A DNA stretch of 64,000 bases from Gammaproteobacteria bacterium (lineage in GTDB: Bacteria; Pseudomonadota; Gammaproteobacteria; Ga0077536), in the NCBI GenBank assembly GCA_021773835.1, contig JAJFJQ010000057.1, positions 1 to 64,000 on the forward strand, in the 5' to 3' direction. The position numbers and the translations under genes are program-made. Position 1 is the first letter of the stretch, and each line of letters opens with the position of its first letter. The notes below the pieces were generated by a model. It did no database searches and was not told the DNA's origin. It worked only from the letters and a program-made list of their open reading frames with translations. This document shows, in pieces, positions 1-64,000 of this stretch.

Positions 1-67
1 GTTGTCCGGCTTCCGCTTCCTTCAGGATCGACACGATCTTCGTGTCGCTGTATTTCGATTTCTTCAT
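1..67 (-). CDS. IS3-family transposase OrfA, N-terminal fragment
   Basis: An ATG at 67 on the minus strand opens a frame reading MKKSKYSDTKIVSILKEAE that stays open to the window edge. This matches the well-known start of IS3-family OrfA (helix-turn-helix DNA-binding subunit of the transposase; typical start MKKSR-F-DxQIxxIL). A GGAGG lies just upstream (complement of 71-77), supporting the start. Only 22 codons are visible, so whether the gene is intact is unknown. OrfA is normally joined to OrfB by programmed frameshifting, which cannot be tested here. Confidence 0.65.
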   Translation of the reverse strand, partial: MKKSKYSDTKIVSILKEAEAGQ

Positions 68-143
68 TTCGACCTCCTGGCCATATTCTGCCAAGATTCT
101 CCAAGCAGGAGTGGTCTACTTTTCGGGGAAGCTTACGGGGCCA
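1..143 (-). mobile_element. End of an IS3-family-like insertion sequence (partial)
   Basis: The minus strand begins TGGCCCCGTAAG at 143, runs through a stretch like the terminal repeats of IS3-group elements (CCCCGAAAAGTAGACCAC), and leads into a transposase OrfA start at 67. Only one end is visible because the element continues past position 1. The exact outer boundary is inferred; the neighbouring ORF stops at 144-146, directly at the proposed edge. Alternative: a solo IS remnant. The other end and any target duplication lie outside the window. Confidence 0.5.
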
Positions 144-1373
144 TTAAGTTCGGCTCGATCGTAACGCGCCGTAACCGACTAATATGCCGAATGTGATCCA
201 AAACAAAATTGAAGAATGGGCGACGTAGACCATTGATGAAGCAAAAATTACCATAGTCATGGATGCGACAGTAGCCCCGACCCGAATGCTCCAATCAGAA
301 CCGTCTGACGATATCGGGCGAATCGCCCACCTTAATGACATCCAAATCAAACCCAGAAGTGGGAGCACGGTGAGAATACCTCCCTTTAACATATAGATAA
401 GCCACAGGTTGTGCACTGAGTTTATAAACTCATTGTGCCTAATTTGGTGTTCGGCAGACATCCCCAATACGGGTCCATCAGAAATCAACTTAAATGCAAT
501 TTGATATTGCTCAATCCGGTCTAATACGCTACCTCTAATTCCGCCCGACCCGACGATTACTTCCATGATCGCTGGAAGCGAATAGTAGAAGGCTAGCAAC
601 GCACAAATTCCAAAAGGGATCAGAAATAATAATTTTATCCCACGTACTTTCGCCCTGTTCAGCATTATTTGGATAAAGAACCAATAGGTCGAAAATCCGA
701 TCAGTACCGATAGCATCACGTTCCTTGACTGCGAAGCAATAACTCCAAGTACGATGAGAGATATAAATGGATACCTTAGAAGTACGCTACGCCCAAACCG
801 AAGCCGCGGGTATAGAAATACCACCACCAATAACGTCATCGTTAATAATATTGCAATATCTCCATAGTTCGCAAACAATCCTGGCGACCTTGAGATGCCC
901 TCAATACCGAGCCGGTCACCGGCGACGCTCCTACTGAAACTAAGATTAAGCAAACCTGTTGCCTGTAAAAATGCTGCTGAAGAAATCATTAGGCCATCAA
1001 CGCTCAATAAGACTAACGCGCGGATGTATTGACTATGGTTTGATATACAAAGTAGCGGTACCAAGAAATACGATTTGAATTTTAGCTCAGTGGATAAAAC
1101 TGAAAAAAATTCATTTAACGTACCTCGAGTAGTAAATGTAATCATTATGATTAGTACATGAATGAATATTAATACCAGAACAATCGAAATCGAGATTATT
1201 CTACTTTTGTCGCCAACACTAAACGGGGCAGTAAAAGTCCAGGTGATAAGAACAAGGATTGTCAGTAAATTATCAGCCGATAGCGTGCCCACCAACCCGA
1301 TTTGATAAAAAGGCACGGATAAAATCCATAACGCGAAGAATATATCAAGGAATCGAATGTCCTTTCCTATCAC
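144..1373 (-). CDS. O-antigen ligase/polymerase-like membrane protein (Wzy/WaaL type)
   Basis: 409 residues, almost entirely hydrophobic segments (about ten or more predicted membrane helices) with one large periplasmic loop near residues 270-330 containing Arg/His-rich stretches (EHQIRHNEF, SVHNLWLIYMLKGG). This layout, including the final 'HN.(W/F)L..' motif followed by two or three helices, is typical of the O-antigen ligase/polymerase superfamily that joins or polymerises lipid-linked sugar repeats on the periplasmic face. It is the last gene of the polysaccharide locus, 317 bp beyond wecB. The DNA is markedly more AT-rich than the rest of the window, as is common for surface-sugar genes that move between strains. 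The stop codon lies at the edge of an IS end. Polymerase and ligase roles cannot be separated by eye. Confidence 0.7.
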   Translation of the reverse strand: MIGKDIRFLDIFFALWILSVPFYQIGLVGTLSADNLLTILVLITWTFTAPFSVGDKSRIISISIVLVLIFIHVLIIMITFTTRGTLNEFFSVLSTELKFKSYFLVPLLCISNHSQYIRALVLLSVDGLMISSAAFLQATGLLNLSFSRSVAGDRLGIEGISRSPGLFANYGDIAILLTMTLLVVVFLYPRLRFGRSVLLRYPFISLIVLGVIASQSRNVMLSVLIGFSTYWFFIQIMLNRAKVRGIKLLFLIPFGICALLAFYYSLPAIMEVIVGSGGIRGSVLDRIEQYQIAFKLISDGPVLGMSAEHQIRHNEFINSVHNLWLIYMLKGGILTVLPLLGLIWMSLRWAIRPISSDGSDWSIRVGATVASMTMVIFASSMVYVAHSSILFWITFGILVGYGALRSSRT

Positions 1374-1568
1374 GTTTCGTCCTCGAATTTTGTACGACTT
1401 GGCATTGTCAAATGAATGCAGAAAACCCTGGATAACATTCCAATGGACCGCTACTGTTCCAACTATCGTTATCTAACTAGACATCCTAAAAGTTTCAGCT
1501 CGCCAATGACTGTCCAACGCCATTGTCGTCCAATTTATGCACGATCGATCACACTAAGATGCAGTGAT

Positions 1569-1679
1569 TTATTTCCGATCTAGTCTGAAATAGGAAGTTT
1601 GAGTGACTTTATCACTTCGATGAATTCGCTCCCGAGTGTAGTCTTTAAGCTCTGCCATGTTGGCAAGCGACTCCGTCAT
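1569..1679 (-). CDS. Possible 36-residue ORF after wecB (doubtful)
   Basis: A short frame starts at ATG 1679, 10 bp beyond the wecB stop, and reads MTESLANMAELKDYTRER before ending at TAA 1569. It is charged and soluble-looking but I recognise no family. It may be a remnant of a truncated gene or chance. The rest of the gap between wecB and the ligase-like gene (1374-1568) is AT-rich and shows no gene, tRNA or clear terminator. Confidence 0.15.
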   Translation of the reverse strand: MTESLANMAELKDYTRERIHRSDKVTQTSYFRLDRK

Positions 1680-1689
1680 CGCTGAGTTG

Positions 1690-2802
1690 CTAGGCAAGTA
1701 GGTTGTTTTCTAGCGCATCTAGGATTCTGCCGCTGGTATTTCCATCCCATAGCGGGGGTCTGGTACGAACTATCTTGCCGTTGGACAGCGCAGCAACTGC
1801 TTCTGACACGATGTTTCCGTAATTGTTTCCGACTAATTTATTCGTGCCCATCTCAACTGTTATTGGCCGTTCGGTGTTATCCCTTATAGTCAGACAGGGG
1901 ACTCCAAGCGCCGTCGTTTCTTCTTGTAATCCGCCGCTGTCAGTAAGTACTAGAGCTGCGTCTTTCCAAAGTTTGAGAAATTCCCGGTAGCCAAGCGGCT
2001 CCAGCAGATGAACATTTTCACTCACTCTCAATCCAAATTCGTCTAAGCGCTGCCTCGTCCGCGGGTGAACTGGAAAGAACAAACTAGCACAGTTGGAAAT
2101 CGCATTTAATGCAGATATTATCCCTGAGAGTGCAGCTGGTGAATCCACATTGGATGGGCGATGAAGTGTAACGACACCGTACTTACCCACGGATGAGCAC
2201 AGCTTAGTCAACGGCGTTTCCTGGGAGTTTTTTGGTAGGTGGCTGATTTCATACAAAAGATTGTCTATCATCACATGACCGACAAAAAAGATCTTGGCAC
2301 TCGAGTGCCCTTCTTTCTCCAAATTAACAACTCCGCTTGGCTCCGTTACGAATAAGAAATCTGCTATCGAATCTGTTACCAACCTATTAATTTCCTCCGG
2401 CATATCTCGATCCCCGCTACGCAAACCCGCTTCAATGTGGGCTACTGGCAAACGCATTTTCTTTGCTACAATAGTTGCCGCTAGCGTAGAGTTGACATCC
2501 CCCACGACGACTACGCAATCTGGATTCTCGCTTGCGCAAATCGGATCGAACCTTGACATAACTTTCGCTGTTTGATCACTATGGTTACCGCTCCCCACAT
2601 TCAAATGAAAGTCAGGAACAGGGATTCCCAACTCCTGAAAAAACACGCGGCTCATTTCGTCATCGTAATGTTGGCCGGTGTGTACGATCTTATGCTCAAA
2701 TCGCTCCTTTCTCCGATAGCACTCTCGAACGATCGGTGCAATTTTCATAAAATTGGGCCGAGCACCGGCTACCAACAAAAGCTTTAGTCGTTTTTCAGTC
2801 AC
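1690..2802 (-). CDS. wecB: UDP-N-acetylglucosamine 2-epimerase (non-hydrolysing)
   Basis: 370 residues, the usual size for the family. It interconverts UDP-GlcNAc and UDP-ManNAc in the cytoplasm, supplying ManNAc-type sugars for surface polysaccharide. Visible motifs are the N-terminal GARPNFMKIAPIV loop (residues ~13-25), HTGQHYDDEMS (~41-51), the GDVNST segment, HIEAGLRSGDRDMPEE with conserved catalytic acidic and Arg residues, TLHRPSNVD, and the C-terminal LTDSGGLQEE nucleotide-binding stretch. It follows the tyrosine autokinase gene after a 218-bp gap and may be separately transcribed. The N-terminal ARPNF variant replaces the enterobacterial TRPEA form, as in many exopolysaccharide-locus epimerases. 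Confidence 0.93.
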   Translation of the reverse strand: MTEKRLKLLLVAGARPNFMKIAPIVRECYRRKERFEHKIVHTGQHYDDEMSRVFFQELGIPVPDFHLNVGSGNHSDQTAKVMSRFDPICASENPDCVVVVGDVNSTLAATIVAKKMRLPVAHIEAGLRSGDRDMPEEINRLVTDSIADFLFVTEPSGVVNLEKEGHSSAKIFFVGHVMIDNLLYEISHLPKNSQETPLTKLCSSVGKYGVVTLHRPSNVDSPAALSGIISALNAISNCASLFFPVHPRTRQRLDEFGLRVSENVHLLEPLGYREFLKLWKDAALVLTDSGGLQEETTALGVPCLTIRDNTERPITVEMGTNKLVGNNYGNIVSEAVAALSNGKIVRTRPPLWDGNTSGRILDALENNLLA

Positions 2803-3020
2803 AAGATTTCTGGCGTTCTGAGCAATCGAGTCCGGAAATTTACTGCAATTTCAACTGCTAACAACCTCAATTACTTTTTGCCTTTAACGAACATCCTAAT
2901 TTGCTAGTTTTTTCGTAAAACATCGGAGTGAAGTTTACGCCTGGCGGATTTTTCAAACACTTTGAGACACGTACAAAAGACAATCAGGATATGAACAAAG
3001 AGGCCGGATCATATCGGTTT

Positions 3021-3836
3021 CTACAAATAGTAGGTCGGCTGAATCTCAGTCGACATGTTCAGAACTGTTCCAATAACATTAATTCCTTCCGCAACCTCTA
3101 TAACTCGATTTATTTCACTCTTAGTCGTGTGCCCCTCTGATACGACAAGTAACGTCGCGTCTACGTAGGGAGAAAACGCTAACGTGTCGTCCGACGATAA
3201 AATTGGCGGCAAATCGAAAACGATTATGCGCGCTGGATATCGTGCCTTCAACTCTTCAACTAACTCGATCATCTTGGGGGATGCCAATAGCTCAGAACTG
3301 TTTGGCACGGCTTTCCTCCCCGCTGGCAAGATTACCAGTCGTTCAATCCCCGGGTTGATCATTATCTCATTGACTGGAATGTCATCTAGTAAATAGTCAA
3401 TTAACCCGTATTTAATTTCGCACTCGAATCGACGGTGTACGCTCGGGTTTCGAAAATCCAGATCGACTAGCAGTACTGTACGGTGCAGCACTTGTGAAAG
3501 CGCAACCGATAAATTTATCGCTGTAAGCGTTTTTCCGACAGCAGCACCAGGACTAGTTATTGCGACTGCGTTCCAGCCATGTGCTGCCAAGCGTTGCTCC
3601 ACTTGTGTCCGAAGAATTTTATAAGCCGTTTCTGCTGCAGGATTATCGCCACCACCAGCTAATATTCGGTTTCTCTGTAGTATCTCCGAATCGATTTGGA
3701 GCACCCTCGTTTGGCTGTACTGAATTTTGTCTACCGCCGTAACGTCACGTTCAACAGCAGGCGTCATAGGTGTATCCGATCTTAATTCAGCATGTTCTTT
3801 TCTCGCACGCTCTAACGCTTGCTTAATCTTCTCCAT
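3021..3836 (-). CDS. Polysaccharide tyrosine autokinase, PEP-CTERM/XrtA-locus type
   Basis: 271-residue cytoplasmic BY-kinase-like P-loop protein that partners the membrane chain-length determinant encoded just upstream. Seen: an N-terminal MEKIKQALERARKEH helix characteristic of the XrtA-associated kinases, Walker A (GAAVGKT near residues 98-104), Walker A' (VLLVDLDFRNPS) and Walker B (IIVFDLPP). The C-terminus has only a TYYL pair instead of a long tyrosine cluster, so autophosphorylation may be reduced or organised differently. Start and stop abut the preceding gene (one base apart), so translation is probably coupled. By analogy it controls polymer length and export. Its substrate and true kinase activity are inferred. 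Confidence 0.88.
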   Translation of the reverse strand: MEKIKQALERARKEHAELRSDTPMTPAVERDVTAVDKIQYSQTRVLQIDSEILQRNRILAGGGDNPAAETAYKILRTQVEQRLAAHGWNAVAITSPGAAVGKTLTAINLSVALSQVLHRTVLLVDLDFRNPSVHRRFECEIKYGLIDYLLDDIPVNEIMINPGIERLVILPAGRKAVPNSSELLASPKMIELVEELKARYPARIIVFDLPPILSSDDTLAFSPYVDATLLVVSEGHTTKSEINRVIEVAEGINVIGTVLNMSTEIQPTYYL

Positions 3837-3837
3837 T

Positions 3838-5562
3838 CTAAAGCCCTGCCTTTCTTAATATCACGAACCACAGAACATCTAGCGGCATCACGGCCAAGTG
3901 AATAGCGATCGCTCCGGTAATAAGAAGAGAAATAGCACCTCCCACAATCCAACCATTAATAGAAGGCGCGCTCCGTTTTTCTGTTAGACCTATTATCGGT
4001 ATTGTGGCTAATGGTGGTGCAGTTAAAAGCCCTTGCAATTCTCGTCGACCTCGAATTTTGTCGTCGAGAGTCTCAACAAGGCTGACGGAACCAAAACCGC
4101 CAAAAAGACTCATCACGAAAGCGGCTAATACGATAAGTGGTCGATTTGGCTTAGCCGGTCGCTCTGGACGTAGCGGGGGTTCTATTAGTGTAAATTTCTC
4201 CCCTTTGCGTTCAGTTTCGAGATTCTCAGATAATCGGGCCTCCATCTGTTTCGCCGAGATTTCTCGATATTTCGCAATGGCAGTTTCATAGTCTCTTTTT
4301 AATTCGTTCAATTCCGCCTCTGCATCGGGCATTAGCATCAAACTTTCAGCATATTCCTCCAATTTCTTTGACAACGCGCGCCCTTTGACCTCAAGGCTTT
4401 CAAGTTGCGTATTAGATGACTGGAGTCGCGCCGCTAGCGTAATGTGGGCCGGGTTGTTCGGGACTTCTTCTGTTATCGGCGGTAACGCATCCAGTTTAAG
4501 CTGCAGCGTGTCGACGGTCCTTTTTGCCTTTTTCACATCTGGATGTGTGGGATCATACCGTTCAAGGAGTTCGTTTAATTTCGATTGCCCTAATTTGATC
4601 TGCTCTTGGTAAGATTCGTGCGCTGAATTCGGATCAACCGTCGCTCGCATTGCATCGGCTTGTTTACGCAACCGAACCACATCTGGGTGCCTTTCATCGT
4701 AACTTGCCTCTGCTGACACTAGTAGGGCCTCGATAGTGCGCAATTTTTCGAGGGCGTTTGCACCTCGCGGCCGCACATCAAGAAGGATCGGTTCCACCCG
4801 CGCTAATTCTCCCTCCAAGTAAATTATATGCCCGCTGGTTTCATGAATCCGACGATCGATTTCCGATAGTTGAAGTTCGGTTCGATTCATCATTTCTCGA
4901 GTTAAGTATTCCAATTCCGGACGGTTATTTGTGTTTTTGTCCTTAAATTCTGCGATTTGTGCTTCCAACGAGCTGATTTGATTTCTTAAAACTTCTGCTT
5001 CGCCATTAAGAAACGCAGTCGTTTCTGTAGCGGAGTCAGTGCGCGATCTTATGTTTGCATTAAGAAATGAGGTTACGAGGTCATTTGCTACCTGCTGACA
5101 TTTATCCGCACTCTCATTCTCGAAGGCTAAACTAAATGCAATAGTGGCTTCTGTCGGCTTCCCACTTTTCGGATCGACCACATCGGCGCTAATCATCTCA
5201 AGAGAGATATGAGACCTCATTTGCTCAATAATCTCTTCTCGAGTCTCGCTTAGCCTATCATCCGGGTACAAATCAAACTGATCGATAATTCGAATGAGAT
5301 TTGCTGAACTCATTACAGTCTGACTTATCACTTGAATTCGCTGTTCGGCAAAGCTCGTTACAGTAGACCTAACCAAATCTACCGGAATTTCTTGTCTTTC
5401 AATGAGTATAACCGCCTCACTTTTGTACATTGACGGTAGGAACATGGCTAGCGTGAGACCCGCAAAAGATACTGTGAGCACTATAGTTATCATCAACCTC
5501 GATCGCCTTTTGAGCATTGCGATCACGTCTTGTAGATTGATCTCTTGTTCTGTACTTTCCAT
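3838..5562 (-). CDS. Chain-length determinant (Wzz/GNVR) protein, PEP-CTERM-locus type
   Basis: 574-residue inner-membrane polysaccharide co-polymerase. A transmembrane helix follows the N-terminal cytoplasmic tail (~residues 21-42, after KRRSRLMI), then a long periplasmic coiled-coil region (~180-420, rich in Glu, Leu and Arg), and a Pro-rich segment (PPLRPERPAKPNRP) before a membrane helix at ~488-508; a further hydrophobic stretch lies at ~540-560. This matches the long Wzz proteins paired with a separate tyrosine kinase. It sits between the outer-membrane barrel gene and the kinase gene. It likely sets chain length and bridges the polymerase to the outer-membrane exporter. Confidence 0.88.
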   Translation of the reverse strand: MESTEQEINLQDVIAMLKRRSRLMITIVLTVSFAGLTLAMFLPSMYKSEAVILIERQEIPVDLVRSTVTSFAEQRIQVISQTVMSSANLIRIIDQFDLYPDDRLSETREEIIEQMRSHISLEMISADVVDPKSGKPTEATIAFSLAFENESADKCQQVANDLVTSFLNANIRSRTDSATETTAFLNGEAEVLRNQISSLEAQIAEFKDKNTNNRPELEYLTREMMNRTELQLSEIDRRIHETSGHIIYLEGELARVEPILLDVRPRGANALEKLRTIEALLVSAEASYDERHPDVVRLRKQADAMRATVDPNSAHESYQEQIKLGQSKLNELLERYDPTHPDVKKAKRTVDTLQLKLDALPPITEEVPNNPAHITLAARLQSSNTQLESLEVKGRALSKKLEEYAESLMLMPDAEAELNELKRDYETAIAKYREISAKQMEARLSENLETERKGEKFTLIEPPLRPERPAKPNRPLIVLAAFVMSLFGGFGSVSLVETLDDKIRGRRELQGLLTAPPLATIPIIGLTEKRSAPSINGWIVGGAISLLITGAIAIHLAVMPLDVLWFVILRKAGL

Positions 5563-5667
5563 TGCGGCTCTACCGTTCCGTAAAAGTGGATATTCGATAT
5601 TTGTTTAGTTCTGCAGCGGACTTGTTGGGCTGATTTGAATCCGTTGCACGATTTATCCGCGAATAGG

Positions 5668-6885
5668 CTAACGAAATAATGTGATCTCGCGTGGCCTATA
5701 TCGGAGGTTCAAATATATGAGTTTTGAATCTGACTTAAGCCCGGTATCTAGACGATCTAGTTCTCGGTACCGTGCTCCAATTTCAGCTTTCCAAAGTGGC
5801 GAAAATCGATACTCAAGTCGTCCATTCACATTTATCACCTTAATATCATTTAACCTCCGCGCACTGACCTCGCCTTCTTGGTTGCGCCGTCTGTAAGAAA
5901 CCCTTATTACAGCGTCAAGAAAAGGTGTCATTCGATATTTCACGATCCCATCAACTTCTTCAGATTCTTGACGAACTCCTTGGCTCGAGGGGGAAAACGC
6001 CCTACTCCAAAGAAGACGTGCCGTGGCTCGTTCGAATCGCTTTTCGACATCAAGATCTATTATTTCGCCAGCAGAACGCTCTGTTTCATCAGCTACGGTA
6101 GTCGCGAACCGTAAAGGAACAACCGAGATGATTTGCGTTTGGGGCATTTTAAACTCCTGCTCACTTCGGTTCTGCCCTATTCTAAAGGAGGCATCCAGCG
6201 TCTCATCAAATTGATGATCAAATCCGATTTGTAACCCGTAGCTCACAGTTTCAGTTCCCGTTTGCGGTGTCTTAAATTGAGACGCGAATAAGGAGAATAT
6301 CCACGTTGTTCTTTCAGACGCTGCGTAATTCAGGGCGGTGCCGGAACCGTATTGAAGGTAGTCGACGAAGTTACTGCGCGGGTTTTTTTCAAATGAAACG
6401 TCGAGAAAGTTGGCATAAACCGACAAATTTAAGCGGCCATTTACTGTATACAGCCATGAAGTATTGAACGAAAATGTTGTTTCCGGAATGTTGATGTTAA
6501 AGATATCGAGATTTGTCTGTTCTGTAGAAAACGTTGCTTCTCGCGCGTACTTAAATTCACCAGCTAATTGGTGTCGCTCGTACGATTTCAACATGTTAGT
6601 CGAGACAAAATAGTCTTCACTATCGAGCTCTGTCTCCTCCGTATACCGTGAAAGCCTAACTCTTGGAGTCAGAGACAAACTATAGGTTGGAGCGGAATAG
6701 ATCGATTCTATTCCAACATCATTTACTGTCGCTGTGACTTCTGTCGGCGATCTAATTAGCAGCCGCGGGTTGTCATCGTGCCACGCCCGGGTGGAAACCT
6801 CCGGTTTGAGCGTCAACTCTGCATTAACATTTACGATGGCCGATAGCATCAGCGCGACGGTGATAATAGAATGATCACGCGACAT
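5668..6885 (-). CDS. Outer-membrane beta-barrel protein of PEP-CTERM polysaccharide locus
   Basis: 405 residues with a signal peptide (hydrophobic residues ~7-22, cleavage near VNA). The rest is dominated by alternating polar/hydrophobic beta strands with aromatic ends, as in outer-membrane barrels, ending in an even run of strands (IYLNLRYRP). The position between the Wza-like gene and the Wzz-like gene is where exosortase-A-type loci carry a conserved barrel protein of unknown function ('PEP-CTERM system-associated' outer-membrane protein). I infer a role in polymer passage across the outer membrane. Family assignment rests on size, topology and context rather than on a catalytic motif. Confidence 0.72.
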   Translation of the reverse strand: MSRDHSIITVALMLSAIVNVNAELTLKPEVSTRAWHDDNPRLLIRSPTEVTATVNDVGIESIYSAPTYSLSLTPRVRLSRYTEETELDSEDYFVSTNMLKSYERHQLAGEFKYAREATFSTEQTNLDIFNINIPETTFSFNTSWLYTVNGRLNLSVYANFLDVSFEKNPRSNFVDYLQYGSGTALNYAASERTTWIFSLFASQFKTPQTGTETVSYGLQIGFDHQFDETLDASFRIGQNRSEQEFKMPQTQIISVVPLRFATTVADETERSAGEIIDLDVEKRFERATARLLWSRAFSPSSQGVRQESEEVDGIVKYRMTPFLDAVIRVSYRRRNQEGEVSARRLNDIKVINVNGRLEYRFSPLWKAEIGARYRELDRLDTGLKSDSKLIYLNLRYRPREITLFR

Positions 6886-6936
6886 AATTGCGTGCTCTAC
6901 ACGGCCTCTTTGTTTTCTCAGGAAATATCAAATTCA

Positions 6937-7506
6937 CTATGGGACGACCACAACGTCCCCAGGGTTGAGCAACACATTTTGTTCGAGATTGGTACCATAC
7001 TCGACCTCTTGGTAATTAAATCGGATAGCACGCTGGGAACCGCTTTCACGCCGAAGGATACTAATGTCTTTGGAATCAGCGAAAGTGGCCAACCCTCCCC
7101 CTAAAGCCAAGGCCTGCATTACGTCCAGATCCTGCGTTAACGGAAACTCCCCAGGTCGGTTGACCTTTCCCAACACAAAAATTCGATTTCCAAGGCTTTG
7201 CCGAAGCGTGACCGTAACAACGGGGTCTGGAATGTACTGCTCAATTTTTGATACAACATCTGCACGAACTTCTTCGACTGTCCGCGAAGCCGCGAGAATG
7301 TCGCCGGCCAGCGGGAACGATACTTTACCGTCCGGCCGGACGAGGACATCCGATTGCAGATCTTCTTCCTTCCAAACCGAAATTTGTAATATGTCACTGG
7401 CTTGAATTTGATAGTCGCTCCCGTCTGCTCTGGAACCCGAAGTGCTAAATAGGGTCGCACAGAATATTACTGCCGTGAGGTTCGCAATTCGGAATTCCTT
7501 ATTCAT
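6937..7506 (-). CDS. Polysaccharide export protein, short Wza/SLBB type
   Basis: 189-residue periplasmic or outer-membrane-associated exporter. It has a signal peptide (residues ~1-27, ending SRA-DG), a polysaccharide-export domain (~31-105: YQIQASDILQISVWKE, VRPDGKVSFPLAGDI) and one SLBB domain (~108-165: IFVLGKVNRPGEFPL). It lacks the C-terminal amphipathic helix of classical Wza, and its short length fits the exporters of PEP-CTERM loci. It is followed after 51 bp by the barrel gene, which may provide the outer-membrane pore. A copy of the palindromic dispersed repeat lies upstream at 7561. Confidence 0.9.
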   Translation of the reverse strand: MNKEFRIANLTAVIFCATLFSTSGSRADGSDYQIQASDILQISVWKEEDLQSDVLVRPDGKVSFPLAGDILAASRTVEEVRADVVSKIEQYIPDPVVTVTLRQSLGNRIFVLGKVNRPGEFPLTQDLDVMQALALGGGLATFADSKDISILRRESGSQRAIRFNYQEVEYGTNLEQNVLLNPGDVVVVP

Positions 7507-7560
7507 ATTTCAAATCCGCTCAATCAGTATTTAATATCGTTGCTTTCGCCTAGATTCTTG

Positions 7561-7584
7561 GATTCCGGCATTCGCCGGAATGAC
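7561..7584. repeat. Dispersed palindromic repeat, single copy
   Basis: ATTCCGGCATTCGCCGGAAT is an almost perfect inverted repeat followed by GACGG. It is one member of the family seen again at 11478, 11604, 11731, 17408, 17501, 38971 and 39064. It sits between the ATPase gene and the export gene, so it may form a hairpin in their shared transcript. Confidence 0.8.
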
Positions 7585-7656
7585 GGCGCGGTAGCTAGGA
7601 GGCGTGCTCGATCGTGTCGATTTGTTGACCAAAACACTTGTCATGAAACCTCACCC

Positions 7657-8595
7657 CTATTCACCCGCAAACTCGTTTTCTTTCAAACGTTTTTCCTTCG
7701 ACCGGTCCATATGATGCTGCCGCAATACTTCCATTGCGCCCGTTTTTTCCAAGTCGGCCTCAGCGTTCGGATCCGAGCCAATTCCGAACAATCCATGTTC
7801 TTCTCGATCTGCGAGAATCTCACTCATTATATCCACTGTTACGGTCTTGCGGCCTTCGCCAAAGCAGTAAGTCAATGCGAGGTGGCACAAGGTGTTGATA
7901 ATACGCGGCACGCCTGCACTCGACGCATAAATTAGATCAACCGCCTCGTCTCTGAAGGGATTTCTCGGCACCCCGGCGACAGTAACCCGGTGCTTAATAT
8001 ATTTTCTAGCTTCATCTAATTTTAACGGCTTTAGATGGTAGTACGCCGATATACGTTGCACGAACTGCACGAGATCGGGGCGCTTGAGGGTTTCTTTCAG
8101 CTCAGGCTGGCCTACCAAGACCAGTTGCAGCAGCAGATCCTTGTCCGCGTTGATGTTCGAAATAACGCGCAATTCCTCTATTGTGTCCGCATCGAGATTT
8201 TGTGCCTCGTCTACGATCAACACAACGCGGTTGCCTTTCGCATACTCGTCGATCATAAATTGCAGAAATTGGTTATAGAGTGAGACTTTGTCGCGACCCT
8301 CATGTTCAAGTCCAAACGCCATGGAGATCCAATGCATCAATTCGCCGAAGGACTTATGCGTATTGGTGATCAATCCAACCGTGCGATTTTCCGGCATGGT
8401 ATTTAGTAGGTGGCGGACCAGGGTAGTTTTCCCGGAGCCGATTGCACCGGTGATAACCGTGATGCCAGATTCGGACGCGAGCCCAAATTCGAGAATACTC
8501 AGGGCCTTGCTGTGATTGCGACCGAGAAAGAGAAACCCCGGATCGGGGTTTAGGGTAAACGGCGGCTCGGTGAAGCCGAAAAATGATTCGTACAT
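7657..8595 (-). CDS. ExeA-like AAA ATPase of the PEP-CTERM/XrtA locus
   Basis: 312 residues. It starts MYESFFGFTEPPF, the signature opening of ExeA/GspA-like ATPases, with Walker A GAIGSGKT (residues ~50-57), Walker B VVLIVDEAQN (~123-132), and a sensor region VGQPEL followed by QRISAYYHLKPL. This is the form consistently found in exosortase-A polysaccharide loci; no peptidoglycan-binding domain is attached, unlike longer ExeA homologues. It is probably the first gene of the minus-strand operon that continues into the export protein (150-bp gap). Its exact role is unknown; I infer energising or assembling the export machinery. Confidence 0.88.
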   Translation of the reverse strand: MYESFFGFTEPPFTLNPDPGFLFLGRNHSKALSILEFGLASESGITVITGAIGSGKTTLVRHLLNTMPENRTVGLITNTHKSFGELMHWISMAFGLEHEGRDKVSLYNQFLQFMIDEYAKGNRVVLIVDEAQNLDADTIEELRVISNINADKDLLLQLVLVGQPELKETLKRPDLVQFVQRISAYYHLKPLKLDEARKYIKHRVTVAGVPRNPFRDEAVDLIYASSAGVPRIINTLCHLALTYCFGEGRKTVTVDIMSEILADREEHGLFGIGSDPNAEADLEKTGAMEVLRQHHMDRSKEKRLKENEFAGE

Positions 8596-8724
8596 GGCCT
8601 ACCCTGTTTACGGATGCTGAAGGATTCTACGAAAGTTACCTAACCCAATGATTTGAAAAGTTTATCACTCAATCCGGGTAATCGCCATGTGAATAATGTG
8701 GCAGCGCACACACTCTGAGCATAA

Positions 8725-8740
8725 TCGGTAATCTTACCGA
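8725..8740. promoter_or_regulatory. Perfect 7+7 palindrome ahead of the polysaccharide locus
   Basis: TCGGTAATCTTACCGA is an inverted repeat (TCGGTAA / TTACCGA with a 2-bp centre) in the 199-bp gap between manC and the ATPase gene, about 130 bp upstream of the ATPase start. It has no T-run, so it is not an intrinsic terminator. It could be a regulator operator for the polysaccharide locus; the binding protein is unknown. Confidence 0.3.
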
Positions 8741-8794
8741 CTCAAGCCCAGTCGCCCGGCGCACCCGTTATTGCACTGCAACATATGACTGTTG

Positions 8795-10243
8795 TTAAGC
8801 CCGATTATATTTGTCCTCAAACCGAACAATATCGTCTTCGCCGAGGTAACTACCTGATTGTACTTCGATTAATTCGCAAGGGATGGTCCCCGGGTTCTCT
8901 AGTCTGTGGGTTGCACCGATCGGGATGTAGGTCGATTCATTCTCGGACAACAGGAATTCCTTGTCGCCGCAGGTCACCGTGGCCGTCCCGCTCACCACGA
9001 TCCAATGCTCTGCCCTATGATGGTGCATTTGCAGCGACAGCGAGGCACCCGGATTGACAATGATCCGCTTCACTTGGAAACGTGGTCCCGCATCAACCCC
9101 CTCATAACTTCCCCAGGGACGATACACCCGTCGATGGAACAAGCGCTCATCACGCCCTTGTTCATTGAGCCAATCGACAATTTTCTTGACGTCTTGTGCC
9201 CGATCTTTCGCCGCCACCATCACCGCATCCGAGGTTTCGACGATAACCAAGTCGTCGCAACCCAAGGCCGCGACCAATCGGTGTTCGGCGATGACGACAT
9301 TATTTGTACCATCTTCTATATGTGTATCACCCCGGGTAACGTTGCCACCTGCGTCGCGGTCTGACACATCCCAAATACTCGACCATGAACCGACATCCGA
9401 CCAGCCGGCGTCAAGCGACACAACTGCACCGCGATGAGTGCTATCTGTCACAACCGGCTCCATTACCGCATAGTCGATAGAATCGCTCGGGCAAGCGGAA
9501 AATGAAGCCTCATCCAGGCGTACAAACTCGCCATCACGCACCGAAGACGCCACGGCTCCCCGGCAAGCCTCCAAGATCTTGGCGTTGAATTGACCAATAG
9601 CGTCTAACCAAACACTCGCGCGCATGAGAAATATGCCCGAATTCCACCGGTACCCACCGTCGTCCAAATACCTCGTTGCAGTCGCGAGATCGGGTTTTTC
9701 TTCAAATTTAGCGATTACGTGACGTGGCGGTTGCTCGGTCGCAATCGCATCGCCAAGCTGGATATACCCGTAACCTGTTTCGGGTTTGTCTGGTACGACG
9801 CCAAAGGTGACGAGCGCGCCGTCGCTGGCGAGTGCCGCCCCCGCGACGACCGCGGCGCGAAATTGGTCGCTGCGCTTGATCAAATGATCCGCAGGCATCA
9901 TTAGCATGAGCGGATCGTCACCGTCCTCGACGCTGAGCAACGCGGCGCAGGTTAGCGCAGGCGCCGTGTTCCGCCCGACCGGTTCCAGCACAATACCGTG
10001 CAGTCCGTGGTCAATCTGACGCGCTTGCTCGCCGACCATGAAGCGATGCTCTTCGTTACAAACGACAAGCGACGGGCGAATTTCCATATCCTCATCGATG
10101 GCATCGCCAAGGCGTAACAAGGTGTCTTGGAGTAAGGTGTAGTCACCGCGAACGGACAAAAATTGTTTGGGGTAGTGGCCACGTGATAACGGCCACAGCC
10201 GCGTACCGCCACCGCCCGCAAGGATAATTGGAATAAGTTTCAT
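8795..10243 (-). CDS. manC: Mannose-1-phosphate guanylyltransferase / mannose-6-phosphate isomerase
   Basis: 482 residues, the normal length for bifunctional AlgA/ManC/XanB enzymes. It makes GDP-mannose from mannose-1-phosphate and GTP, and the C-terminal cupin isomerises fructose-6-phosphate to mannose-6-phosphate. Visible are the pyrophosphorylase signature GGGGTRLWPLSR (residues ~10-21), KFEEKPD, the NSGIF segment, and a type II PMI cupin (~370-470: RPWGSYEGVD, QMHHHRAEHWIVVSGTA with metal-binding histidines, ENPGTIPCELIEVQSG). It lies on the same strand upstream of the export locus and probably supplies a precursor for the polymer. Confidence 0.95.
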   Translation of the reverse strand: MKLIPIILAGGGGTRLWPLSRGHYPKQFLSVRGDYTLLQDTLLRLGDAIDEDMEIRPSLVVCNEEHRFMVGEQARQIDHGLHGIVLEPVGRNTAPALTCAALLSVEDGDDPLMLMMPADHLIKRSDQFRAAVVAGAALASDGALVTFGVVPDKPETGYGYIQLGDAIATEQPPRHVIAKFEEKPDLATATRYLDDGGYRWNSGIFLMRASVWLDAIGQFNAKILEACRGAVASSVRDGEFVRLDEASFSACPSDSIDYAVMEPVVTDSTHRGAVVSLDAGWSDVGSWSSIWDVSDRDAGGNVTRGDTHIEDGTNNVVIAEHRLVAALGCDDLVIVETSDAVMVAAKDRAQDVKKIVDWLNEQGRDERLFHRRVYRPWGSYEGVDAGPRFQVKRIIVNPGASLSLQMHHHRAEHWIVVSGTATVTCGDKEFLLSENESTYIPIGATHRLENPGTIPCELIEVQSGSYLGEDDIVRFEDKYNRA

Positions 10244-10331
10244 AGTGTCTCGTTGTGTGAATGCCTACCGACCGTCACGGCCTAACCTGCCGATGCCGCT
10301 CGCGAGTAGGATACTAGCCGAAAATTGCGCC

Positions 10332-11396
10332 TTAATTGTTACCGACTGCAAGATCGAAGGCCGACGTAGTATAACTTTTCCAATCGCCATGCTCGTCGAC
10401 GATAAATAGCGCAGCCAACGCGCGCTCATTCGCGACTTTTAACCCATCCTCAAAACCCAAGCTCATCAGTGCCGTCGCCCACGCATCGGCGAACATTGCC
10501 GTTGAATTAATGACGGTAACCGCGGCTAAATGATGCTGCACGGGGGCGCCCGTCCTTGGGTCAATGGTGTGGCCATAGCGAACGCCGTCGTGTTCGAAAT
10601 AATTACGGTAGTTACCGGAAGAGGCCAAGCCCGCATTCCTTAAGACCATGGTGCGACCAATTTCGCGGCCGTCGAATAGCGGGTTCTCTATGCCGATGCG
10701 CCAATCCTGCCCCTTGGGATTCGTGCCCAGCGCGCGCAATTCACCACCAATGTCGACCAGGAAGTTCCGCTGGCCGGCGTTTTGTAGGAAGGCCGCTAGG
10801 CGATCTACGGCATAGCCCTTCGCGATTGCTGAAAGATCGATGTAGATGTCAGGACGCCGTTTGCGCAGCGCGCTCGGCTGCGCCCGAAGTTCAATTTGCT
10901 CGAGCCCCACTCGCGCTCGCGCACTGGCTATGGCACTCGCATCTGGGGCGACACCCTCACCACGTTCTGGTCCGAAGCCCCAGAGGTTAACCAGCGGTCC
11001 GACGGTAACATCAAAGGCGCCCCCGGAATCTTGAGCGACGACTACTGCCGCTTGCAGAACGGTATTCAGCGCGGCGGAAATCGGGATCCAATCGGTCGAT
11101 GGATTATTGTTCAACCTCGAGAGCTCCGATCCCGGATCGTAGGTCGACATGGTTGCGTTGATTACGCCGAGTAATGTGTCGACTTCGGATTTGAGGTGCG
11201 CTTCGTTCTGCTCGCCGGGATTTGCAATGGTGATGGCATATTGCGTGCCCATTGTCGTGCCATTCAAATACATCGCCGGACGGTGTTTGTCGCAACCCGA
11301 TGTGAGCGATATAGCCACAAGCAACATGGCGCCGAGACGACGAATTGTGTTGAAGGCGCCGGCTCGGCGTTGGGTGGGCTGATCGATTGTGTCCAT
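10332..11396 (-). CDS. apbE: FAD:protein FMN transferase (ApbE), lipoprotein
   Basis: 354 residues. It transfers FMN from FAD onto threonine of flavoproteins such as NqrB/NqrC or RnfG/D in a Mg2+-dependent reaction on the periplasmic face. A lipoprotein signal is visible (LLVAISLTSGC, lipid Cys at ~35). Family motifs present are GTTMGTQY (~46-53), DPGSELSRLN, VGPLVNLWGFG, AKGYAVDR, the DIGGE loop, and GHTIDPRTGAP with the metal/FAD-binding residues near the C-terminus. No flavinylation target gene is visible nearby. It is 89 bp downstream of manC on the same strand's upstream side, so an operon is uncertain. Confidence 0.95.
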   Translation of the reverse strand: MDTIDQPTQRRAGAFNTIRRLGAMLLVAISLTSGCDKHRPAMYLNGTTMGTQYAITIANPGEQNEAHLKSEVDTLLGVINATMSTYDPGSELSRLNNNPSTDWIPISAALNTVLQAAVVVAQDSGGAFDVTVGPLVNLWGFGPERGEGVAPDASAIASARARVGLEQIELRAQPSALRKRRPDIYIDLSAIAKGYAVDRLAAFLQNAGQRNFLVDIGGELRALGTNPKGQDWRIGIENPLFDGREIGRTMVLRNAGLASSGNYRNYFEHDGVRYGHTIDPRTGAPVQHHLAAVTVINSTAMFADAWATALMSLGFEDGLKVANERALAALFIVDEHGDWKSYTTSAFDLAVGNN

Positions 11397-11408
11397 GCCG
11401 CAATAGTA

Positions 11409-11770
11409 GGTGTAGGTGGATACGAATCAAAACATCGTGGACGTCGTTCGGGGCAAGTCGCGGGTTACCGCTGTATGGATCCCGGCTTTCGCCGGGATGA
11501 CGGTGTCGGTAGGTTCCGGCCTCAGGCGGGATGGCGGTGTCGGTGGATACGAATCCAAACATTGTGGAGGTCGTTCGGGGCAAGTCGTGGGTTACCGCTG
11601 TATGGATCCCGGCTTTCGCCGGGATGACGGTGTCGGTAGGTTCCGGCCTCGGGCGGGATGGCGGTGTCGGTGGATACGAATTGAAACATCGTGGAGGTCG
11701 TTCGGGGCAAGTCGTGGGTTACCGCTGTATGGATCCCGGCTTTCGCCGGGATGGCAGCGTCGATAGGTTT
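11409..11770. repeat. Three tandem copies of a 127-bp repeat
   Basis: Units begin at 11409, 11536 and 11663 (spacing exactly 127 bp). Copies 1 and 2 are full length; the third decays after about 11755-11770. Each unit holds one copy of the palindrome GGATCCCGGC-TTTC-GCCGGGATGACGG plus a conserved stretch (GGTGGATACGAA; TCGTTCGGGGCAAGTCG). Because 127 is not a multiple of three, the same peptide (WIPAFAGMT) appears in successive frames, which creates spurious ORFs on both strands. No CRISPR-like spacers are present. The remaining gap up to moxR (11771-11994) shows no gene. Confidence 0.92.
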
Positions 11771-11994
11771 CTGGGTTCGAGAGATACGCTATTGACGTGA
11801 TTGAGGCTTTATTGGGGTTACTAATGGCTGGGTTCGCTACGCGGGCCGTAATTGCACCAACGCCTAGATCTCATCCACTCAATACCCACTTTCGGCGCTA
11901 CCGCGCATCGCATAGAATCCCGAGCGCCACTGAGCGTCCAAAATAACAATACATTCCGAAACTTTTCGTAAGCCAAGAAGACTAAAAACGCGCT

Positions 11995-12963
11995 ATGACG
12001 ATCCAAACATCCATTATCGAACTCAAACAATACATTACACAGCACATCATCGGTCAGGAGCGGTTGGTCGATCGGTTGCTCATCGCCTTGCTCGCCGATG
12101 GGCATCTCCTGGTCGAAGGGCCGCCGGGATTGGCAAAAACCCGAGCCATCAAGGTGCTTGGCGACGGTATTGAATGTGAGTTTCACCGCGTACAGTTCAC
12201 ACCCGATCTGTTGCCTGCGGACCTCACCGGGACAGAGGTCTACCGGCCGCAGGACGGTTCGTTTAAGTTCCAACAGGGACCGCTGTTCCATCACCTGGTA
12301 CTAGCCGACGAAATCAATCGCGCCCCGGCGAAAGTTCAATCGGCGCTGCTCGAAGCCATGGCCGAGCGCCAGATCACCATTGGGCGTGAAACTTATCCGT
12401 TGCCTGAGTTGTTTTTGGTCATGGCGACGCAAAACCCGCTAGAGCAAGAAGGCACCTATCCGTTGCCGGAGGCGCAGCTCGATCGCTTTCTCATGCACGT
12501 GACGATCACCTACCCCCAGGAGGCGGATGAAAAATCGATCCTCCACTTGGCTCGCACTGAGGCACGCAGTACTGAGACGACTAAGGACAAACGACCGCAC
12601 ATCATCCGCCAACAAGACGTATTCGATGCTCGAAACGCCGTGTTGGATATGTATCTAAGCGACGACCTCGAACGATACTTGCTCGAGATCGTATTGGCGA
12701 CGCGCAAGCCTGAAGCCTACGGCGACGATCTCGCGGCTTGGTTGGAATACGGCGCAAGCCCACGGGCAACGATCGCGCTCGACCGTTGCTCCCGCGCGCA
12801 TGCGTGGCTTGCCGGGCGCGATTATGTAGGGCCGGATGATATCCAAGCGATAGCACCCGATGTGCTGCGCCACCGCGTTATCTTGAACTATGAAGCGGCG
12901 GCCGATGGCATCACGGCCGATCGATTGATCCACGAATTAATCTCGCGCATCGCCGTGCCGTAA
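11995..12963 (+). CDS. MoxR-family AAA+ ATPase
   Basis: 322 residues, typical for the MoxR proper subfamily. Walker A is EGPPGLAKTR (residues ~40-49), Walker B is LADEINRAPAKVQSALLEAMAE (split by the usual pattern; ~103 on), and the sensor ATQNPLEQEGTYPLPEAQLDRF follows. MoxR ATPases act as chaperones that insert cofactors or assemble complexes with VWA-domain partners. Five such partners follow in the same orientation, all overlapping or nearly so, which makes this the first gene of a complete moxR-bat operon. No strong ribosome site is visible ahead of the ATG; the start rests on the conserved N-terminal helix. Confidence 0.95.
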   Translation: MTIQTSIIELKQYITQHIIGQERLVDRLLIALLADGHLLVEGPPGLAKTRAIKVLGDGIECEFHRVQFTPDLLPADLTGTEVYRPQDGSFKFQQGPLFHHLVLADEINRAPAKVQSALLEAMAERQITIGRETYPLPELFLVMATQNPLEQEGTYPLPEAQLDRFLMHVTITYPQEADEKSILHLARTEARSTETTKDKRPHIIRQQDVFDARNAVLDMYLSDDLERYLLEIVLATRKPEAYGDDLAAWLEYGASPRATIALDRCSRAHAWLAGRDYVGPDDIQAIAPDVLRHRVILNYEAAADGITADRLIHELISRIAVP

Positions 12964-12982
12964 CGCCCTATTCCTGCGCAGT

Positions 12983-13951
12983 ATGAGTGCCATCGCCGCA
13001 AACATCGCTAAACCCGATCGCGCCGGGTCCGATCGAGATCCGCGGGGCCGCGTCGAACCAAATCTTAAGGACCTCATGTCCTTGTATCGTCCAGCGAGTT
13101 TACTGCCGTCTTGGGCGCGATCGATTCGCGCACACCAGTCCGGCGGCTACTTGTCCGCCTTGAAGGGACGCGGGATGGAATACGACGAATCGCGGCCCTA
13201 CCAGCCGGGCGACGATATTCGTACATTTGATTGGCGCGTCACCGCTCGCACCGGTCGGCCGCATACCAAGGTGTTTCGCGAGGAGCGTGAACGTCCGGTG
13301 TATGTCTGTTGCGATTTTTCCCCGTCGATGTTTTTTGCCACGCAAGGGGTGTTCAAAAGCGTGCAGGCAGCACGTGCGGCCGCGCTCATTGCCTGGAAAG
13401 CGCAACAATCGGGCGACCGTGTCGGTGGTTTGGTGTTCTCGCCGTCGGCGCACTTCGAATTACCGCCCGAGCGTGGTAAGCCTGGGGTGATCCGGCTATT
13501 AAAAAAGCTGGTGGCCGCCGGTGAGCTGACGCAATCACAGACATCGGAAACGACCCCCGGCGCCTTGGCGAAAGCCGTCTCCAGACTCAAACGCATGGCC
13601 AAACCCGGCAGTTTGATCTTTCTGTTAAGCGATTTTCGCGAATTTGACGATGCCTGCGAATCCGATCTTGCGCGCTTAGCACGGCACAACGACCTCACAC
13701 TTTTATTTATCAACGACCCATTCGAAGCTGCGCTGCCGTCTGCCAGCGCCCGCGGACGGGTGACCGATGGCAATTCGGATCTGGAGATTGCATTCGGCGA
13801 CCGCGAGCTAAACCAACGGTACGCGGATAACTTTAATTCGCGCTATGAACGGATCACGAAACTCAGCAGCGGCTATCGCATGCTGATGAGTCGACTCACC
13901 ACAACCGACGATCCGCTGCTGGTATTGCAACGTCTGCTTGGGCTGTATTAA
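12983..13951 (+). CDS. DUF58 / VWA-like protein of the MoxR-Bat operon
   Basis: 322 residues. The DUF58 signature GRGMEYDESRPYQPGDDIR is followed by TFDWRVTARTG (residues ~60-90), then a VWA-like fold with a MIDAS-type DxSxS (CDFSPSMFF, ~108-116) and a second metal-loop region (FLLSDFREFDD). Proteins of this type are always encoded beside MoxR and are thought to be scaffolds on which the ATPase works. It begins 19 bp after moxR and its TAA overlaps the next ATG by one base, so translation is coupled. Cytoplasmic; no membrane helices seen. Confidence 0.92.
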   Translation: MSAIAANIAKPDRAGSDRDPRGRVEPNLKDLMSLYRPASLLPSWARSIRAHQSGGYLSALKGRGMEYDESRPYQPGDDIRTFDWRVTARTGRPHTKVFREERERPVYVCCDFSPSMFFATQGVFKSVQAARAAALIAWKAQQSGDRVGGLVFSPSAHFELPPERGKPGVIRLLKKLVAAGELTQSQTSETTPGALAKAVSRLKRMAKPGSLIFLLSDFREFDDACESDLARLARHNDLTLLFINDPFEAALPSASARGRVTDGNSDLEIAFGDRELNQRYADNFNSRYERITKLSSGYRMLMSRLTTTDDPLLVLQRLLGLY

Positions 13952-14436
13952 TGGATCCGACCGAGTTGCCCCTGCGCGACATCCACCTACCGGCGCCCAT
14001 TAGCTGGTGGCCATTGGCACCGGGATGGTGGCTTGTCCTCATCACCGCCGTTGTGGCTGCAATCGCCGCAGTGTTGTATTGGAAATGGCGGCAGCGCCGT
14101 CGCGTGCGGCGCAGTGCCTTGAGCGAACTCAAAGACATCGAGCTGCGTTTTAGTGAACATCGCGATACCCACCGCCTGGCGCAGGAGCTTTCACGGCTCG
14201 CGCGCCGCGCAGCGCTAGCCACAGACCCATCACGGGCCGGCGCTGCGGAAACAGGCGCCGCCTGGCGCGAGCGTCTCGACGCATTGAGCACAACCGGCAG
14301 CACCGATGAGGTGATAAAAACCGCGCTCGAACGCGCACCCTACCGGCCGGCGGAGTCGATCGACGGTGACGCCTTGCTACAAGCATTTCGCCCGTGGTTG
14401 GCCGGCCTAAGGATCCCCGGGACAGCGAAGCAATGA
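13951..14436 (+). CDS. DUF4381 small membrane protein of the MoxR-Bat operon
   Basis: 161 residues. The N-terminus LPLRDIHLPAPISWWPLAPGWW is the hallmark of this family (residues ~5-27), followed by one transmembrane helix (~28-46) and a basic cytoplasmic region (KWRQRRRVRRS), then a helical domain. The function is unknown; it is found only between DUF58 and BatA genes. It overlaps DUF58 at TAATG and batA at ATGA, so it is translationally coupled on both sides. Confidence 0.88.
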   Translation: MDPTELPLRDIHLPAPISWWPLAPGWWLVLITAVVAAIAAVLYWKWRQRRRVRRSALSELKDIELRFSEHRDTHRLAQELSRLARRAALATDPSRAGAAETGAAWRERLDALSTTGSTDEVIKTALERAPYRPAESIDGDALLQAFRPWLAGLRIPGTAKQ

Positions 14437-15416
14437 TCCAGTTTCTATGGCCCTGGGTACTCGCCGCGATCCCGCTTCCATTCATTTATAGACGATTATT
14501 GCGTAACGCCACGGCGCTCGCGCAATCCGCCCTACGGGTACCTGCGGTTGATGATTTTTCAATTGTGACCCAAGGCGCGGGGACTGGTGCCGGGTCGCGC
14601 CGGGCTTACTGGATGGCCCTAGCCGCCTGGCTGCTATTTCTATTAGCAGCAGCGCGGCCGCAATGGCTGGGCGAGCCAATTGAGGTTCCGATCAGCGGGC
14701 GCGATTTGATGCTTGCGGTCGATTTATCCAAAAGTATGCAGGAGGTCGACTTTGTCCTCGACGGGCAACGTGTGGATCGTCTCACCGCGACCAAGAAAGT
14801 GGTGGCGGATTTTATCGACCGACGGATTGGCGACCGGCTCGGTCTGGTGTTGTTCGGCACCCAAGCTTATTTGCATGTGCCGCTCACCTTCGATCGTTCG
14901 ACCGTCGCCCAACTACTCGAGGAAACCGTGATTGGTTTGGCCGGATCGAGTACCGCCATTGGCGATGCGATCGGACTTGCGGTGAAGCGATTGCGCAACA
15001 ACGACGCCGACGACAAGATACTGATCCTCGTGACCGATGGGGCCAATACCGCCGGCGTGATTGAGCCGCAACGCGCCGCCGAACTTGCCGCCGCCGCCGG
15101 CCTCACGATCCATACCGTTGGCATTGGTGCCGATGAGATCATGGTCAGACGATTGTTTGGTAGCTTTCGCTACAATCCCTCGCGCGATCTCGACGAGAAG
15201 ACCTTGCGCGCAGTCGCGGAGAGTACCAACGGGCGTTATTTTCGTGCGCGCGACGTCGCCGAGCTGGAATCAATTTACGCCGAGATCGACAAGCTGGAGC
15301 CGGTCGAGCACGGCGGTGAACATTTCCGTCCGACGACAGCGCTGTTTCCTTGGCCCCTGGCACTTGCCCTATTGTTGGGCGGCGTAACAGTAGTGCTGGT
15401 GAGCGGCAGAAAATGA
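14433..15416 (+). CDS. batA: BatA, membrane-anchored VWA-domain protein
   Basis: 327 residues from the ATG at 14433, which overlaps the DUF4381 stop (ATGA); a longer in-frame start at 14394 would lie inside the neighbour and is unlikely. A short N-terminal helix (FLWPWVLAAIPLPF), a second helix (~60-78, YWMALAAWLLFLLAAARP), a periplasmic/cytoplasmic VWA domain with intact MIDAS DLSKS (~94-98) and TDGANT, and a C-terminal helix (LFPWPLALALLLGG). Bat proteins confer aerotolerance or stress fitness in some bacteria. Here the complete set of five partners is present. Confidence 0.92.
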   Translation: MIQFLWPWVLAAIPLPFIYRRLLRNATALAQSALRVPAVDDFSIVTQGAGTGAGSRRAYWMALAAWLLFLLAAARPQWLGEPIEVPISGRDLMLAVDLSKSMQEVDFVLDGQRVDRLTATKKVVADFIDRRIGDRLGLVLFGTQAYLHVPLTFDRSTVAQLLEETVIGLAGSSTAIGDAIGLAVKRLRNNDADDKILILVTDGANTAGVIEPQRAAELAAAAGLTIHTVGIGADEIMVRRLFGSFRYNPSRDLDEKTLRAVAESTNGRYFRARDVAELESIYAEIDKLEPVEHGGEHFRPTTALFPWPLALALLLGGVTVVLVSGRK

Positions 15417-17236
15417 TGTCGTTTAACCCCGCAGAATTTCATTTTTTACGTCCAGCATGGTTTCTGTTGCTGATTCCCTTCGCGGTCCTCTGTTGGCGTT
15501 TAATCCGGCGCGACACCGCGGCCGGCGTGTGGCACTCAATCTGCGATGAAGCGTTGTTGCCGTATCTACTAGTGCAAAGAAAGATCGGCCGAAGCCCCCT
15601 TAATCTCGGTGCTTTTATCCTAAGCGGACTTGCCGCTATCACGGCACTTGCCGGGCCTACCTGGGAGCGCTTACCGACACCGGTGTTTCGCGACGAATCC
15701 GCGCTGGTGGTTTTGCTCGATTTGTCACGCTCAATGGACGCGACGGACATCAGTCCAAGTCGGCTCGAGCGCGCAAAATTTAAGGTCACCGACATCTTGC
15801 GCCAGCGCCGCGACGGGCAAACCGCACTCGTGGTATACGCCGCGGAGCCCTATGTCGTAACACCATTGACGAACGATGTCGCCACACTCGAATCGCAGCT
15901 CCCAGCGCTTCGCACGGGCATCATGCCAAGCCAAGGCAGCGACGGTGCGAGTGCGATCGCAAAAGGGATCGAGTTGCTCCGTCAAGCCGGAATGGCGAGT
16001 GGTGAATTGCTGTTGGTCACCGATGGCATGGGGCCACTGGAATTGGATCGCGCGAAAACCCAAATTGCGGCAGATAGCATACGTCTGTCGATCCTCGGCG
16101 TCGGTACTGCCGATGGCGCCCCGATCCCGGATGATAACGGGGGTTTTATCAAAGACCGAAGCGGCAATATCGTGTTGGAGCCGCTGCGACCGCAGCAGTT
16201 AAGAGAACTCGCCACGGCCGGCAACGGCCTCTACCAATCCGTGCGTACCGACGAAAAAGACGTGCTGGCCCTGCTCGCGCAGATGGACAACGAATTAAAC
16301 CAAGGCAACGCGTCGACCACGGATGTGCTCGCCGATCGCTGGCTTGAGGTTGGCCCGTGGCTACTCTTAGGGTTGATCCCGCTGTTGCCAATCGCGTTCC
16401 GACGCGGGCTATTAACCCTCGTCGTCACCACTGGATTCGCGGCCATTACCTATCCCGAGCACGCGCGTGCCGGCTGGTGGGCAACGCCTGATCAGGAAGC
16501 ACAGCGCCAGTTCGAGCAGGGCGATTTTGCCGGAGCCGCGGAGAAATTCAAAAACAATGCGTGGCGTGCGTCCGCGCACTACCGTGCTAACAATTTCGAG
16601 GACGCGGTTGCTGAGATTGGTGAAAACACAGACCCTGAAGCGCAATACAATAAAGGTAACGCGCTCGCCCGCCTTGGGCGCCTCGAAGAAGCAATCGCCG
16701 CGTACGACAATACCTTGTCAGCGATAAGCGACCACGAGGACGCGCTACACAATAAGGCGTTACTAGAAGAGCTACTGCAACAACAAGAGCAAAACCAACA
16801 AACCGGCGATCCAGATCAAGCAGAATCATCGGGCGACTCGGACAACGAAAACGAGGGCGGCGAAGATCAAGCCGAAGGCGAATCCAACGACGAACAAAAT
16901 GGCGAGCAAGAGTCCGAAGACGCCGAGCAGGCGAATAACCAGTCCGAAAACGAAGGCAATGCAGCGAACTCGTCAGAGCAGGAGATGGAGGAACAGCCGC
17001 CAGAATCCGAGCCCGAACAGGCGAGTAACGTAGAAGAAAGTGACGAAAACGAACCCGAAGCAGAGTCCGAAGCGCAGATGCAAGCAGAGTCCAACACCGA
17101 TCAAGAGAGTGAACAAGCAACCGAGCAATGGCTACGACAAATCCCCGACGACCCCGGCGGACTGTTGCGTCGCAAATTCGAATATGAGTATCAACGGAAA
17201 CACGGGCGAGGCGCACGACGAGCACAATCATGGTAG
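15413..17236 (+). CDS. BatB-BatC fusion: VWA domain plus TPR repeats
   Basis: 607 residues from ATG 15413, which overlaps the batA stop; a second ATG follows at 15416. N-terminal membrane helices flank a VWA domain with MIDAS DLSRS (~residues 101-105) and TDGMG. Another membrane pair lies near 310-350, then two or three TPR-like repeats (FEQGDFAGAAEKFKN, YNKGNALARLGRLEEAIAAYD; ~365-440), and a long acidic Glu/Gln/Asn/Ser tail (~445-580) ending in a conserved-looking WLRQIPDDPGGLLRRKFEYE motif. That last motif is typical of BatC/TPR partners, so the gene joins the BatB and BatC functions. The tail probably gives flexible spacing. Confidence 0.9.
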   Translation: MMSFNPAEFHFLRPAWFLLLIPFAVLCWRLIRRDTAAGVWHSICDEALLPYLLVQRKIGRSPLNLGAFILSGLAAITALAGPTWERLPTPVFRDESALVVLLDLSRSMDATDISPSRLERAKFKVTDILRQRRDGQTALVVYAAEPYVVTPLTNDVATLESQLPALRTGIMPSQGSDGASAIAKGIELLRQAGMASGELLLVTDGMGPLELDRAKTQIAADSIRLSILGVGTADGAPIPDDNGGFIKDRSGNIVLEPLRPQQLRELATAGNGLYQSVRTDEKDVLALLAQMDNELNQGNASTTDVLADRWLEVGPWLLLGLIPLLPIAFRRGLLTLVVTTGFAAITYPEHARAGWWATPDQEAQRQFEQGDFAGAAEKFKNNAWRASAHYRANNFEDAVAEIGENTDPEAQYNKGNALARLGRLEEAIAAYDNTLSAISDHEDALHNKALLEELLQQQEQNQQTGDPDQAESSGDSDNENEGGEDQAEGESNDEQNGEQESEDAEQANNQSENEGNAANSSEQEMEEQPPESEPEQASNVEESDENEPEAESEAQMQAESNTDQESEQATEQWLRQIPDDPGGLLRRKFEYEYQRKHGRGARRAQSW

Positions 17237-19410
17237 CGATTAAACGTGCATTTAGAGCCCTGGGGACACTAGCGTGGTGGATCCTATCGCTGTGCGGTGC
17301 ACTGCCTCGTCACTGCACCGCACTTCGTCATCCCGGTACATCCCGTCGTCCCGGCAGGCCTCGTTACCCAGGCGATCGTCGGGATCCATCGGCCCCGCCT
17401 ACGCCCCGTGATCCCGGCGAACGCCGGGATCCATTCGGCGCCCTATCTACTCCAACCTGCAGCACGGTTGCACGCCGCTTTAACAGATTCACGGTCGCAT
17501 GGATCCCGGCGTTCGCCGGGATGACGAAATACGGTGGCTGGATAAAATGCGCCGGGATGACGAAAAACGCTGGCAACACGAAATACGGGCGCTGCGCTAA
17601 GTACGTGAGCTGGACGAACTACAGGGGTTTGACGAAGTGGACCCGGCGCACGCGACCCTCGAACAACAAAGCAACGCGGAGCGCTTTCGCCACCGCTCGA
17701 GTGATCACATTAGCAATGTTGATCGTCACATGCGGCTCGGTGCACGCGGCGGCAATCACAGTATCCGTGGAACCCGGCCAGCCGACTGCGAATGAGTCGT
17801 TCCAATTAATATTCAGATCGGATTCAAAGGTCGATGCAGAGCCTGACTTCAGCGAGCTTGAGTCCGTCGTCGACATCCTTGGACGCAATCGACAAACATC
17901 GATCCAATGGATCAATGGCCGTAACTCGCACACGACGACTTGGATACTCGAGGTCATGGCAAATGCACCAGGCCGGCTGGTGATCCCAGAGATCGCATTT
18001 GGCAGCGATCGCAGTAGCCAGACAATTGTCGAGATCCAGACGCGCGGAAATCGCAATCCGACCACTGCCGACACCGGATTGTTCCTCGAAATTGAAGTCG
18101 ACAACACAACACCGTATGTACAAGAGCAAATTATCCTAACAGCCCGATTGCTCCGCCGAGTCCAACTCAATGACGCGAACCTTACCGACCCGAGCGCCGA
18201 TGCCGATGTCATTATTAAACGACTAGGCAAGGACACGACGACGCAGACCATGCGGGATAACAAGCGTTATGAAGTTTTTGAGCGACGCTTTTCGATTTTT
18301 CCGCAAACGAGTGGTCCGGTGACGATCAACCCGATGACATTAACCACCCAGGTCGTAAACTCATCGCGGTTACTGTTCGATCCTTTTCGGCAATCGGTTA
18401 AGACTCGCCGGATCGAATCCAATCAAATCAGCCTCGAGGTTAAACCGATACCCCCATCATTCACGGGTGATACGTGGCTTCCGGCAAAACGATTAAGCCT
18501 GCGCGACGATTGGGCTCCGGACTCCGATCGGCTTACCGCCGGGGAACCGCTGACGCGGACTGTATTCCTGTGGGCCGATGGGCTGAACGCCGGTCAATTG
18601 CCCGAACTCCCGATCGCTCTGCCCGACGGCCTAAAAATCTATCCGGATCAGCCACAGACCAGCGAGCAGGAGTCAGATACCGGCTTCAGCGCGATCAGGC
18701 AGCAGAAATTCGCCATCATCCCGAATACGGCGAGTAAGATCATCTTCCCGCCAGTATCGATAACATGGTGGAACACGCAAACCGATCAGCAGGAAATCGC
18801 ACGTTTAGATGAGCGACCGTTCACCGTTGAGAGGGTTGCGCTTGATGAGCCGCCAGCCGGCGAAACCGCGGACCTAAGTTCGCCGCCGACCGCCGCTGAG
18901 GCCCCCATAGACCTACCAAGCATTGACGCCGCTGGAGCAAACGGCATGGGTCGTAACATCTGGTTCATCCTCGCTTGCGTGTGCCTAATCGGGTGGTTGG
19001 CCACACTATTGGCTTGGTGGTTCCGATCGCGCTCGGCAGAGGTAGCTATAACGCCCGATGCAAATGCAAGCCCAACGCCCGGGTTAGCGCGAGCGCGTCG
19101 CGACGTTCTTGGTGCCTGCAAAGCCAAGGACCCGGCTGGGACTAAAAATGCGCTCATTGCCTGGGGACGAGTGGCGTTCAATGATCCGCAGCTAATGACG
19201 CTGGGCGAGGTGGCGCACGTGGTGGCCGAACCGTTGGACACCGAGATCCGCCTGCTGGACGAATACCTCTATGGTCAAAATCGCACCCAGTGGGATCAAT
19301 TTGCGCTGCAAGAAGCCTTTGAGCACAGTGACTATCGCGCTAAATCGACCGGCGAAATGAAACAAACTGTTAATCCCCTGCCCGATTTGTATCGGCTATC
19401 GGGGTCGTAA
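17230..19410 (+). CDS. batD: BatD, with an abnormal repeat-containing N-terminal extension
   Basis: The frame from ATG 17230 gives 726 residues. Residues ~178 onward are typical BatD: repeated Ig-like/beta domains, a membrane helix (~578-597, IWFILACVCLIGWLATLLAWW) and a helical cytoplasmic tail. The first ~157 residues are odd: 17230 overlaps the previous stop and begins with a signal-like helix (LGTLAWWILSLCGA), but the following ~130 codons run through dispersed palindromic repeats (WIPAFAGMT). A second, more convincing signal peptide starts near GTG 17701 (VITLAMLIVTCGSVHAA), giving a 570-residue protein of normal BatD length. I favour a start at or near 17701 with the repeats in a leader; neither start has a good ribosome site. 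Confidence 0.82.
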   Translation: MVAIKRAFRALGTLAWWILSLCGALPRHCTALRHPGTSRRPGRPRYPGDRRDPSAPPTPRDPGERRDPFGALSTPTCSTVARRFNRFTVAWIPAFAGMTKYGGWIKCAGMTKNAGNTKYGRCAKYVSWTNYRGLTKWTRRTRPSNNKATRSAFATARVITLAMLIVTCGSVHAAAITVSVEPGQPTANESFQLIFRSDSKVDAEPDFSELESVVDILGRNRQTSIQWINGRNSHTTTWILEVMANAPGRLVIPEIAFGSDRSSQTIVEIQTRGNRNPTTADTGLFLEIEVDNTTPYVQEQIILTARLLRRVQLNDANLTDPSADADVIIKRLGKDTTTQTMRDNKRYEVFERRFSIFPQTSGPVTINPMTLTTQVVNSSRLLFDPFRQSVKTRRIESNQISLEVKPIPPSFTGDTWLPAKRLSLRDDWAPDSDRLTAGEPLTRTVFLWADGLNAGQLPELPIALPDGLKIYPDQPQTSEQESDTGFSAIRQQKFAIIPNTASKIIFPPVSITWWNTQTDQQEIARLDERPFTVERVALDEPPAGETADLSSPPTAAEAPIDLPSIDAAGANGMGRNIWFILACVCLIGWLATLLAWWFRSRSAEVAITPDANASPTPGLARARRDVLGACKAKDPAGTKNALIAWGRVAFNDPQLMTLGEVAHVVAEPLDTEIRLLDEYLYGQNRTQWDQFALQEAFEHSDYRAKSTGEMKQTVNPLPDLYRLSGS
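17317..17640. repeat. Cluster of dispersed palindromic repeats inside the start of batD
   Basis: Two copies of the palindromic repeat face opposite ways: GATCCCGGCGAACGCCGGGATC at 17409-17430 and GGATCCCGGCGTTCGCCGGGAT at 17501-17522. Partial copies (GCCGGGATGACGAAA near 17551) and short degenerate direct repeats (ACGAAATACGG) follow. The cluster lies between the end of batB/C and the signal peptide of batD. All three bases of phase stay open on the plus strand in the batD frame. Confidence 0.8.
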
Positions 19411-19501
19411 CGTGCGTCCGTTCACAGTTCCTTTGTAAACAACAATTTGAGCCAATTTTAGTCTTGCCTAAGGAGATCCACCCCACCTAGACTTTCTGCT
19501 C

Positions 19502-19537
19502 GCACGGTATAACTCCATCTATAAGCCCAAACCGTGC
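19502..19537. promoter_or_regulatory. 7-bp inverted repeat touching the ribosome site of the GGDEF-EAL gene
   Basis: GCACGGT (19502-19508) and ACCGTGC (19531-19537) are perfect inverted arms 22 bp apart. The right arm ends directly at the AGGAGG (19538-19543) of the downstream gene, and a TATAAC hexamer lies at 19508-19513. In RNA the stem could hide the ribosome site; in DNA it could be an operator. Confidence 0.35.
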
Positions 19538-19552
19538 AGGAGGTCAGGTCCA

Positions 19553-21730
19553 GTGCCCAAAACAGCGGCAGCCGTATTAGCGGTCGACGATAACGCGACG
19601 ATCCGTAAAGCGATCTCGATGCGGTTGGGGTCTAAAGGCTACAACGTAGTCACCGCCCCAGATGGCGAAGAAGCGCTTCGACTCATCGAAAAGCAGTCTT
19701 TCGACCTTGTCTTACTCGACTTACAAATGCCCGGCATGCCGGGCGAACAAGTACTCGAGCAGCTGCGCCTACGGTACAGCGAAACCCAGCTACCAATCAT
19801 CATGCTTGCGGCAAGTGATGACAAAAACGACATTAATCGCACACTGGATCTCGGCGCCAATGACTATGTCACGAAGCCTGGGGAACTACCGATCTTGCTC
19901 GCGCGGATCAAAACTCAATTGTCGCTTAAGCGCACGGCCGAGAAACTGCGCGAAGCTGAATTCTCCGCATCACACATCAACCGCTCGGCGAAAGACTTAG
20001 AAATTACGCTCGACCAGTTTGCGCGCGATCGTGTGCATGAAGAACTGCTCGGGGATTTCGACAGCACCGATGAATTCCGTTATCACGTCATCTACGACAA
20101 TACGCCGATGACCTGCTTCACCCTTAACTATGAGGGAGAAGTGTTGTTTGCGAACCGCTTTGGATTGCAGTTTCTTGGGTATCAACGCGATGAAATAACG
20201 CGCCATTCCATCTTCGATCTTTACGCGCCAGACGATCGCGCGATTGCGGCCGAACACCTGGCGAGCGTGTGCAATTCTGCAGGGCGATTACATCGGTGGG
20301 ATATTCGCCGACAGAAAAAAAATGGCAACATATTTTGGGTTCGCGAAACCGCGAGAGCAATGGGTAGCGGTAGCGACGGCATGATCTTAATGACCTGCGA
20401 GGATATCGACGATAACTACTCCTTAACTCAGCGACTGTCGTATCAAGCAACGCACGACGAACTAACCGGGCTCGCGAATCGTAAAGCGCTCGAAGAACGG
20501 CTAACCCAAGTCCTAGACAGCGCGCACGCTGAGAAAACCGAACACAGCCTTGCAATCATTGACCTCGACCAATTTAAGATCATCAACGACACCTGCGGAC
20601 ACAGCGCCGGTGATGAGCTGCTGCGCCAGATTGCGCGATTGTTGAAGTCCGTTGTCCGCAAACGCGACACCCTCGCCCGATTAGGCGGCGACGAATTTGC
20701 GCTGCTCGTAGAAGACTGCGCCATGGGCCAAGCACACAGTGGGGTCGAGGCGTTGCGTCAAGCGATTGAATCGTTTCATTTCATCTGGGGCGGCCGCACA
20801 TACAAGGTAGCGGCGAGCATTGGCCTGGTTGCGATAAATGAACAATGTGAGGACACCAACTCCGCGCTGAGCATGGCTGATACCGCTTGCTTCGCTGCCA
20901 AAGATTCCGGCCGCAATCGCATCCACTGCTACCAGAAAGACAATCTGACGGTGACCCGCCATCACGGTGAAATGCGCTGGGCGACGCGTATCAACGATGC
21001 TTTGTCGGAAGACCGCTTCGAACTAAATTTTCAACGCATTACCCAAATCGGCGAATCCACCGACCATGGCGATCACTACGAACTGCTCATCCGCATGCGC
21101 GACGAGCTTGGGAAAGTGGTAATGCCCTCGGAATTTTTACCTGCTGCTGAGCGCTACAACCTATCGGATAAAGTTGATCGCTGGGTGATAGAGAACGCAC
21201 TCAACTGGTTACGTGATCATCCAGATATGGTCGAACAACTGCACCTATGCGGCATTAACCTTTCAGGACAATCACTCGGCAATGAAGCGATCTTGCGCTT
21301 CATTGTCGAACAGATAGACGAAGGTAGCATTCCAGCCCAAAAACTCTGCTTTGAAGTGACCGAGACGGCCGCGATCGCAGACCTTGAGCAGGCTACGCAT
21401 TTCATTACGTTGTTGAAGGATCGCGGCTGCATGTTCGCACTCGACGATTTTGGCAGCGGCTTTTCATCCTTCGCGTATCTGAAGAAACTACCAGTCGATT
21501 TTTTGAAAATAGACGGCAGTTTTGTGCGCGATATCTGCACCGACTCAATCGACCTGGCGATGGTCCGGTCGATCAATGAAATCGGGCACGTCATGGGCAA
21601 AAAAACCATCGCGGAGTTTGTCGAAGATCGTGGCGTACTCGATGTACTACGCGCTGTCGGAGTCGACTATGCGCAGGGTTTCGAGATCGGGCGCCCGACT
21701 CCAATCGACCAATTTTTCTCGATCGTCTAA
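19553..21730 (+). CDS. REC-PAS-GGDEF-EAL cyclic-di-GMP signalling protein
   Basis: 725 residues from GTG 19553, chosen for AGGAGG nine bases upstream. Domains in order: receiver (~7-122; acidic pair VDDN, phospho-Asp in LVLLDLQMPG ~55), a linker helix, PAS (~168-285), GGDEF (~295-460) and EAL (~475-722). GGDEF is intact (RLGGDEFAL ~376-382) with an upstream RKRD inhibitory I-site, so the cyclase should work and feel product inhibition. The EAL opening is ELLIR, but NLSGQSL, FEVTE, DDFGSG and KIDGSFV are present, so phosphodiesterase activity is plausible. There is no membrane helix. It is monocistronic; a partner kinase is not adjacent. Likely a switch that turns a phosphorelay signal into cyclic-di-GMP change. 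Confidence 0.94.
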   Translation: MPKTAAAVLAVDDNATIRKAISMRLGSKGYNVVTAPDGEEALRLIEKQSFDLVLLDLQMPGMPGEQVLEQLRLRYSETQLPIIMLAASDDKNDINRTLDLGANDYVTKPGELPILLARIKTQLSLKRTAEKLREAEFSASHINRSAKDLEITLDQFARDRVHEELLGDFDSTDEFRYHVIYDNTPMTCFTLNYEGEVLFANRFGLQFLGYQRDEITRHSIFDLYAPDDRAIAAEHLASVCNSAGRLHRWDIRRQKKNGNIFWVRETARAMGSGSDGMILMTCEDIDDNYSLTQRLSYQATHDELTGLANRKALEERLTQVLDSAHAEKTEHSLAIIDLDQFKIINDTCGHSAGDELLRQIARLLKSVVRKRDTLARLGGDEFALLVEDCAMGQAHSGVEALRQAIESFHFIWGGRTYKVAASIGLVAINEQCEDTNSALSMADTACFAAKDSGRNRIHCYQKDNLTVTRHHGEMRWATRINDALSEDRFELNFQRITQIGESTDHGDHYELLIRMRDELGKVVMPSEFLPAAERYNLSDKVDRWVIENALNWLRDHPDMVEQLHLCGINLSGQSLGNEAILRFIVEQIDEGSIPAQKLCFEVTETAAIADLEQATHFITLLKDRGCMFALDDFGSGFSSFAYLKKLPVDFLKIDGSFVRDICTDSIDLAMVRSINEIGHVMGKKTIAEFVEDRGVLDVLRAVGVDYAQGFEIGRPTPIDQFFSIV

Positions 21731-21805
21731 GAACCCCCCGAGCTTTTTAAAGGCGACTACTTAGCCGTCGATACCTATCGACAGCCTAAAGCTACATCCT
21801 TGCAA

Positions 21806-22393
21806 TTAGGTACCCATGCCATCTGGGCGTGCGGCGATATCCTCTGGGCGATCGATATCATGCAAGACGCCGCGATCCTCGGTGTCGATAAAAACTAACG
21901 CGTCACGATGCGAATTGACCACCGATTGTGCACCCTGATCGCCCCGCAGCCGGCTTAACTCGCGCCCGTAGCTCGCGCCAAAGCCGACTGGATGACCGGC
22001 CTGCCCGGACACTCGAGGCCGTACGATGGTCGTCTCGGAACTCAACGCAGACGCTAGCGTCGAGATCGTCTTGACGTCAATATAAGGCATATCCGCGAGC
22101 CCAATCAGCCAGCCGTCCGCATCCGGCCGGGCGGCAACGCCGTGGGCAATCGAATGACCGATACCCAAGTGTGAATCGGCGCACACCGAGACCTCGAATC
22201 GACCGTCGAATATGCTCAAGGTGGCATCGTTCCCGGACGGGATAACGACCAGCAGGTCTTCTACCGCGGCTTTGAAGTGTTCTGCCGAGCGTACGCCGAT
22301 TGGCACGCCGTCTTGGAGCAAGGCGGCTAACTTATTACCACCGAACCGTACCGATGAACCGCCAGCAAGCATGATTCCGGCGACGTTGGGCAT
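21806..22393 (-). CDS. MobA/MocA-like nucleotidyltransferase
   Basis: 195 residues, the size of molybdenum-cofactor cytidylyltransferases (MocA) and related enzymes. N-terminal nucleotide-binding motif LAGGSSVRFGGNKL (residues ~9-22), a GLADMPY metal-binding segment (~95-101) and PRVSGQAGHPVGF with the conserved GHP. It overlaps the XdhC gene stop by one base (TAATG), which supports a role in maturing a molybdenum hydroxylase such as xanthine dehydrogenase or an aldehyde oxidase. No structural hydroxylase subunits are in the window. Confidence 0.87.
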   Translation of the reverse strand: MPNVAGIMLAGGSSVRFGGNKLAALLQDGVPIGVRSAEHFKAAVEDLLVVIPSGNDATLSIFDGRFEVSVCADSHLGIGHSIAHGVAARPDADGWLIGLADMPYIDVKTISTLASALSSETTIVRPRVSGQAGHPVGFGASYGRELSRLRGDQGAQSVVNSHRDALVFIDTEDRGVLHDIDRPEDIAARPDGMGT

Positions 22394-23376
22394 TAGGCGC
22401 CGGCCAGCTCCTGGGACTGAGATCGCTCGCTGCTAAGCGTCACACCATTTCGCCGGGCGGTGACTTCGGTCATGATCGATAACGCAATCTCAGACGCCGT
22501 CCGTGTATTCAGATCGAGTCCAATCGGTCCGCTCATAAAACTGAGTTGCACCTCACTCATATCGAAGTGATCGCGCAGGCGCTCACGGCGCGCTGCATTG
22601 GTGCGGCTCGATCCCAGTGCACCAACATAAAATGCTGGAGAGTTAAGCGCCTCCATGATCGCGAGATCATCGAGTTTCGGGTCGTGCGTTAGAGCAACGA
22701 CAGCAGTTTGCGGATCGCATTGCTGCGCGATCACAAAGTCATCAGGCATCTCGGCGGACAGCGAAACGTCATCGCCAAGCCACGAGTTTCGGTAATTTTC
22801 ACGCGGGTCACAGACAAAGACCTCGTAGCCGAGCGTCGATGCAAAACGCGCAACGAAGGCACTTAGCTGACCCGCACCAATGACAAGCACACGCCATTTC
22901 GGCTCGAATACCGCCTCAAACCGGTTATCGGATAAGTCCGTTCGCGCCTGCGCTGGGGGCGCTTCCAGCCACGACTTTCCACTATCCATCTCTAGGACAC
23001 GGAGCACCCGTTCGCGGCGTGACAGACGGCTTAATATTTCTCGCGGCTCATCCGCAGATCGCAGCGCCTCCACGACCACCGTGACTTCACCACCACACGG
23101 TAATCCGCGGCTAACTGCCGCCTCATTGGTGACCCCGTAGGTAATGCTGGTAGCCGCATCTGGGGTGACTTCGGCGAATTTTTCCAATAACTCTTGTTCG
23201 ATACATCCGCCCGACAAGGACCCTTCAAACTGCCCGTCGTCGCGCCAAATCATCATCGAACCCGCAGGGCGTGGCGAAGATCCCCAGGTTTTCGCGACGG
23301 TTACCAGGACCACTTGGCGTCCGTCCTCAACCCATTCGGCGGCTGTGTCTAATACAGCGAGATCCACGTTTTCCAC
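22393..23376 (-). CDS. XdhC-family molybdenum-cofactor maturation protein
   Basis: 327 residues from GTG 23376, preferred because TAGGAGG sits seven bases upstream; an upstream GTG at 23406 would place the Shine-Dalgarno inside the gene. N-terminal XdhC/CoxI domain (VTVAKTWGSSPRPAGSMM, SGGCIEQELL) and a C-terminal Rossmann XdhC domain (VLVIGAGQLSAF; ALTHDPKLDDLAI; YVGALGSSRTNAARRERL; GLDLNTRTASEIALSI). The family binds molybdopterin and helps sulfurate it before insertion into xanthine-dehydrogenase-type enzymes. It is coupled to the MobA-like gene. Confidence 0.92.
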   Translation of the reverse strand: MENVDLAVLDTAAEWVEDGRQVVLVTVAKTWGSSPRPAGSMMIWRDDGQFEGSLSGGCIEQELLEKFAEVTPDAATSITYGVTNEAAVSRGLPCGGEVTVVVEALRSADEPREILSRLSRRERVLRVLEMDSGKSWLEAPPAQARTDLSDNRFEAVFEPKWRVLVIGAGQLSAFVARFASTLGYEVFVCDPRENYRNSWLGDDVSLSAEMPDDFVIAQQCDPQTAVVALTHDPKLDDLAIMEALNSPAFYVGALGSSRTNAARRERLRDHFDMSEVQLSFMSGPIGLDLNTRTASEIALSIMTEVTARRNGVTLSSERSQSQELAGA

Positions 23377-23641
23377 TTTATTGCCTCCTAAATCACCGGG
23401 TCGCACCCAATTTTAGCGGTTTTCTTCGGTTTCCAGCAGTTTCGCCGCCGGCTCTTTTCACGCTCTGATCCTGCGATAGGCGTCACACTTGGGTAGAGCT
23501 CACAGTGACCGACGTCACAGAGATTCACATTGTACATTGCCCGGATCCGGGCCCTCTTCTAAACCGTGTATGCAGGTATTAAATCAGCCGCTATGTACGG
23601 CCGATAACTTTTACTCAGGTAGGCAGATACGAGCGTAGTAG

Positions 23642-26089
23642 ATGGAACTGAACATGGCTAACGTCACCCGGCTAGTGCCGGCCCGATCGTCGGAGGTTTT
23701 GACTGAGTGTCAAAAGTTGGCCGCTCAACGGCTGCCCGGTTCACTCAAGACAGTACTCGACAAGGTCGACGACGCCTTATTTGACCTCGCGAACAAGGCC
23801 GACAATTCACAACGCCAGAACCTGTATTTCGATGCCATGCGTGAATTGCGCATGAAACGAGACTCGTTTGAGACCAACTTCATCGATACGTTTAACAACG
23901 AATTCGAAAACAGTATTGATCTTGAGAAAGCGACGAAAAAGAAGCTGAACGAAGCGGTGTTCGCGCCAGTGATGGAGCTCTCTCTCGTTGAAACCGACGA
24001 AGTCGAAGAATCACTTGCGCTGACCAACTTTGTTGAAAGCGTTCGCTCAAACTGCAAAGAGCAATTGTACGGGCTCGACAAACGAATGGGTTATTTGCTC
24101 AGCCAACCGGACCTTACGGACGATAAAAACCCGGTCGGCCCGCAAATCATCGGCACCGCTTTTCGCACCGCCTGTAAGCAGCTCGAATCCGACATCGAAG
24201 TTAAGTTAACGCTATTTAAGATGTTCGATAAATTCGCTGGGCAAGGCATCCATCAAATGTACTGCGACCTCAACGACTTTCTGGTTCGGCGTGACGTCCT
24301 ACCGACGATATCAACGTCGGTACGTTCGCAGGGGGGCGGGCGCAAGACGCGTGTGATCATCGAAAGTGAAGAAGGCCACATTGAAGCTACCGGGTCGGAC
24401 GTCTTCTCGACGCTGCAAGGGCTAATGACAAATCCCGCAACCGGTATACCTAACGGCGCCGGCTACGGGCAAGCTGGCTCGATGGGAGGCGGCTCAGTGG
24501 GTGGTGTCGGCGGTGGTGGAGCCGCCATCGGCGGTTACGCAGGCGCTGCGGGTATTCCAGGTGGCGCGGGAAACGGTAGCGGTGGCCCGATGGGGGGCAC
24601 AGCTGCCGGCGGATCCACCAACACTCCTCAAGGCGGCATTTCCGCGACCGCTACGGCTAATTTGGTCGATACCTTGACTTTGCTTCAGCAGGGTGACGTG
24701 AGTGGCCTCGGAAGTTCAGCCGTTGGGGTACTTGATCAAGGCCAACTGCAGGCCGGTAACGTCAACGTGCTGCGGACGCTCAAAGAGTCAGGAGCGGTAG
24801 GCGATGTCAACCAAACCGACGGTTTGACCCTCGACATCGTCACGATCTTGTTTGACTACATCCTCGATGACCCCGCAATACCGGATGCCATGAAGGCGTT
24901 GATCGGGCGTCTTCAGATACCGATGTTGAAGGTTGCCCTCCTCGACAAAGCATTATTTTCCAAAAAGACGCACCCCGCACGCCGGCTGCTTGATGCGCTG
25001 GCTGCCGCTGCTGTGGGATGGAGTGAGACCCAACTCGCCCACGATAAATTGTACGAAGTTGTCGAGAAGATCGTACATCGCGTCATTGACGAATTCGAAG
25101 ATGATATATCTCTATTCGAAAACGCCTTGACCGAACTCGAAACATTTCTTGCACAAGAAAGTAATGAGGCGGAACAACGCGTTGCTGAGTCGACTAGCTC
25201 TTTGCGCACCCGCGAGCAAATCGTACTCGCCAAAATGACGGTTGATGATGCGATCAACGAGCGGATCCGCGATTGCGATATGCGTGAGTTTATCCGACAG
25301 TTTCTAGTGGATTACTGGCGTCAACTGCTGATCATTACCCACGTGGAACACGGGGAAGAAAGCGAGATCTGGCAAGATCAGTTACGCACGGTGGACGATC
25401 TCGTCTGGTCTATACAGGACAAGGCGACCCCACAGGATCGCAAAGCTTTAACCGAAAAACTCCCAAATCTGCTGAAAAGTATCAAACGCGGCATGGTCAC
25501 GCTCGAAATGGACCCCAAAATCTGCTCGAAATTTATGAGCATGCTCGCAAGCGTACACGTGGTGTCGGTCAAACACACCGAAGAAGCGGGCCTCGCCGAG
25601 CGCCACTTATTTTCGGGTGCTAATGAGGATGAATGTTTGACCACTGTCGACGACGCTAACGATGATTTCGTCAAGCAAGGTCTCGCGCGATTATTTGAAC
25701 GCAAGGGTGTTGACGCCGAAGAGCTCGATCTGGATTTATCTGCATTTGAAGAAACGAGTGAGGCGGCACCGGAACCAGAGCATCTGTCACCCGACATCAT
25801 GGAGTACGTAAACCAGGTGACCGAGCTCGATCTGGGTGACTGGGTGGAATTTGACAACGACGACGGCTCGACCATGCGTGCACGCTTCACCTGGATCAGC
25901 CCAGCGACCGGGCGCTACCTATTTACCACCCGCCAAGGTCAAAAAGCCCTCGATACGACGCTCACGGGGCTGGCCGATCAGTTCGCCCGTGGCGTTGCCC
26001 ATCGTGTTGAAACCCAGCCGGATCCGATATTCGACCGTGCGATAGGTGATCTGATGGACAAATTGGAAGCTCAGCCGGCAACGGCTTAG
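23642..26089 (+). CDS. DUF1631 family protein
   Basis: 815 residues. The N-terminal (~60-250) and C-terminal (~390-815) helical regions match the DUF1631 pattern as I recall it (RQNLYFDAMRELR near the start; late MTVDDAINERI, FIRQFLVDYWRQLLIITH and WVEFDNDDGSTMRARFTWISP). Between them is a Gly-rich low-complexity linker (~268-330). The last segment resembles a PilZ-like strand pattern, but I do not claim cyclic-di-GMP binding. The function is unknown. No signal peptide or membrane segment is visible. ATG 23642 and ATG 23654 are both possible starts; neither has a clear ribosome site. It stands alone between XdhC and a small hypothetical gene. Confidence 0.85.
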   Translation: MELNMANVTRLVPARSSEVLTECQKLAAQRLPGSLKTVLDKVDDALFDLANKADNSQRQNLYFDAMRELRMKRDSFETNFIDTFNNEFENSIDLEKATKKKLNEAVFAPVMELSLVETDEVEESLALTNFVESVRSNCKEQLYGLDKRMGYLLSQPDLTDDKNPVGPQIIGTAFRTACKQLESDIEVKLTLFKMFDKFAGQGIHQMYCDLNDFLVRRDVLPTISTSVRSQGGGRKTRVIIESEEGHIEATGSDVFSTLQGLMTNPATGIPNGAGYGQAGSMGGGSVGGVGGGGAAIGGYAGAAGIPGGAGNGSGGPMGGTAAGGSTNTPQGGISATATANLVDTLTLLQQGDVSGLGSSAVGVLDQGQLQAGNVNVLRTLKESGAVGDVNQTDGLTLDIVTILFDYILDDPAIPDAMKALIGRLQIPMLKVALLDKALFSKKTHPARRLLDALAAAAVGWSETQLAHDKLYEVVEKIVHRVIDEFEDDISLFENALTELETFLAQESNEAEQRVAESTSSLRTREQIVLAKMTVDDAINERIRDCDMREFIRQFLVDYWRQLLIITHVEHGEESEIWQDQLRTVDDLVWSIQDKATPQDRKALTEKLPNLLKSIKRGMVTLEMDPKICSKFMSMLASVHVVSVKHTEEAGLAERHLFSGANEDECLTTVDDANDDFVKQGLARLFERKGVDAEELDLDLSAFEETSEAAPEPEHLSPDIMEYVNQVTELDLGDWVEFDNDDGSTMRARFTWISPATGRYLFTTRQGQKALDTTLTGLADQFARGVAHRVETQPDPIFDRAIGDLMDKLEAQPATA

Positions 26090-26135
26090 AGCGAGACCTC
26101 GTAGGATTTCTGAAACCGCTACGGCTACCGATACC

Positions 26136-26450
26136 CTAGTTAATCGTCCTTGAAGTCCCGGCCGCAGGCGGCGAGTCAATATCGTGAACCTCCACCAAGG
26201 CCAGGGTTTCGAGCAATTCCTGCAAACCGCTGCTGTATACCGCCTCGCCAAATTCGAGGCTATTGGTAATTTGTGCGCCGAGCTCAGCGTATTCAGCGTG
26301 GCTCAACTCCCCAAATTTGTGCTTGTAGAGCGCTACATAAGTTGCCAAAAGCCGGGCGCACTGGGCCACCTGAGCCTTGGTGCTACAAGAAACGGCGTCA
26401 TCGACTTCCGCCTGTAGGTCTTGAATGCGTAAATTTGACTGGTGGTCCAT
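26136..26450 (-). CDS. Small hypothetical protein, 104 residues
   Basis: I do not recognise this protein. It is soluble, mainly helical and acidic, with no signal peptide (DLQAEVDDAV, ARLLATYVALYKHKFGEL, EFGEAVYSSGLQELLETLALVEV). Base use is like that of neighbouring genes and the frame is free of internal anomalies, so it is likely real. It is convergent with the DUF1631 gene, 46 bp away. Ribosome site not obvious. Confidence 0.55.
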   Translation of the reverse strand: MDHQSNLRIQDLQAEVDDAVSCSTKAQVAQCARLLATYVALYKHKFGELSHAEYAELGAQITNSLEFGEAVYSSGLQELLETLALVEVHDIDSPPAAGTSRTIN

Positions 26451-26684
26451 TGGATCTGTCCAAAAACGAATGATTGCAAGGTTTCAAAGCAATAATCGAG
26501 CCGCATATCTAAACTATTGATACTTAAGAGTATTCCCTACTATCCCGTCAGTTCCTTACGCCGAAACGTCGGTCTGAGACGACACGGCGGTCCGACATAT
26601 CCGAACCATGGAACTTTTTCCGGTATTAGTTCACTAAAACCCGATCAATGCGATTCACAATCTTGTAACAATCTGACACCATTA

Positions 26685-26775
26685 TGGCCTCATGGAGAGG
26701 GTTGTGGTTAACGGTGCAAAGCCACGCATCTACTACACGCAAGAATACAAACCAGCCCAGCTGCTGGAGGGAGAA
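26685..26775 (+). promoter_or_regulatory. Possible structured leader ahead of the PEP-CTERM gene (c-di-GMP-I-like core)
   Basis: GGTGCAAAGCCACGCATCTAC at 26713-26733 resembles the ACGCAAAGCC core of class-I cyclic-di-GMP riboswitches, and AGCCCAGCTGCTGG (26755-26768) resembles the 3' AGCC-GG-TTGCCG segment. TGGC (26685) and GCCA can pair. However, the usual 5' GGCAAACC half is not recognisable, and the element would end at the ribosome site. Treat this as a weak resemblance. The rest of the 332-bp gap (26451-26684) shows no gene. Confidence 0.2.
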
Positions 26776-26782
26776 AAGGGAA

Positions 26783-27433
26783 ATGACAAGGCAGGGAATT
26801 AATCGATTTAGGGACTTATTACTAGTTTTAGCGCTAACATTCGTCTGCGCAACTGCAAACGCGTCGATGCATGTAGAGCTGTCAGACGTCAGCGATGGAA
26901 ACGGGTTACCCACACTGTTCACTGGTGGGTACACCCAATCGCCGGGACAGGGTGAGGTCATTACCCTAGGACTACTAAACTTTATGGCAGACGGCAGCTC
27001 GGCCATTTCACAGTTCGCCGTGGACACCTTATTTATGACTATCACGGCTCCAACCGGTTTTGTCATCAATTCCATTACCTACAGTGAAACCGGAGAAGGC
27101 AACGTTAACGACGGATTCGCCGCCGCTACCGGATCAATGGTCGTCGACGGCATGGCCAAAAACTTTCTAACCCAGTTATTTTTGCCCGGCGATGGCGCTA
27201 ATGGTTGGTCCATCACCCCGGCGACAGTCGCGATTGCTAACAAGGAATCGATCGACATGTCGATCAGTAATAGCCTGCTAGCTTTTCTGTTTGGTGCTGG
27301 ACCGGCCACGATACAAAAAAACAGCGCGACGATTACGGTGGGGCTAACAGCGATTCCGCTGCCGCCAGCGATATGGCTTATGGGTGCAGCCGTTGCCGCA
27401 CTCGTATCAGTGCGACGGCGCGACGCCTCATAG
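26783..27433 (+). CDS. Secreted PEP-CTERM-like (IPLPP variant) protein
   Basis: 216 residues from ATG 26783, chosen over the longer frame (26684) because a GA-rich ribosome site (GGAGGGAGAAAAGGGA) precedes it and a signal peptide follows at once (LLLVLALTFVCATANA). The mature part is small-residue-rich and beta-like, without cysteines. The C-terminus IPLPPAIWLMGAAVAALVS then RRR is a sorting signal of the PEP-CTERM/VPLPA type: proline motif, membrane helix, basic tail. Such proteins are processed by exosortases and commonly occur with exopolysaccharide loci like the one at 3021-8595. The mature function is unknown. Confidence 0.82.
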   Translation: MTRQGINRFRDLLLVLALTFVCATANASMHVELSDVSDGNGLPTLFTGGYTQSPGQGEVITLGLLNFMADGSSAISQFAVDTLFMTITAPTGFVINSITYSETGEGNVNDGFAAATGSMVVDGMAKNFLTQLFLPGDGANGWSITPATVAIANKESIDMSISNSLLAFLFGAGPATIQKNSATITVGLTAIPLPPAIWLMGAAVAALVSVRRRDAS

Positions 27434-27498
27434 AATAATTGTTAAGGTCGAAAGGCCGGTTGATCGGGAATTCCGAACAGCACGTACACAACTCGAAG

Positions 27499-27535
27499 AT
27501 CCTCTAGCGCTGACAAGCGCTAGAGGATTTTTTTT
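27499..27535 (+). terminator. Strong intrinsic terminator after the PEP-CTERM gene
   Basis: TCCTCTAGCGCT (27500-27511) pairs perfectly with AGCGCTAGAGGA (27516-27527) around a 4-base loop, followed by eight T (27528-27535). It ends the transcript of the PEP-CTERM gene. The remaining bases to mlaF (27536-27767) hold no gene; a TATACT hexamer at 27710-27715 is a possible -10 for the mla operon. Confidence 0.93.
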
Positions 27536-27767
27536 GTGGTGCCCGGCAACCCCAATTACTACGCGGTCAACGCTGCCAAGCAACGGTGGCCGCGTCACAC
27601 CTTCCCGCTACTGACTTGGCGCTACCGACCACGTGATTTTCGAACATCACTGTCGAAACAGCCGTCGGACCCACATAATCTAGGCTTAGGGTCTTTTCGT
27701 CGCCACGGCTATACTGTCCGCTCGGACAACCACCCAATATTAACCAGCTCAACGACCCAACTTAACT

Positions 27768-28589
27768 GTGCCCAGCAGACCTGCCCAGGAAGATCACACC
27801 GTCGTTCTCAATGCGAACGGTCTGTCTAGTTTTTACGGTAACCGGCAGATCCTTCATGACGTTTCGCTTTCCGTAGCGCAGGGCGAAATCTTCGTCATCA
27901 TGGGTGCAAGCGGCTCGGGAAAGACAACCCTCCTGCGCCATCTCATTGGCTTAAGCACGCCGAATGCGGGTGAGGTCACTCTGCTTGGCAACCCCCTGTC
28001 CAGCATTACCAAGCCGAAACTTTATGAATTGCGCAAGCGAATTGGGGTCGCCTTTCAAGGTGGCGCACTGATCAATTCCATGAGCGTCATCGACAATGTC
28101 GAATTGCCACTGCGCCAACATACCTCGCTCGACGACAGCACTATCCGGATCATGAGCCGCATGAAGCTCGATATGATGTCGTTGCACGACACGGAAAACA
28201 TGATGCCTGCTCAATTATCAGGCGGTATGTTGAAACGCGCCGGGCTTGCTCGAGCAGTGGTGATGGACCCGCAATTATTGTTTTTCGACGAGCCTTCGGC
28301 TGGCCTGGATCCCGTGACCTCGGCCGAGTTGGATGAATTGATCATTGGATTGCGTAACGCCTTGAGAATGACCGTCGTTGTCGTTACCCACGAACTCGAA
28401 AGCGCGCTCAAGATCGCCGACCGAGTCATGGTGCTGGCCGAAGGTCGTATCGTCGCACTTGGGACCGTTGAAGAAATAACACAATCGACAGATCCTCGTG
28501 TTCAGTCGATGCTCCATCGCCAGGTGCGTGACCGGCAACCAGTTGGTGAGGAGTATCTCGATCATCTCACCGAGGAAGATGACATTTAA
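27768..28589 (+). CDS. mlaF: Phospholipid ABC transporter ATP-binding protein MlaF
   Basis: 273 residues. ATPase of the Mla system, which moves phospholipids between the outer and inner membrane to keep lipid asymmetry. Walker A is GASGSGKT (residues ~44-51), the ABC signature LSGGM (~148-152), Walker B LLFFDEPSAGLDP (~168-180) and the switch His in VVTHE. The GTG start at 27768 has no strong ribosome site and could lie a few codons further on. It heads an operon with mlaE, mlaD and mlaC. No mlaB-like STAS gene follows. Confidence 0.94.
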   Translation: MPSRPAQEDHTVVLNANGLSSFYGNRQILHDVSLSVAQGEIFVIMGASGSGKTTLLRHLIGLSTPNAGEVTLLGNPLSSITKPKLYELRKRIGVAFQGGALINSMSVIDNVELPLRQHTSLDDSTIRIMSRMKLDMMSLHDTENMMPAQLSGGMLKRAGLARAVVMDPQLLFFDEPSAGLDPVTSAELDELIIGLRNALRMTVVVVTHELESALKIADRVMVLAEGRIVALGTVEEITQSTDPRVQSMLHRQVRDRQPVGEEYLDHLTEEDDI

Positions 28590-28670
28590 GGCGATGCGCA
28601 TACTCAATTTACCTACAGCGCTATTCCGCCCCTCCCCGCTCACCCGACCATACTGCCGGCAGCCAAGCTT

Positions 28671-29474
28671 ATGCGCATGATGGGCGTCCGATTACCACTC
28701 ATTTCACTCGGTCAAACCAGCCTCGCGGCACTCGAGGAACTCGGTCGCATGGGGATATTCTTCGCCGTGGCGATGCGCCAGATATTCGCACGACCCTGGG
28801 AGCTGCGATTGATCTTGCAACAAATACGCTTCGTCGGCGCACGATCCGTAGTCGTTATCGCGGTTGCCGGCGCATTCGTTGGCATGGTCGTGGCGCTACA
28901 GTTCTACGACACCTTGGTGCGCTTCGGATCAGTGAGTATGTTGGGCTCGGCGGTGGGCTTGAGTTTGGTGAGGGAGCTTGGTCCAGTACTGACTGCGCTG
29001 ATCATTATCGGTCGAGCCGGCTCCGCAACCTGCGCCGAGATCGGGATCATGCGTACCGACAATCAAATCGACGCGCTCGAATGCATGGCCGTTGATCCTT
29101 ATCGTTACCTTCTGTTTCCGCGCTTCATTGCATTCCTAGTCGCGGTGCCACTGCTTACGGCCATTTTCAATGTGATTGGAATATTCGGCGGGTGGTTCGT
29201 CGGGGTCGCAATTTTCAAGGTCAGTCAGGGTGCCTATTTTCAGAGTATGGCGGACACTGTTCTCGTCTCGGATCTCAGCATGGGCGTGACGAAATCAATT
29301 GTTTTCTCTGTGCTCATTGTCTGGATCTGCACCGGCAAAGGCTTTCTCATGCATCTCAATCAGGGTATGGTATTTGGCGCAGAAGGCGTGAGTCGAGTCA
29401 CTACCGATGCGGTAGTCGTGGCGTCTATTTCAATTCTTTTCGCGGATTACATTATCAGTGCGTTAATGCTGTAG
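28671..29474 (+). CDS. mlaE: Phospholipid ABC transporter permease MlaE
   Basis: 267 residues with about five or six membrane helices. Family motifs are visible: GRAGSATCAEIGIMRTDNQIDALECM (coupling region, split here as GRAGSA...AEIG) and DPYRYLLFPRF. It is the permease of the MlaFEDB complex in the inner membrane. ATG 28671 and ATG 28680 are both possible starts. It lies 81 bp after mlaF and 6 bp before mlaD. Confidence 0.94.
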   Translation: MRMMGVRLPLISLGQTSLAALEELGRMGIFFAVAMRQIFARPWELRLILQQIRFVGARSVVVIAVAGAFVGMVVALQFYDTLVRFGSVSMLGSAVGLSLVRELGPVLTALIIIGRAGSATCAEIGIMRTDNQIDALECMAVDPYRYLLFPRFIAFLVAVPLLTAIFNVIGIFGGWFVGVAIFKVSQGAYFQSMADTVLVSDLSMGVTKSIVFSVLIVWICTGKGFLMHLNQGMVFGAEGVSRVTTDAVVVASISILFADYIISALML

Positions 29475-29480
29475 AGCGGG

Positions 29481-29939
29481 ATGACGAATAAATCTTCACT
29501 AGAAATGAGTGTCGGCCTGTTCCTGGTCTTAGGACTGCTATCGCTCAGCTATCTAGCGGTAAAATTGGGGGATATTGGCGTGTTTGCCGACGACGCGTAC
29601 ACCTTAAGCGCGCGCTTCGTTTCGTCGTCCGGCTTAACCGAAGGCGCTTTCGTCGAAGTCGGCGGGGTTCGAGTGGGTACGGTGCAAAACATTAGAGTGG
29701 ATTTCGACAGCTACGAATCGGTCGTTGACATGTCGCTTGACCCGAACATAAAGCTACAAGATGACGCGATCGCGTCGATTCGAACGTCCGGAATTATTGG
29801 CGACAAGTTCGTTAAAATCGCACCAGGCGGCTCTGATATTTATCTTGAACCCGGCGACGAAATTCTCGAGACGGAATCATCCATTAGTATCGAAGAATTG
29901 ATCAGCAAATACATCTTTGAAAGCGGCGACAAGGAGTGA
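29481..29939 (+). CDS. mlaD: MCE-domain phospholipid-binding protein MlaD
   Basis: 152 residues: a single N-terminal membrane anchor (SVGLFLVLGLLSLSYLAVKL, ~10-29) and one MCE domain (~38-120; FVSSSGLTEGAFVEVGGVRVG, IRTSGIIGDKFVKIAPG). It forms a periplasmic hexameric ring on the MlaFE transporter. The length matches E. coli MlaD closely. It starts 6 bp after mlaE. Confidence 0.95.
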   Translation: MTNKSSLEMSVGLFLVLGLLSLSYLAVKLGDIGVFADDAYTLSARFVSSSGLTEGAFVEVGGVRVGTVQNIRVDFDSYESVVDMSLDPNIKLQDDAIASIRTSGIIGDKFVKIAPGGSDIYLEPGDEILETESSISIEELISKYIFESGDKE

Positions 29940-29944
29940 CTGCG

Positions 29945-30583
29945 ATGCTCGTTCATTCAAGCGGATCTTGTATTACACAATCCACCCAGCTATTGGTCCG
30001 GATGTATTTGGTGCTCGCACTTCTCGGCGCGCCGAGCGCTTGGGCCGCAACACCAACGGAAACCGTTACTACAACAGTCGATTCGGTGATCGCCGTGCTG
30101 CAAGATGCGACCCTAGGTGAACAAGCCAAGAAGCGTCAGGTCAAAGGAATCATTTCCAAACATTTCGACTTTCGAGCGATGTCGAGTCGTGTTTTGGCAA
30201 CGAATTGGGCGAAAGCGACGAAACGGCAGCGGGGGAAATTCACCAGCCTGTTTAAAGAGCTACTGTCGAATACCTACTGGCGGAAAATTTCCGGCTATCA
30301 GGACGAAACGGTCGAGTACGTTGGAGAAAAGCTTCGCAACGAGAAACTGGCGACCGTTAATACCATCATTAAAACGTCGACGGTCGACATCCCTGTCGAC
30401 TACAAGTTGTATCGAAAGGAAGGCAGCGATTGGCGTGCCTACGACGTGGTTATCGAACAGGTGAGTCTCGTTCGAAACTATCGTGGCAGCTTCCAGGAAA
30501 TCGTGCATGACGTGGGCATCGATGGTTTGATTCAGCAGCTGGAGACGAAGGTCGCGCGCTCCTCACTCCCAGAGGATGAATAG
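29945..30583 (+). CDS. mlaC: Periplasmic phospholipid carrier MlaC
   Basis: 212 residues from ATG 29945, chosen because AAGGAG (29931-29936) lies eight bases upstream; the GTG at 29936 overlaps that site. Signal peptide ends near SAWA (~residue 35). The mature region has the toluene-tolerance/Ttg2 pattern: FRAMSSRVLATNWAKATKRQR, IKTSTVDIPVDYKL, DWRAYDVVIEQVSLVRNYR. It shuttles phospholipid between the outer-membrane lipoprotein and MlaD. A paralogue is encoded head-on at 30675-31322. Confidence 0.95.
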   Translation: MLVHSSGSCITQSTQLLVRMYLVLALLGAPSAWAATPTETVTTTVDSVIAVLQDATLGEQAKKRQVKGIISKHFDFRAMSSRVLATNWAKATKRQRGKFTSLFKELLSNTYWRKISGYQDETVEYVGEKLRNEKLATVNTIIKTSTVDIPVDYKLYRKEGSDWRAYDVVIEQVSLVRNYRGSFQEIVHDVGIDGLIQQLETKVARSSLPEDE

Positions 30584-30674
30584 CCCGAAGCGGCTTCGAG
30601 CCTACGCTCCGTCTAAGATCTGATTAACCCCGCTTTCAATCGAGGGCGAGATTGCGATCCTAGCGAGAGGGGCT

Positions 30675-31322
30675 TTATTGCGGCGGCAATCCGCCGTGCT
30701 CAACTTTGTAGCGGTCTATACGGCCCTGCATATCCGTTAGCAAACCGCCCATTCCTTCCGATTTTATTATCGCCGCGAAGGTGCTGCGATAGTTATTGAC
30801 TAGACTAACGCCTTCTATTTCGACGTCGTAGGCATACCAACCGTCATCGTTGAGTTTGAGCTTATAGTTAACCGGAATCGCGGTCGCGTCCGTGCGAATA
30901 ATTGTTTTCACGATCGCGCGATCCTTGCGTACGAGCTCATTGATGTACTCGACGCGCTGATTGGAATAGGCCTCTATTTTGTCGCGGTAGGTTGCTTCCA
31001 AATACTGCGCGAAAAATTCGACAAACTGGCGCTTTTCCTCTGCGGTTGCCATACGCCAATTGGTCGCCAGAATGCTTTGCGACATGCTTCTGAAATCAAA
31101 CCCATCGTTGATCACCCGACCAATTTCGACCCACTTGGCATCACGATCCAGGCTTTGATTCTTCAGCACCGACAATATCTCTGTGACCGCACCCCGAACC
31201 CGTTCGGTGGGAGTGATATCCGTACCTGCCTGAACCGCACCTAATGTTAGATACAATAGGATCCCGTATACGGCGAACCAATTGGACTTAGAAAATTCGC
31301 CTTGTCGTGGTCTCATTATCAT
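30675..31322 (-). CDS. Second MlaC-like periplasmic lipid carrier
   Basis: 215 residues from ATG 31322 (ATG 31316 is equally possible); a longer frame to a TTG at 31400 would put 26 extra residues before the signal peptide (NWFAVYGILLYLTLGAVQA). The mature part follows MlaC throughout: FDFRSMSQSILATNWRMATAEEKRQF, IIRTDATAIPVNYKL, DGWYAYDVEIEGVSLVNNYR. It is clearly a paralogue of the operon's mlaC, encoded on the opposite strand and converging on it. It sits directly after ileS, so it may be read through from that gene. It could be a spare carrier or one with a different lipid preference. Confidence 0.9.
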   Translation of the reverse strand: MIMRPRQGEFSKSNWFAVYGILLYLTLGAVQAGTDITPTERVRGAVTEILSVLKNQSLDRDAKWVEIGRVINDGFDFRSMSQSILATNWRMATAEEKRQFVEFFAQYLEATYRDKIEAYSNQRVEYINELVRKDRAIVKTIIRTDATAIPVNYKLKLNDDGWYAYDVEIEGVSLVNNYRSTFAAIIKSEGMGGLLTDMQGRIDRYKVEHGGLPPQ

Positions 31323-31400
31323 TTGCTGGGTCGACTCGTCACCGATAGTTTTGATTAGATTACCACGCTCCGACAAATGAAAAAGGGGCGCGGTCAACAA

Positions 31401-34400
31401 CTAAGCTGTCGCACGAACCGAAATCGCGACGATTAATTCGTGTTCACCGATGGAAAACGTTTCGACAATTTCACGGGACGGATGTTCCCTATAAGTTAAT
31501 TCTTGTGCCAAAGTTTCCTGGCATATCAGCTGTACGTGCTCTTCTATCGCGTCACGCAGGCTTCCCGATGCGCAATATTCTATTCTGATCCGATCGGTCA
31601 GCATAAAGTCGGCTGATTTCCGCATGGCTTGGATCCGATTCACCACCTCGCGTGCAAAACCCTGGGCCAACAATTCTGGTGTTACCTGCGTATCTAGTGC
31701 CACGGTTACAAAGCCTTCCTGCGCCACACTCCAATCGCCCAATTCTTCACTCAGGATATCGACATCGGCGAGTTCTAATCTTGTCAAAACGCCGTCAATG
31801 TCGATCTCGATCTCGCCGTCTGTCATGAGCTGCGAGATCTGCTCTTCGTCGAACTGGCTAATCACTGCCGCTGCGGCCTTCATCGATTTTCCGAGGCGTG
31901 CGCCGAGACGCTTGAAATTTGCCTTTGCCGAACGCTTGACTACGTCGTTTGAATCTTCGATGTATTCGATAGCCCTGACATTGATCTCATCGAGGATGAT
32001 GTCACCAACGCTCTCTACGACGGCACGGTCTAGCCCACTGCCGACGACTAGCAGGACCCGTGCCAGCGGTTGGCGTACATTGAGGTGACTATTGTTGCGC
32101 AATAACAAAATCAGCGTGACGATGGTCCGGGCAATATCCATCCGATGCTCAAGTGCGGGCTGGATCGTGTCTGGGGCCAAGGTCGGGAAATCCGATACGT
32201 GCACGGATTCAACCGCCTCGTTACCGGTCACCTCATTGAGATTCCTATACATCCATTCAGAAAAGAACGGTGCTATGGGGCTCATTAATTTTGCGATTGT
32301 AATGAGGCACTCGTAAGTCGTTTGATACGCGCAAAGTTTATCCGCATCGCTGATCGCATCGGGACCGTCGCCGCCTTTTTTTGCGGCCCAAAACCTTGGG
32401 CGCGATCGGCGAATATACCAGTTGGATAATTCGTCAACGAATTTCTCCACCGCTCGTGCGGCGCGGGTCGCGTCATAGTTGTCAAAGGATTCATCAACGG
32501 CCTGTATGGTGGAATTGAGGCGACTCAAGATCCACCGATCGAGTTCCGTACGTTGCGCGGCTGGGATCGGCGATTCGCTATATTGAAATCCATCGATATT
32601 GGCGTAGCTCGCCATAAATCGGTAGACGTTCTCCAGCGTGCTGAAAAACTTGTTACGCGTTTCCGTCAGGCCCCTGACAGAAAATTTCATGTTGTCCCAT
32701 GGAGGCGAGTTGCTCAGCATATACCAGCGCACAACGTCGGCGCCGTGCGTGGCAACCGTTTCAAAGGGGTCGACGGTGTTGCCCTTTGATTTGGACATCT
32801 TCTCACCGTTTTCGTCCAACAACAGCCCGTTGACCACGCAGTTCTTAAACGAAACATTATCGAGCACCAGCGTTGCAATCGCGTGCAATGTATAGAACCA
32901 ACCGCGCGTTTGGTCGAGGCCCTCACAAATAAAATCCGCTGGGAAACTCTCCTCGAATGCTTCTTTATTTTCAAACGGATAATGCCACTGGGCGAAAGGC
33001 ATAGCGCCGGAATCAAACCACACGTCGATGACATCGGGCACCCGGCGCATCGTGCCACCGTCCGGGGCCGGCCAGGTTATGTCATCGACATACGGACGAT
33101 GGAGGTCGATCTCGTCGTCCGGCGGCAATTCACTGCTGCATTTTTCACGCAGCTCCGTGATCGATCCAATCACTTCGAAATAATCGGAACCTTCAGCGTC
33201 GGAAACCCAAATCGGCAGCGGTGTCCCCCAATAACGTTTGCGGCTCAACGCCCAGTCCACGTTATTTTCGAGCCAATTCCCAAAGCGGCCCTCCCGGATC
33301 GCCGGCGGATACCAGTCTATCGTTTGGTTGAGATCGACCAAGCGTTGCTTGACTTCGGTTGTACGAATGAACCAGCTCTCAACCGGATAGCTCATCAGCG
33401 GCGTACCCTTGCGCCAATCGTGTGGGTAGTTATGTAGGTAAGATTCTTGGCGAAACAGTAGTCCTCGATCGCGCAGATCACGGTTAATGATCTTATTAGC
33501 GTCTTTGAACCATTCACCGGCAACAAGTGGAGCCTGTTGGGTAAAACGGCCATCGGGGCCCATTGGATTGAACATGGGTAGACCTTCGCATTGGGCGACC
33601 TCGTAATCCTCCGCCCCAAACGCTGGCGCTTGGTGCACTATCCCCGTGCCGTCCTCCACGGAAACGTAATCGGCGGGCACGACCCGCCATGCCGCCGTCG
33701 TGTCGCCACTATCCGGCAATCTAAACAGCGGCTCATAGCGCATACCAATCAACTCGGCACCCTTGAGTCGCTGTTCGATTTCGTAGGTGTCCTTGACCAC
33801 GTCTAAACGCGCTTCGGCAAGGATCAGGTGCTCACCGTGACTGTCGCCATCGGTAACTTTAATCTTCACATAGTCGATATCGGGCCCGACGGCGAGCGCC
33901 ACGTTTGAAATCAAAGTCCATGGCGTGGTCGTCCACGCGAGAAAGCTGAGGTCTTGTTCATCGGTCGAGGCAAAACGCACATAGACGCTGGGATCGGTGA
34001 TCTCCTTGTAGCCGAGACTCACCTCGTGCGAGGACAAGACGGTTCCGCTGCCGGGGCTATACCATTGGATCTTGTAACCCTTGTATAACAAGTCGCGCTG
34101 GTAGATCTCCTTTATCAACCACCACACGCTCTCGATGTAGTTCGTCTCATAGGTGATATACGGGTGGTCAAGGTCGACCCAATAGCCGATGCGTCGGGTT
34201 AGATCGTCCCAGTCTTGCTTGTATCGAGCAACGCTCGCTTTGCACGCGGCATTAAACGCCGCGATGCCGAATTCTTCGACCTGCTCGCGCCCGTCAAGGC
34301 CCAACTCTTTTTCGACTTCGATCTCAACGGGTAGTCCATGGGTGTCCCAACCGGCCTTCCGATTGACCTTATAGCCTTTCAAGGTTTTATAACGGCAGAA

Positions 34401-34607
34401 TGTATCCTTAATGGTCCGACCCAGAATATGATGGATACCGGGCCGACCGTTGGCAGTAGGCGGGCCCTCGTAGAAAGTAAACGTCTCGCCACCAACCCGG
34501 TTTTCGATGCAACGCTCAAAAACCTTGTTGTCCCCCCACCACTTGAGCAAGTCTTGCTCAAGCCGCGAAAAATCGACCCCTTTGGTCTCCGGAAACTGTT
34601 TTGTCAT
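31401..34607 (-). CDS. ileS: Isoleucyl-tRNA synthetase, long eukaryote-like (IleRS2) type
   Basis: 1068 residues. It charges tRNA-Ile with isoleucine and ATP. The HIGH-type motif is GIHHILG (~57-63) and the second motif KMSKSKGN lies near residue 600; GPPTANGRPGIHH and the absence of a C-terminal Cys4 zinc motif mark the eukaryote/archaea-like IleRS2 clade rather than the ~940-residue bacterial type. Members of this clade are known to tolerate mupirocin. An editing (CP1) domain is present (~180-390, LAWTTTPWTLISNVALAVG). It appears to be the only ileS seen here. No T-box or other leader was recognised upstream. Confidence 0.95.
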   Translation of the reverse strand: MTKQFPETKGVDFSRLEQDLLKWWGDNKVFERCIENRVGGETFTFYEGPPTANGRPGIHHILGRTIKDTFCRYKTLKGYKVNRKAGWDTHGLPVEIEVEKELGLDGREQVEEFGIAAFNAACKASVARYKQDWDDLTRRIGYWVDLDHPYITYETNYIESVWWLIKEIYQRDLLYKGYKIQWYSPGSGTVLSSHEVSLGYKEITDPSVYVRFASTDEQDLSFLAWTTTPWTLISNVALAVGPDIDYVKIKVTDGDSHGEHLILAEARLDVVKDTYEIEQRLKGAELIGMRYEPLFRLPDSGDTTAAWRVVPADYVSVEDGTGIVHQAPAFGAEDYEVAQCEGLPMFNPMGPDGRFTQQAPLVAGEWFKDANKIINRDLRDRGLLFRQESYLHNYPHDWRKGTPLMSYPVESWFIRTTEVKQRLVDLNQTIDWYPPAIREGRFGNWLENNVDWALSRKRYWGTPLPIWVSDAEGSDYFEVIGSITELREKCSSELPPDDEIDLHRPYVDDITWPAPDGGTMRRVPDVIDVWFDSGAMPFAQWHYPFENKEAFEESFPADFICEGLDQTRGWFYTLHAIATLVLDNVSFKNCVVNGLLLDENGEKMSKSKGNTVDPFETVATHGADVVRWYMLSNSPPWDNMKFSVRGLTETRNKFFSTLENVYRFMASYANIDGFQYSESPIPAAQRTELDRWILSRLNSTIQAVDESFDNYDATRAARAVEKFVDELSNWYIRRSRPRFWAAKKGGDGPDAISDADKLCAYQTTYECLITIAKLMSPIAPFFSEWMYRNLNEVTGNEAVESVHVSDFPTLAPDTIQPALEHRMDIARTIVTLILLLRNNSHLNVRQPLARVLLVVGSGLDRAVVESVGDIILDEINVRAIEYIEDSNDVVKRSAKANFKRLGARLGKSMKAAAAVISQFDEEQISQLMTDGEIEIDIDGVLTRLELADVDILSEELGDWSVAQEGFVTVALDTQVTPELLAQGFAREVVNRIQAMRKSADFMLTDRIRIEYCASGSLRDAIEEHVQLICQETLAQELTYREHPSREIVETFSIGEHELIVAISVRATA

Positions 34608-34816
34608 CGTCGTGGCCAGTGTTGTAACGGCAGGGCGTCATTGGGGGCGGATATGGGAGTGTGCCCTACCACCAAGGAATCCTGTTGTATTGTTATGAAT
34701 CGATTGCTAATACTTGCGCTAAATACAGGTGAGATTCAGCTCAAATACCCCCACGAGATTATAACCCAAGGGCAACGCTAATGCGGATTTCAAGGGTGTG
34801 AAGGTCGTCACCAATA

Positions 34817-34844
34817 TTGACCAGTGACGGTGCGCATTTATGCT
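34817..34844 (+). promoter_or_regulatory. Sigma70-like promoter of the HD-GYP gene
   Basis: TTGACC (34817-34822) and TATGCT (34839-34844) are spaced by 16 bp, close to consensus. Transcription would begin near 34851, downstream of the first possible start codon, so the protein must start further on. Confidence 0.5.
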
Positions 34845-34894
34845 ATCTTTACAGCGTGAAGCCCAGAGGTCACACCCGTGACCGGAGAAACGTC

Positions 34895-36130
34895 TTGAGT
34901 TCAGATGCAGTTCTTGATTTTCTGCAGTTCGTCGAAGGACAGAAAAACCAGTCCGTACGCGAACTACTCGACCGAATCTTGCGCAAAAGCCGCCTGCTGA
35001 CCAAAGCCGAAGCTGGTACTATTTTCATCGCGCGCCACCGCGGCAAGGAGCGCTGGCTGGAGCCGGCAAGCGTCCAAAACGATGCGATCCGAGTGCGCAA
35101 AGGCGACTTCATCGTACCGATCGGCCCAGGTTCAATCGCCGGACACGTGGCCGACAAGGGTAAAACCGTCATCATTGACGATGTCTACAAAATCCCAAAA
35201 CGCGCACCGTACTCTTTTGACCCCACGCGAGAGCATCGACGTTATAAAACTTCGTCTATGTTTTGCTTCGCGCTTAAGAATTATCAGGATGAGACGATTG
35301 GCGTCGTTCAATTGATCAATTGCAGACCCCATAAGGGGCGTAAACCCACCCCATTTGCACCTGGGGTGGCGCAACTGGTCGCCCCAATCGCGCGGGTTGT
35401 GGGTCACTCGATCGAACGAGCGGAAATGCTCGAGCAAATTAAAACGCAGAACAAGAAATTGCGCGACCGCAATAAGCTCCTTGCCGAACAACGTAGCCAC
35501 ATTGCAGCGCTGCAAGAGGAAACCGAAGACGCCTTCCAACTGTCGACACAGCTACTTGCCCGGGCCGCTGAAATTCACGATGAAGAAACCGGTAATCACA
35601 TCATTCGAGTAAACGAATATAGCTACTACATTGCGAAATTACTCGACCAACCGGACGAGTGGTGCGATGAGGTCCGTTACAGCGCACAGCTCCACGACGT
35701 CGGCAAAATGAGTGTGGACGCGGCGGTGCTAAAGAAGAAAGGCCACCTCGACGAATCCGAACGTGCCGAGATGAACCGGCATACGGAATATGGTCATCAG
35801 ATTTTAGCTGCATCGCCGCGGCTAAAAATGGGCGCAGACATTGCCTTATACCATCATGAAAAATGGGACGGCACGGGATACCCCAATGGCATCGGGGGTG
35901 AGGACATCCCAATTTCCGCCCGCATCGTGCAACTTGCGGATATCTACGATGCCCTGCGCTCAGAGCGGCCGTACAAGCCCGCATTTAGTCATGCTAAAGC
36001 GGTGGATATCTTAACTATCGGTGATGACCGGATCGATCCCAAAGGTCATTTCGATCCCAAAATCGTCGACCTATTTTCGACGAACCACAAAGAGTTCGAT
36101 CGGATTTGGACGCGTCTGAAGGACGCTTAA
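34895..36130 (+). CDS. GAF + HD-GYP cyclic-di-GMP phosphodiesterase-like protein
   Basis: 411 residues from TTG 34895, chosen because GGAG lies ~8 bases upstream (34884-34887) and a promoter covers the earlier in-frame starts (34817, 34856). N-terminal GAF domain (~15-180; AEAGTIFIA, GPGSIAGHVADKGKTVIIDD), a coiled linker (~190-225), then a full HD-GYP domain (~235-405): HDVGKM, the HHEKWDGTGYP signature with intact GYP, and LADIYDALRSERPYK. All metal-binding histidines are visible, so it should hydrolyse cyclic-di-GMP. No membrane segment. GAF probably senses a small ligand. Confidence 0.92.
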   Translation: MSSDAVLDFLQFVEGQKNQSVRELLDRILRKSRLLTKAEAGTIFIARHRGKERWLEPASVQNDAIRVRKGDFIVPIGPGSIAGHVADKGKTVIIDDVYKIPKRAPYSFDPTREHRRYKTSSMFCFALKNYQDETIGVVQLINCRPHKGRKPTPFAPGVAQLVAPIARVVGHSIERAEMLEQIKTQNKKLRDRNKLLAEQRSHIAALQEETEDAFQLSTQLLARAAEIHDEETGNHIIRVNEYSYYIAKLLDQPDEWCDEVRYSAQLHDVGKMSVDAAVLKKKGHLDESERAEMNRHTEYGHQILAASPRLKMGADIALYHHEKWDGTGYPNGIGGEDIPISARIVQLADIYDALRSERPYKPAFSHAKAVDILTIGDDRIDPKGHFDPKIVDLFSTNHKEFDRIWTRLKDA

Positions 36131-36161
36131 GCGCATCGACAAATTGAACTACTAATAGGTC

Positions 36162-36632
36162 TCAGTCTGCCTGTTGACCATGTTCTGCCGTCATTGCTTC
36201 TATCGCGAATTGGCGGATTTGCCTCACCATCGCGTTCAAGCCATTGCTGCGAGTCGGAGACAGGTGGTCTTCGAGTTCGATTTGTTTAATAAACTCTGGC
36301 GGTGTTGCGATGATTTCGGCCGGACGTCGATCTGAATATACCTGCAGCATCAAGGCAATTAATCCGGACACGATGGCAGAATCACTTATCGCATCGTAGT
36401 GTAGCCGCCCGTCTCTGTTTTCAGTGACGATCCATACTTGCGACTGGCACCCTTTCAGCCGGTTTTCCTCGGTCTTTTGCTCTGCTGTGAGATCCGGCAG
36501 TTTGCGCCCCAGGTCAATGATGTATTGGTAGCGATCAGTCCAATCGTCGAACAGTGAAAAGACATCGACGATTTCCGCCTGGGTAGCAAGGATCTCTTCG
36601 GACGGCGGTAGATTTATTGACGATGACGACAT
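36162..36632 (-). CDS. sufE: SufE-family sulfur-transfer protein
   Basis: 156 residues. SufE accepts sulfane sulfur from the cysteine desulfurase SufS for Fe-S cluster assembly. The acceptor Cys is in LKGCQSQVW (~61-69), and the flanking FSLFDDWTDRYQYIIDLGRKLP helix and SDSAIVSGLIALML segment are standard. No sufS, sufB, sufC or sufD gene is adjacent; it is convergent with the HD-GYP gene. CsdE is the alternative name for the paralogue and cannot be excluded. Confidence 0.9.
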   Translation of the reverse strand: MSSSSINLPPSEEILATQAEIVDVFSLFDDWTDRYQYIIDLGRKLPDLTAEQKTEENRLKGCQSQVWIVTENRDGRLHYDAISDSAIVSGLIALMLQVYSDRRPAEIIATPPEFIKQIELEDHLSPTRSNGLNAMVRQIRQFAIEAMTAEHGQQAD

Positions 36633-36670
36633 ATTCCGACCTTGCTCACAAATACAATCATACTAGCGCC

Positions 36671-38044
36671 CTAAGTTCTCCATTCCGTACCATTTGGGCC
36701 GTCTTGGATCTGGACCCCGAGAGCGGCTAACTGATCACGTATATCATCTGCGCGAGACCAGTTTTTCTCCGCGCGTGCGGTGTCGCGCAATGCGATCAAT
36801 GTTTCAACCTGTTCTTTGTCGATGTTCTGTCCAGGGCGCCCTGCAAACCAATCGGACGGCGATTGCTGCAAGATACCAAGCTCCGCGCCGCCGGCAAGCA
36901 ATTCCGATTTGGCCTGCATTTGCTCATCCAATGCCGTAGCCGTATTGGCTCGGGTCACCGTTTCCATCAAACTCGATATGGCCAATGCGGTATTTAAATC
37001 ATCATCCATCGCGCGGTAGAACGCAGCATTGGCGAGCGGCGCCCCACTCGGCGTCACCGATTCGAGACGCTGCAGTGCACCGTACATCCGATCCAATTGA
37101 GACTTGGCCTGATCCACCAGGTCGTCATTCCAGTTTATGGGTTCACGATAACGCGCTTGTATCAGCGCCATGCGAACGGCTTCACCCGGGAACCGTTGGA
37201 GTAAATTCTCGACCAACAACACATTTCCGATTGATTTCGACATCTTCTCACTATCGATCTCAACGAAGCCATTGTGAACCCAGTATCTGGCAAAAGGGGC
37301 ACCATCATGAGAGCACACGCTCTGCGCGATTTCATTTTCGTGATGAGGAAACTTGAGATCGTTACCGCCGCCATGGATATCAATCGTTGTTCCAAGATGC
37401 TGCTCCGCCATCGCCGAACATTCGATGTGCCAACCGGGCCGACCACGGCCCCACGGACTGTCCCAGCCCGGTGCCGCATCATCGGACGGTTTCCATAATA
37501 CGAAATCCGCCGGGTCGCGCTTCCACGGCTCAACTTCAACCCGGTGTCCTGCGATCATATCCTCTAGCGTGCGCCCCGAAAGCTCGCCGTAGCGCTCGAA
37601 GGCGGGTACGTGGAATAAGGCGTGCCCTTCAGCCGCGTAGGCGTAACCGGCATCGATGAGACGCTCAATCATCGTAATGATCACCCCGATGTGATGCGTT
37701 GCACGCGGCTCGATGACAGGAGACAGGACGCCGAGACCGCGCATGTCTCGATGGTAAACCTCGATATAACGCGCCGTAATCGTCTCTATCGGCACGCCTT
37801 CGGAAAGTGCCGCCGAATTGATTTTGTCGTCGACGTCAGTGATGTTACGCGCGTAAATCACATTATCGTAATGCCGTCGCAGTACGCGAAACAACACGTC
37901 ATAGACGACGGCGGCCCGCGCATTGCCGATATGCGGTGGGTTGTACACCGTCGGTCCACAGGCATACATGGTGACGCGGCCGGGATCGAGCGGCTCGAAG
38001 CGCTCTTTGCTCCGGGTCAGCGAGTTATGGAGATACAAAGACAT
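36671..38044 (-). CDS. cysS: Cysteinyl-tRNA synthetase
   Basis: 457 residues from ATG 38044 (MSLYLHNSLTRSKERF), close to the ~461 of E. coli; the longer frame to 38137 adds a segment that does not resemble the family. Zinc and HIGH region CGPTVYNPPHIGNARA (~26-41), the HGGGNDLKFPHHENE zinc ligands, KMSKSIGN (~265-272) and the C-terminal anticodon-binding DALR-type helices are all present. It charges tRNA-Cys. It lies 38 bp upstream of sufE on the same strand, a sensible sulfur-related pairing but not proof of an operon. Confidence 0.95.
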   Translation of the reverse strand: MSLYLHNSLTRSKERFEPLDPGRVTMYACGPTVYNPPHIGNARAAVVYDVLFRVLRRHYDNVIYARNITDVDDKINSAALSEGVPIETITARYIEVYHRDMRGLGVLSPVIEPRATHHIGVIITMIERLIDAGYAYAAEGHALFHVPAFERYGELSGRTLEDMIAGHRVEVEPWKRDPADFVLWKPSDDAAPGWDSPWGRGRPGWHIECSAMAEQHLGTTIDIHGGGNDLKFPHHENEIAQSVCSHDGAPFARYWVHNGFVEIDSEKMSKSIGNVLLVENLLQRFPGEAVRMALIQARYREPINWNDDLVDQAKSQLDRMYGALQRLESVTPSGAPLANAAFYRAMDDDLNTALAISSLMETVTRANTATALDEQMQAKSELLAGGAELGILQQSPSDWFAGRPGQNIDKEQVETLIALRDTARAEKNWSRADDIRDQLAALGVQIQDGPNGTEWRT

Positions 38045-38321
38045 TTGCTGGCGATCAAGCCGGGTAGTGGCTAAACGTGGAATTATAATCGGATCGACGG
38101 ATGCAGGCACGTTCGGTGGATCCATTTCGAGAATCATCTATACCGATCTGCGAGCGCTTTGCCGACAGCGTTCTAGAAGATTTTTGCGCGGCCAATTTGC
38201 CCATGGATAAGAGCCTACAAGCCCAAATCTGGGCTATCATACGGACCCGCGCCGAAGTTACCAGACGCGAATAACCCGTCACCTGCATTGATAGGTGTCA
38301 CACGAACAAAGGAGTCCGTTT

Positions 38322-38903
38322 ATGAGTCCGTCATTTTCACGCCGCTTAAGGCTATTGGGTATCGCTCTCGTCGCATCGCTGATCAGCAATGCATCGTGGG
38401 CTGCAGACTACACCGTAGATTTAAGCCATGCGTTTATACAATTCCGTATCTCACACCTCGGCTACAGCGTGTTGGCTGGCCGCTTTAATGACTTCTCTGG
38501 AGACTTTTCCTGGGACAAGGAAAAACCTGAAGACTCAAATATTAATATCCATGTTAAGACCGCCAGCATCGACACCAACTGGGCCGAACGTGATAAGCAT
38601 ATTCGCGGAGCGGATTTCCTAGATGTCGAAAAATTTCCCGATGCGACGTTTAAAACAACCAAATTTACCGGTGATGCGTCTAGCGGCAAACTCGAAGGCG
38701 AATTGACGCTGCACGGCGTGACCAAACCAATTACGCTCGATGTACAGTCGGTCGGCGAAGGCGATGATCCTTGGGGCGGCTATCGTGCCGGTTTCCGTGC
38801 CACGACCACAATTGACCGTACGGATTTTGGGATCAGCTACGACCTCGGCCCGACGGCAAACAAAATGGAGTTCGACTTGTTCGTCGAAGGAATACGTAAG
38901 TAG
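38322..38903 (+). CDS. YceI-family periplasmic lipocalin-like protein
   Basis: 193 residues from ATG 38322, chosen for AAAGGAG nine bases upstream. Signal peptide ends at SNASWA (~27). The mature YceI fold is evident (YTVDLSHAFIQFRISHLGYSVLAGRF, DFLDVEKFPDATFKTTKF, LTLHGVTKPITLDV, DFGISYDLGPTANKMEFDLFVEGI). YceI proteins bind isoprenoid lipids such as polyprenyl compounds in a beta barrel. The gene faces a cytochrome b561 gene, a partnership seen in many Proteobacteria. Confidence 0.93.
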   Translation: MSPSFSRRLRLLGIALVASLISNASWAADYTVDLSHAFIQFRISHLGYSVLAGRFNDFSGDFSWDKEKPEDSNINIHVKTASIDTNWAERDKHIRGADFLDVEKFPDATFKTTKFTGDASSGKLEGELTLHGVTKPITLDVQSVGEGDDPWGGYRAGFRATTTIDRTDFGISYDLGPTANKMEFDLFVEGIRK

Positions 38904-38923
38904 TAATTGTTCAGCGTACTTAC

Positions 38924-39090
38924 TTGCCCCGTCATTTCGATGCATGACGAGATGACGGGGCAAGCTGACTAGATTCCGGCGTACGCCGGAATGACGATGG
39001 CGCGTATAACTGGACTGAACACCGGCATCCCTGCGCATCGCGAAATGACCGGGTAAGCTGACTAGATTCCGGCGTAGGCCGGGATCCATT
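38924..39090. repeat. Long hairpin plus two dispersed palindromic repeats between yceI and cybB
   Basis: TTGCCCCGTCATTTCG (38924-38939) pairs over 16 positions (one G-T) with 38948-38963, loop of eight bases. It is followed by AGATTCCGGCGTACGCCGGAATGACG (38971-38996). Ninety-four bases on, AGCTGACTAGATTCCGGCGTAGGCCGGGATCC repeats in part (39057-39090). The hairpin lies 20 bp past the yceI stop and could end both converging transcripts, though no T-run follows. Confidence 0.78.
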
Positions 39091-39169
39091 GTGACTACAA
39101 AGGCTCCCAATTGCTTGGCATCAATGACTGCTACCGAACTGCGGCCGATCGGCGAGTCTGCCACACCAA

Positions 39170-39715
39170 CTATCGCCAAATCATCCTTGCCAACGTCCCA
39201 TCTCGGTCAATCAACTGATGTTTGATCGCCGCACCGGCATGACCCAACACCAGAAAACCGATGCCGTAGGCAATGTAGAAATGCAGATCAATGGCGAAGT
39301 CACGGACCTCTTCATTTTTGTCGAACAGCGCCGGTACGTCGAATAAGCCAAAGAAGGACACGGGCTTACCGGCCGAGGTCGAAATCAAATAGCCTGACAC
39401 GGGGATCGCCACCATTAGAAGCATCAGGATGTGATGCATGGCATGTGCCGCAACGCGTTGCCAGGATGGCATGCTCGCGACCTCGGCAGGTGACGGCGAG
39501 ACAATCTTCCAGATGAACAGGACCAGCGCGAGTCCCAACACCAACATACCGTGGGCCTTATGGAACGCCAGCGACTGGTTATACCATTTGTCGAAGTAGG
39601 TCAGGTCCACCATATACCAACCCAACCAGATTAAGCCGATTATCGACAAGGCGATCACCCAGTGAAGCAGCTTGCTTACCAGGCCGTAGTGCGTCGCTGA
39701 GTTCGTTAAGCGCAT
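39170..39715 (-). CDS. cybB: Cytochrome b561
   Basis: 181 residues with four membrane helices. Haem-ligand histidines are visible in helices 1 (SKLLHWVIAL), 2 (AFHKAHGMLVLG), 3 (HAMHHILMLLM) and 4 (LHFYIAYGIGFLVLGHAGAAIKH, split as DLHFYI and GHAGAA). It belongs to the Ni-hydrogenase/CybB-type b561 family and moves electrons from quinol, possibly as a superoxide:quinone oxidoreductase. It is convergent with yceI, with which such genes are often clustered. Confidence 0.9.
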   Translation of the reverse strand: MRLTNSATHYGLVSKLLHWVIALSIIGLIWLGWYMVDLTYFDKWYNQSLAFHKAHGMLVLGLALVLFIWKIVSPSPAEVASMPSWQRVAAHAMHHILMLLMVAIPVSGYLISTSAGKPVSFFGLFDVPALFDKNEEVRDFAIDLHFYIAYGIGFLVLGHAGAAIKHQLIDRDGTLARMIWR

Positions 39716-39753
39716 CGCAGCCGTTTTAGATTAAGGCCGGGGCCCCTCTTCCA

Positions 39754-41211
39754 CTAGTATCGATAGTGATCCGGCTTGTACGGCCCCTCAGGCGACACGC
39801 CAAGGTATTTACCTTGTTTTTTGCTGAGGACGTCTAATTTAACGTTCAGTTTACCAAGATGCAGCCGCGCAACTTTTTCATCGAGCAATTTAGGGATCGT
39901 ATAGACACCGATGGGGTAATCGTCAACGTTATTGAACATTTCTATCTGCGCGATAGTCTGGTTGGTAAAGCTATTCGACATCACGAAACTCGGATGGCCT
40001 GTTGCGCAACCGAGATTGACGAGTCTGCCTTCGGCCAACACCATGATGTGTTTACCATTTGGAAAGGTCACACGATGGACCTGCGGCTTGATCTCCAACC
40101 ATTTGTATTTTTTGATCGCCTCGATTTGGATTTCGCTGTCGAAATGTCCGATATTGCAGACAATGGCAAGATTCTTCATTTGTCGCATGTGGCGCTCGGT
40201 TATAACGTCACAGCAGCCAGTGGTGGTGACAAAGACATCGCCGATTTTGCAGGCTTCGTTCATCGTCATCACTTCATAACCTTCCATCGATGCCTGTAGT
40301 GCACAGATCGGGTCGATTTCAGTGACGATCACGCGGGCGCCCTGCCCTACCAGCGATTGGCAACAACCTTTGCCGACATCACCGTATCCAGCGACGATCG
40401 CCACTTTGCCCGACAGCATGACGTCGGTTGCACGAAAAATCGCATCGACCAGTGAGTGGCGGCAGCCATAAAGATTATCGAACTTCGATTTCGTTACCGA
40501 ATCATTGACGTTCATCGCGGGGAATAACAGCTCGCCCTTGGCCGCAATTTGATACAGCCGATGCACGCCAGTCGTCGTCTCTTCAGTTACCCCGCGGATT
40601 TCAGGAGCTATTCGGTGGAATCGCTGCGGATCGCGCTTCAACGATTTCTTCAGCTGTTTGTATAAGGCCTGCTCCTCGGGATTGTCCGGCATTTTGTCGA
40701 GGATCGATGGGTTCTCTTCCGCTTTGTAGCCGAGCTGTACGAACATCGTGGCATCGCCGCCGTCGTCGAGGATCATGTTGGGTCCTTTGCCATTGCCCCA
40801 ATCTAGGATCCGGTCGGTGTACTCCCAATATTGTTCGACCGACTCACCTTTGACCGCGAATACGGGGGTGCCGCCTTTGGCGATCGCAGCAGCAGCGTGG
40901 TCCTGCGTTGAAAAAATATTGCAGCTCGCCCAGCGGACTTTCGCGCCGAGTGCTTCGAGCGTCTCAATGAGCACCGCGGTCTGGATAGTCATGTGCAAGG
41001 ATCCGGTGATCCGTGCACCCTTGAGTGGTTTTGATTTGCCAAATTCCGTGCGCATCGCCATGAGTCCCGGCATTTCCTGCTCAGCGAGATCAATTTCCTT
41101 ACGCCCGAATCCCGCGAGCGAGATATCCTTTACGACATAATCCGGTGCCTTTTTGACTTTGGTGGTACGTTTACTGCCGGCCGTTGTACGCATTGACTTT
41201 ACACTGCTCAC
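39754..41211 (-). CDS. ahcY: Adenosylhomocysteinase (SAH hydrolase)
   Basis: 485 residues from GTG 41211, preferred because GAGGGAAG lies six bases upstream; upstream starts at 41226 and 41229 lack a site. It splits S-adenosylhomocysteine to adenosine and homocysteine with bound NAD+. Motifs: [49 protein letters not shown], and the NAD loop [11 protein letters not shown]. The C-terminus [28 protein letters not shown] ends in the conserved PDHYRY. The gene follows metK by about 65 bp and completes the methyl cycle with it. Confidence 0.96.
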
Positions 41212-41276
41212 GATTTCTTCCCTCATCACATATGGCTAATTAAAAGCGCTCGAATTTGGTCGTCACGTCAGTTGAG

Positions 41277-42443
41277 TTAGCTCATGGCTGATTTCAACGC
41301 GTCGACCAGATCGGTTTTTTCCCATGTAAATCCACCATCCGCCTCGGGCTCGCGGCCGAAATGGCCATACGCGGCTGTCCGCTCGTAGATTGGATTACTC
41401 AGTTTTAGATGTTCTCGAATACCGCGCGGACTTAGATTCATGACCTCTTGCAGCGCGACTTCGAGCTTCATCTCATCGACGTTGCCCTGGCCATGCAAAT
41501 CAACGTATACCGACAAAGGTTTGGCGACACCAATGGCGTACGACAACTGGATGGTGCAGCGCTCGCTTAGACCCGCAGCAACGACGTTTTTGGCCAAATA
41601 GCGAGCAGCATATGCCGCCGAGCGATCGACCTTGGTCGGATCCTTTCCGGAGAACGCACCGCCGCCGTGAGGTGCCGCGCCGCCGTAGGTATCGACGATA
41701 ATTTTGCGACCGGTTAGACCGGCATCTCCATCGGGACCGCCAATCACAAAACGTCCAGTCGGATTAACGTAAAACTCACCGTCGTCACACATCCAACCGT
41801 CCGGCAACGCCTTGATAACGTACGGCCGAACGATCTCTCGAACGTCTTCCTGAGAGAGTGATTCGTCATGTTGTGTCGATACAACCACCGAGGTTGCGCG
41901 CACCGGCTTGCCATTTTCATAGCTAAGCGTGACCTGGCTTTTGGCATCCGGACCGAGTCCCTGTTCGGTGCCGTTGTGCCGCACGGTAGCAAGGTCATGC
42001 AGGATCCGGTGCGAATAGTGGATTGGCGCGGGCATCAGCGCGTCTGTTTCGGTACAGGCAAAGCCGAACATAATGCCCTGGTCCCCCGCACCTTCATCCT
42101 TGTCGCCCGACGAATCTACGCCTTGCGCGATGTCAACAGACTGCTTATGCAGATGACATTCGACCTCGGCATTTTTCCAATGAAAGCCCGCTTGCTCGTA
42201 GCCGATATCTTTCACGGCAGCGCGCGCGGCTTCGATTATTTGCTCGTGGGTAACGGAGTCCGGTCCACGTACTTCACCCGCGATGACGATCCGATTTGTT
42301 GTCGTCAACGTTTCCGCCGCCACTCGTGACAAGGGATCGGCGCGTAGGAATTGATCGACCACGGCATCCGAAATTCGGTCGCAAACTTTATCCGGATGAC
42401 CTTCCGATACCGATTCACTCGTAAACAAATAATTTGAACGCAC
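41277..42443 (-). CDS. metK: S-adenosylmethionine synthetase
   Basis: 388 residues from GTG 42443, preceded by GGAGGA nine bases upstream. It makes AdoMet from methionine and ATP. Signatures [16 protein letters not shown], the [12 protein letters not shown] loop (~115-126) and the [17 protein letters not shown]-loop-like segment are all present. Upstream of it (42444-42580) a short stem GGCATAATGTGCC is seen but no known SAM or SAH riboswitch was recognised. It is followed by ahcY. Confidence 0.96.
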
Positions 42444-42580
42444 GCAACATCCTCCACAGGGGTTCAGCGAAAATAAAGCGGCACATTATGCCGTAATTTG
42501 AGATGAATTGCGCCGCTTATTAGGCCCTAAATGCAGCTAAATTGAAGTAATGTCTCAGAATTGATGCCGCCCTGGGCCGA

Positions 42581-44673
<2,093 letters not shown>

Positions 44674-44697
44674 TGGCGATAATAGATCCGTAACCGT

Positions 44698-45366
44698 CTA
44701 TCCGGTGGCACCGGGATAACGCTGTTTTAGCCCCGCGTAGACCAATGCCTGAAATTCGGCGTCGTCGGCATCGAGCGCCGCCAAAATCTCGACCAAATGT
44801 TCATTATCTTCACGCTGGTCCCACGTCTTCACGTAGCTACCATCGCGGTAGCCATGGTCCTGACGAAAAAAATTCAAGGTGTTCTTACCCACGTAAGCGC
44901 GATAAAGATCGTCGAATTCGCGACCAAGGTCTTTGAGTAATGACGGCACGATAGCGACCAAGAATTCTTGTTCGCTTAATGCAAAACTGGCTAGCCGTTC
45001 CACATCCTGAAGGAAGCCTCTCGAAGGCTGCGGCGCCAGCCACTCGTCGACAATGCGAGTCGCGGCATGCGAGTGATTCCTATCTGGTGCAATCCGTATG
45101 CTCAGCCCAAAATGCCAAATATCGACGATCTCCAACATGGCCTGCTCCACATCCTTGTTTGAGTCTTTCCACCATTTCCATCCGCCGTAATGATCCATCA
45201 GCTCTGCGCACTCGATCCAAATCGCGCGATACCACTGTCGCTGACGATCTATCCAATCACGGTCGACACGGCTGTTCATACTGTCCTGCATTTCAAGCAT
45301 CACGACAGTTTTGCCGACCATCAACGCGCGCGTCGCATCGCTCGCTTCTACATTTTGTTCTGCCAT
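44698..45366 (-). CDS. Dimeric dUTP diphosphatase (all-alpha NTPase)
   Basis: 222 residues. The all-alpha dUTPase type is recognised from IECAELMDHYGGWKWWKDSNKDVEQAMLEIVDIWHFGLS (split: ECAEL...WKWWK...EIVDIWH), which holds the acidic Mg2+-binding motifs ExxxE and ExxD. It hydrolyses dUTP to dUMP and keeps uracil out of DNA. This type is better known from phages, trypanosomes and some Proteobacteria than the trimeric Dut. A C-terminal YRAYVGKNTLNFFRQDHGYRDGSYVK stretch is also typical. It is convergent with trxB and has an AUG with no clear ribosome site. Confidence 0.85.
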   Translation of the reverse strand: MAEQNVEASDATRALMVGKTVVMLEMQDSMNSRVDRDWIDRQRQWYRAIWIECAELMDHYGGWKWWKDSNKDVEQAMLEIVDIWHFGLSIRIAPDRNHSHAATRIVDEWLAPQPSRGFLQDVERLASFALSEQEFLVAIVPSLLKDLGREFDDLYRAYVGKNTLNFFRQDHGYRDGSYVKTWDQREDNEHLVEILAALDADDAEFQALVYAGLKQRYPGATG

Positions 45367-45537
45367 TACTGGAACCGCCGCCGAGTTTGGATAAAGTTCG
45401 CGCCGGGCTGAAGACTATCACTGATGCGCGTGTTTCTCACACCTGGTATAGCAAGATCCAGCGCTCGGGACGGCGTCTGTTATTACCAAACAAAGGCACC
45501 GGGGAAACGCTACCGCTTTGATGCCGGTTGTTGCGGA

Positions 45538-47484
45538 TTATAAATTCTCGAGAAATTCGACAACCTGCTCGAGATTGTTCGTCCGCGTCATCGCCGGCAA
45601 GGATTCAAGAAACGGTCTTCCGTAGGATTTCGTTTCAAGCCGCGGGTCGCACAAGACTAAAACGCCGTAATCGTTTTGGTCACGGATCAAGCGTCCGGCA
45701 CCTTGTTTTAGTGCGATCACGGCTTCCGGAACTTGGTACTCAAAAAATGGATTCCCGCCCGCGGCCTTAAGCGCCGAAATGCGCGCGCGCGTGACCGGGT
45801 CGTCGGGTGGCGCAAACGGTAGCTTGTCGATGATCACACACGACAATCCAGCCCCACGGACATCGATTCCTTGCCAAAAGGTAGCCGTGCCAAGCAGTAC
45901 AGCATTGCCGATCTCCTCAAACTGTTTGAGCAACTCGGCGCGCGGCGCCTCGCCTTGCACCAATAGTGGAAATTCGGTCTTGCCCCGCAACTGCGCCGCG
46001 CAGGCATCCAGCGCCTTGTAACTGGTGAACAGCATGAAGGTCCGCCCACGGCAGGCATTTATCACGGGTACAGCCAATTCAACTATCGCGTCCAGATAGG
46101 CTGGATCTCGTGGTTCCGCTTGGATCCGGGGCAAATACATAAAGGCTTGCTCGGCATAGTTGAAAGGACTGTCCCAACAACCTTCAGTTGGATCATCGAT
46201 GCCGAGTTCCCGTTTAAAATGGGTGAAATCTCCGCCGACTGATAAGGTCGCGGAGGTGAATATCCAAGCGGCAGAATACGCTTGTGTCATCGCCTGGAAC
46301 GGGTCTGCAATCGATACCGGCGTGGCATGCAAGGTCGCCCCGCGCGCGGTTGTTTCGAACCACCGGATCCACTGAAAATCCGAATCCTCCTCGCCACCGA
46401 GGAATAATGCCAAGCGCGCGCCGAAGCGCAATGCCCGGTTGTAGCAGTTCTCAGAATTCGGCCCCCTATCGCTCGCAATCTCAAGCTGATCGTTGAGTTC
46501 CTGCAGAGCACCAACGGCATGTTCAAAGTCGTCCTGAACATTTCCGGCCGCGGCGAGTTGTGACCAATCACCACGCTGTCCGCAACGCCGCAAACTATGC
46601 GCCAGGTTTGAAGCGACCGCTTCGAGTTCGCGTGCGGCATCGCGCAATGACGGCATATCGCCGGCCTCATCGTCGCATGCAGCCAAGGTATCGCGACACA
46701 GATCGCGTAACTGGTGCGTGCTCAATGAGGAACCGAAAAACTTCGATGCAACATCTGGAATTTGATGTGCTTCATCGAGTACCACCGCCTCGGCGGTGGG
46801 CAGTAATTCAGCAAAGCCCTCTTCGCGTAAGGCCATATCGGCAAACAGCAAATGGTGGTTAACCACCACCACATCGGCGCTCGCCGCATCGCGTCTGGCC
46901 TTGACGACAAAGCAGTCATCAAAGAAGTCACACGCGGTGCCGAGGCAATTATCGACCGTTGAGGTAACGCTCGGCCAGATAGACGCGTCGTCCGGCAGAT
47001 CCGCGGCAGTTGCGATATCGCCCCGCACGGTGTCACGTGCCCAAGCGCTGAGATAGGCAAGGTGGTTTTGATCGATCGGCGCCAATTCACGCGACCCGTG
47101 TGCCTGCTCCAATCGATGCAAACAAAGATAGTTCGCGCGCCCTTTCAGTAGCGCAACCGACACGTTGATATCCAGTGCCGCTTGCACCAATGGAATGTCG
47201 CGTTCATATAGCTGGTCTTGTAAGGTTTTGGTTGCCGTTGAGATTATCGTCTTACGATGCGAGTCGAGACAGGGCACGAGATAGGCCAGCGTTTTTCCGG
47301 TACCGGTACCGGCCTCACAGAGTAAGGTGCCACTATTGCTGAGCACGTCCTCGATCATGGCCGCCATCGCTTGCTGTTGCGGGCGAGCGCTAAAACCCTG
47401 GAGCATCTGTGCGATTGGACCGTCACTACCCAGCAGAAACGTCGCGCGGGTACTAACGGCTGGCTCGCTACGGGCCGGCGTCAT
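45538..47484 (-). CDS. yoaA: YoaA/DinG-type Fe-S DNA helicase
   Basis: 648 residues, XPD-like superfamily 2 helicase. Walker A EAGTGTGKTLAYLVP (~57-71), an Fe-S cluster region with four cysteines (LCLHRLEQA, then NCLGTACDFFDDCF), DEAH box VLDEAHQI, and motif VI QGAGRLIRDQNDYGVLVLCDPR. It unwinds damaged replication or transcription intermediates 5' to 3'. YoaA is the closer match than DinG by length (E. coli YoaA 636). The 3' end of the upstream hypothetical gene overlaps its start by 17 bp, so they are coupled. Confidence 0.92.
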   Translation of the reverse strand: MTPARSEPAVSTRATFLLGSDGPIAQMLQGFSARPQQQAMAAMIEDVLSNSGTLLCEAGTGTGKTLAYLVPCLDSHRKTIISTATKTLQDQLYERDIPLVQAALDINVSVALLKGRANYLCLHRLEQAHGSRELAPIDQNHLAYLSAWARDTVRGDIATAADLPDDASIWPSVTSTVDNCLGTACDFFDDCFVVKARRDAASADVVVVNHHLLFADMALREEGFAELLPTAEAVVLDEAHQIPDVASKFFGSSLSTHQLRDLCRDTLAACDDEAGDMPSLRDAARELEAVASNLAHSLRRCGQRGDWSQLAAAGNVQDDFEHAVGALQELNDQLEIASDRGPNSENCYNRALRFGARLALFLGGEEDSDFQWIRWFETTARGATLHATPVSIADPFQAMTQAYSAAWIFTSATLSVGGDFTHFKRELGIDDPTEGCWDSPFNYAEQAFMYLPRIQAEPRDPAYLDAIVELAVPVINACRGRTFMLFTSYKALDACAAQLRGKTEFPLLVQGEAPRAELLKQFEEIGNAVLLGTATFWQGIDVRGAGLSCVIIDKLPFAPPDDPVTRARISALKAAGGNPFFEYQVPEAVIALKQGAGRLIRDQNDYGVLVLCDPRLETKSYGRPFLESLPAMTRTNNLEQVVEFLENL

Positions 47485-47950
47485 TCGGATCCGGCGTCCA
47501 CACGAGCTCAGCGATAATTTTGAATTGAGCCACCGTCATTGCACCGCGTTTATTCTGGCTCTTGTTTTCCAGCGCCGATTCCACCGTGGCGCGCGGTGCT
47601 TGGTAGATCTCCAGCGGCTCATAGTTCTCGTCCATCAACACCACCACCAGCTCCTGCCAAGCTTGATCGAGTTTCAGTTGGCCGAGTCGGGATCGATCCT
47701 TAGCCTCATTAAAGACGACCCGTCCCTTAATCTGTACACCGATAAGTCCATCGGCGGTCGGACGCAGCGCATCACAACCGGCGATCGGCTGTTCCGGGGC
47801 CTTGAGGTCTAACAGACGGATCGCGTCGTTCACCGCAATTTCGCCGCTGAGCGGTAGGGTCTTACCCGTGGCACGGCGGTAATCTGCAGCCAAACGCCGC
47901 GCTTCGGCAGTAAGCTTGTCCACGGAATATGGCTCAGAGTTTGACACCAT
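47468..47950 (-). CDS. Hypothetical protein coupled to yoaA
   Basis: 160 residues, not recognised to a named family. It is soluble with no signal peptide. The N-terminal half is helical (SVDKLTAEARRLAADYRRATGK) and the middle holds a beta-rich segment (GVQIKGRVVFNEAKDRSRLGQLKLDQAWQELVVVLMD) that loosely suggests a restriction-endonuclease-like or DUF-type fold with an IKGR...E pattern. The last ~12 residues overlap the yoaA start, suggesting joint expression. Any nuclease or DNA-repair role is inference from context only. Confidence 0.7.
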   Translation of the reverse strand: MVSNSEPYSVDKLTAEARRLAADYRRATGKTLPLSGEIAVNDAIRLLDLKAPEQPIAGCDALRPTADGLIGVQIKGRVVFNEAKDRSRLGQLKLDQAWQELVVVLMDENYEPLEIYQAPRATVESALENKSQNKRGAMTVAQFKIIAELVWTPDPNDAGP

Positions 47951-48025
47951 GTCTTCCTCAAAACGTTATATTAAACATGAAATATACTTCATAACTATAT
48001 GATTTTATTTGATTGATGCCAAGCA

Positions 48026-48994
48026 TCAATTCGTGTCAAAGGGGTCAAAACTCACCGCCCCCGACACCGATCCCAACTGCCCAGACAGCATCACCAAGCG
48101 GTCTACACCAAGCGCCACTCCGGCGCAGGCTGGCAGCGGCCCACTCTCGAGCGCCGCCATGAACAAGGGATCCAGCTCGACTGCGGGCAAACCTAGATAT
48201 TGCCGTCGCCTGTGCTCGTGGTCGTGACGCGCTAGCTGCTCCACCGGATCCACCACTTCAAAATAACCATTCGCGATCTCAATACCGCCAATCAACAACT
48301 CAAAGCGTTGTGCTACGGCCGGTGGGCCGGCGTCGATACGCGCATATGCTGCCTGCTCGACCGGAAAGTCGTAGACGAACAGTGCTTGTCTAGACGCGTC
48401 GTCTCGCACCATGACGTGCGCGAATAAGGCCTCCAGCAAGCTTGGCCTGTCGTCGCCGGCATCGCCGAGTTCGATGTTGCAGCGCAACGCCGCCGCACTA
48501 AGCGCGTCGGTACTTGCGTCATGCGGATCGAGGCCGGTACCGGCTTTGAACACATCTCGGTAGCGACGCCGGGCGAAATTCATGGTTGGTACGATGGCGC
48601 TTACCAGTGCCTCGACATCGTCCATCAGGCGATGGTGATCGAAGCCCAACCGATACCATTCCAACAGGGTAAATTCAGGCAAATGGTGACGCCCAGGGTT
48701 CTCCGCTCGAAACGCGTGACACAGTTGGTATATGTCACCGCTACCGGCGGCGAGCAAACGCTTCATCGCGAATTCGGGCGAAGTTTGCAGATATCCGTGC
48801 AGCGCATGCACAAGCTCTGCGTGGGGTTTGGAAACGAAGCTATTCAATGCCGGGTCCGGAGCGCCGAATGGCATCAACAGAGGCGTATCAACCTCCAGCA
48901 CATTGTTTTGCGCAAAATAAAGGCGAATTTCTTGAAGGATCTCGGCCCGTCGACGCAATGTCTCCATGGTTGCGCTTGGGCGCCAGCTGGGCAC
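48026..48994 (-). CDS. epmA: EF-P lysyl-modifying ligase EpmA
   Basis: 322 residues from GTG 48994 (VPSWRPSATMETL), which aligns with the E. coli start; the longer frame to 49225 overlaps efp. It is a truncated class II lysyl-tRNA synthetase-like protein lacking the anticodon domain. It attaches beta-lysine to Lys34 of EF-P. Motifs: RAEILQEIRLYFAQNNVLEVDTPLL, motif 2 RAENPGRHHLPEFTLLEWY, and motif 3 GVALGVDRLVML. It lies 46 bp from efp on the same strand and across the efp-epmB intergenic from epmB. Confidence 0.95.
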   Translation of the reverse strand: MPSWRPSATMETLRRRAEILQEIRLYFAQNNVLEVDTPLLMPFGAPDPALNSFVSKPHAELVHALHGYLQTSPEFAMKRLLAAGSGDIYQLCHAFRAENPGRHHLPEFTLLEWYRLGFDHHRLMDDVEALVSAIVPTMNFARRRYRDVFKAGTGLDPHDASTDALSAAALRCNIELGDAGDDRPSLLEALFAHVMVRDDASRQALFVYDFPVEQAAYARIDAGPPAVAQRFELLIGGIEIANGYFEVVDPVEQLARHDHEHRRRQYLGLPAVELDPLFMAALESGPLPACAGVALGVDRLVMLSGQLGSVSGAVSFDPFDTN

Positions 48995-49040
48995 GGGATC
49001 CGGTTTTCCAACGCGGGCTTGGATGTGATTGAGGCCGCTT

Positions 49041-49613
49041 CTAGTCTTCTTTCGCACGCGACACGTATTCGCCCGTACGCGTATCGATTTTGAGCAAGTC
49101 TTGTTCCTCGACGAACAATGGGACTTTGACAACAGCGCCCGTTTCAAGTGTGGCCGGTTTCGTACCACCGGAGGCGGTATCGCCCCGCACACCCGGATCG
49201 GTTTGGGTGATTTTGAGGATCGCAAAATTAGGCGGTACCACGGCGATTGGTTCGTTATTCCACAATGTCACCGTGCAGCGCTCCTGGCCCTTGAGCCACC
49301 TGACCGCATCGCCCATCGCAGCCGCGGGGGCCGTCACTTGTTCAAATGTTTCAGTGTTCATGAAGGTCCACGTCTCGCCGTCGCTGTACGAATACTCTAA
49401 TTCCGTCTCGATCACGTCCGCAGCTTCGACCGATTCGCCCGACTTGTAGGTCTTCTCGATCACTCGTCCCGTCATCAGGTTCCGGATCTTGATCCGGTTG
49501 AACGCCTGGCCCTTACCCGGCTTTACGATGTCGTTCTCGATGATGCTACACGGATCACCATCGATCATTATCTTTAGACCGGATTTAAATTGGTTAGTAC
49601 TGTATGAGGCCAT
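49041..49613 (-). CDS. efp: Translation elongation factor P
   Basis: 190 residues, three beta-barrel domains. It rescues ribosomes stalled at polyproline. The modification site is Lys34 in KPGKGQAF, and the flanking residues match the lysylated (EpmA/EpmB) subtype rather than the rhamnosylated (Arg32) one. Downstream on the same strand is epmA; epmB starts 34 bp away on the other strand. The trio is therefore a complete modification module. Confidence 0.97.
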
Positions 49614-49647
49614 TACAATGAATTCTCGGTTGATTTAAGGCGGACGT

Positions 49648-50649
49648 ATGATAGCGCGAAGCGTGCGGCAGGTTCAGCAGCCAGATTGGATTTCGGAGCT
49701 CCGTGCTGCTTATTCTGACCCATTGCGTTTGCTCCAGGATCTGCACGTCCCGGCGACGGATGCCGACCTGCTGCCGGCAGCGAGTCGTTTCCCTTTCCGT
49801 GTGCCGCGCCCATTCGTCTCACGCATGCGCCCAGCCGACCCAAACGATCCATTGTTATTGCAGGTCTTACCGCGCACACCAGAAGTGGTACGTACACCGG
49901 GCGCGAGCATCGATCCCGTTGGCGATCTCGAAAGTCGCGTATCCCCGGCATTGATCCACAAGTATCGTGGTCGCGCGCTGATAATAATGAGCGGCGGTTG
50001 TGCAATTAACTGTCGCTATTGCTTTCGACGTCACTTCCCGTACTCAGATGCCGTCGGCACAGCCCAGATTGAGCACGCTATCGAGGCGGTGCGAAGCGAC
50101 CATTCGATCACCGAAATAATCCTAAGCGGTGGCGATCCCTTGCTCCTGAAAGATGACCATCTCGGAGAAATCATCACGCGGCTAGCGGCTATCCCGCACC
50201 TCACTCGTCTGCGGATCCACACCCGATTGCCGGTCACCATTCCGTCCCGGATCACCGTTCCACTCCTGCATGCGTTAACTGAGACCAAGCTCAAACCCGT
50301 GATGGTGTTTCACATTAATCACCCGAACGAAATCGATGCCGAGCTCGACGCGGCGCTAGGACGCTGCCACAGCGCGGGGATCCCGTTGCTAAATCAATCC
50401 GTGCTATTGCACGGAGTCAATGACGATGCGGCCACGCTGGCTGAGCTCTCTGAATCGTTGTTCGCGGCGTCGGTCCTTCCATACTATGTACACCTGCTCG
50501 ATGCTGTCGTCGGCGCCGCTCATTTCGACGTCGCGGAGTCGCGGGCGATCTCGATCGCAGCGGAACTACGCAGACGCGTCCCGGGATATTTAATGCCGCG
50601 ATTCGTACGTGAAATCGCCGGCGAAAACGCGAAAACGCCGATCGCGTAG
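49648..50649 (+). CDS. epmB: EF-P beta-lysylation enzyme EpmB (radical SAM lysine 2,3-aminomutase)
   Basis: 333 residues. It converts (S)-alpha-lysine to (R)-beta-lysine for EF-P modification, using S-adenosylmethionine and PLP. The radical SAM cysteine motif is CAINCRYCFRRHFPY (CxxxCxxC, ~116-124), with SGGDPLL, RIHTRLPVTIPSR, and the C-terminal LLNQSVLLHGVNDD and PYYVHLLDAV segments. It lacks the large C-terminal extension of clostridial KamA. It is divergent from efp, separated by 34 bp. Confidence 0.95.
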   Translation: MIARSVRQVQQPDWISELRAAYSDPLRLLQDLHVPATDADLLPAASRFPFRVPRPFVSRMRPADPNDPLLLQVLPRTPEVVRTPGASIDPVGDLESRVSPALIHKYRGRALIIMSGGCAINCRYCFRRHFPYSDAVGTAQIEHAIEAVRSDHSITEIILSGGDPLLLKDDHLGEIITRLAAIPHLTRLRIHTRLPVTIPSRITVPLLHALTETKLKPVMVFHINHPNEIDAELDAALGRCHSAGIPLLNQSVLLHGVNDDAATLAELSESLFAASVLPYYVHLLDAVVGAAHFDVAESRAISIAAELRRRVPGYLMPRFVREIAGENAKTPIA

Positions 50650-50759
50650 TTCAGCGACGCCGACCATCGGGGTCGCGCCATTATTGCCGCCACCTCTTGA
50701 CGGCCTGAGGGGCTTGGCATAGCTTGCTGTTATCAGTATCACACCTCGGAGATGCCCCA

Positions 50760-51347
50760 GTGCTCGACCTATTGTTCGACTGGCAAGCCGCCTTCAGCAT
50801 GGGCACCGACGTTGCCGTCTATCTCATCATGGCGCTGACGGGCACGACTTTTTTCGTGCTACGCCTGCTCTTAGCCTTGTTTTTTGGTGCCGACACCGAC
50901 GTCGACCCGGATATCAGTCACGATGCGGGCTCAGACTCCTCGTTCGGATTTTTTTCACTCTTATCGATACTCGCTTTTTTTATGGGCTCGGGCTGGATGG
51001 GCCTAACTTGCCGCGTCGATTGGGATATGAATGGTCTCGCGTCGGCCGCGGCGGCTGCCGCATTCGGTTTCGGGATGATGATGCTCGCCTCCGGCTTGAT
51101 GTTTACCGCACGCAAACTCAATCGGACGATCGACTACGACCTCAATACCGCTGTTGGTAGAACCGCTCGGGTCTATATGACGATACCAAAGCAAGGCGCC
51201 GGACGCGGACAAGTGGAGGTCGATGTATCGGGCCGGCGCAAAGTCCTCGAAGCCATTAGTAATGGTGAGAAACTAGACCAGTTCTCCAGTGTCCGTGTCG
51301 TCGAGGTACGCGACGATCAAACCCTCGTCGTCGAATCCGCGGATTGA
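50760..51347 (+). CDS. yqiJ: YqiJ/NfeD-like OB-fold inner-membrane protein
   Basis: 195 residues from GTG 50760, chosen for CGGAG nine bases upstream over the earlier TTG 50724. Three membrane helices (~12-33, 58-76 and 85-107) are followed by an OB-fold domain (AVGRTARVYMTIPKQGAGRGQVEVDV) typical of NfeD/YqiJ. These proteins pair with flotillin-type SPFH proteins; here the partner yqiK follows after 71 bp. Likely acts in membrane micro-domain or envelope stress functions. Confidence 0.87.
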   Translation: MLDLLFDWQAAFSMGTDVAVYLIMALTGTTFFVLRLLLALFFGADTDVDPDISHDAGSDSSFGFFSLLSILAFFMGSGWMGLTCRVDWDMNGLASAAAAAAFGFGMMMLASGLMFTARKLNRTIDYDLNTAVGRTARVYMTIPKQGAGRGQVEVDVSGRRKVLEAISNGEKLDQFSSVRVVEVRDDQTLVVESAD

Positions 51348-51418
51348 TTTTCCTCGCGTCGAAGAACCGATAATTAAAATGCTAATAAACGAGAAACAGA
51401 CCTAACAAGGAAACCAGC

Positions 51419-53029
51419 ATGGATATATCCCCCGGACCATTAATGCTTGTTGTCTCCGTCGTTCTGATCATCAGCTTCTTCTTTGTGATGCTGGTGATGC
51501 AGTACAAACGGTGCCCGTCGAACCGGGTACTGGTGGTCTACGGAAAGATCGCCGGCGCGCGCGCCGCGCGCTGTATTCATGGCGGCGGAACGTTCGTCGT
51601 GCCGTTGATGCAAAGTTATGCCTACATGTCGCTCGAACCGATGACGATCGACATTGAACTTCAAAGTGCGCTGTCGAAAAAGAACATCCGGGTAAACGTC
51701 CCCTCCACGTTTACTATCGGCATCTCTACGATACCTGAGATCATGAACAATGCCGCCGAGCGCCTCCTTGGTCTGGACGACGTTGCGATCGCGCATCAGG
51801 CGCGCGATATCATTTTGGGCCAAATGCGCCTCGTGATTGCCACCCTGTCGATCGAGGAGATCAACCAAGACCGCGAAAAATTTCTCGACTTGGTCAACAA
51901 GAACGTCAACTTCGAGCTAAATAAAATTGGTCTCGAAATGATCAACGTCAATATCCGCGACATCACCGACGAATCCGGATACATCGAGGCGTTGGGTCGC
52001 AAGGCCGCATCAGAAGCCGTCAACCAGGCCAAGGTGGAAGTCGCCGCTGCAGATCGTGAAGGCTCGATTGGTTCCGCCACCGCACAACGCGAAATGGATG
52101 TCGAGGTTGCAGAACAAAATTCACAGTCGGCCACGGGGCAAAAACAGGCCGAACGAAACCAACGTATTGAAGTCGCAAAACTCGAAGCCGAGGGTGTAGC
52201 GGGTGAAGCCAGCGCACAACGTAGTAAGGAAGTAGCGGTCGCCGAGCAAACTGCGCTATCGAGAGAAGGTCAGAAGAAGGCCGAAGCGCACCAGCGTGTG
52301 GAGATTGCAGAACTAGAAGCGGCGGCGATTAAAGGCGAGAACGAATCCAAGGCCAAAATGGCCGACTACAATGCGCAGTTATCCGAGCGCGAGGCAGAGG
52401 CAAAACGACGCGGCGAAGTCGCCATGGCAAACGCGGAACGCGACGTCTTATTAGCACAAAAAGACGAAGAGATTGCGTTGCTCGAGAAGCAGCAGGTTGC
52501 ACAACAAGTCGTAGAACGGACGAAGGTCGAGATCGACGCAGAGGCTGAAGCCGAGCGCCGACGACGCATCGCCGCCGGTGAAGCCGACGCGGTGCTGATG
52601 CGTTTTACTGCGGAAGCCGAAGGCACACGCAAACTACTCGAGGCGAAAGCCGAAGGGTATAAAGCACTAATGGCCGTATGCGAAGACCGCAAAGATCTGG
52701 CTCCCGCATTACTGATCATCGAGCAGCTACCTGAGCTCATCCGTGAACAAGTTAAGGCAATCCAAAACCTGCAGATCGACAAGATCACCGTATGGGATTC
52801 GGGTGATTCGAGCGGTAGCGGTGATTCGACGACTGCGGGATTTCTTAAGGGAATGATTGGCGCGCTTCCTCCAGTGCATGAACTCGCGCGCCAGGCAGGA
52901 ATAGAATTACCCGATATTCTTGGAAAAGTCGCTGAGATTGAGCCTTCAAGCCCGGTTGGATCCGCACCACCGCTAGCGTCAGCCGGCACGGCACCCGACG
53001 GCACAGGCTCCGATCAAGCGAATGCCTAG
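51419..53029 (+). CDS. yqiK: Flotillin/SPFH-family protein YqiK
   Basis: 536 residues. A single N-terminal membrane helix (~8-30), the SPFH domain (~45-200; NRVLVVYGKIAG, LGRKAASEAVNQAKVEVAAADREG), long Glu/Ala-rich heptad coiled coil (~190-440; repeated AEQ/GQKKAE segments with similar ~30-residue blocks) and a C-terminal tail. The coil contains near-repeats (VAEQNSQSATGQKQAE, VAEQTALSREGQKKAE). Flotillins form ring or cage assemblies in the membrane. Ribosome site AAGGA precedes ATG 51419. It forms a unit with yqiJ and ends in a terminator at 53131. Confidence 0.93.
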   Translation: MDISPGPLMLVVSVVLIISFFFVMLVMQYKRCPSNRVLVVYGKIAGARAARCIHGGGTFVVPLMQSYAYMSLEPMTIDIELQSALSKKNIRVNVPSTFTIGISTIPEIMNNAAERLLGLDDVAIAHQARDIILGQMRLVIATLSIEEINQDREKFLDLVNKNVNFELNKIGLEMINVNIRDITDESGYIEALGRKAASEAVNQAKVEVAAADREGSIGSATAQREMDVEVAEQNSQSATGQKQAERNQRIEVAKLEAEGVAGEASAQRSKEVAVAEQTALSREGQKKAEAHQRVEIAELEAAAIKGENESKAKMADYNAQLSEREAEAKRRGEVAMANAERDVLLAQKDEEIALLEKQQVAQQVVERTKVEIDAEAEAERRRRIAAGEADAVLMRFTAEAEGTRKLLEAKAEGYKALMAVCEDRKDLAPALLIIEQLPELIREQVKAIQNLQIDKITVWDSGDSSGSGDSTTAGFLKGMIGALPPVHELARQAGIELPDILGKVAEIEPSSPVGSAPPLASAGTAPDGTGSDQANA

Positions 53030-53102
53030 ATTCAGGGCCCACTAAGCGGCCTCAGCGCACTAAAGTTTGTCTTCGTTCGCGCCGCAATAGGCTATGAACG
53101 GA

Positions 53103-53165
53103 GACCCTCCCTCCCATTAATCCGTTCGCTGGAGGGTCGGTTGCATAACCGATCCTCCCTTTTTT
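53103..53165 (+). terminator. Intrinsic terminator after yqiK with a competing upstream arm
   Basis: GGAGGGTCGGTT (53131-53142) pairs with 53147-53158 (12 bp, one G-T, loop GCAT), followed by six T (53160-53165). An upstream GACCCTCC (53103-53110) is perfectly complementary to GGAGGGTC (53131-53138), so it could form an exclusive alternative hairpin. No gene on the plus strand follows, so an attenuator role is uncertain; the arm may simply strengthen folding. Confidence 0.85.
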
Positions 53166-53207
53166 ATTTGCGCTGGCCCGCGACGACCTAGCCGCTCCAA
53201 GCACGGT

Positions 53208-54089
53208 CTATAGCGATTCGTAGAACGCCTTCACCGCGGTACCGATCGCGTGCGGCGAGTCCTCTTGTAAAAAGTGGATCCCGTCGACGGTAATTTCCTG
53301 CTGATTAGGAAAAGTGCGTGTGTAATCCCGAACACTCCCCGTAATGTTTAACCCGGGATTGCCGTTGATGAACAGCTTCGGCAACGCGGTCGAGCCCCGT
53401 AGCCATTGCGCATTGGCGTCGATCATCGCGCAGGAATCCGGGGGTATGCCTTCAAGCGGTATTTCGCGCGACAAGTCTAAAGTGGGTTGACGACTCGCTT
53501 CGCTATCACGGTATGGAGCACGGTAACGTTCCATCTCCACGTCGGTAAACTTACGTGCTGTACCGAGCACGAGAAATCCTTCCACGATCTGATTCTCCTG
53601 GAGTATCAGCTTTTCTCCTTCATCGCCTTTTAATGCACGTACGAAGTCACGCGTCTCATCCGCCCACTCAGACCACATCATGGTGCGAACGATACCTTCC
53701 ATATGAACGATGCCGCGCACCCTGTCCGGATGACGCCGCGCCCAATCGACGCCGAGTACGACACCCCAATCTTGAAGGACAAGACAGACATCATCGAGTT
53801 CAAGCGCGTCGAAAAAAGCATCGAGAAAGGCGGCCTGTTCAAACAAACGATAACAATTTCGAGGCGAACGACTTGAATCACCCATCCCAATCAAATCCGG
53901 CGCGACGCAGCGTGCGATTGGTTCGACATGAGGAATAATATTTCGCCAGAGGTAGGAACTTGTTGGGTTGCCGTGCATAAAAACACAGGGTCGGCCGCTA
54001 CCGGTATCCACATAGGCCATCTCGGCGTCACGCGTGGTGACTCGATGACGCACATAGTTATCCTCGGCACTTATATTTTGTTCAGTCAT
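53208..54089 (-). CDS. Haloalkane dehalogenase (alpha/beta hydrolase)
   Basis: 293 residues. It should cleave carbon-halogen bonds with water, releasing halide and an alcohol. The LinB-like set is complete: HGNPTSSYLW with halide-binding Asn41, nucleophile Asp107 in LQDWGVVLG with halide-binding Trp108, candidate acid Glu131 in HMEGIV, and His272 in GIHFLQEDSP. These positions match LinB (Asn38, Asp108, Trp109, Glu132, His272) nearly residue for residue. No signal peptide. It is the last gene of the LLM-RidA-RidA operon, 61 bp after RidA copy A. Alternatives are epoxide hydrolase or other relatives, but the Trp/Asn halide pair favours a dehalogenase. Confidence 0.88.
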   Translation of the reverse strand: MTEQNISAEDNYVRHRVTTRDAEMAYVDTGSGRPCVFMHGNPTSSYLWRNIIPHVEPIARCVAPDLIGMGDSSRSPRNCYRLFEQAAFLDAFFDALELDDVCLVLQDWGVVLGVDWARRHPDRVRGIVHMEGIVRTMMWSEWADETRDFVRALKGDEGEKLILQENQIVEGFLVLGTARKFTDVEMERYRAPYRDSEASRQPTLDLSREIPLEGIPPDSCAMIDANAQWLRGSTALPKLFINGNPGLNITGSVRDYTRTFPNQQEITVDGIHFLQEDSPHAIGTAVKAFYESL

Positions 54090-54150
54090 TGTTAAATACC
54101 ACTTAATCTATAAACTTCCCGTAATCAAAATCCACCAATTCCTGCCATCC

Positions 54151-55458
54151 CTATTCGTCGTCAGGAATGATCGCCAACAAATCAATAACAACCTTGCATC
54201 CTGGTACGAATAGCGGCCCCGGAAGCCGCACAGTTGTACTCGCCGGTGGCGCGTCAGGAAACTCCTCCGCCCATGCGACGAAGGAAGTGAAAAACTCCCG
54301 AAAATCCGTATACAAACCGCGTCGACGCACGAGATTGTCACGCGTGGTACCGGCAGCCTTGCAGATCGCATCGATGTTTTTTACGACGTACCGCACATCG
54401 AGTTCCGCGGGTGATTCGTAGTAAGGGAAATTGGGATCCACCCGCGCCTCTGGGGCGAGTCCGTTCTTATAGTCAGTCGCCATCTGGCCCGAAAAAAACA
54501 AGAGGTTTCCGGCCTGTACTGCCTGTGGTTCATGCGTTAACGGCGTTGGTGCGGCATCGGTTTGGATTGTCCGCTTCGGTGGACCGTCACCCGGAATATA
54601 GGCAACGAGGTTAATCGCGATGCGCAATCCCGGCACACCAAGGCCCGAGACCGGCGCAACGATGCGTGCAGGCGGATCGGTCGGGAAGTATTTTTTCCAC
54701 ACTTGTTCAAAGCGAAAAAAGTCATCGCGATCGGTCATATAGACCTCCGCTTTGACGACATCGGCCATAGTTGCACCGCCCTCGGCCAAGATCGTTTTAA
54801 GTTTGTCGAGAATATATTCGGTTTGTAATCGACCGATTTCCGCGTAGTAAATAAAATTCGGATCGAGCGCCGCCTCTGGGGCTACGCCATGGTCGAAATC
54901 CGTCGCCGTGATAGAAGCTGTAAAGATATATTGACCCGCCTTTACCCCATAGTTAAACAATGGCTTATCGTCGAGTCCGCTCGGAACGGGTTTTGGCAGT
55001 GACGAAGGATTCAGAAACTCAATTGACTCGCCTTTTTGCGGGACGTAACCAATGGCGTCGACTTCTAGATTGCAATTGGGTACTGGCAGTTCTTCCAGCA
55101 GGATCGTAGCGCTTGGCGGTGCACCGGCGGGACCGCAAAGATCTTGCACGACGCGTTTGGTCCCATGGAGTTCGCTAGCATTGTCTTGATAGAGGATCAA
55201 AAACAGGCAGTTCTCCAACGATGACCCGCCCGCCTCCAACAACGTGCTGATGTTTTTCATCACGTAGTCTGTTTGGCGCTCGATATTGGAGCCATGATGT
55301 GGAAACGCCGCATTGATTTTCGCCGTCGGCGGAACCCCGGTAACAAAATCTGACGGCACCTGTCCCGACACATAAACAAATTGGCCGGCCTTGATGATTG
55401 GGGAATAGGCGACACGTGGTGCCGGCATCGATTTCGGGAAGATTGCTTCTTTTTTCAC
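54151..55458 (-). CDS. Triple-repeat RidA-like protein, copy A
   Basis: 435 residues from GTG 55458 with GGAGG before it. It is built from three RidA/YjgF-like domains of ~135-145 residues (VAYSPIIKAGQFVYVSGQ; NYGVKAGQYIFTASITATDFD; QAVQAGNLLFFSGQMATD are the repeat openings). In the middle repeat the catalytic-type Arg is kept (PPARIVAP), while the first has Ser (PPSATI) and the third Ser (PPASTT), judged by aligning the LP and VExxA-like segments. RidA enzymes hydrolyse enamines/imines, and RutC acts in pyrimidine breakdown. The catalytic Glu is not obvious. Three-domain RidA proteins are unusual. Confidence 0.85.
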   Translation of the reverse strand: MKKEAIFPKSMPAPRVAYSPIIKAGQFVYVSGQVPSDFVTGVPPTAKINAAFPHHGSNIERQTDYVMKNISTLLEAGGSSLENCLFLILYQDNASELHGTKRVVQDLCGPAGAPPSATILLEELPVPNCNLEVDAIGYVPQKGESIEFLNPSSLPKPVPSGLDDKPLFNYGVKAGQYIFTASITATDFDHGVAPEAALDPNFIYYAEIGRLQTEYILDKLKTILAEGGATMADVVKAEVYMTDRDDFFRFEQVWKKYFPTDPPARIVAPVSGLGVPGLRIAINLVAYIPGDGPPKRTIQTDAAPTPLTHEPQAVQAGNLLFFSGQMATDYKNGLAPEARVDPNFPYYESPAELDVRYVVKNIDAICKAAGTTRDNLVRRRGLYTDFREFFTSFVAWAEEFPDAPPASTTVRLPGPLFVPGCKVVIDLLAIIPDDE

Positions 55459-55541
55459 GATAACCTCCGGGGCTAGTTATTATGCGATCGGTTTTTCGTT
55501 ACTCGTAATTACATAGAACTCCTTATGGAACTCACTAATTC

Positions 55542-56849
55542 CTATTTAGGATCCGGCACCATCGCCATAAGATCTATCACGACCTTACACCCGGGAACCA
55601 TCGCCGGACTTGGTACGCGCACGGTCGTGCTTGCTGGCTGATCGGTTGGAAACTCTTCTCCCCAAGTTAGAAACGAAGTAAAGAACTCCGTGAAGTCGGT
55701 ATACAGGCCACGCCGGCGCACCAGATGATCACGTGTGATCCCGGCCGCCGCACAAATCGCATCGATGTTCTTCACGATATAGCGTACCTGTCGCTCAGAG
55801 GCAGAGCTGAAATAGGGGAAATTCGGATCAACTTGTGCTTCGGGCGGCACACCGTTTTCAAAGTCAGACGCCATCTGACCCGAAAAGAACAATAAATTGC
55901 CCGCTTGCACGGCCTGCGGCTCATGAATGATAGGGATCGGCGCAGCGTCGGTGTGGATCGTGCGTTTCGGCGGTCCATCACCGGGCACATAAGCAACAAG
56001 ATTAATGGCAATGCGGATCCCCGGCACACCAAGGTCGGTCACCGGCACGATATTACGGGCCGGCGGATCGGTTGGGAAATATTGCTTCCATACCTGCTCA
56101 AATCGATAAAAGTCATTCTGATCGGTGAGGTAAATATCGGCTTTGGCAACATCCGCTAAGCTTGCACCACCTTCCGCCAGAATAATCTTCAGCTTCTCCA
56201 AGATATATTCGGTTTGTAACCTTGCGCTCTCGGCGTAATAGATGAAATTAGGATCCATCGCCGCTTCGGGTGCGACCCCGTTATCAAAATCAGTCGCCAT
56301 GATTGCGCTGGTAAAAATATACTGTCCAGCTTTGACCGCGTAGTTAAACAGCGCACGGTCGTCCAGTCCGGTCGGGATCGGCTGCGGTAACGAGGGCGGA
56401 TTTAGCACCTCTATTGATTCACCGTTTTCCGGTATGTACGCGATTGCGTCAACTTCCAGGATGCAAAATGGTATTGGCAATTCTTCAACCACGATCGCGG
56501 CGTGAGGGGGTACGCCGTTAGCACCAAACACGTCTTGCATAACCCGCGCGCAACCGTATAGCTCAGCGGGATCGGTCTGGTAGACCCCTAGCAAAAGACA
56601 ATTGTCCATTGACGACCCACCGGCATCCAACAGGGTACGCAGGTAGCCTAAGACGAATTCAGTCTGTCGTTCGATATCCGAGCCATGATGCGGAAACTCG
56701 GCGTTGATTTTCGCCGCAGTGGGGACACCCTTTGAGAAATCTGACGCCAGCTGTCCGGATACGTAGACGAACGGCCCGGCTTTTACGAGTGGGGAATAGG
56801 CGACGCGCGGACGCGGCATGGACTCTGGGAAAACAACTTCTTTTTTCAC
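55542..56849 (-). CDS. Triple-repeat RidA-like protein, copy B
   Basis: 435 residues from GTG 56849 with AAGGAG nine bases upstream. It is a close paralogue of copy A along its whole length, with identical length and matching repeats. The first-repeat Arg position is His (PPHAAIV), the middle keeps Arg (PPARNIVP) and the third has Ser (PASTTV). The two genes are 83 bp apart in the same direction, so this looks like a tandem gene duplication that kept three-domain architecture. It probably forms hetero- or homo-oligomers with copy A. Preceded by the flavin monooxygenase gene (30 bp gap). Confidence 0.85.
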   Translation of the reverse strand: MKKEVVFPESMPRPRVAYSPLVKAGPFVYVSGQLASDFSKGVPTAAKINAEFPHHGSDIERQTEFVLGYLRTLLDAGGSSMDNCLLLGVYQTDPAELYGCARVMQDVFGANGVPPHAAIVVEELPIPFCILEVDAIAYIPENGESIEVLNPPSLPQPIPTGLDDRALFNYAVKAGQYIFTSAIMATDFDNGVAPEAAMDPNFIYYAESARLQTEYILEKLKIILAEGGASLADVAKADIYLTDQNDFYRFEQVWKQYFPTDPPARNIVPVTDLGVPGIRIAINLVAYVPGDGPPKRTIHTDAAPIPIIHEPQAVQAGNLLFFSGQMASDFENGVPPEAQVDPNFPYFSSASERQVRYIVKNIDAICAAAGITRDHLVRRRGLYTDFTEFFTSFLTWGEEFPTDQPASTTVRVPSPAMVPGCKVVIDLMAMVPDPK

Positions 56850-56879
56850 CGGGATCTCCTTGGGCTTATTGCTCGTGGG

Positions 56880-58037
56880 CTAGTTTGCGGCGTTACTGTC
56901 GGTCGGTTGTGAATTCCTGTTGGATTGAGCGGTTGAATGATTTAAAGCTTGATTAAAAGCCGGCATAACCTTTGTGGCCATGAGCTCCATCGAACGGCGG
57001 GCGAGTGGCGCATCGGCCCAGTCGTGCCCCGCATAAACAAGTGTACCGAAATCGCCGGTAGTCTCGCGGAATGCCAATAGCTGCTCGACAACACTGTCCA
57101 CGGTACCGGCGATAACGAGACTGTCCATCACGTAATCGTGCGTTACGGCGGAATCCGGCATCTCGGGGTCATGTTTGAATAGCTCCGGCCGACCGTTGCC
57201 GATGAGTTTGCGCATGATATTGCGATAATAGAAGCCATAGGGACCGTTAGGATCTTTGCCGTGACGCTTAGCTGTCTGCTCGTCATCGGCGACGAAGATA
57301 CTTTTTGCCACGCGCCAGTCACTCGGATCGGAACGGCGCCCCACCTGGTTACAGCCTTCGACAAACTTCGACCAATGCGTCGCGACCCATACCGGTTGCA
57401 GAAAATTAGCCGAGATGAAGCTCCAGCCGCGCGCGCCGGCACGGGTGACACTACTTGAGTGTGGGGACATTGCTGCAATGACGATTGGCGGATGAGGTTT
57501 TTGATACGGCTGCAGGATCACCCCCTGTCCGATCTCGCTATCCAAGGTACGCGCAGTCGTAATTTCCCAGAATTCACCCTTGATATCGTACGGTGGATCA
57601 CTGGCCCAGATTTCAAGCACCTGATCGATCGCCTCGACGAACATGGCGTTACGATCTCGCTCGAGGTTGCCGAACACCTCGGCATCCGAACGCAGTCCTC
57701 CTGGACTAATACCAAACAAAAAGCGTCCTTCGAGCATCGTGTCGATCATGGCAACCTGCGCCGCCACTTGGGCCGGGTGATTATTCGGCATATTTACAGT
57801 GCCGCTACCAAGCTTGATCTGTTTTGTTGCGTCCGCGAGGCTCGCGCAGAACATTAACGACGAGGTCACCGTCTCAGCGACGTCGGTAACGTGTTCGCCA
57901 AAGAACGCTTCGCTAAATCCAAGCGCGTCTGCCAGCAGCGCGGCTTCGCGATCCTCCTTTAGCGTTTCTAGGTAGTTACGGCCGGGCGGGTGCACCGGCA
58001 TCGTGAAGTAGCTGAGCTTGACGTCCGACGATTGCAT
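56880..58037 (-). CDS. Luciferase-like (LLM) flavin-dependent monooxygenase
   Basis: 385 residues from ATG 58037; the longer frame from 58148 adds a non-family segment. TIM-barrel luciferase-like fold: SYFTMPVHPPGRNYLETLKEDREA, LADALGFSEAFFGEH, LGSGTVNMPNNHPAQVAAQVAMIDTMLEGRFLFGISPGG, and PPIVIAAMSPHSSSVTRAGARGWSF. This is the type of the limonene-1,2-monooxygenase-like group (FMNH2 with O2). No matching flavin reductase gene is visible nearby. It opens the operon LLM, RidA-B, RidA-A, dehalogenase. The substrate is unknown. A Ser/Asn-rich tail (TAQSNRNSQP) follows the barrel. Confidence 0.9.
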   Translation of the reverse strand: MQSSDVKLSYFTMPVHPPGRNYLETLKEDREAALLADALGFSEAFFGEHVTDVAETVTSSLMFCASLADATKQIKLGSGTVNMPNNHPAQVAAQVAMIDTMLEGRFLFGISPGGLRSDAEVFGNLERDRNAMFVEAIDQVLEIWASDPPYDIKGEFWEITTARTLDSEIGQGVILQPYQKPHPPIVIAAMSPHSSSVTRAGARGWSFISANFLQPVWVATHWSKFVEGCNQVGRRSDPSDWRVAKSIFVADDEQTAKRHGKDPNGPYGFYYRNIMRKLIGNGRPELFKHDPEMPDSAVTHDYVMDSLVIAGTVDSVVEQLLAFRETTGDFGTLVYAGHDWADAPLARRSMELMATKVMPAFNQALNHSTAQSNRNSQPTDSNAAN

Positions 58038-58262
58038 AACCCGTAGGCCGCCTATCCATCGATTAATGTGTATCAATTCTATGACGGTGCCAGACAATGG
58101 GCAATCGACACGCATCGCGCCAGCGGTGCGTCGGGCGAACGGTTCCAAACTGAAGGCTGTCCGTCGATCGCAGCATCCAGCATGGATTTGTACGGCGCTT
58201 GTTCGTCGGCTGCGCTATAGTGCGCTTTAAACTGCCAGGCCACTCACGGGAGGTCATCGCTC

Positions 58263-58775
58263 ATGCTCGGTCGCAAAAAAAACTATTCAAGCTTTGAGAA
58301 ATTGTCTTTCTTCGCGAACAGCGCGAATTTCCTTGCCGTCCTGCTAGTCGCTATCTGGATCGGTGGGTGCTCTCCGAGCGACGCAACCCCGGGGCAATGG
58401 CTACGCGGAAATGCCGTCGATAGGACACCAGACGATTGGTCCTTCACGGACGAGTTTAAAGAGATCTATATAGAGGTTAAGACGCCCTATTTCATCCCAC
58501 ACTCAGTGACGATCTGGTGTGCGCAAGTTAAGGGTAAATTGTTTATCGGTGCGCGCGATCCGGAATCAAAGAATTGGCCCGGCTGGGTAGATAAAAACGG
58601 TGAGGTGCGACTTAAAATCGGCGAGAATATCTACGCGGTAGCCGCATCTCCGTTATCCGATGAGGCCGCCGTTGCGCCGGTTCGAGCCGCCTACTCAGCT
58701 AAGTATGATTTACCACCGCCTACCGACGACGCGCCGAGTACTATGCGTTATTGGGCAATCGTGGATCGTAATTAA
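58263..58775 (+). CDS. Predicted lipoprotein, 170 residues
   Basis: Ribosome site GGGAGG precedes ATG 58263. A hydrophobic helix ending AIWIGGC (lipid Cys ~37) and then a mature part of ~133 residues with FFxxP and ARDPESKNWPGWVDKNGEVRLKIGENIYAVAASPLSDEA. That stretch loosely resembles split-barrel flavin/deazaflavin-binding proteins (DUF385/nitroreductase-like), but I do not assign a function. It is divergently oriented from the LLM operon, with only 225 bp between starts. Confidence 0.7.
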   Translation: MLGRKKNYSSFEKLSFFANSANFLAVLLVAIWIGGCSPSDATPGQWLRGNAVDRTPDDWSFTDEFKEIYIEVKTPYFIPHSVTIWCAQVKGKLFIGARDPESKNWPGWVDKNGEVRLKIGENIYAVAASPLSDEAAVAPVRAAYSAKYDLPPPTDDAPSTMRYWAIVDRN

Positions 58776-58796
58776 TGCGGCGACAACGGTGCCCTG

Positions 58797-59540
58797 TTAC
58801 TTGATTGTGCAGTTTCTCCGCCGAACCATAGCGGTAGCTAGACACAATACGGCAAACAGCGGATCAATCGCCGGTATCGGAATTACCGCGGCGCCTATCT
58901 CGACCCCTTCATCTGTCATTGCGGTCCATTCGCTTGCGTCAATCAACGTCGTGTAACTAGTGTCAGTGTAAAATCGGATCCCAATCAAACTCGCTGTCGA
59001 ACCGAGGTCAGCACTGGCAAATCCACTATGTTGAATACTACCAGTTGCCCTTAGTATCGCGCCGTGCCGAACGACATCGCCGTTTCCTACCGAACCACCA
59101 ATGTTACGGCGACCCGCTGGGGTTTCGTAAAATGTATCGAATCCTCCAAATGACAGGTCATCCTTGTCAATATGACCGTTAACCAGGTTAAACGTCCCAA
59201 AGTCGTCCTCCCCGTGTAACAGCCCTTGTGCTCTTCCGTTGCCAGTTAGGTCGCTAAGCATCACTGAACCGCTTAACCCCCAGACAAAACTCAAATAACC
59301 CGGGGTCGTGGTCGAGATAGTGATCATTGTTGAATAACTCGCGCGGCCTTCAACGCCGCCGTTGGCACTAACGACGTCGACACCGCTGAACGCCGCGCTG
59401 GCGCGCAGTGAGCCTACCGAAGCCGACGCCGATGCGGACCCATTCACCGTCCCGCTGTCTAACAATCCACCATCGACGCTGCTCGCGGCGGCAAAACCAT
59501 CGCCGTCCGGATCGAAGTCTGTTTCCCGCGCCGAGCCCAC
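58797..59540 (-). CDS. PEP-CTERM-like secreted protein, beginning disrupted
   Basis: Ends VIPIPAIDPLFAVLCLATAMVRRR, a PEP-CTERM-type tail (proline motif, membrane segment, basic end). The part from GTG 59540 is beta-rich, Gly/Ser-rich, cysteine-poor. The frame stays open upstream to 59633 and encodes a good signal peptide (LTVFLLLTFFGSSPANA), but a stop lies at 59634-59636 and no ATG, GTG or TTG is in frame. Adding one base to the run of seven A (59620-59626) would join an upstream ATT-initiated stretch (MRFSLLFFLLLTFFG) to this frame. So the gene is frameshifted, phase-variable, mis-sequenced, or starts at a rare codon. Confidence 0.65.
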   Translation of the reverse strand: MGSARETDFDPDGDGFAAASSVDGGLLDSGTVNGSASASASVGSLRASAAFSGVDVVSANGGVEGRASYSTMITISTTTPGYLSFVWGLSGSVMLSDLTGNGRAQGLLHGEDDFGTFNLVNGHIDKDDLSFGGFDTFYETPAGRRNIGGSVGNGDVVRHGAILRATGSIQHSGFASADLGSTASLIGIRFYTDTSYTTLIDASEWTAMTDEGVEIGAAVIPIPAIDPLFAVLCLATAMVRRRNCTIK

Positions 59541-59636
59541 CTGCCCCCGGAAATCGACGTCACTAAATGCGAAAACAACTGCAGCATTCGCCGGAGAGCT
59601 GCCGAAGAAGGTAAGCAGTAAAAAAACAGTAAGCTA

Positions 59637-60089
59637 AATCGAATCGGAGCGACCCTGTCCTTACTGTTGGTTAAGGACGCGGATAAACTAGAATGCAATC
59701 TGATGCTCTGCGCTATATTCCCTCTCCCTAGCGGACTAATCGAAAGGGCAGAGTGAGCGCTATCCCTACCTACCAAAGGGACGCTCGCTAGCCCTCAGTT
59801 ATTCACTAAATCCTTACCCGATTGCTTCATTATTATTCGTGTCTTTTGGCGATTATGTACGCTCCCGCAAGATTTGTAATCTGCTACGGCACGCCGGCTG
59901 GAAGATAAAACCGGCAAAATTACCACTAATGTTTTGGAATTGAGCACATCTGGTCGATCGGCGATTTAGCGTACCCAAAGAGCGCGCTTAGCAGTGCACC
60001 TTAAGCTGTTGTGTTGGCACTAATTTCGCAACCGCGCCGCTCATTGGGGACATTGGACGTACGAGCGTTGGCCAATGGCTTACGCGCTG
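59637..60089. other. Non-coding gap with three consecutive hairpins near 59657-59786
   Basis: No convincing gene in 453 bp. Read on the minus strand toward the PEP-CTERM gene, three stems occur in a row: 59755-59786 (GAGCG and TCCC arms, 9 pairs with a bulge), 59706-59753 (CTCTGC/GCAGAG closing a long loop with CCCT/AGGG), and 59657-59678 (GTCCTTA/TAAGGAC, 7 bp). Together they suggest a structured leader. The rest (59790-60089) shows nothing recognisable. Confidence 0.35.
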
Positions 60090-60941
60090 CTACCCAAACA
60101 AGAAACCACGATCTGAAAACGTCGTCGATGCAAAGCCTTCATGCATCGTACGCGACCAAGACAGACCACCACTCGAACCGACAGCCGCACCAAGCGCAAA
60201 CATCATCACATTAAAATGACCACCGTCGTCAGGGTGCGCGATTGTCGATGCCGGCCCTTTGGCACGCCAGTCGATTAGGCTATCGATGTCGTTAGCGGCG
60301 ATTGTCTCTGCTGTCCATTGATCGTAGTCGGCGGCCCAGGTTGGCGGCTGCTCGAAATGCCCAAACGTCCCAAGATTATGGGTCACCGTTCCGCTGCTGA
60401 TGACCAGCACTCCTGCTTTGCGCAACGGCGCGAGCGCTTGTCCGAGTTCAAAAAGACGCGAGGCAGGTACAAATGGCATCGCTACTTCCACTACTGGTAT
60501 GTCCGCGTCTGGGAATAAGTGCATGAGACCCATCCACACGGTGTGGTTGAAGCCTTTGTGTTCGTCGCGCGAGTAGGCAAACTTCGCATCTTCAAGTCCA
60601 GCGTAGACATTGTCTGCAAGCGCCTTAGCACTTGGCGGGTGGTAGCGAATGTCTTTAACAAGCTTCTGAAACCGTCGCGGGAAACTCCAGCGCGCAATCC
60701 CACTAGACGCCAGGGTTATATTTCGCGCGCGCACGTGCGGGGTAAATACGATTATCCCGCTTGGTTGTGTCGGTAGCCGACTCGCCATATCAAACAATTC
60801 GCGCTTACGTTTTTTATCGATGGCGAGCCACGGACCGCCGTGTCCGTAAAATAGGCTTGGCATAGGAGTCGTTGCGGCGAAAGTTGGCCGCGCAACTACC
60901 GCTGCGGCGGAAGCGATCAACAAAGAACGGCGCGTGATCAC
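60090..60941 (-). CDS. Tat-exported class III extradiol-dioxygenase-like protein
   Basis: 283 residues from GTG 60941, chosen because the GTGA overlaps the preceding stop (coupled) and because the next residues form a Tat-type signal (TRRSLLIASAAAVVARPTFA). The mature part belongs to the LigB/DODA-type family: FYGHGGP (~38-44), GFNHTVWMGL, and SSGTVTHNLG with the Fe-binding histidines in order. Members cleave catechols or related rings; here export is predicted, which is unusual for this family. It is fourth in the HyuB-HyuA-cytochrome operon. The substrate is unknown. Confidence 0.85.
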   Translation of the reverse strand: MITRRSLLIASAAAVVARPTFAATTPMPSLFYGHGGPWLAIDKKRKRELFDMASRLPTQPSGIIVFTPHVRARNITLASSGIARWSFPRRFQKLVKDIRYHPPSAKALADNVYAGLEDAKFAYSRDEHKGFNHTVWMGLMHLFPDADIPVVEVAMPFVPASRLFELGQALAPLRKAGVLVISSGTVTHNLGTFGHFEQPPTWAADYDQWTAETIAANDIDSLIDWRAKGPASTIAHPDDGGHFNVMMFALGAAVGSSGGLSWSRTMHEGFASTTFSDRGFLFG

Positions 60942-61438
60942 TGTTCGTCCGTCCGTCGATGGCACCCAAAACACGAAAATCCTAGCCCGGTTGTCGGGTC
61001 ATATTGCGGTACACCCATCAACCGCGCCATTGTTGGCGTTATGTCGTCGCGTTTGAAACGTTGCAGCGGCGTAAGCGTTGCACCAGCTTCGTAGAGCGCT
61101 CGTACACGGCTCGGCTTAAGTGGTTTGATGTCCGAATTCGCTCGATTGTAGCCTTCGGATTCAGCATTTTCGCCATGGCAACTGGCGCAGGTTAATTCTG
61201 GGGTCGGTGTTTTATAGAATGCTTGGAATTTCTCCATCATCGTCGGGTGAACCAAAAATGTCATTTGCGAATGACGTCGCTCGAACGATAAATATTGCCA
61301 CTCATTGTCTGCAGGAAGCGCTACCTCGCCAGATTGGTCATCGCCGGAAACCGCAGGAGCAATGATGCAAAAAGTAAGACACAGGATCCATATTCCAAAG
61401 TTTCGCTGAAAACTATTCAGTGATACGCAGAAATCCAT
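60938..61438 (-). CDS. Di-haem cytochrome c, 166 residues
   Basis: A signal-like N-terminus (GIWILCLTFCIIAPAVSG) and two CxxCH haem-binding sites: CASCH (~90) and CFGCH (~162, four residues from the end). Met ligands are possible (MEKFQ, MARLMGVP). ATG 61438 was chosen; a further ATG at 61447 is possible. It overlaps the hyuA end by 26 bp and the dioxygenase start by 3, so it is translationally coupled to both. It may deliver electrons from or to the exported dioxygenase. The short spacing between haem 2 and the end is odd. Confidence 0.82.
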   Translation of the reverse strand: MDFCVSLNSFQRNFGIWILCLTFCIIAPAVSGDDQSGEVALPADNEWQYLSFERRHSQMTFLVHPTMMEKFQAFYKTPTPELTCASCHGENAESEGYNRANSDIKPLKPSRVRALYEAGATLTPLQRFKRDDITPTMARLMGVPQYDPTTGLGFSCFGCHRRTDEQ

Positions 61439-63449
61439 ACTCGTCAACCCGCATCTGTTGTCCAGGATGGATCAGCGTAGTCGAAGTCGCTTCTTCAACG
61501 ATTAGAGGCCCATCGATCGTCGCACCTGGTGGCAATTTGTCGCGTTCGAAAACGCGCGCCTCATGCTGGCCATCCTCTGCAAAGTTGACTCGCCGACGTG
61601 GACGTTCTGCGGCTTCAATCGAGCGGCCATCGCTGTTTAAAGGTTTCAAAGCCGGTCGCGGCACGCTCGCGTTAACGGTTACACGGTAGGTTACAAACTC
61701 TACCGGCGTGTCTTCGAGCCTAAAGGTATAGGTCTTTTCGTGCGCAATGTGAAATTCGTCGAGGATGTTATCCATCGTTGCCGATTGAGGGTCAACGACG
61801 ATGGTTACCGCGTGTTCTTGGCCGAGGTAGCGCAGATCGATACGGGTCTCGAAACGCAGCTTCGCGTTACGGTCTTCAGTTTCGAAATATTCGCGTCCTT
61901 GCTTCTCCAATGCGGCGATTATCGATCGAACGTGCGCGATGTCAATGTCGTCCGCACGCCGAAGTTCGGTCTGCATAAAATCGGAACGTGGCTCGGTGGC
62001 GAGCATGCCCCAGGCGGAGAACAGGCCCGGGTAGAGCGGGATGATGACTTCCTTCACTCCGAGTTCGCGTCCGAGTGGTGCGCCATGCATTGCGCCGCCA
62101 CCGCCACCGACGACTAGCGAGAAATCGCGGGGGTCATGACCACGTTGAATCGACACCAGCTTCAAAGCGTTTATCATGCTGGCATCGACCGTGCGGATCA
62201 CAGCGACCGCGGCTTCTTCGATTGATGTATCAAGACCGTCGGCGATCTTCTGCATTGCCTTGCGTGCGCACTCGAGGTCCAGTGCAACTCGCCCATCGGC
62301 AAAATTTTCGGGATTCAACACGCCTGAAATCAATTTCGCGTCGGTTACGGTCGGCTCCTCGCCGCCACGTCCATAACACGCCGGGCCCGGCTCGGCACCG
62401 GCACTGACCGGACCAACTTTCAGCAGGCCCGCTTTATCGAACCACGCGATCGAGCCACCGCCTGCCCCAATCTCAACGATATCGACCACTGGGATCCGTA
62501 ACGGATAACCAAAACGCGTACGGCTGTACTCGAGACGATATTCAGTCGTTACCCGCGGGCTACCACCCTCAATGGTTGAACACTTGGCAGTGGTCCCGCC
62601 AATATCGAGATAAATGATCTTCGGCTCGCCACAGGCCTCGCCAACCAGTGCAGCACCGTTACAACCCGCGGCCGGTCCCGATTCCATCAATGCGATCGGA
62701 TGCTCTTTTGCCCAGGCAAACGTCGTCGTCCCCCCATTCGACTGCATGGCGAACAGGGGGCAGCGTACATCGTGCTCCTGTAATGCGACTTCTAGGCGGT
62801 CGAAGTAACGTTGAATTATCGGTTGTACATAGGCGTTAAGCACCGCAGTCGTTGCACGTTCATATTCCCGCCACTCGCGCGTAATCTCGAAGCTTGCGGT
62901 TACCGTCACCTCCGGCATCTTCTCCCGGAGATACGCGGCCGCGGCCGCTTCGTGCTCCGTCGCGGCGTAGCTATGTAGGAATTGGATCGCGATCGCCTCA
63001 ACGTTTTCGGCGCGGCAGCGCTCAACCACATGATCGAGTTCTTTTATGTTGAGCGCTTGCATGACATTGCCTTGGGCATCGACCCGTTCATCGACTTCGA
63101 AGCGCAACAGACGCGGTACAAATGGACGTTCTTTATAGAAACGTAGGTTGTAGAGATCGGGACGATTGCCGCGTGCGATTTCGAGTACGTCGCGAAAACC
63201 TTTGGTTGTAACCAGAGCGGTGCGCGCGCCCTTACGCTCGGTGATGGCATTGATCACGGTCGTCCCGCCGTGAACGAAAAAATCCACGTCGCTATGGTCG
63301 AACGCGCCGAGTTCTATGGTATCGACAACACCTTGGGTTAGATCCCGCGGCGTGGTGAGGGATTTCGCGACTTGAAGGGCGCCAGAATTCTCGTCGAAAT
63401 AGACGAGATCGGTGAATGTTCCACCGATGTCGGTTGCTAGACGACCCAC
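61413..63449 (-). CDS. Hydantoinase/5-oxoprolinase subunit A (HyuA/OplaH-like)
   Basis: 678 residues from GTG 63449. ATP-dependent cyclic-amide-ring opening family: N-terminal ATPase motif TDIGGTFTDLVYFDEN (~5-20), HGGTTVINAITERKGA, the IDIGGTTAKC nucleotide loop, DIVEIGAGGGSIAWFD, and CYGRGGEEPTVTDA. It belongs to the HyuA/HyuB group that splits N-methylhydantoin, 5-oxoproline or acetone-carboxylase-like substrates. Its partner HyuB is encoded one base upstream (stop at 63451-63453). Substrate specificity cannot be read from sequence. Confidence 0.93.
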   Translation of the reverse strand: MGRLATDIGGTFTDLVYFDENSGALQVAKSLTTPRDLTQGVVDTIELGAFDHSDVDFFVHGGTTVINAITERKGARTALVTTKGFRDVLEIARGNRPDLYNLRFYKERPFVPRLLRFEVDERVDAQGNVMQALNIKELDHVVERCRAENVEAIAIQFLHSYAATEHEAAAAAYLREKMPEVTVTASFEITREWREYERATTAVLNAYVQPIIQRYFDRLEVALQEHDVRCPLFAMQSNGGTTTFAWAKEHPIALMESGPAAGCNGAALVGEACGEPKIIYLDIGGTTAKCSTIEGGSPRVTTEYRLEYSRTRFGYPLRIPVVDIVEIGAGGGSIAWFDKAGLLKVGPVSAGAEPGPACYGRGGEEPTVTDAKLISGVLNPENFADGRVALDLECARKAMQKIADGLDTSIEEAAVAVIRTVDASMINALKLVSIQRGHDPRDFSLVVGGGGGAMHGAPLGRELGVKEVIIPLYPGLFSAWGMLATEPRSDFMQTELRRADDIDIAHVRSIIAALEKQGREYFETEDRNAKLRFETRIDLRYLGQEHAVTIVVDPQSATMDNILDEFHIAHEKTYTFRLEDTPVEFVTYRVTVNASVPRPALKPLNSDGRSIEAAERPRRRVNFAEDGQHEARVFERDKLPPGATIDGPLIVEEATSTTLIHPGQQMRVDEYGFLRITE

Positions 63450-63450
63450 C

Positions 63451-64000
63451 TCAAGCAGCGCTTGCTGCGCGTAGCGCGTTTGTTTCTTCGACGTCCAATG
63501 CGTTGCCGTCTGCGGTCATAACAACCCCATAGTCGTCACGCGCTTGCGCGGCATCGATATAGCCAGCGCGCACTTCTTCCGCCACATCTACTGCTGGGCG
63601 GTCAAAGGGATCGCCGTGGCCACCGCCACCACCCGTATACATCCGGATCCGATCGCCGTTTTGCATGATCGTTGTCGGCGCACGCGCAGCACGTTCGTAC
63701 TGCTGATCGAGTCTTAGGTCGAATAGGTTACACGACCCATCGCCACCACCTTCGGTTGCCCACGGCCTCTCGATTGATCGACCGTAACTTGCAGATAACA
63801 CGGTGTCGTCGGCAAGCACTTCATATTCACGGATTGACCCGTAACCACCACGATAGCGACCGGCACCAACACCACCTTCGATGTTTAAGGAATACTCCCG
63901 CACGCGCACGGGAAATTTCGCTTCAATCAACTCGATCGAATAATTGAATGTATCGCCGTTCGAAATAGGACTCGTGACACAATTACCGTCACGCTCATCG
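63451..64000 (-). CDS. Hydantoinase/5-oxoprolinase subunit B, C-terminal part (cut by window edge)
   Basis: The frame is open from 63451 to the window end, so the start lies beyond 64000. Recognised from ERDGNCVTSPISNGDTFNYS, FPVRVREYSLNIEGGVGAGRYRGGYG, SYGRSIERPWATEGGGDGS and IRMYTGGGGGHGDPFDRP, all typical of the HyuB C-terminal region. It is paired with HyuA in an obligate complex. An internal TTG at 63930 is not a start. About 180 residues are visible of a ~500-residue protein. Confidence 0.9.
   Translation of the reverse strand, partial: DERDGNCVTSPISNGDTFNYSIELIEAKFPVRVREYSLNIEGGVGAGRYRGGYGSIREYEVLADDTVLSASYGRSIERPWATEGGGDGSCNLFDLRLDQQYERAARAPTTIMQNGDRIRMYTGGGGGHGDPFDRPAVDVAEEVRAGYIDAAQARDDYGVVMTADGNALDVEETNALRAASAA

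Follow-up and report, generated by a model that had tools for sequence, protein, structure and literature searches.

The window, by which we mean the whole stretch of 64,000 nucleotides analyzed here, holds an LLM-class flavin monooxygenase gene followed on the same strand by two genes for Rid proteins of three domains each (3x-Rid). Our leading reading, to which we give roughly even weight, is that a gammaproteobacterium rich in oxygenases carries a catabolic block of LLM and Rid genes, in which oxidation by the LLM would be followed by imine or enamine hydrolysis by the 3x-Rid proteins, and that this block lies beside an unrelated haloalkane dehalogenase (HLD). We regard this as a plausible catabolic pairing and not as an established new pathway. 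Gene content, gene order, residues and synteny were read directly from the genomes, and the features concerned are as follows.

53131-53158, no strand assigned: hairpin between convergent genes, 12 pairs (7 G-C), loop of 4
53208-54089, minus strand: haloalkane dehalogenase (HLD; PRK03592; PDB 7pw1, 2.5e-83; full pentad; synteny)
54100-61412, no strand assigned: segment missing at the colinear site of genome G003 (blastn blocks)
54151-55458, minus strand: 3x-Rid protein b (Rid-b), 435 aa (PF01042, TIGR00004; 72% identity to Rid-a)
55542-56849, minus strand: 3x-Rid protein a (Rid-a), 435 aa, three YjgF/Rid domains (PF01042, TIGR00004)
56880-58037, minus strand: LLM-class flavin monooxygenase, 385 aa (PF00296, Bac_luciferase, 6.4e-41; PDB 4uwm, 2.1e-31)
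61413-63449, minus strand: hydantoinase A subunit (HydA; PF01968, 2.6e-93)

As an earlier note on this DNA had described, four minus-strand genes (LLM, two Rid, hydrolase) are closely spaced, with gaps of 30 bp (LLM/Rid-a), 83 bp (Rid-a/Rid-b) and 61 bp (Rid-b/HLD). The block is flanked by plus-strand genes at 51419-53029 and 58263-58775. The longest reading of the LLM gene opens at a TTG (58148), and homology runs from near the ATG at 58037. The hairpin has a T run 3' of it on the plus strand and is a possible candidate terminator from a class that occurs near chance (8 sites vs. 6.2 in shuffles). The promoter scan gave a single 9/12 match at 58104-58076, from a scan that was itself close to chance overall (5 vs. 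3.6), and the RNA fold of the 3' spacer is not notable (z -1.24). No block-edge repeats were found in 53000-61700 beyond the tandem Rid duplication and the internal Rid repeats, and the four plasmid records matching the query covered 29-33% of it and carried no 3x-Rid.

The nearest solved structure to the LLM is 3,6-diketocamphane monooxygenase (4uwm), by sequence (2.1e-31), by profile (3e-34) and as the top Foldseek match. Model pLDDT falls below 50 at positions 113-125 and 154-178, stretches that likely shape the pocket. Among the matches listed (the best 25 of 29), no NCBIfam LLM model reached its own cut-off for this protein. Its branch in the LLM tree measures 0.48 against a median of 0.13; so long a branch may mean that it acts on another substrate than its relatives do. 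The protein had been proposed to be of the RutA class, an assignment we could not uphold: 4uwm is nearest, and the protein is absent from the 31 matches in its own genome to the RutA profile (TIGR03612) at E<=1e-10. E. coli RutA scores 34.7 bits against it, and the best TIGR03612 matches in the source genome, C7 (394 bits) and C21 (372 bits), like all others there, stay under the cut-off of 498.3.

Each Rid protein contains three stretches matching PF01042 (Ribonuc_L-PSP; 1.8e-45 in Rid-a and 1.4e-41 in Rid-b), which bears out the three-domain architecture first suggested, and this was the only Pfam family matched at E<=0.01, with no AtzD-family match. Both proteins pass the cut-off of TIGR00004 (Rid detoxifying hydrolase; 133.8 and 126.5 bits against 106.25), but their placement in the RutC class has to be withdrawn, with scores of 91.5 and 80.5 bits against 169.1 for the RutC equivalog (TIGR03610). 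The AlphaFold model of Rid-a has a pLDDT of 85.2 and a pTM of 0.88. Their 72% identity and sister placement in the tree (support 99/99) point to a tandem duplication. According to the available parts of the sources, the Rid arginine is required for imine/enamine deamination (PMC4433059, PMC8113886). This catalytic residue is found in domain 2 (R265) in 17 of 18 sequences and in domains 1 and 3 in none of the 18, a confinement from which we predict that no fused trimer has more than one canonical deaminase site, as opposed to three. Even that single site is not the textbook one, since the canonical glutamate is replaced by Ala in domain 2 in 15/18, while domain 1 keeps a glutamate in 17/18. Other residues kept in domains 1 and 3 are E132, H309 and E310 (each 17/18) and R378 (18/18).

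Such asymmetry could mean that 3x-Rid is no longer an imine deaminase and has taken a new catalytic role as an asymmetric pseudo-trimer, as cyanuric acid hydrolase did and, by its fold, chorismatase too. In the whole-chain structural comparison chorismatase ranks first (Z 26.1, rmsd 2.9-3.0 over 284-286 residues, 12-16% identity), domains 1 and 3 keep other residues while lacking the arginine throughout, and YjgF concatenation is described in the available part of PMC3758960 as having yielded the ring-opening hydrolase AtzD. However, the domain 2 arginine is retained in all sequences but one, domain 2 closely matches RutC (Z 19.8, rmsd 1.6 over 130) as well as other single Rid structures (listed at Z 16.7-19.1), and both proteins lie above the Rid detoxifying hydrolase cut-off, so we consider the loss of deaminase function unlikely.

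The pairing of LLM with 3x-Rid recurs within the same genome in a second operon (L009), composed of an LLM, an alpha/beta hydrolase, a CocE/S15-like hydrolase, a 3x-Rid and a further LLM, with gaps of 88, 96, 54, and 19 bp. Its parts are not orthologous to those of the window (LLM 22%, Rid 29-32% identity), which indicates that a similar gene set was assembled separately. Both 3x-Rid loci of the source genome have an LLM profile match no more than 205 bp away and an alpha/beta hydrolase match no more than 1.94 kb away. Of random 1.3-kb positions, 0.65% have an LLM within 300 bp together with a hydrolase within 2.2 kb and 7.1% an LLM within 300 bp, by thresholds chosen after the loci were known; 61 of 65 rows entered this control, the four left out being second pieces of genes already counted. 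The hydrolase counted at the window locus is the HLD itself, so that, once the HLD is set aside as a passenger, this locus scores on its LLM alone.

Of 17 3x-Rid loci, at least 5 have an LLM within 3 kb and at least 8 have one within 5 kb (seven others truncated); these are lower bounds, LLM and hydrolase positions at high-GC loci having been called by tblastn with three LLM queries at >45 bits. An LLM is near 3x-Rid in G028, G016 and three Binatota-type loci, and the 6 kb around the 3x-Rid of G001 and G020 yielded none. The gene maps of high-GC loci came from a home-made ORF scorer and contain shadow frames in places (for example L061 gene 11, L088 gene 5). The Binatota-type neighbors of 3x-Rid comprise an FAD amine oxidase, a DAO-type oxidase, amidohydrolases, and a formamidase, and those at L047 a 2OG-Fe(II) oxygenase and an ACC deaminase (488 bits, cut-off 392), both of which fit C-N chemistry. 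Clustering of Rid genes with FAD amine oxidases is likewise reported in the available parts of PMC4433059 and PMC8113886. Elsewhere a fatty-acid transporter and a cupin, with two glycosyltransferases somewhat further away, adjoin 3x-Rid (L058), and further loci have a P450 or an extradiol dioxygenase alongside. The window Rid proteins are 63-65% identical to those of Binatota-type loci vs. 56-59% to same-family loci, identities that hint at horizontal gain from Binatota; the tree, with three separate clades and an unsettled root, does not support such a transfer.

It could be argued that LLM and 3x-Rid, in a genome so dense in catabolic genes, are chance neighbors and serve separate processes. 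With 126 LLM matches in 6.1 Mb an LLM beside 3x-Rid is not rare, as the 7.1% of random positions also conveys, and the neighbors of 3x-Rid differ among the other loci. Nevertheless, the genes share a strand at both loci of this genome, with gaps as short as 30 bp and 19 bp, and an LLM is again nearby in G028, G016, and the three Binatota-type loci, which makes coincidence quite unlikely in our judgment. The proximity of an oxygenase to proteins of the imine-hydrolase type probably carries meaning.

The hydrolase at the 3' end of the block is a different matter. It matches Pfam Abhydrolase_1 (3.9e-23) and the NCBIfam haloalkane dehalogenase model PRK03592 (366 bits, cut-off 241), and the complete LinB-type site that had been noticed is indeed present: the pentad N41, D107, W108, E131, and H272, whose roles we take to be those in LinB, aligns with solved HLDs and is invariant in four orthologues. 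A RutD-class identity is contradicted by the PRK03592 match, and E. coli RutD gave no match to the HLD at E<=1. In the same-genus genome G003 a largely colinear contig lacks the LLM and both Rid genes. The missing segment also spans four further genes (the 58263 gene on the plus strand; the 58797 gene, a LigB-like and a cytochrome-like gene on the minus strand). There the blastn blocks 53207-54099 and 61413-62096 adjoin each other, and the HLD starts 176 bp behind the HydA stop. The C-terminal part of HydA, 88% identical, is found upstream of the HLD in L116, and the two other HLD orthologues, in G001 and G032, have acyl-CoA-type genes or another hydrolase as neighbors. The G003 arrangement rules out a conserved four-gene operon, and the four-gene system of the earlier note, which had made linkage in relatives decisive, falls with it, the full set being unlinked in G003 and the HLD placed elsewhere in G001 and G032. 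These sites also leave the HLD as no ground for a halogenated LLM substrate. It looks like a positional passenger and an older neighbor of HydA, and its place at the 3' end of the block follows from the position of the block between HLD and HydA.

A coherent four-step pathway would have the LLM oxidize a halogenated nitrogen compound, the HLD remove halogen from that compound and Rid clear imines. It could call on the tight one-strand spacing, the complete HLD active site, an alpha/beta hydrolase no more than 2 kb from 3x-Rid at each of the two genome loci and the appearance of the LLM hexachlorobenzene monooxygenase (7cza, 6lr1) far below the top of the fold list, but it is very unlikely given the HLD neighborhoods of G003, G001, and G032, the lack of HLD matches >45 bits at the remaining 3x-Rid loci (some truncated) and an HLD-family match (E<=1e-30) in 31/58 genomes compared with full-length 3x-Rid in only 10/58. 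Behind the epmB-type radical-SAM gene, neither HLD nor HydA was found within the available sequence of G001, G002, G011, G012, and G028 (the contigs of G001 and G002 end about 4.9 kb and 2.4 kb past it), which indicates that the region varies. A distant LLM (24-26%) lies behind this gene in G012.

Under the preferred reading of an LLM-Rid block, for which we infer every reaction, the substrate and any co-transcription, the LLM would act as a type II Baeyer-Villiger-like FMN monooxygenase, judging by its nearest solved relative, on a compound that probably bears nitrogen. The two 3x-Rid proteins, as covalently linked Rid pseudo-trimers, would then hydrolyze the resulting imine or enamine to ammonia and a carbonyl compound. 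The HLD is possibly co-transcribed, yet would not be needed. Of the pathway of oxidation and imine clearing originally envisaged, the oxygenase/Rid pairing thus stands, backed by the second operon, the random-position control and some relatives, and the role of the HLD is lost. As for an undescribed system, three-domain Rid proteins were already named “3x-RidA” (Niehaus et al., 2015; available text of PMC4433059), and what remains is the LLM and 3x-Rid pairing. Among the papers listed in our literature searches, none combined RidA, luciferase-like monooxygenase and hydantoinase, and none dealt with this gene combination.

Rid proteins are known chiefly as imine scavengers that protect metabolism, and RutC is a committed pathway enzyme for uracil. 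A fused Rid with one arginine site, kept in oxidative and C-N catabolic neighborhoods in two groups far apart and present as a tandem pair next to an LLM, would make Rid proteins committed pathway enzymes more widely, and Rid-linked LLMs would indicate nitrogen-bearing substrates and offer a handle on large LLM expansions such as the 126 matches here. A bolder and rather unlikely extension is a dedicated oxygenase-deaminase pair, with the fused asymmetric pseudo-trimer as a specific ring-opening or deaminating catabolic enzyme for the product of a type II Baeyer-Villiger-like LLM. If true, each Rid pseudo-trimer would combine one arginine site with two remodeled sites and would be, in gammaproteobacterial and Binatota-type genomes, one more repurposed chain of three YjgF units besides cyanuric acid hydrolase and chorismatase.

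Among known systems, the Rut pathway also encodes an LLM-superfamily monooxygenase, a Rid protein and an alpha/beta-fold hydrolase together, and the RutC fold is matched by domain 2 of the window proteins, as are other Rid proteins. It differs in that the window LLM is not of the RutA class, the Rid proteins are fused and below the RutC cut-off, and the hydrolase is an HLD. Membership was rejected on these three comparisons and on the absence of RutB, RutE, and RutF from the block, which is closed by plus-strand genes; against the compared proteins E. coli RutB had no match and RutE and RutF none below E 0.1, and RutD matched the second operon's alpha/beta hydrolase at 74.3 bits. By sequence and predicted fold, the LLM has its nearest solved relative in the type II Baeyer-Villiger enzyme 3,6-diketocamphane monooxygenase, at 23-26% identity in the Foldseek rows. 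The HLD, with its full pentad and a score above the family cut-off, is a predicted LinB-like haloalkane dehalogenase that no tested feature distinguishes. Chorismatase leads the whole-chain fold matches of 3x-Rid, at 12-16% identity, a likeness that implies no common function. The cyanuric acid hydrolase AtzD is, in the available part of PMC3758960, a single chain of likely three concatenated YjgF units, and it differs in that Ribonuc_L-PSP is the sole Pfam match of the window proteins. The 3x-RidA proteins of PMC4433059, whose available text gives them neither a function nor an LLM linkage and does not contain “monooxygenase” or “luciferase”, share with the window proteins three tandem Rid domains in a single chain, expected to form a covalently linked trimer unit. 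The likeness to those proteins, of which EF_0115 is the named example, is one of three-domain architecture; the domains of the window proteins are asymmetric, with the arginine in the middle one only.

Four minus-strand genes form a block at 58037-53208, separated by 30, 83 and 61 bp in the order of transcription:

58037-56880, minus strand, luciferase-type flavin monooxygenase (LLM)
56849-55542, minus strand, protein of 435 aa with three Rid/YjgF domains (3x-Rid)
55458-54151, minus strand, second 3x-Rid protein, also 435 aa with three Rid/YjgF domains
54089-53208, minus strand, alpha/beta hydrolase

Both flanks are plus-strand genes, which close the block. Between the end of the hydrolase gene and the convergent flotillin/Band 7 gene there is a hairpin of 12 pairs. 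Gene content, strand and gaps are as the earlier note described them. The two Rid proteins share 72% identity and are sisters in the tree (support 99/99), which makes them a tandem duplication.

Judged by its sequence, the hydrolase is a haloalkane dehalogenase (HLD) with a complete site, as had been claimed. It scores 366 bits against PRK03592 (cut-off 241), and the 60 solved relatives listed are by name dehalogenases or engineered/ancestral dehalogenase-luciferase proteins, one entry giving only a ligand name. Alignments place N41, D107, W108, E131 and H272, the residues of the catalytic pentad, all in position. The history of this gene differs from that of the LLM and the two Rid genes. One contig of the same-genus genome G003 is colinear with window positions 44002-47505, 48023-50652, 53207-54099 and 61413-62096, in the same order and at 71-78% DNA identity, with HLD starting 176 bp after the stop of the hydantoinase A subunit gene (HydA). 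The segment 54100-61412 is absent at this site, and with it the LLM gene, the two Rid genes and four more; the gene pair 50724-53029 is absent too. As the site lies within a single contig, the missing segment is not explained by a gap between contigs, despite a G003 completeness of 82%. In the relatives search, the sole long 3x-Rid match in G003 is the counterpart of a second locus (see below), and the best match of that genome to the window LLM has 45% identity. Two more HLD orthologues have other neighbors again. The one in G001 (72%) follows a MaoC-type gene, clustered with genes for a cyclase, a CoA-transferase, an aldehyde dehydrogenase and an acyl-CoA dehydrogenase; the one in G032 (76%) follows another alpha/beta hydrolase. 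These differing neighbors place HLD outside any conserved four-gene system, and the proposal of a conserved unit falls. The pair 50724-53029, in a region that varies between relatives, encodes the Band 7/flotillin protein and one of 207 aa that has no Pfam match. Two short genes lie in the segment absent from G003, one without Pfam match (58797-59540) and one with a weak DUF1924 match and, by reading, CxxCH-type motifs (60938-61447).

The best solved relative of the LLM, by sequence and by predicted fold (pLDDT 76.2, weak loops), is 3,6-diketocamphane 1,6-monooxygenase. The RutA class proposed for it was rejected, as it is not among the 31 places matched by the RutA profile in its own genome (E<=1e-10). 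With the LLM outside this class and HLD lacking a conserved link to the LLM and Rid genes, a Rut-like four-step system is not supported. Of the 57 other genomes searched, 17 have LLM matches of 65-71% identity, and all 17 are of the same family (in G028 the match is in two pieces). Among 14 such loci examined, an alpha/beta hydrolase directly adjoins the LLM at five (L061, L088, L089, L095, L096); at another three (L092, L094, L099) the distance is 2-4 kb. The window LLM has a long tree branch (0.48, median 0.13), and its genome keeps another copy on contig C67. In G028 the LLM beside the 3x-Rid (L061, 12276-13360) is split into two overlapping frames, through frameshift or assembly error.

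The part worth keeping is a recurrent pairing of LLM with 3x-Rid, the latter an asymmetric pseudo-trimer. A second operon lies on contig C25 of the window's own genome:

6570-14270 (L009, range including a GrdB-like gene upstream), LLM, alpha/beta hydrolase, CocE/S15-like hydrolase, 3x-Rid, LLM

Its gaps are 88, 96, 54 and 19 bp in gene order, and its parts are not orthologous to those of the window (LLM 22%, Rid 29-32% identity). G003 keeps four of the five genes, the first three 91-94% identical, and in place of the last LLM has a 2OG-Fe(II) oxygenase and an ACC deaminase directly behind the 3x-Rid (L047, 802-4545). ACC deaminase chemistry runs through an enamine, a natural Rid substrate. 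A GrdB-like gene (13362-14270) lies upstream in L009, with HydA and two tandem HydB-like genes, 80% identical, nearby. In the window's genome, measured between profile-match edges, the nearest LLM is no more than 205 bp and the nearest alpha/beta hydrolase no more than 1.94 kb from the 3x-Rid at both loci. Of random 1.3-kb positions, 7.1% lie no further than 300 bp from an LLM, and 0.65% also have an alpha/beta hydrolase within 2.2 kb; this is suggestive only, as the thresholds were chosen after the loci were seen, the window hydrolase counted is HLD, held to be a passenger, and the positions were drawn from contigs only as far as their last match, 4.4 of the 6.1 Mb. Of 17 3x-Rid loci, five had an LLM found within 3 kb: those of the window, C25, G028 and G016, and the G003 counterpart of C25. 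L049, L050 and L053 raise the count to 8/17 at 5 kb; none was found within 6 kb in G001 and G020, and the other seven (L048, L051, L052, L054, L056, L057, L059) have <5 kb of sequence on at least one side. Further genes near 3x-Rids are FAD amine oxidase, DAO-type oxidase, amidohydrolases, formamidase and creatinase-like M24 (L050, L051), and elsewhere BphC-type dioxygenase, quinoprotein dehydrogenase and P450; L058 has a cupin, two glycosyltransferases and a transporter for short-chain fatty acids. Oxidative or C-N bond chemistry accounts for many of these neighbors, though not for all.

The predicted 3x-Rid model (pLDDT 85.2, pTM 0.88) is matched along its whole chain by chorismatase (Z 26.1, 12-16% identity), and its domain 2 by single Rid structures, led by RutC at Z 19.8 (rmsd 1.6 over 130), with YabJ (Z 19.1) tied with it by the rule of the fold-search tool. 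Among 18 proteins, the catalytic arginine stands in domain 2 in 17 (Leu in G046) and never in domain 1 (His, Ser, Thr, Gln or Ala) or domain 3 (Ser; Phe in G046). The canonical glutamate is kept by domain 1 in 17/18 and missing from domain 3; domain 2 has Ala there in 15/18 and Glu in the remaining three, G046 and the second-locus pair. Since Rid trimers have three pockets between adjoining monomers (PMC3758960) and only domain 2 keeps the arginine, no more than one canonical pocket would be left in a chain.

Most likely, the LLM would add oxygen to a substrate, probably nitrogen-bearing, an imine or enamine would arise, and the domain 2 site of 3x-Rid would hydrolyze it. The Rid step is supported by the published requirement of the arginine for imine and 3-aminoacrylate deamination and by the grouping of Rid genes with those for amine oxidases (PMC4433059, PMC8113886). 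Outside the block, the stretch from 61413 to C53:78800 (L085) is consistent with a nitrogen-compound catabolic region, with HydA, HydB, Rieske oxygenase, AMP-binding synthetase, FAA hydrolase, gamma-glutamyltranspeptidase, enoyl-CoA hydratase, a molybdopterin dehydrogenase FAD subunit, an amidase above its cut-off and a cytosine-deaminase-like amidohydrolase under its cut-offs.

Long 3x-Rid matches, spanning most of the query, were found in 10/58 genomes of the relatives search, own included, in 2/369 of the class sample (own and G046, plus one partial match) and in 1/198 of the phylum sample around G402, namely G402 itself. A public genome scan gave long matches at 13/16 loci, the other three being single-domain Pseudomonas matches. 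By placement within the same family, seven of the 13 are gammaproteobacterial, among them one with a Klebsiella title. The other six are of Binatota type: five carry that name, and one, titled Desulfurellaceae bin18, groups with the Binatota-type proteins in the tree. The Klebsiella pneumoniae MAG title (L057, CAMAXW010000111.1) is very likely wrong, its 3x-Rid being placed as in the same-family contig G014:C111.

The three-domain architecture is known, not new: Niehaus et al. named it 3x-RidA and expected a covalently linked trimer unit (PMC4433059). The window's genome, of 6.1 Mb, holds 126 LLM (PF00296) matches, a few of which are pieces, and nine same-family genomes hold from 47 to at least 99 each. 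The largest count named in the relevant passage of the SAR202 paper is 114, by COG (PMC6946804); the present genome shows LLM expansion of that scale in a gammaproteobacterium.
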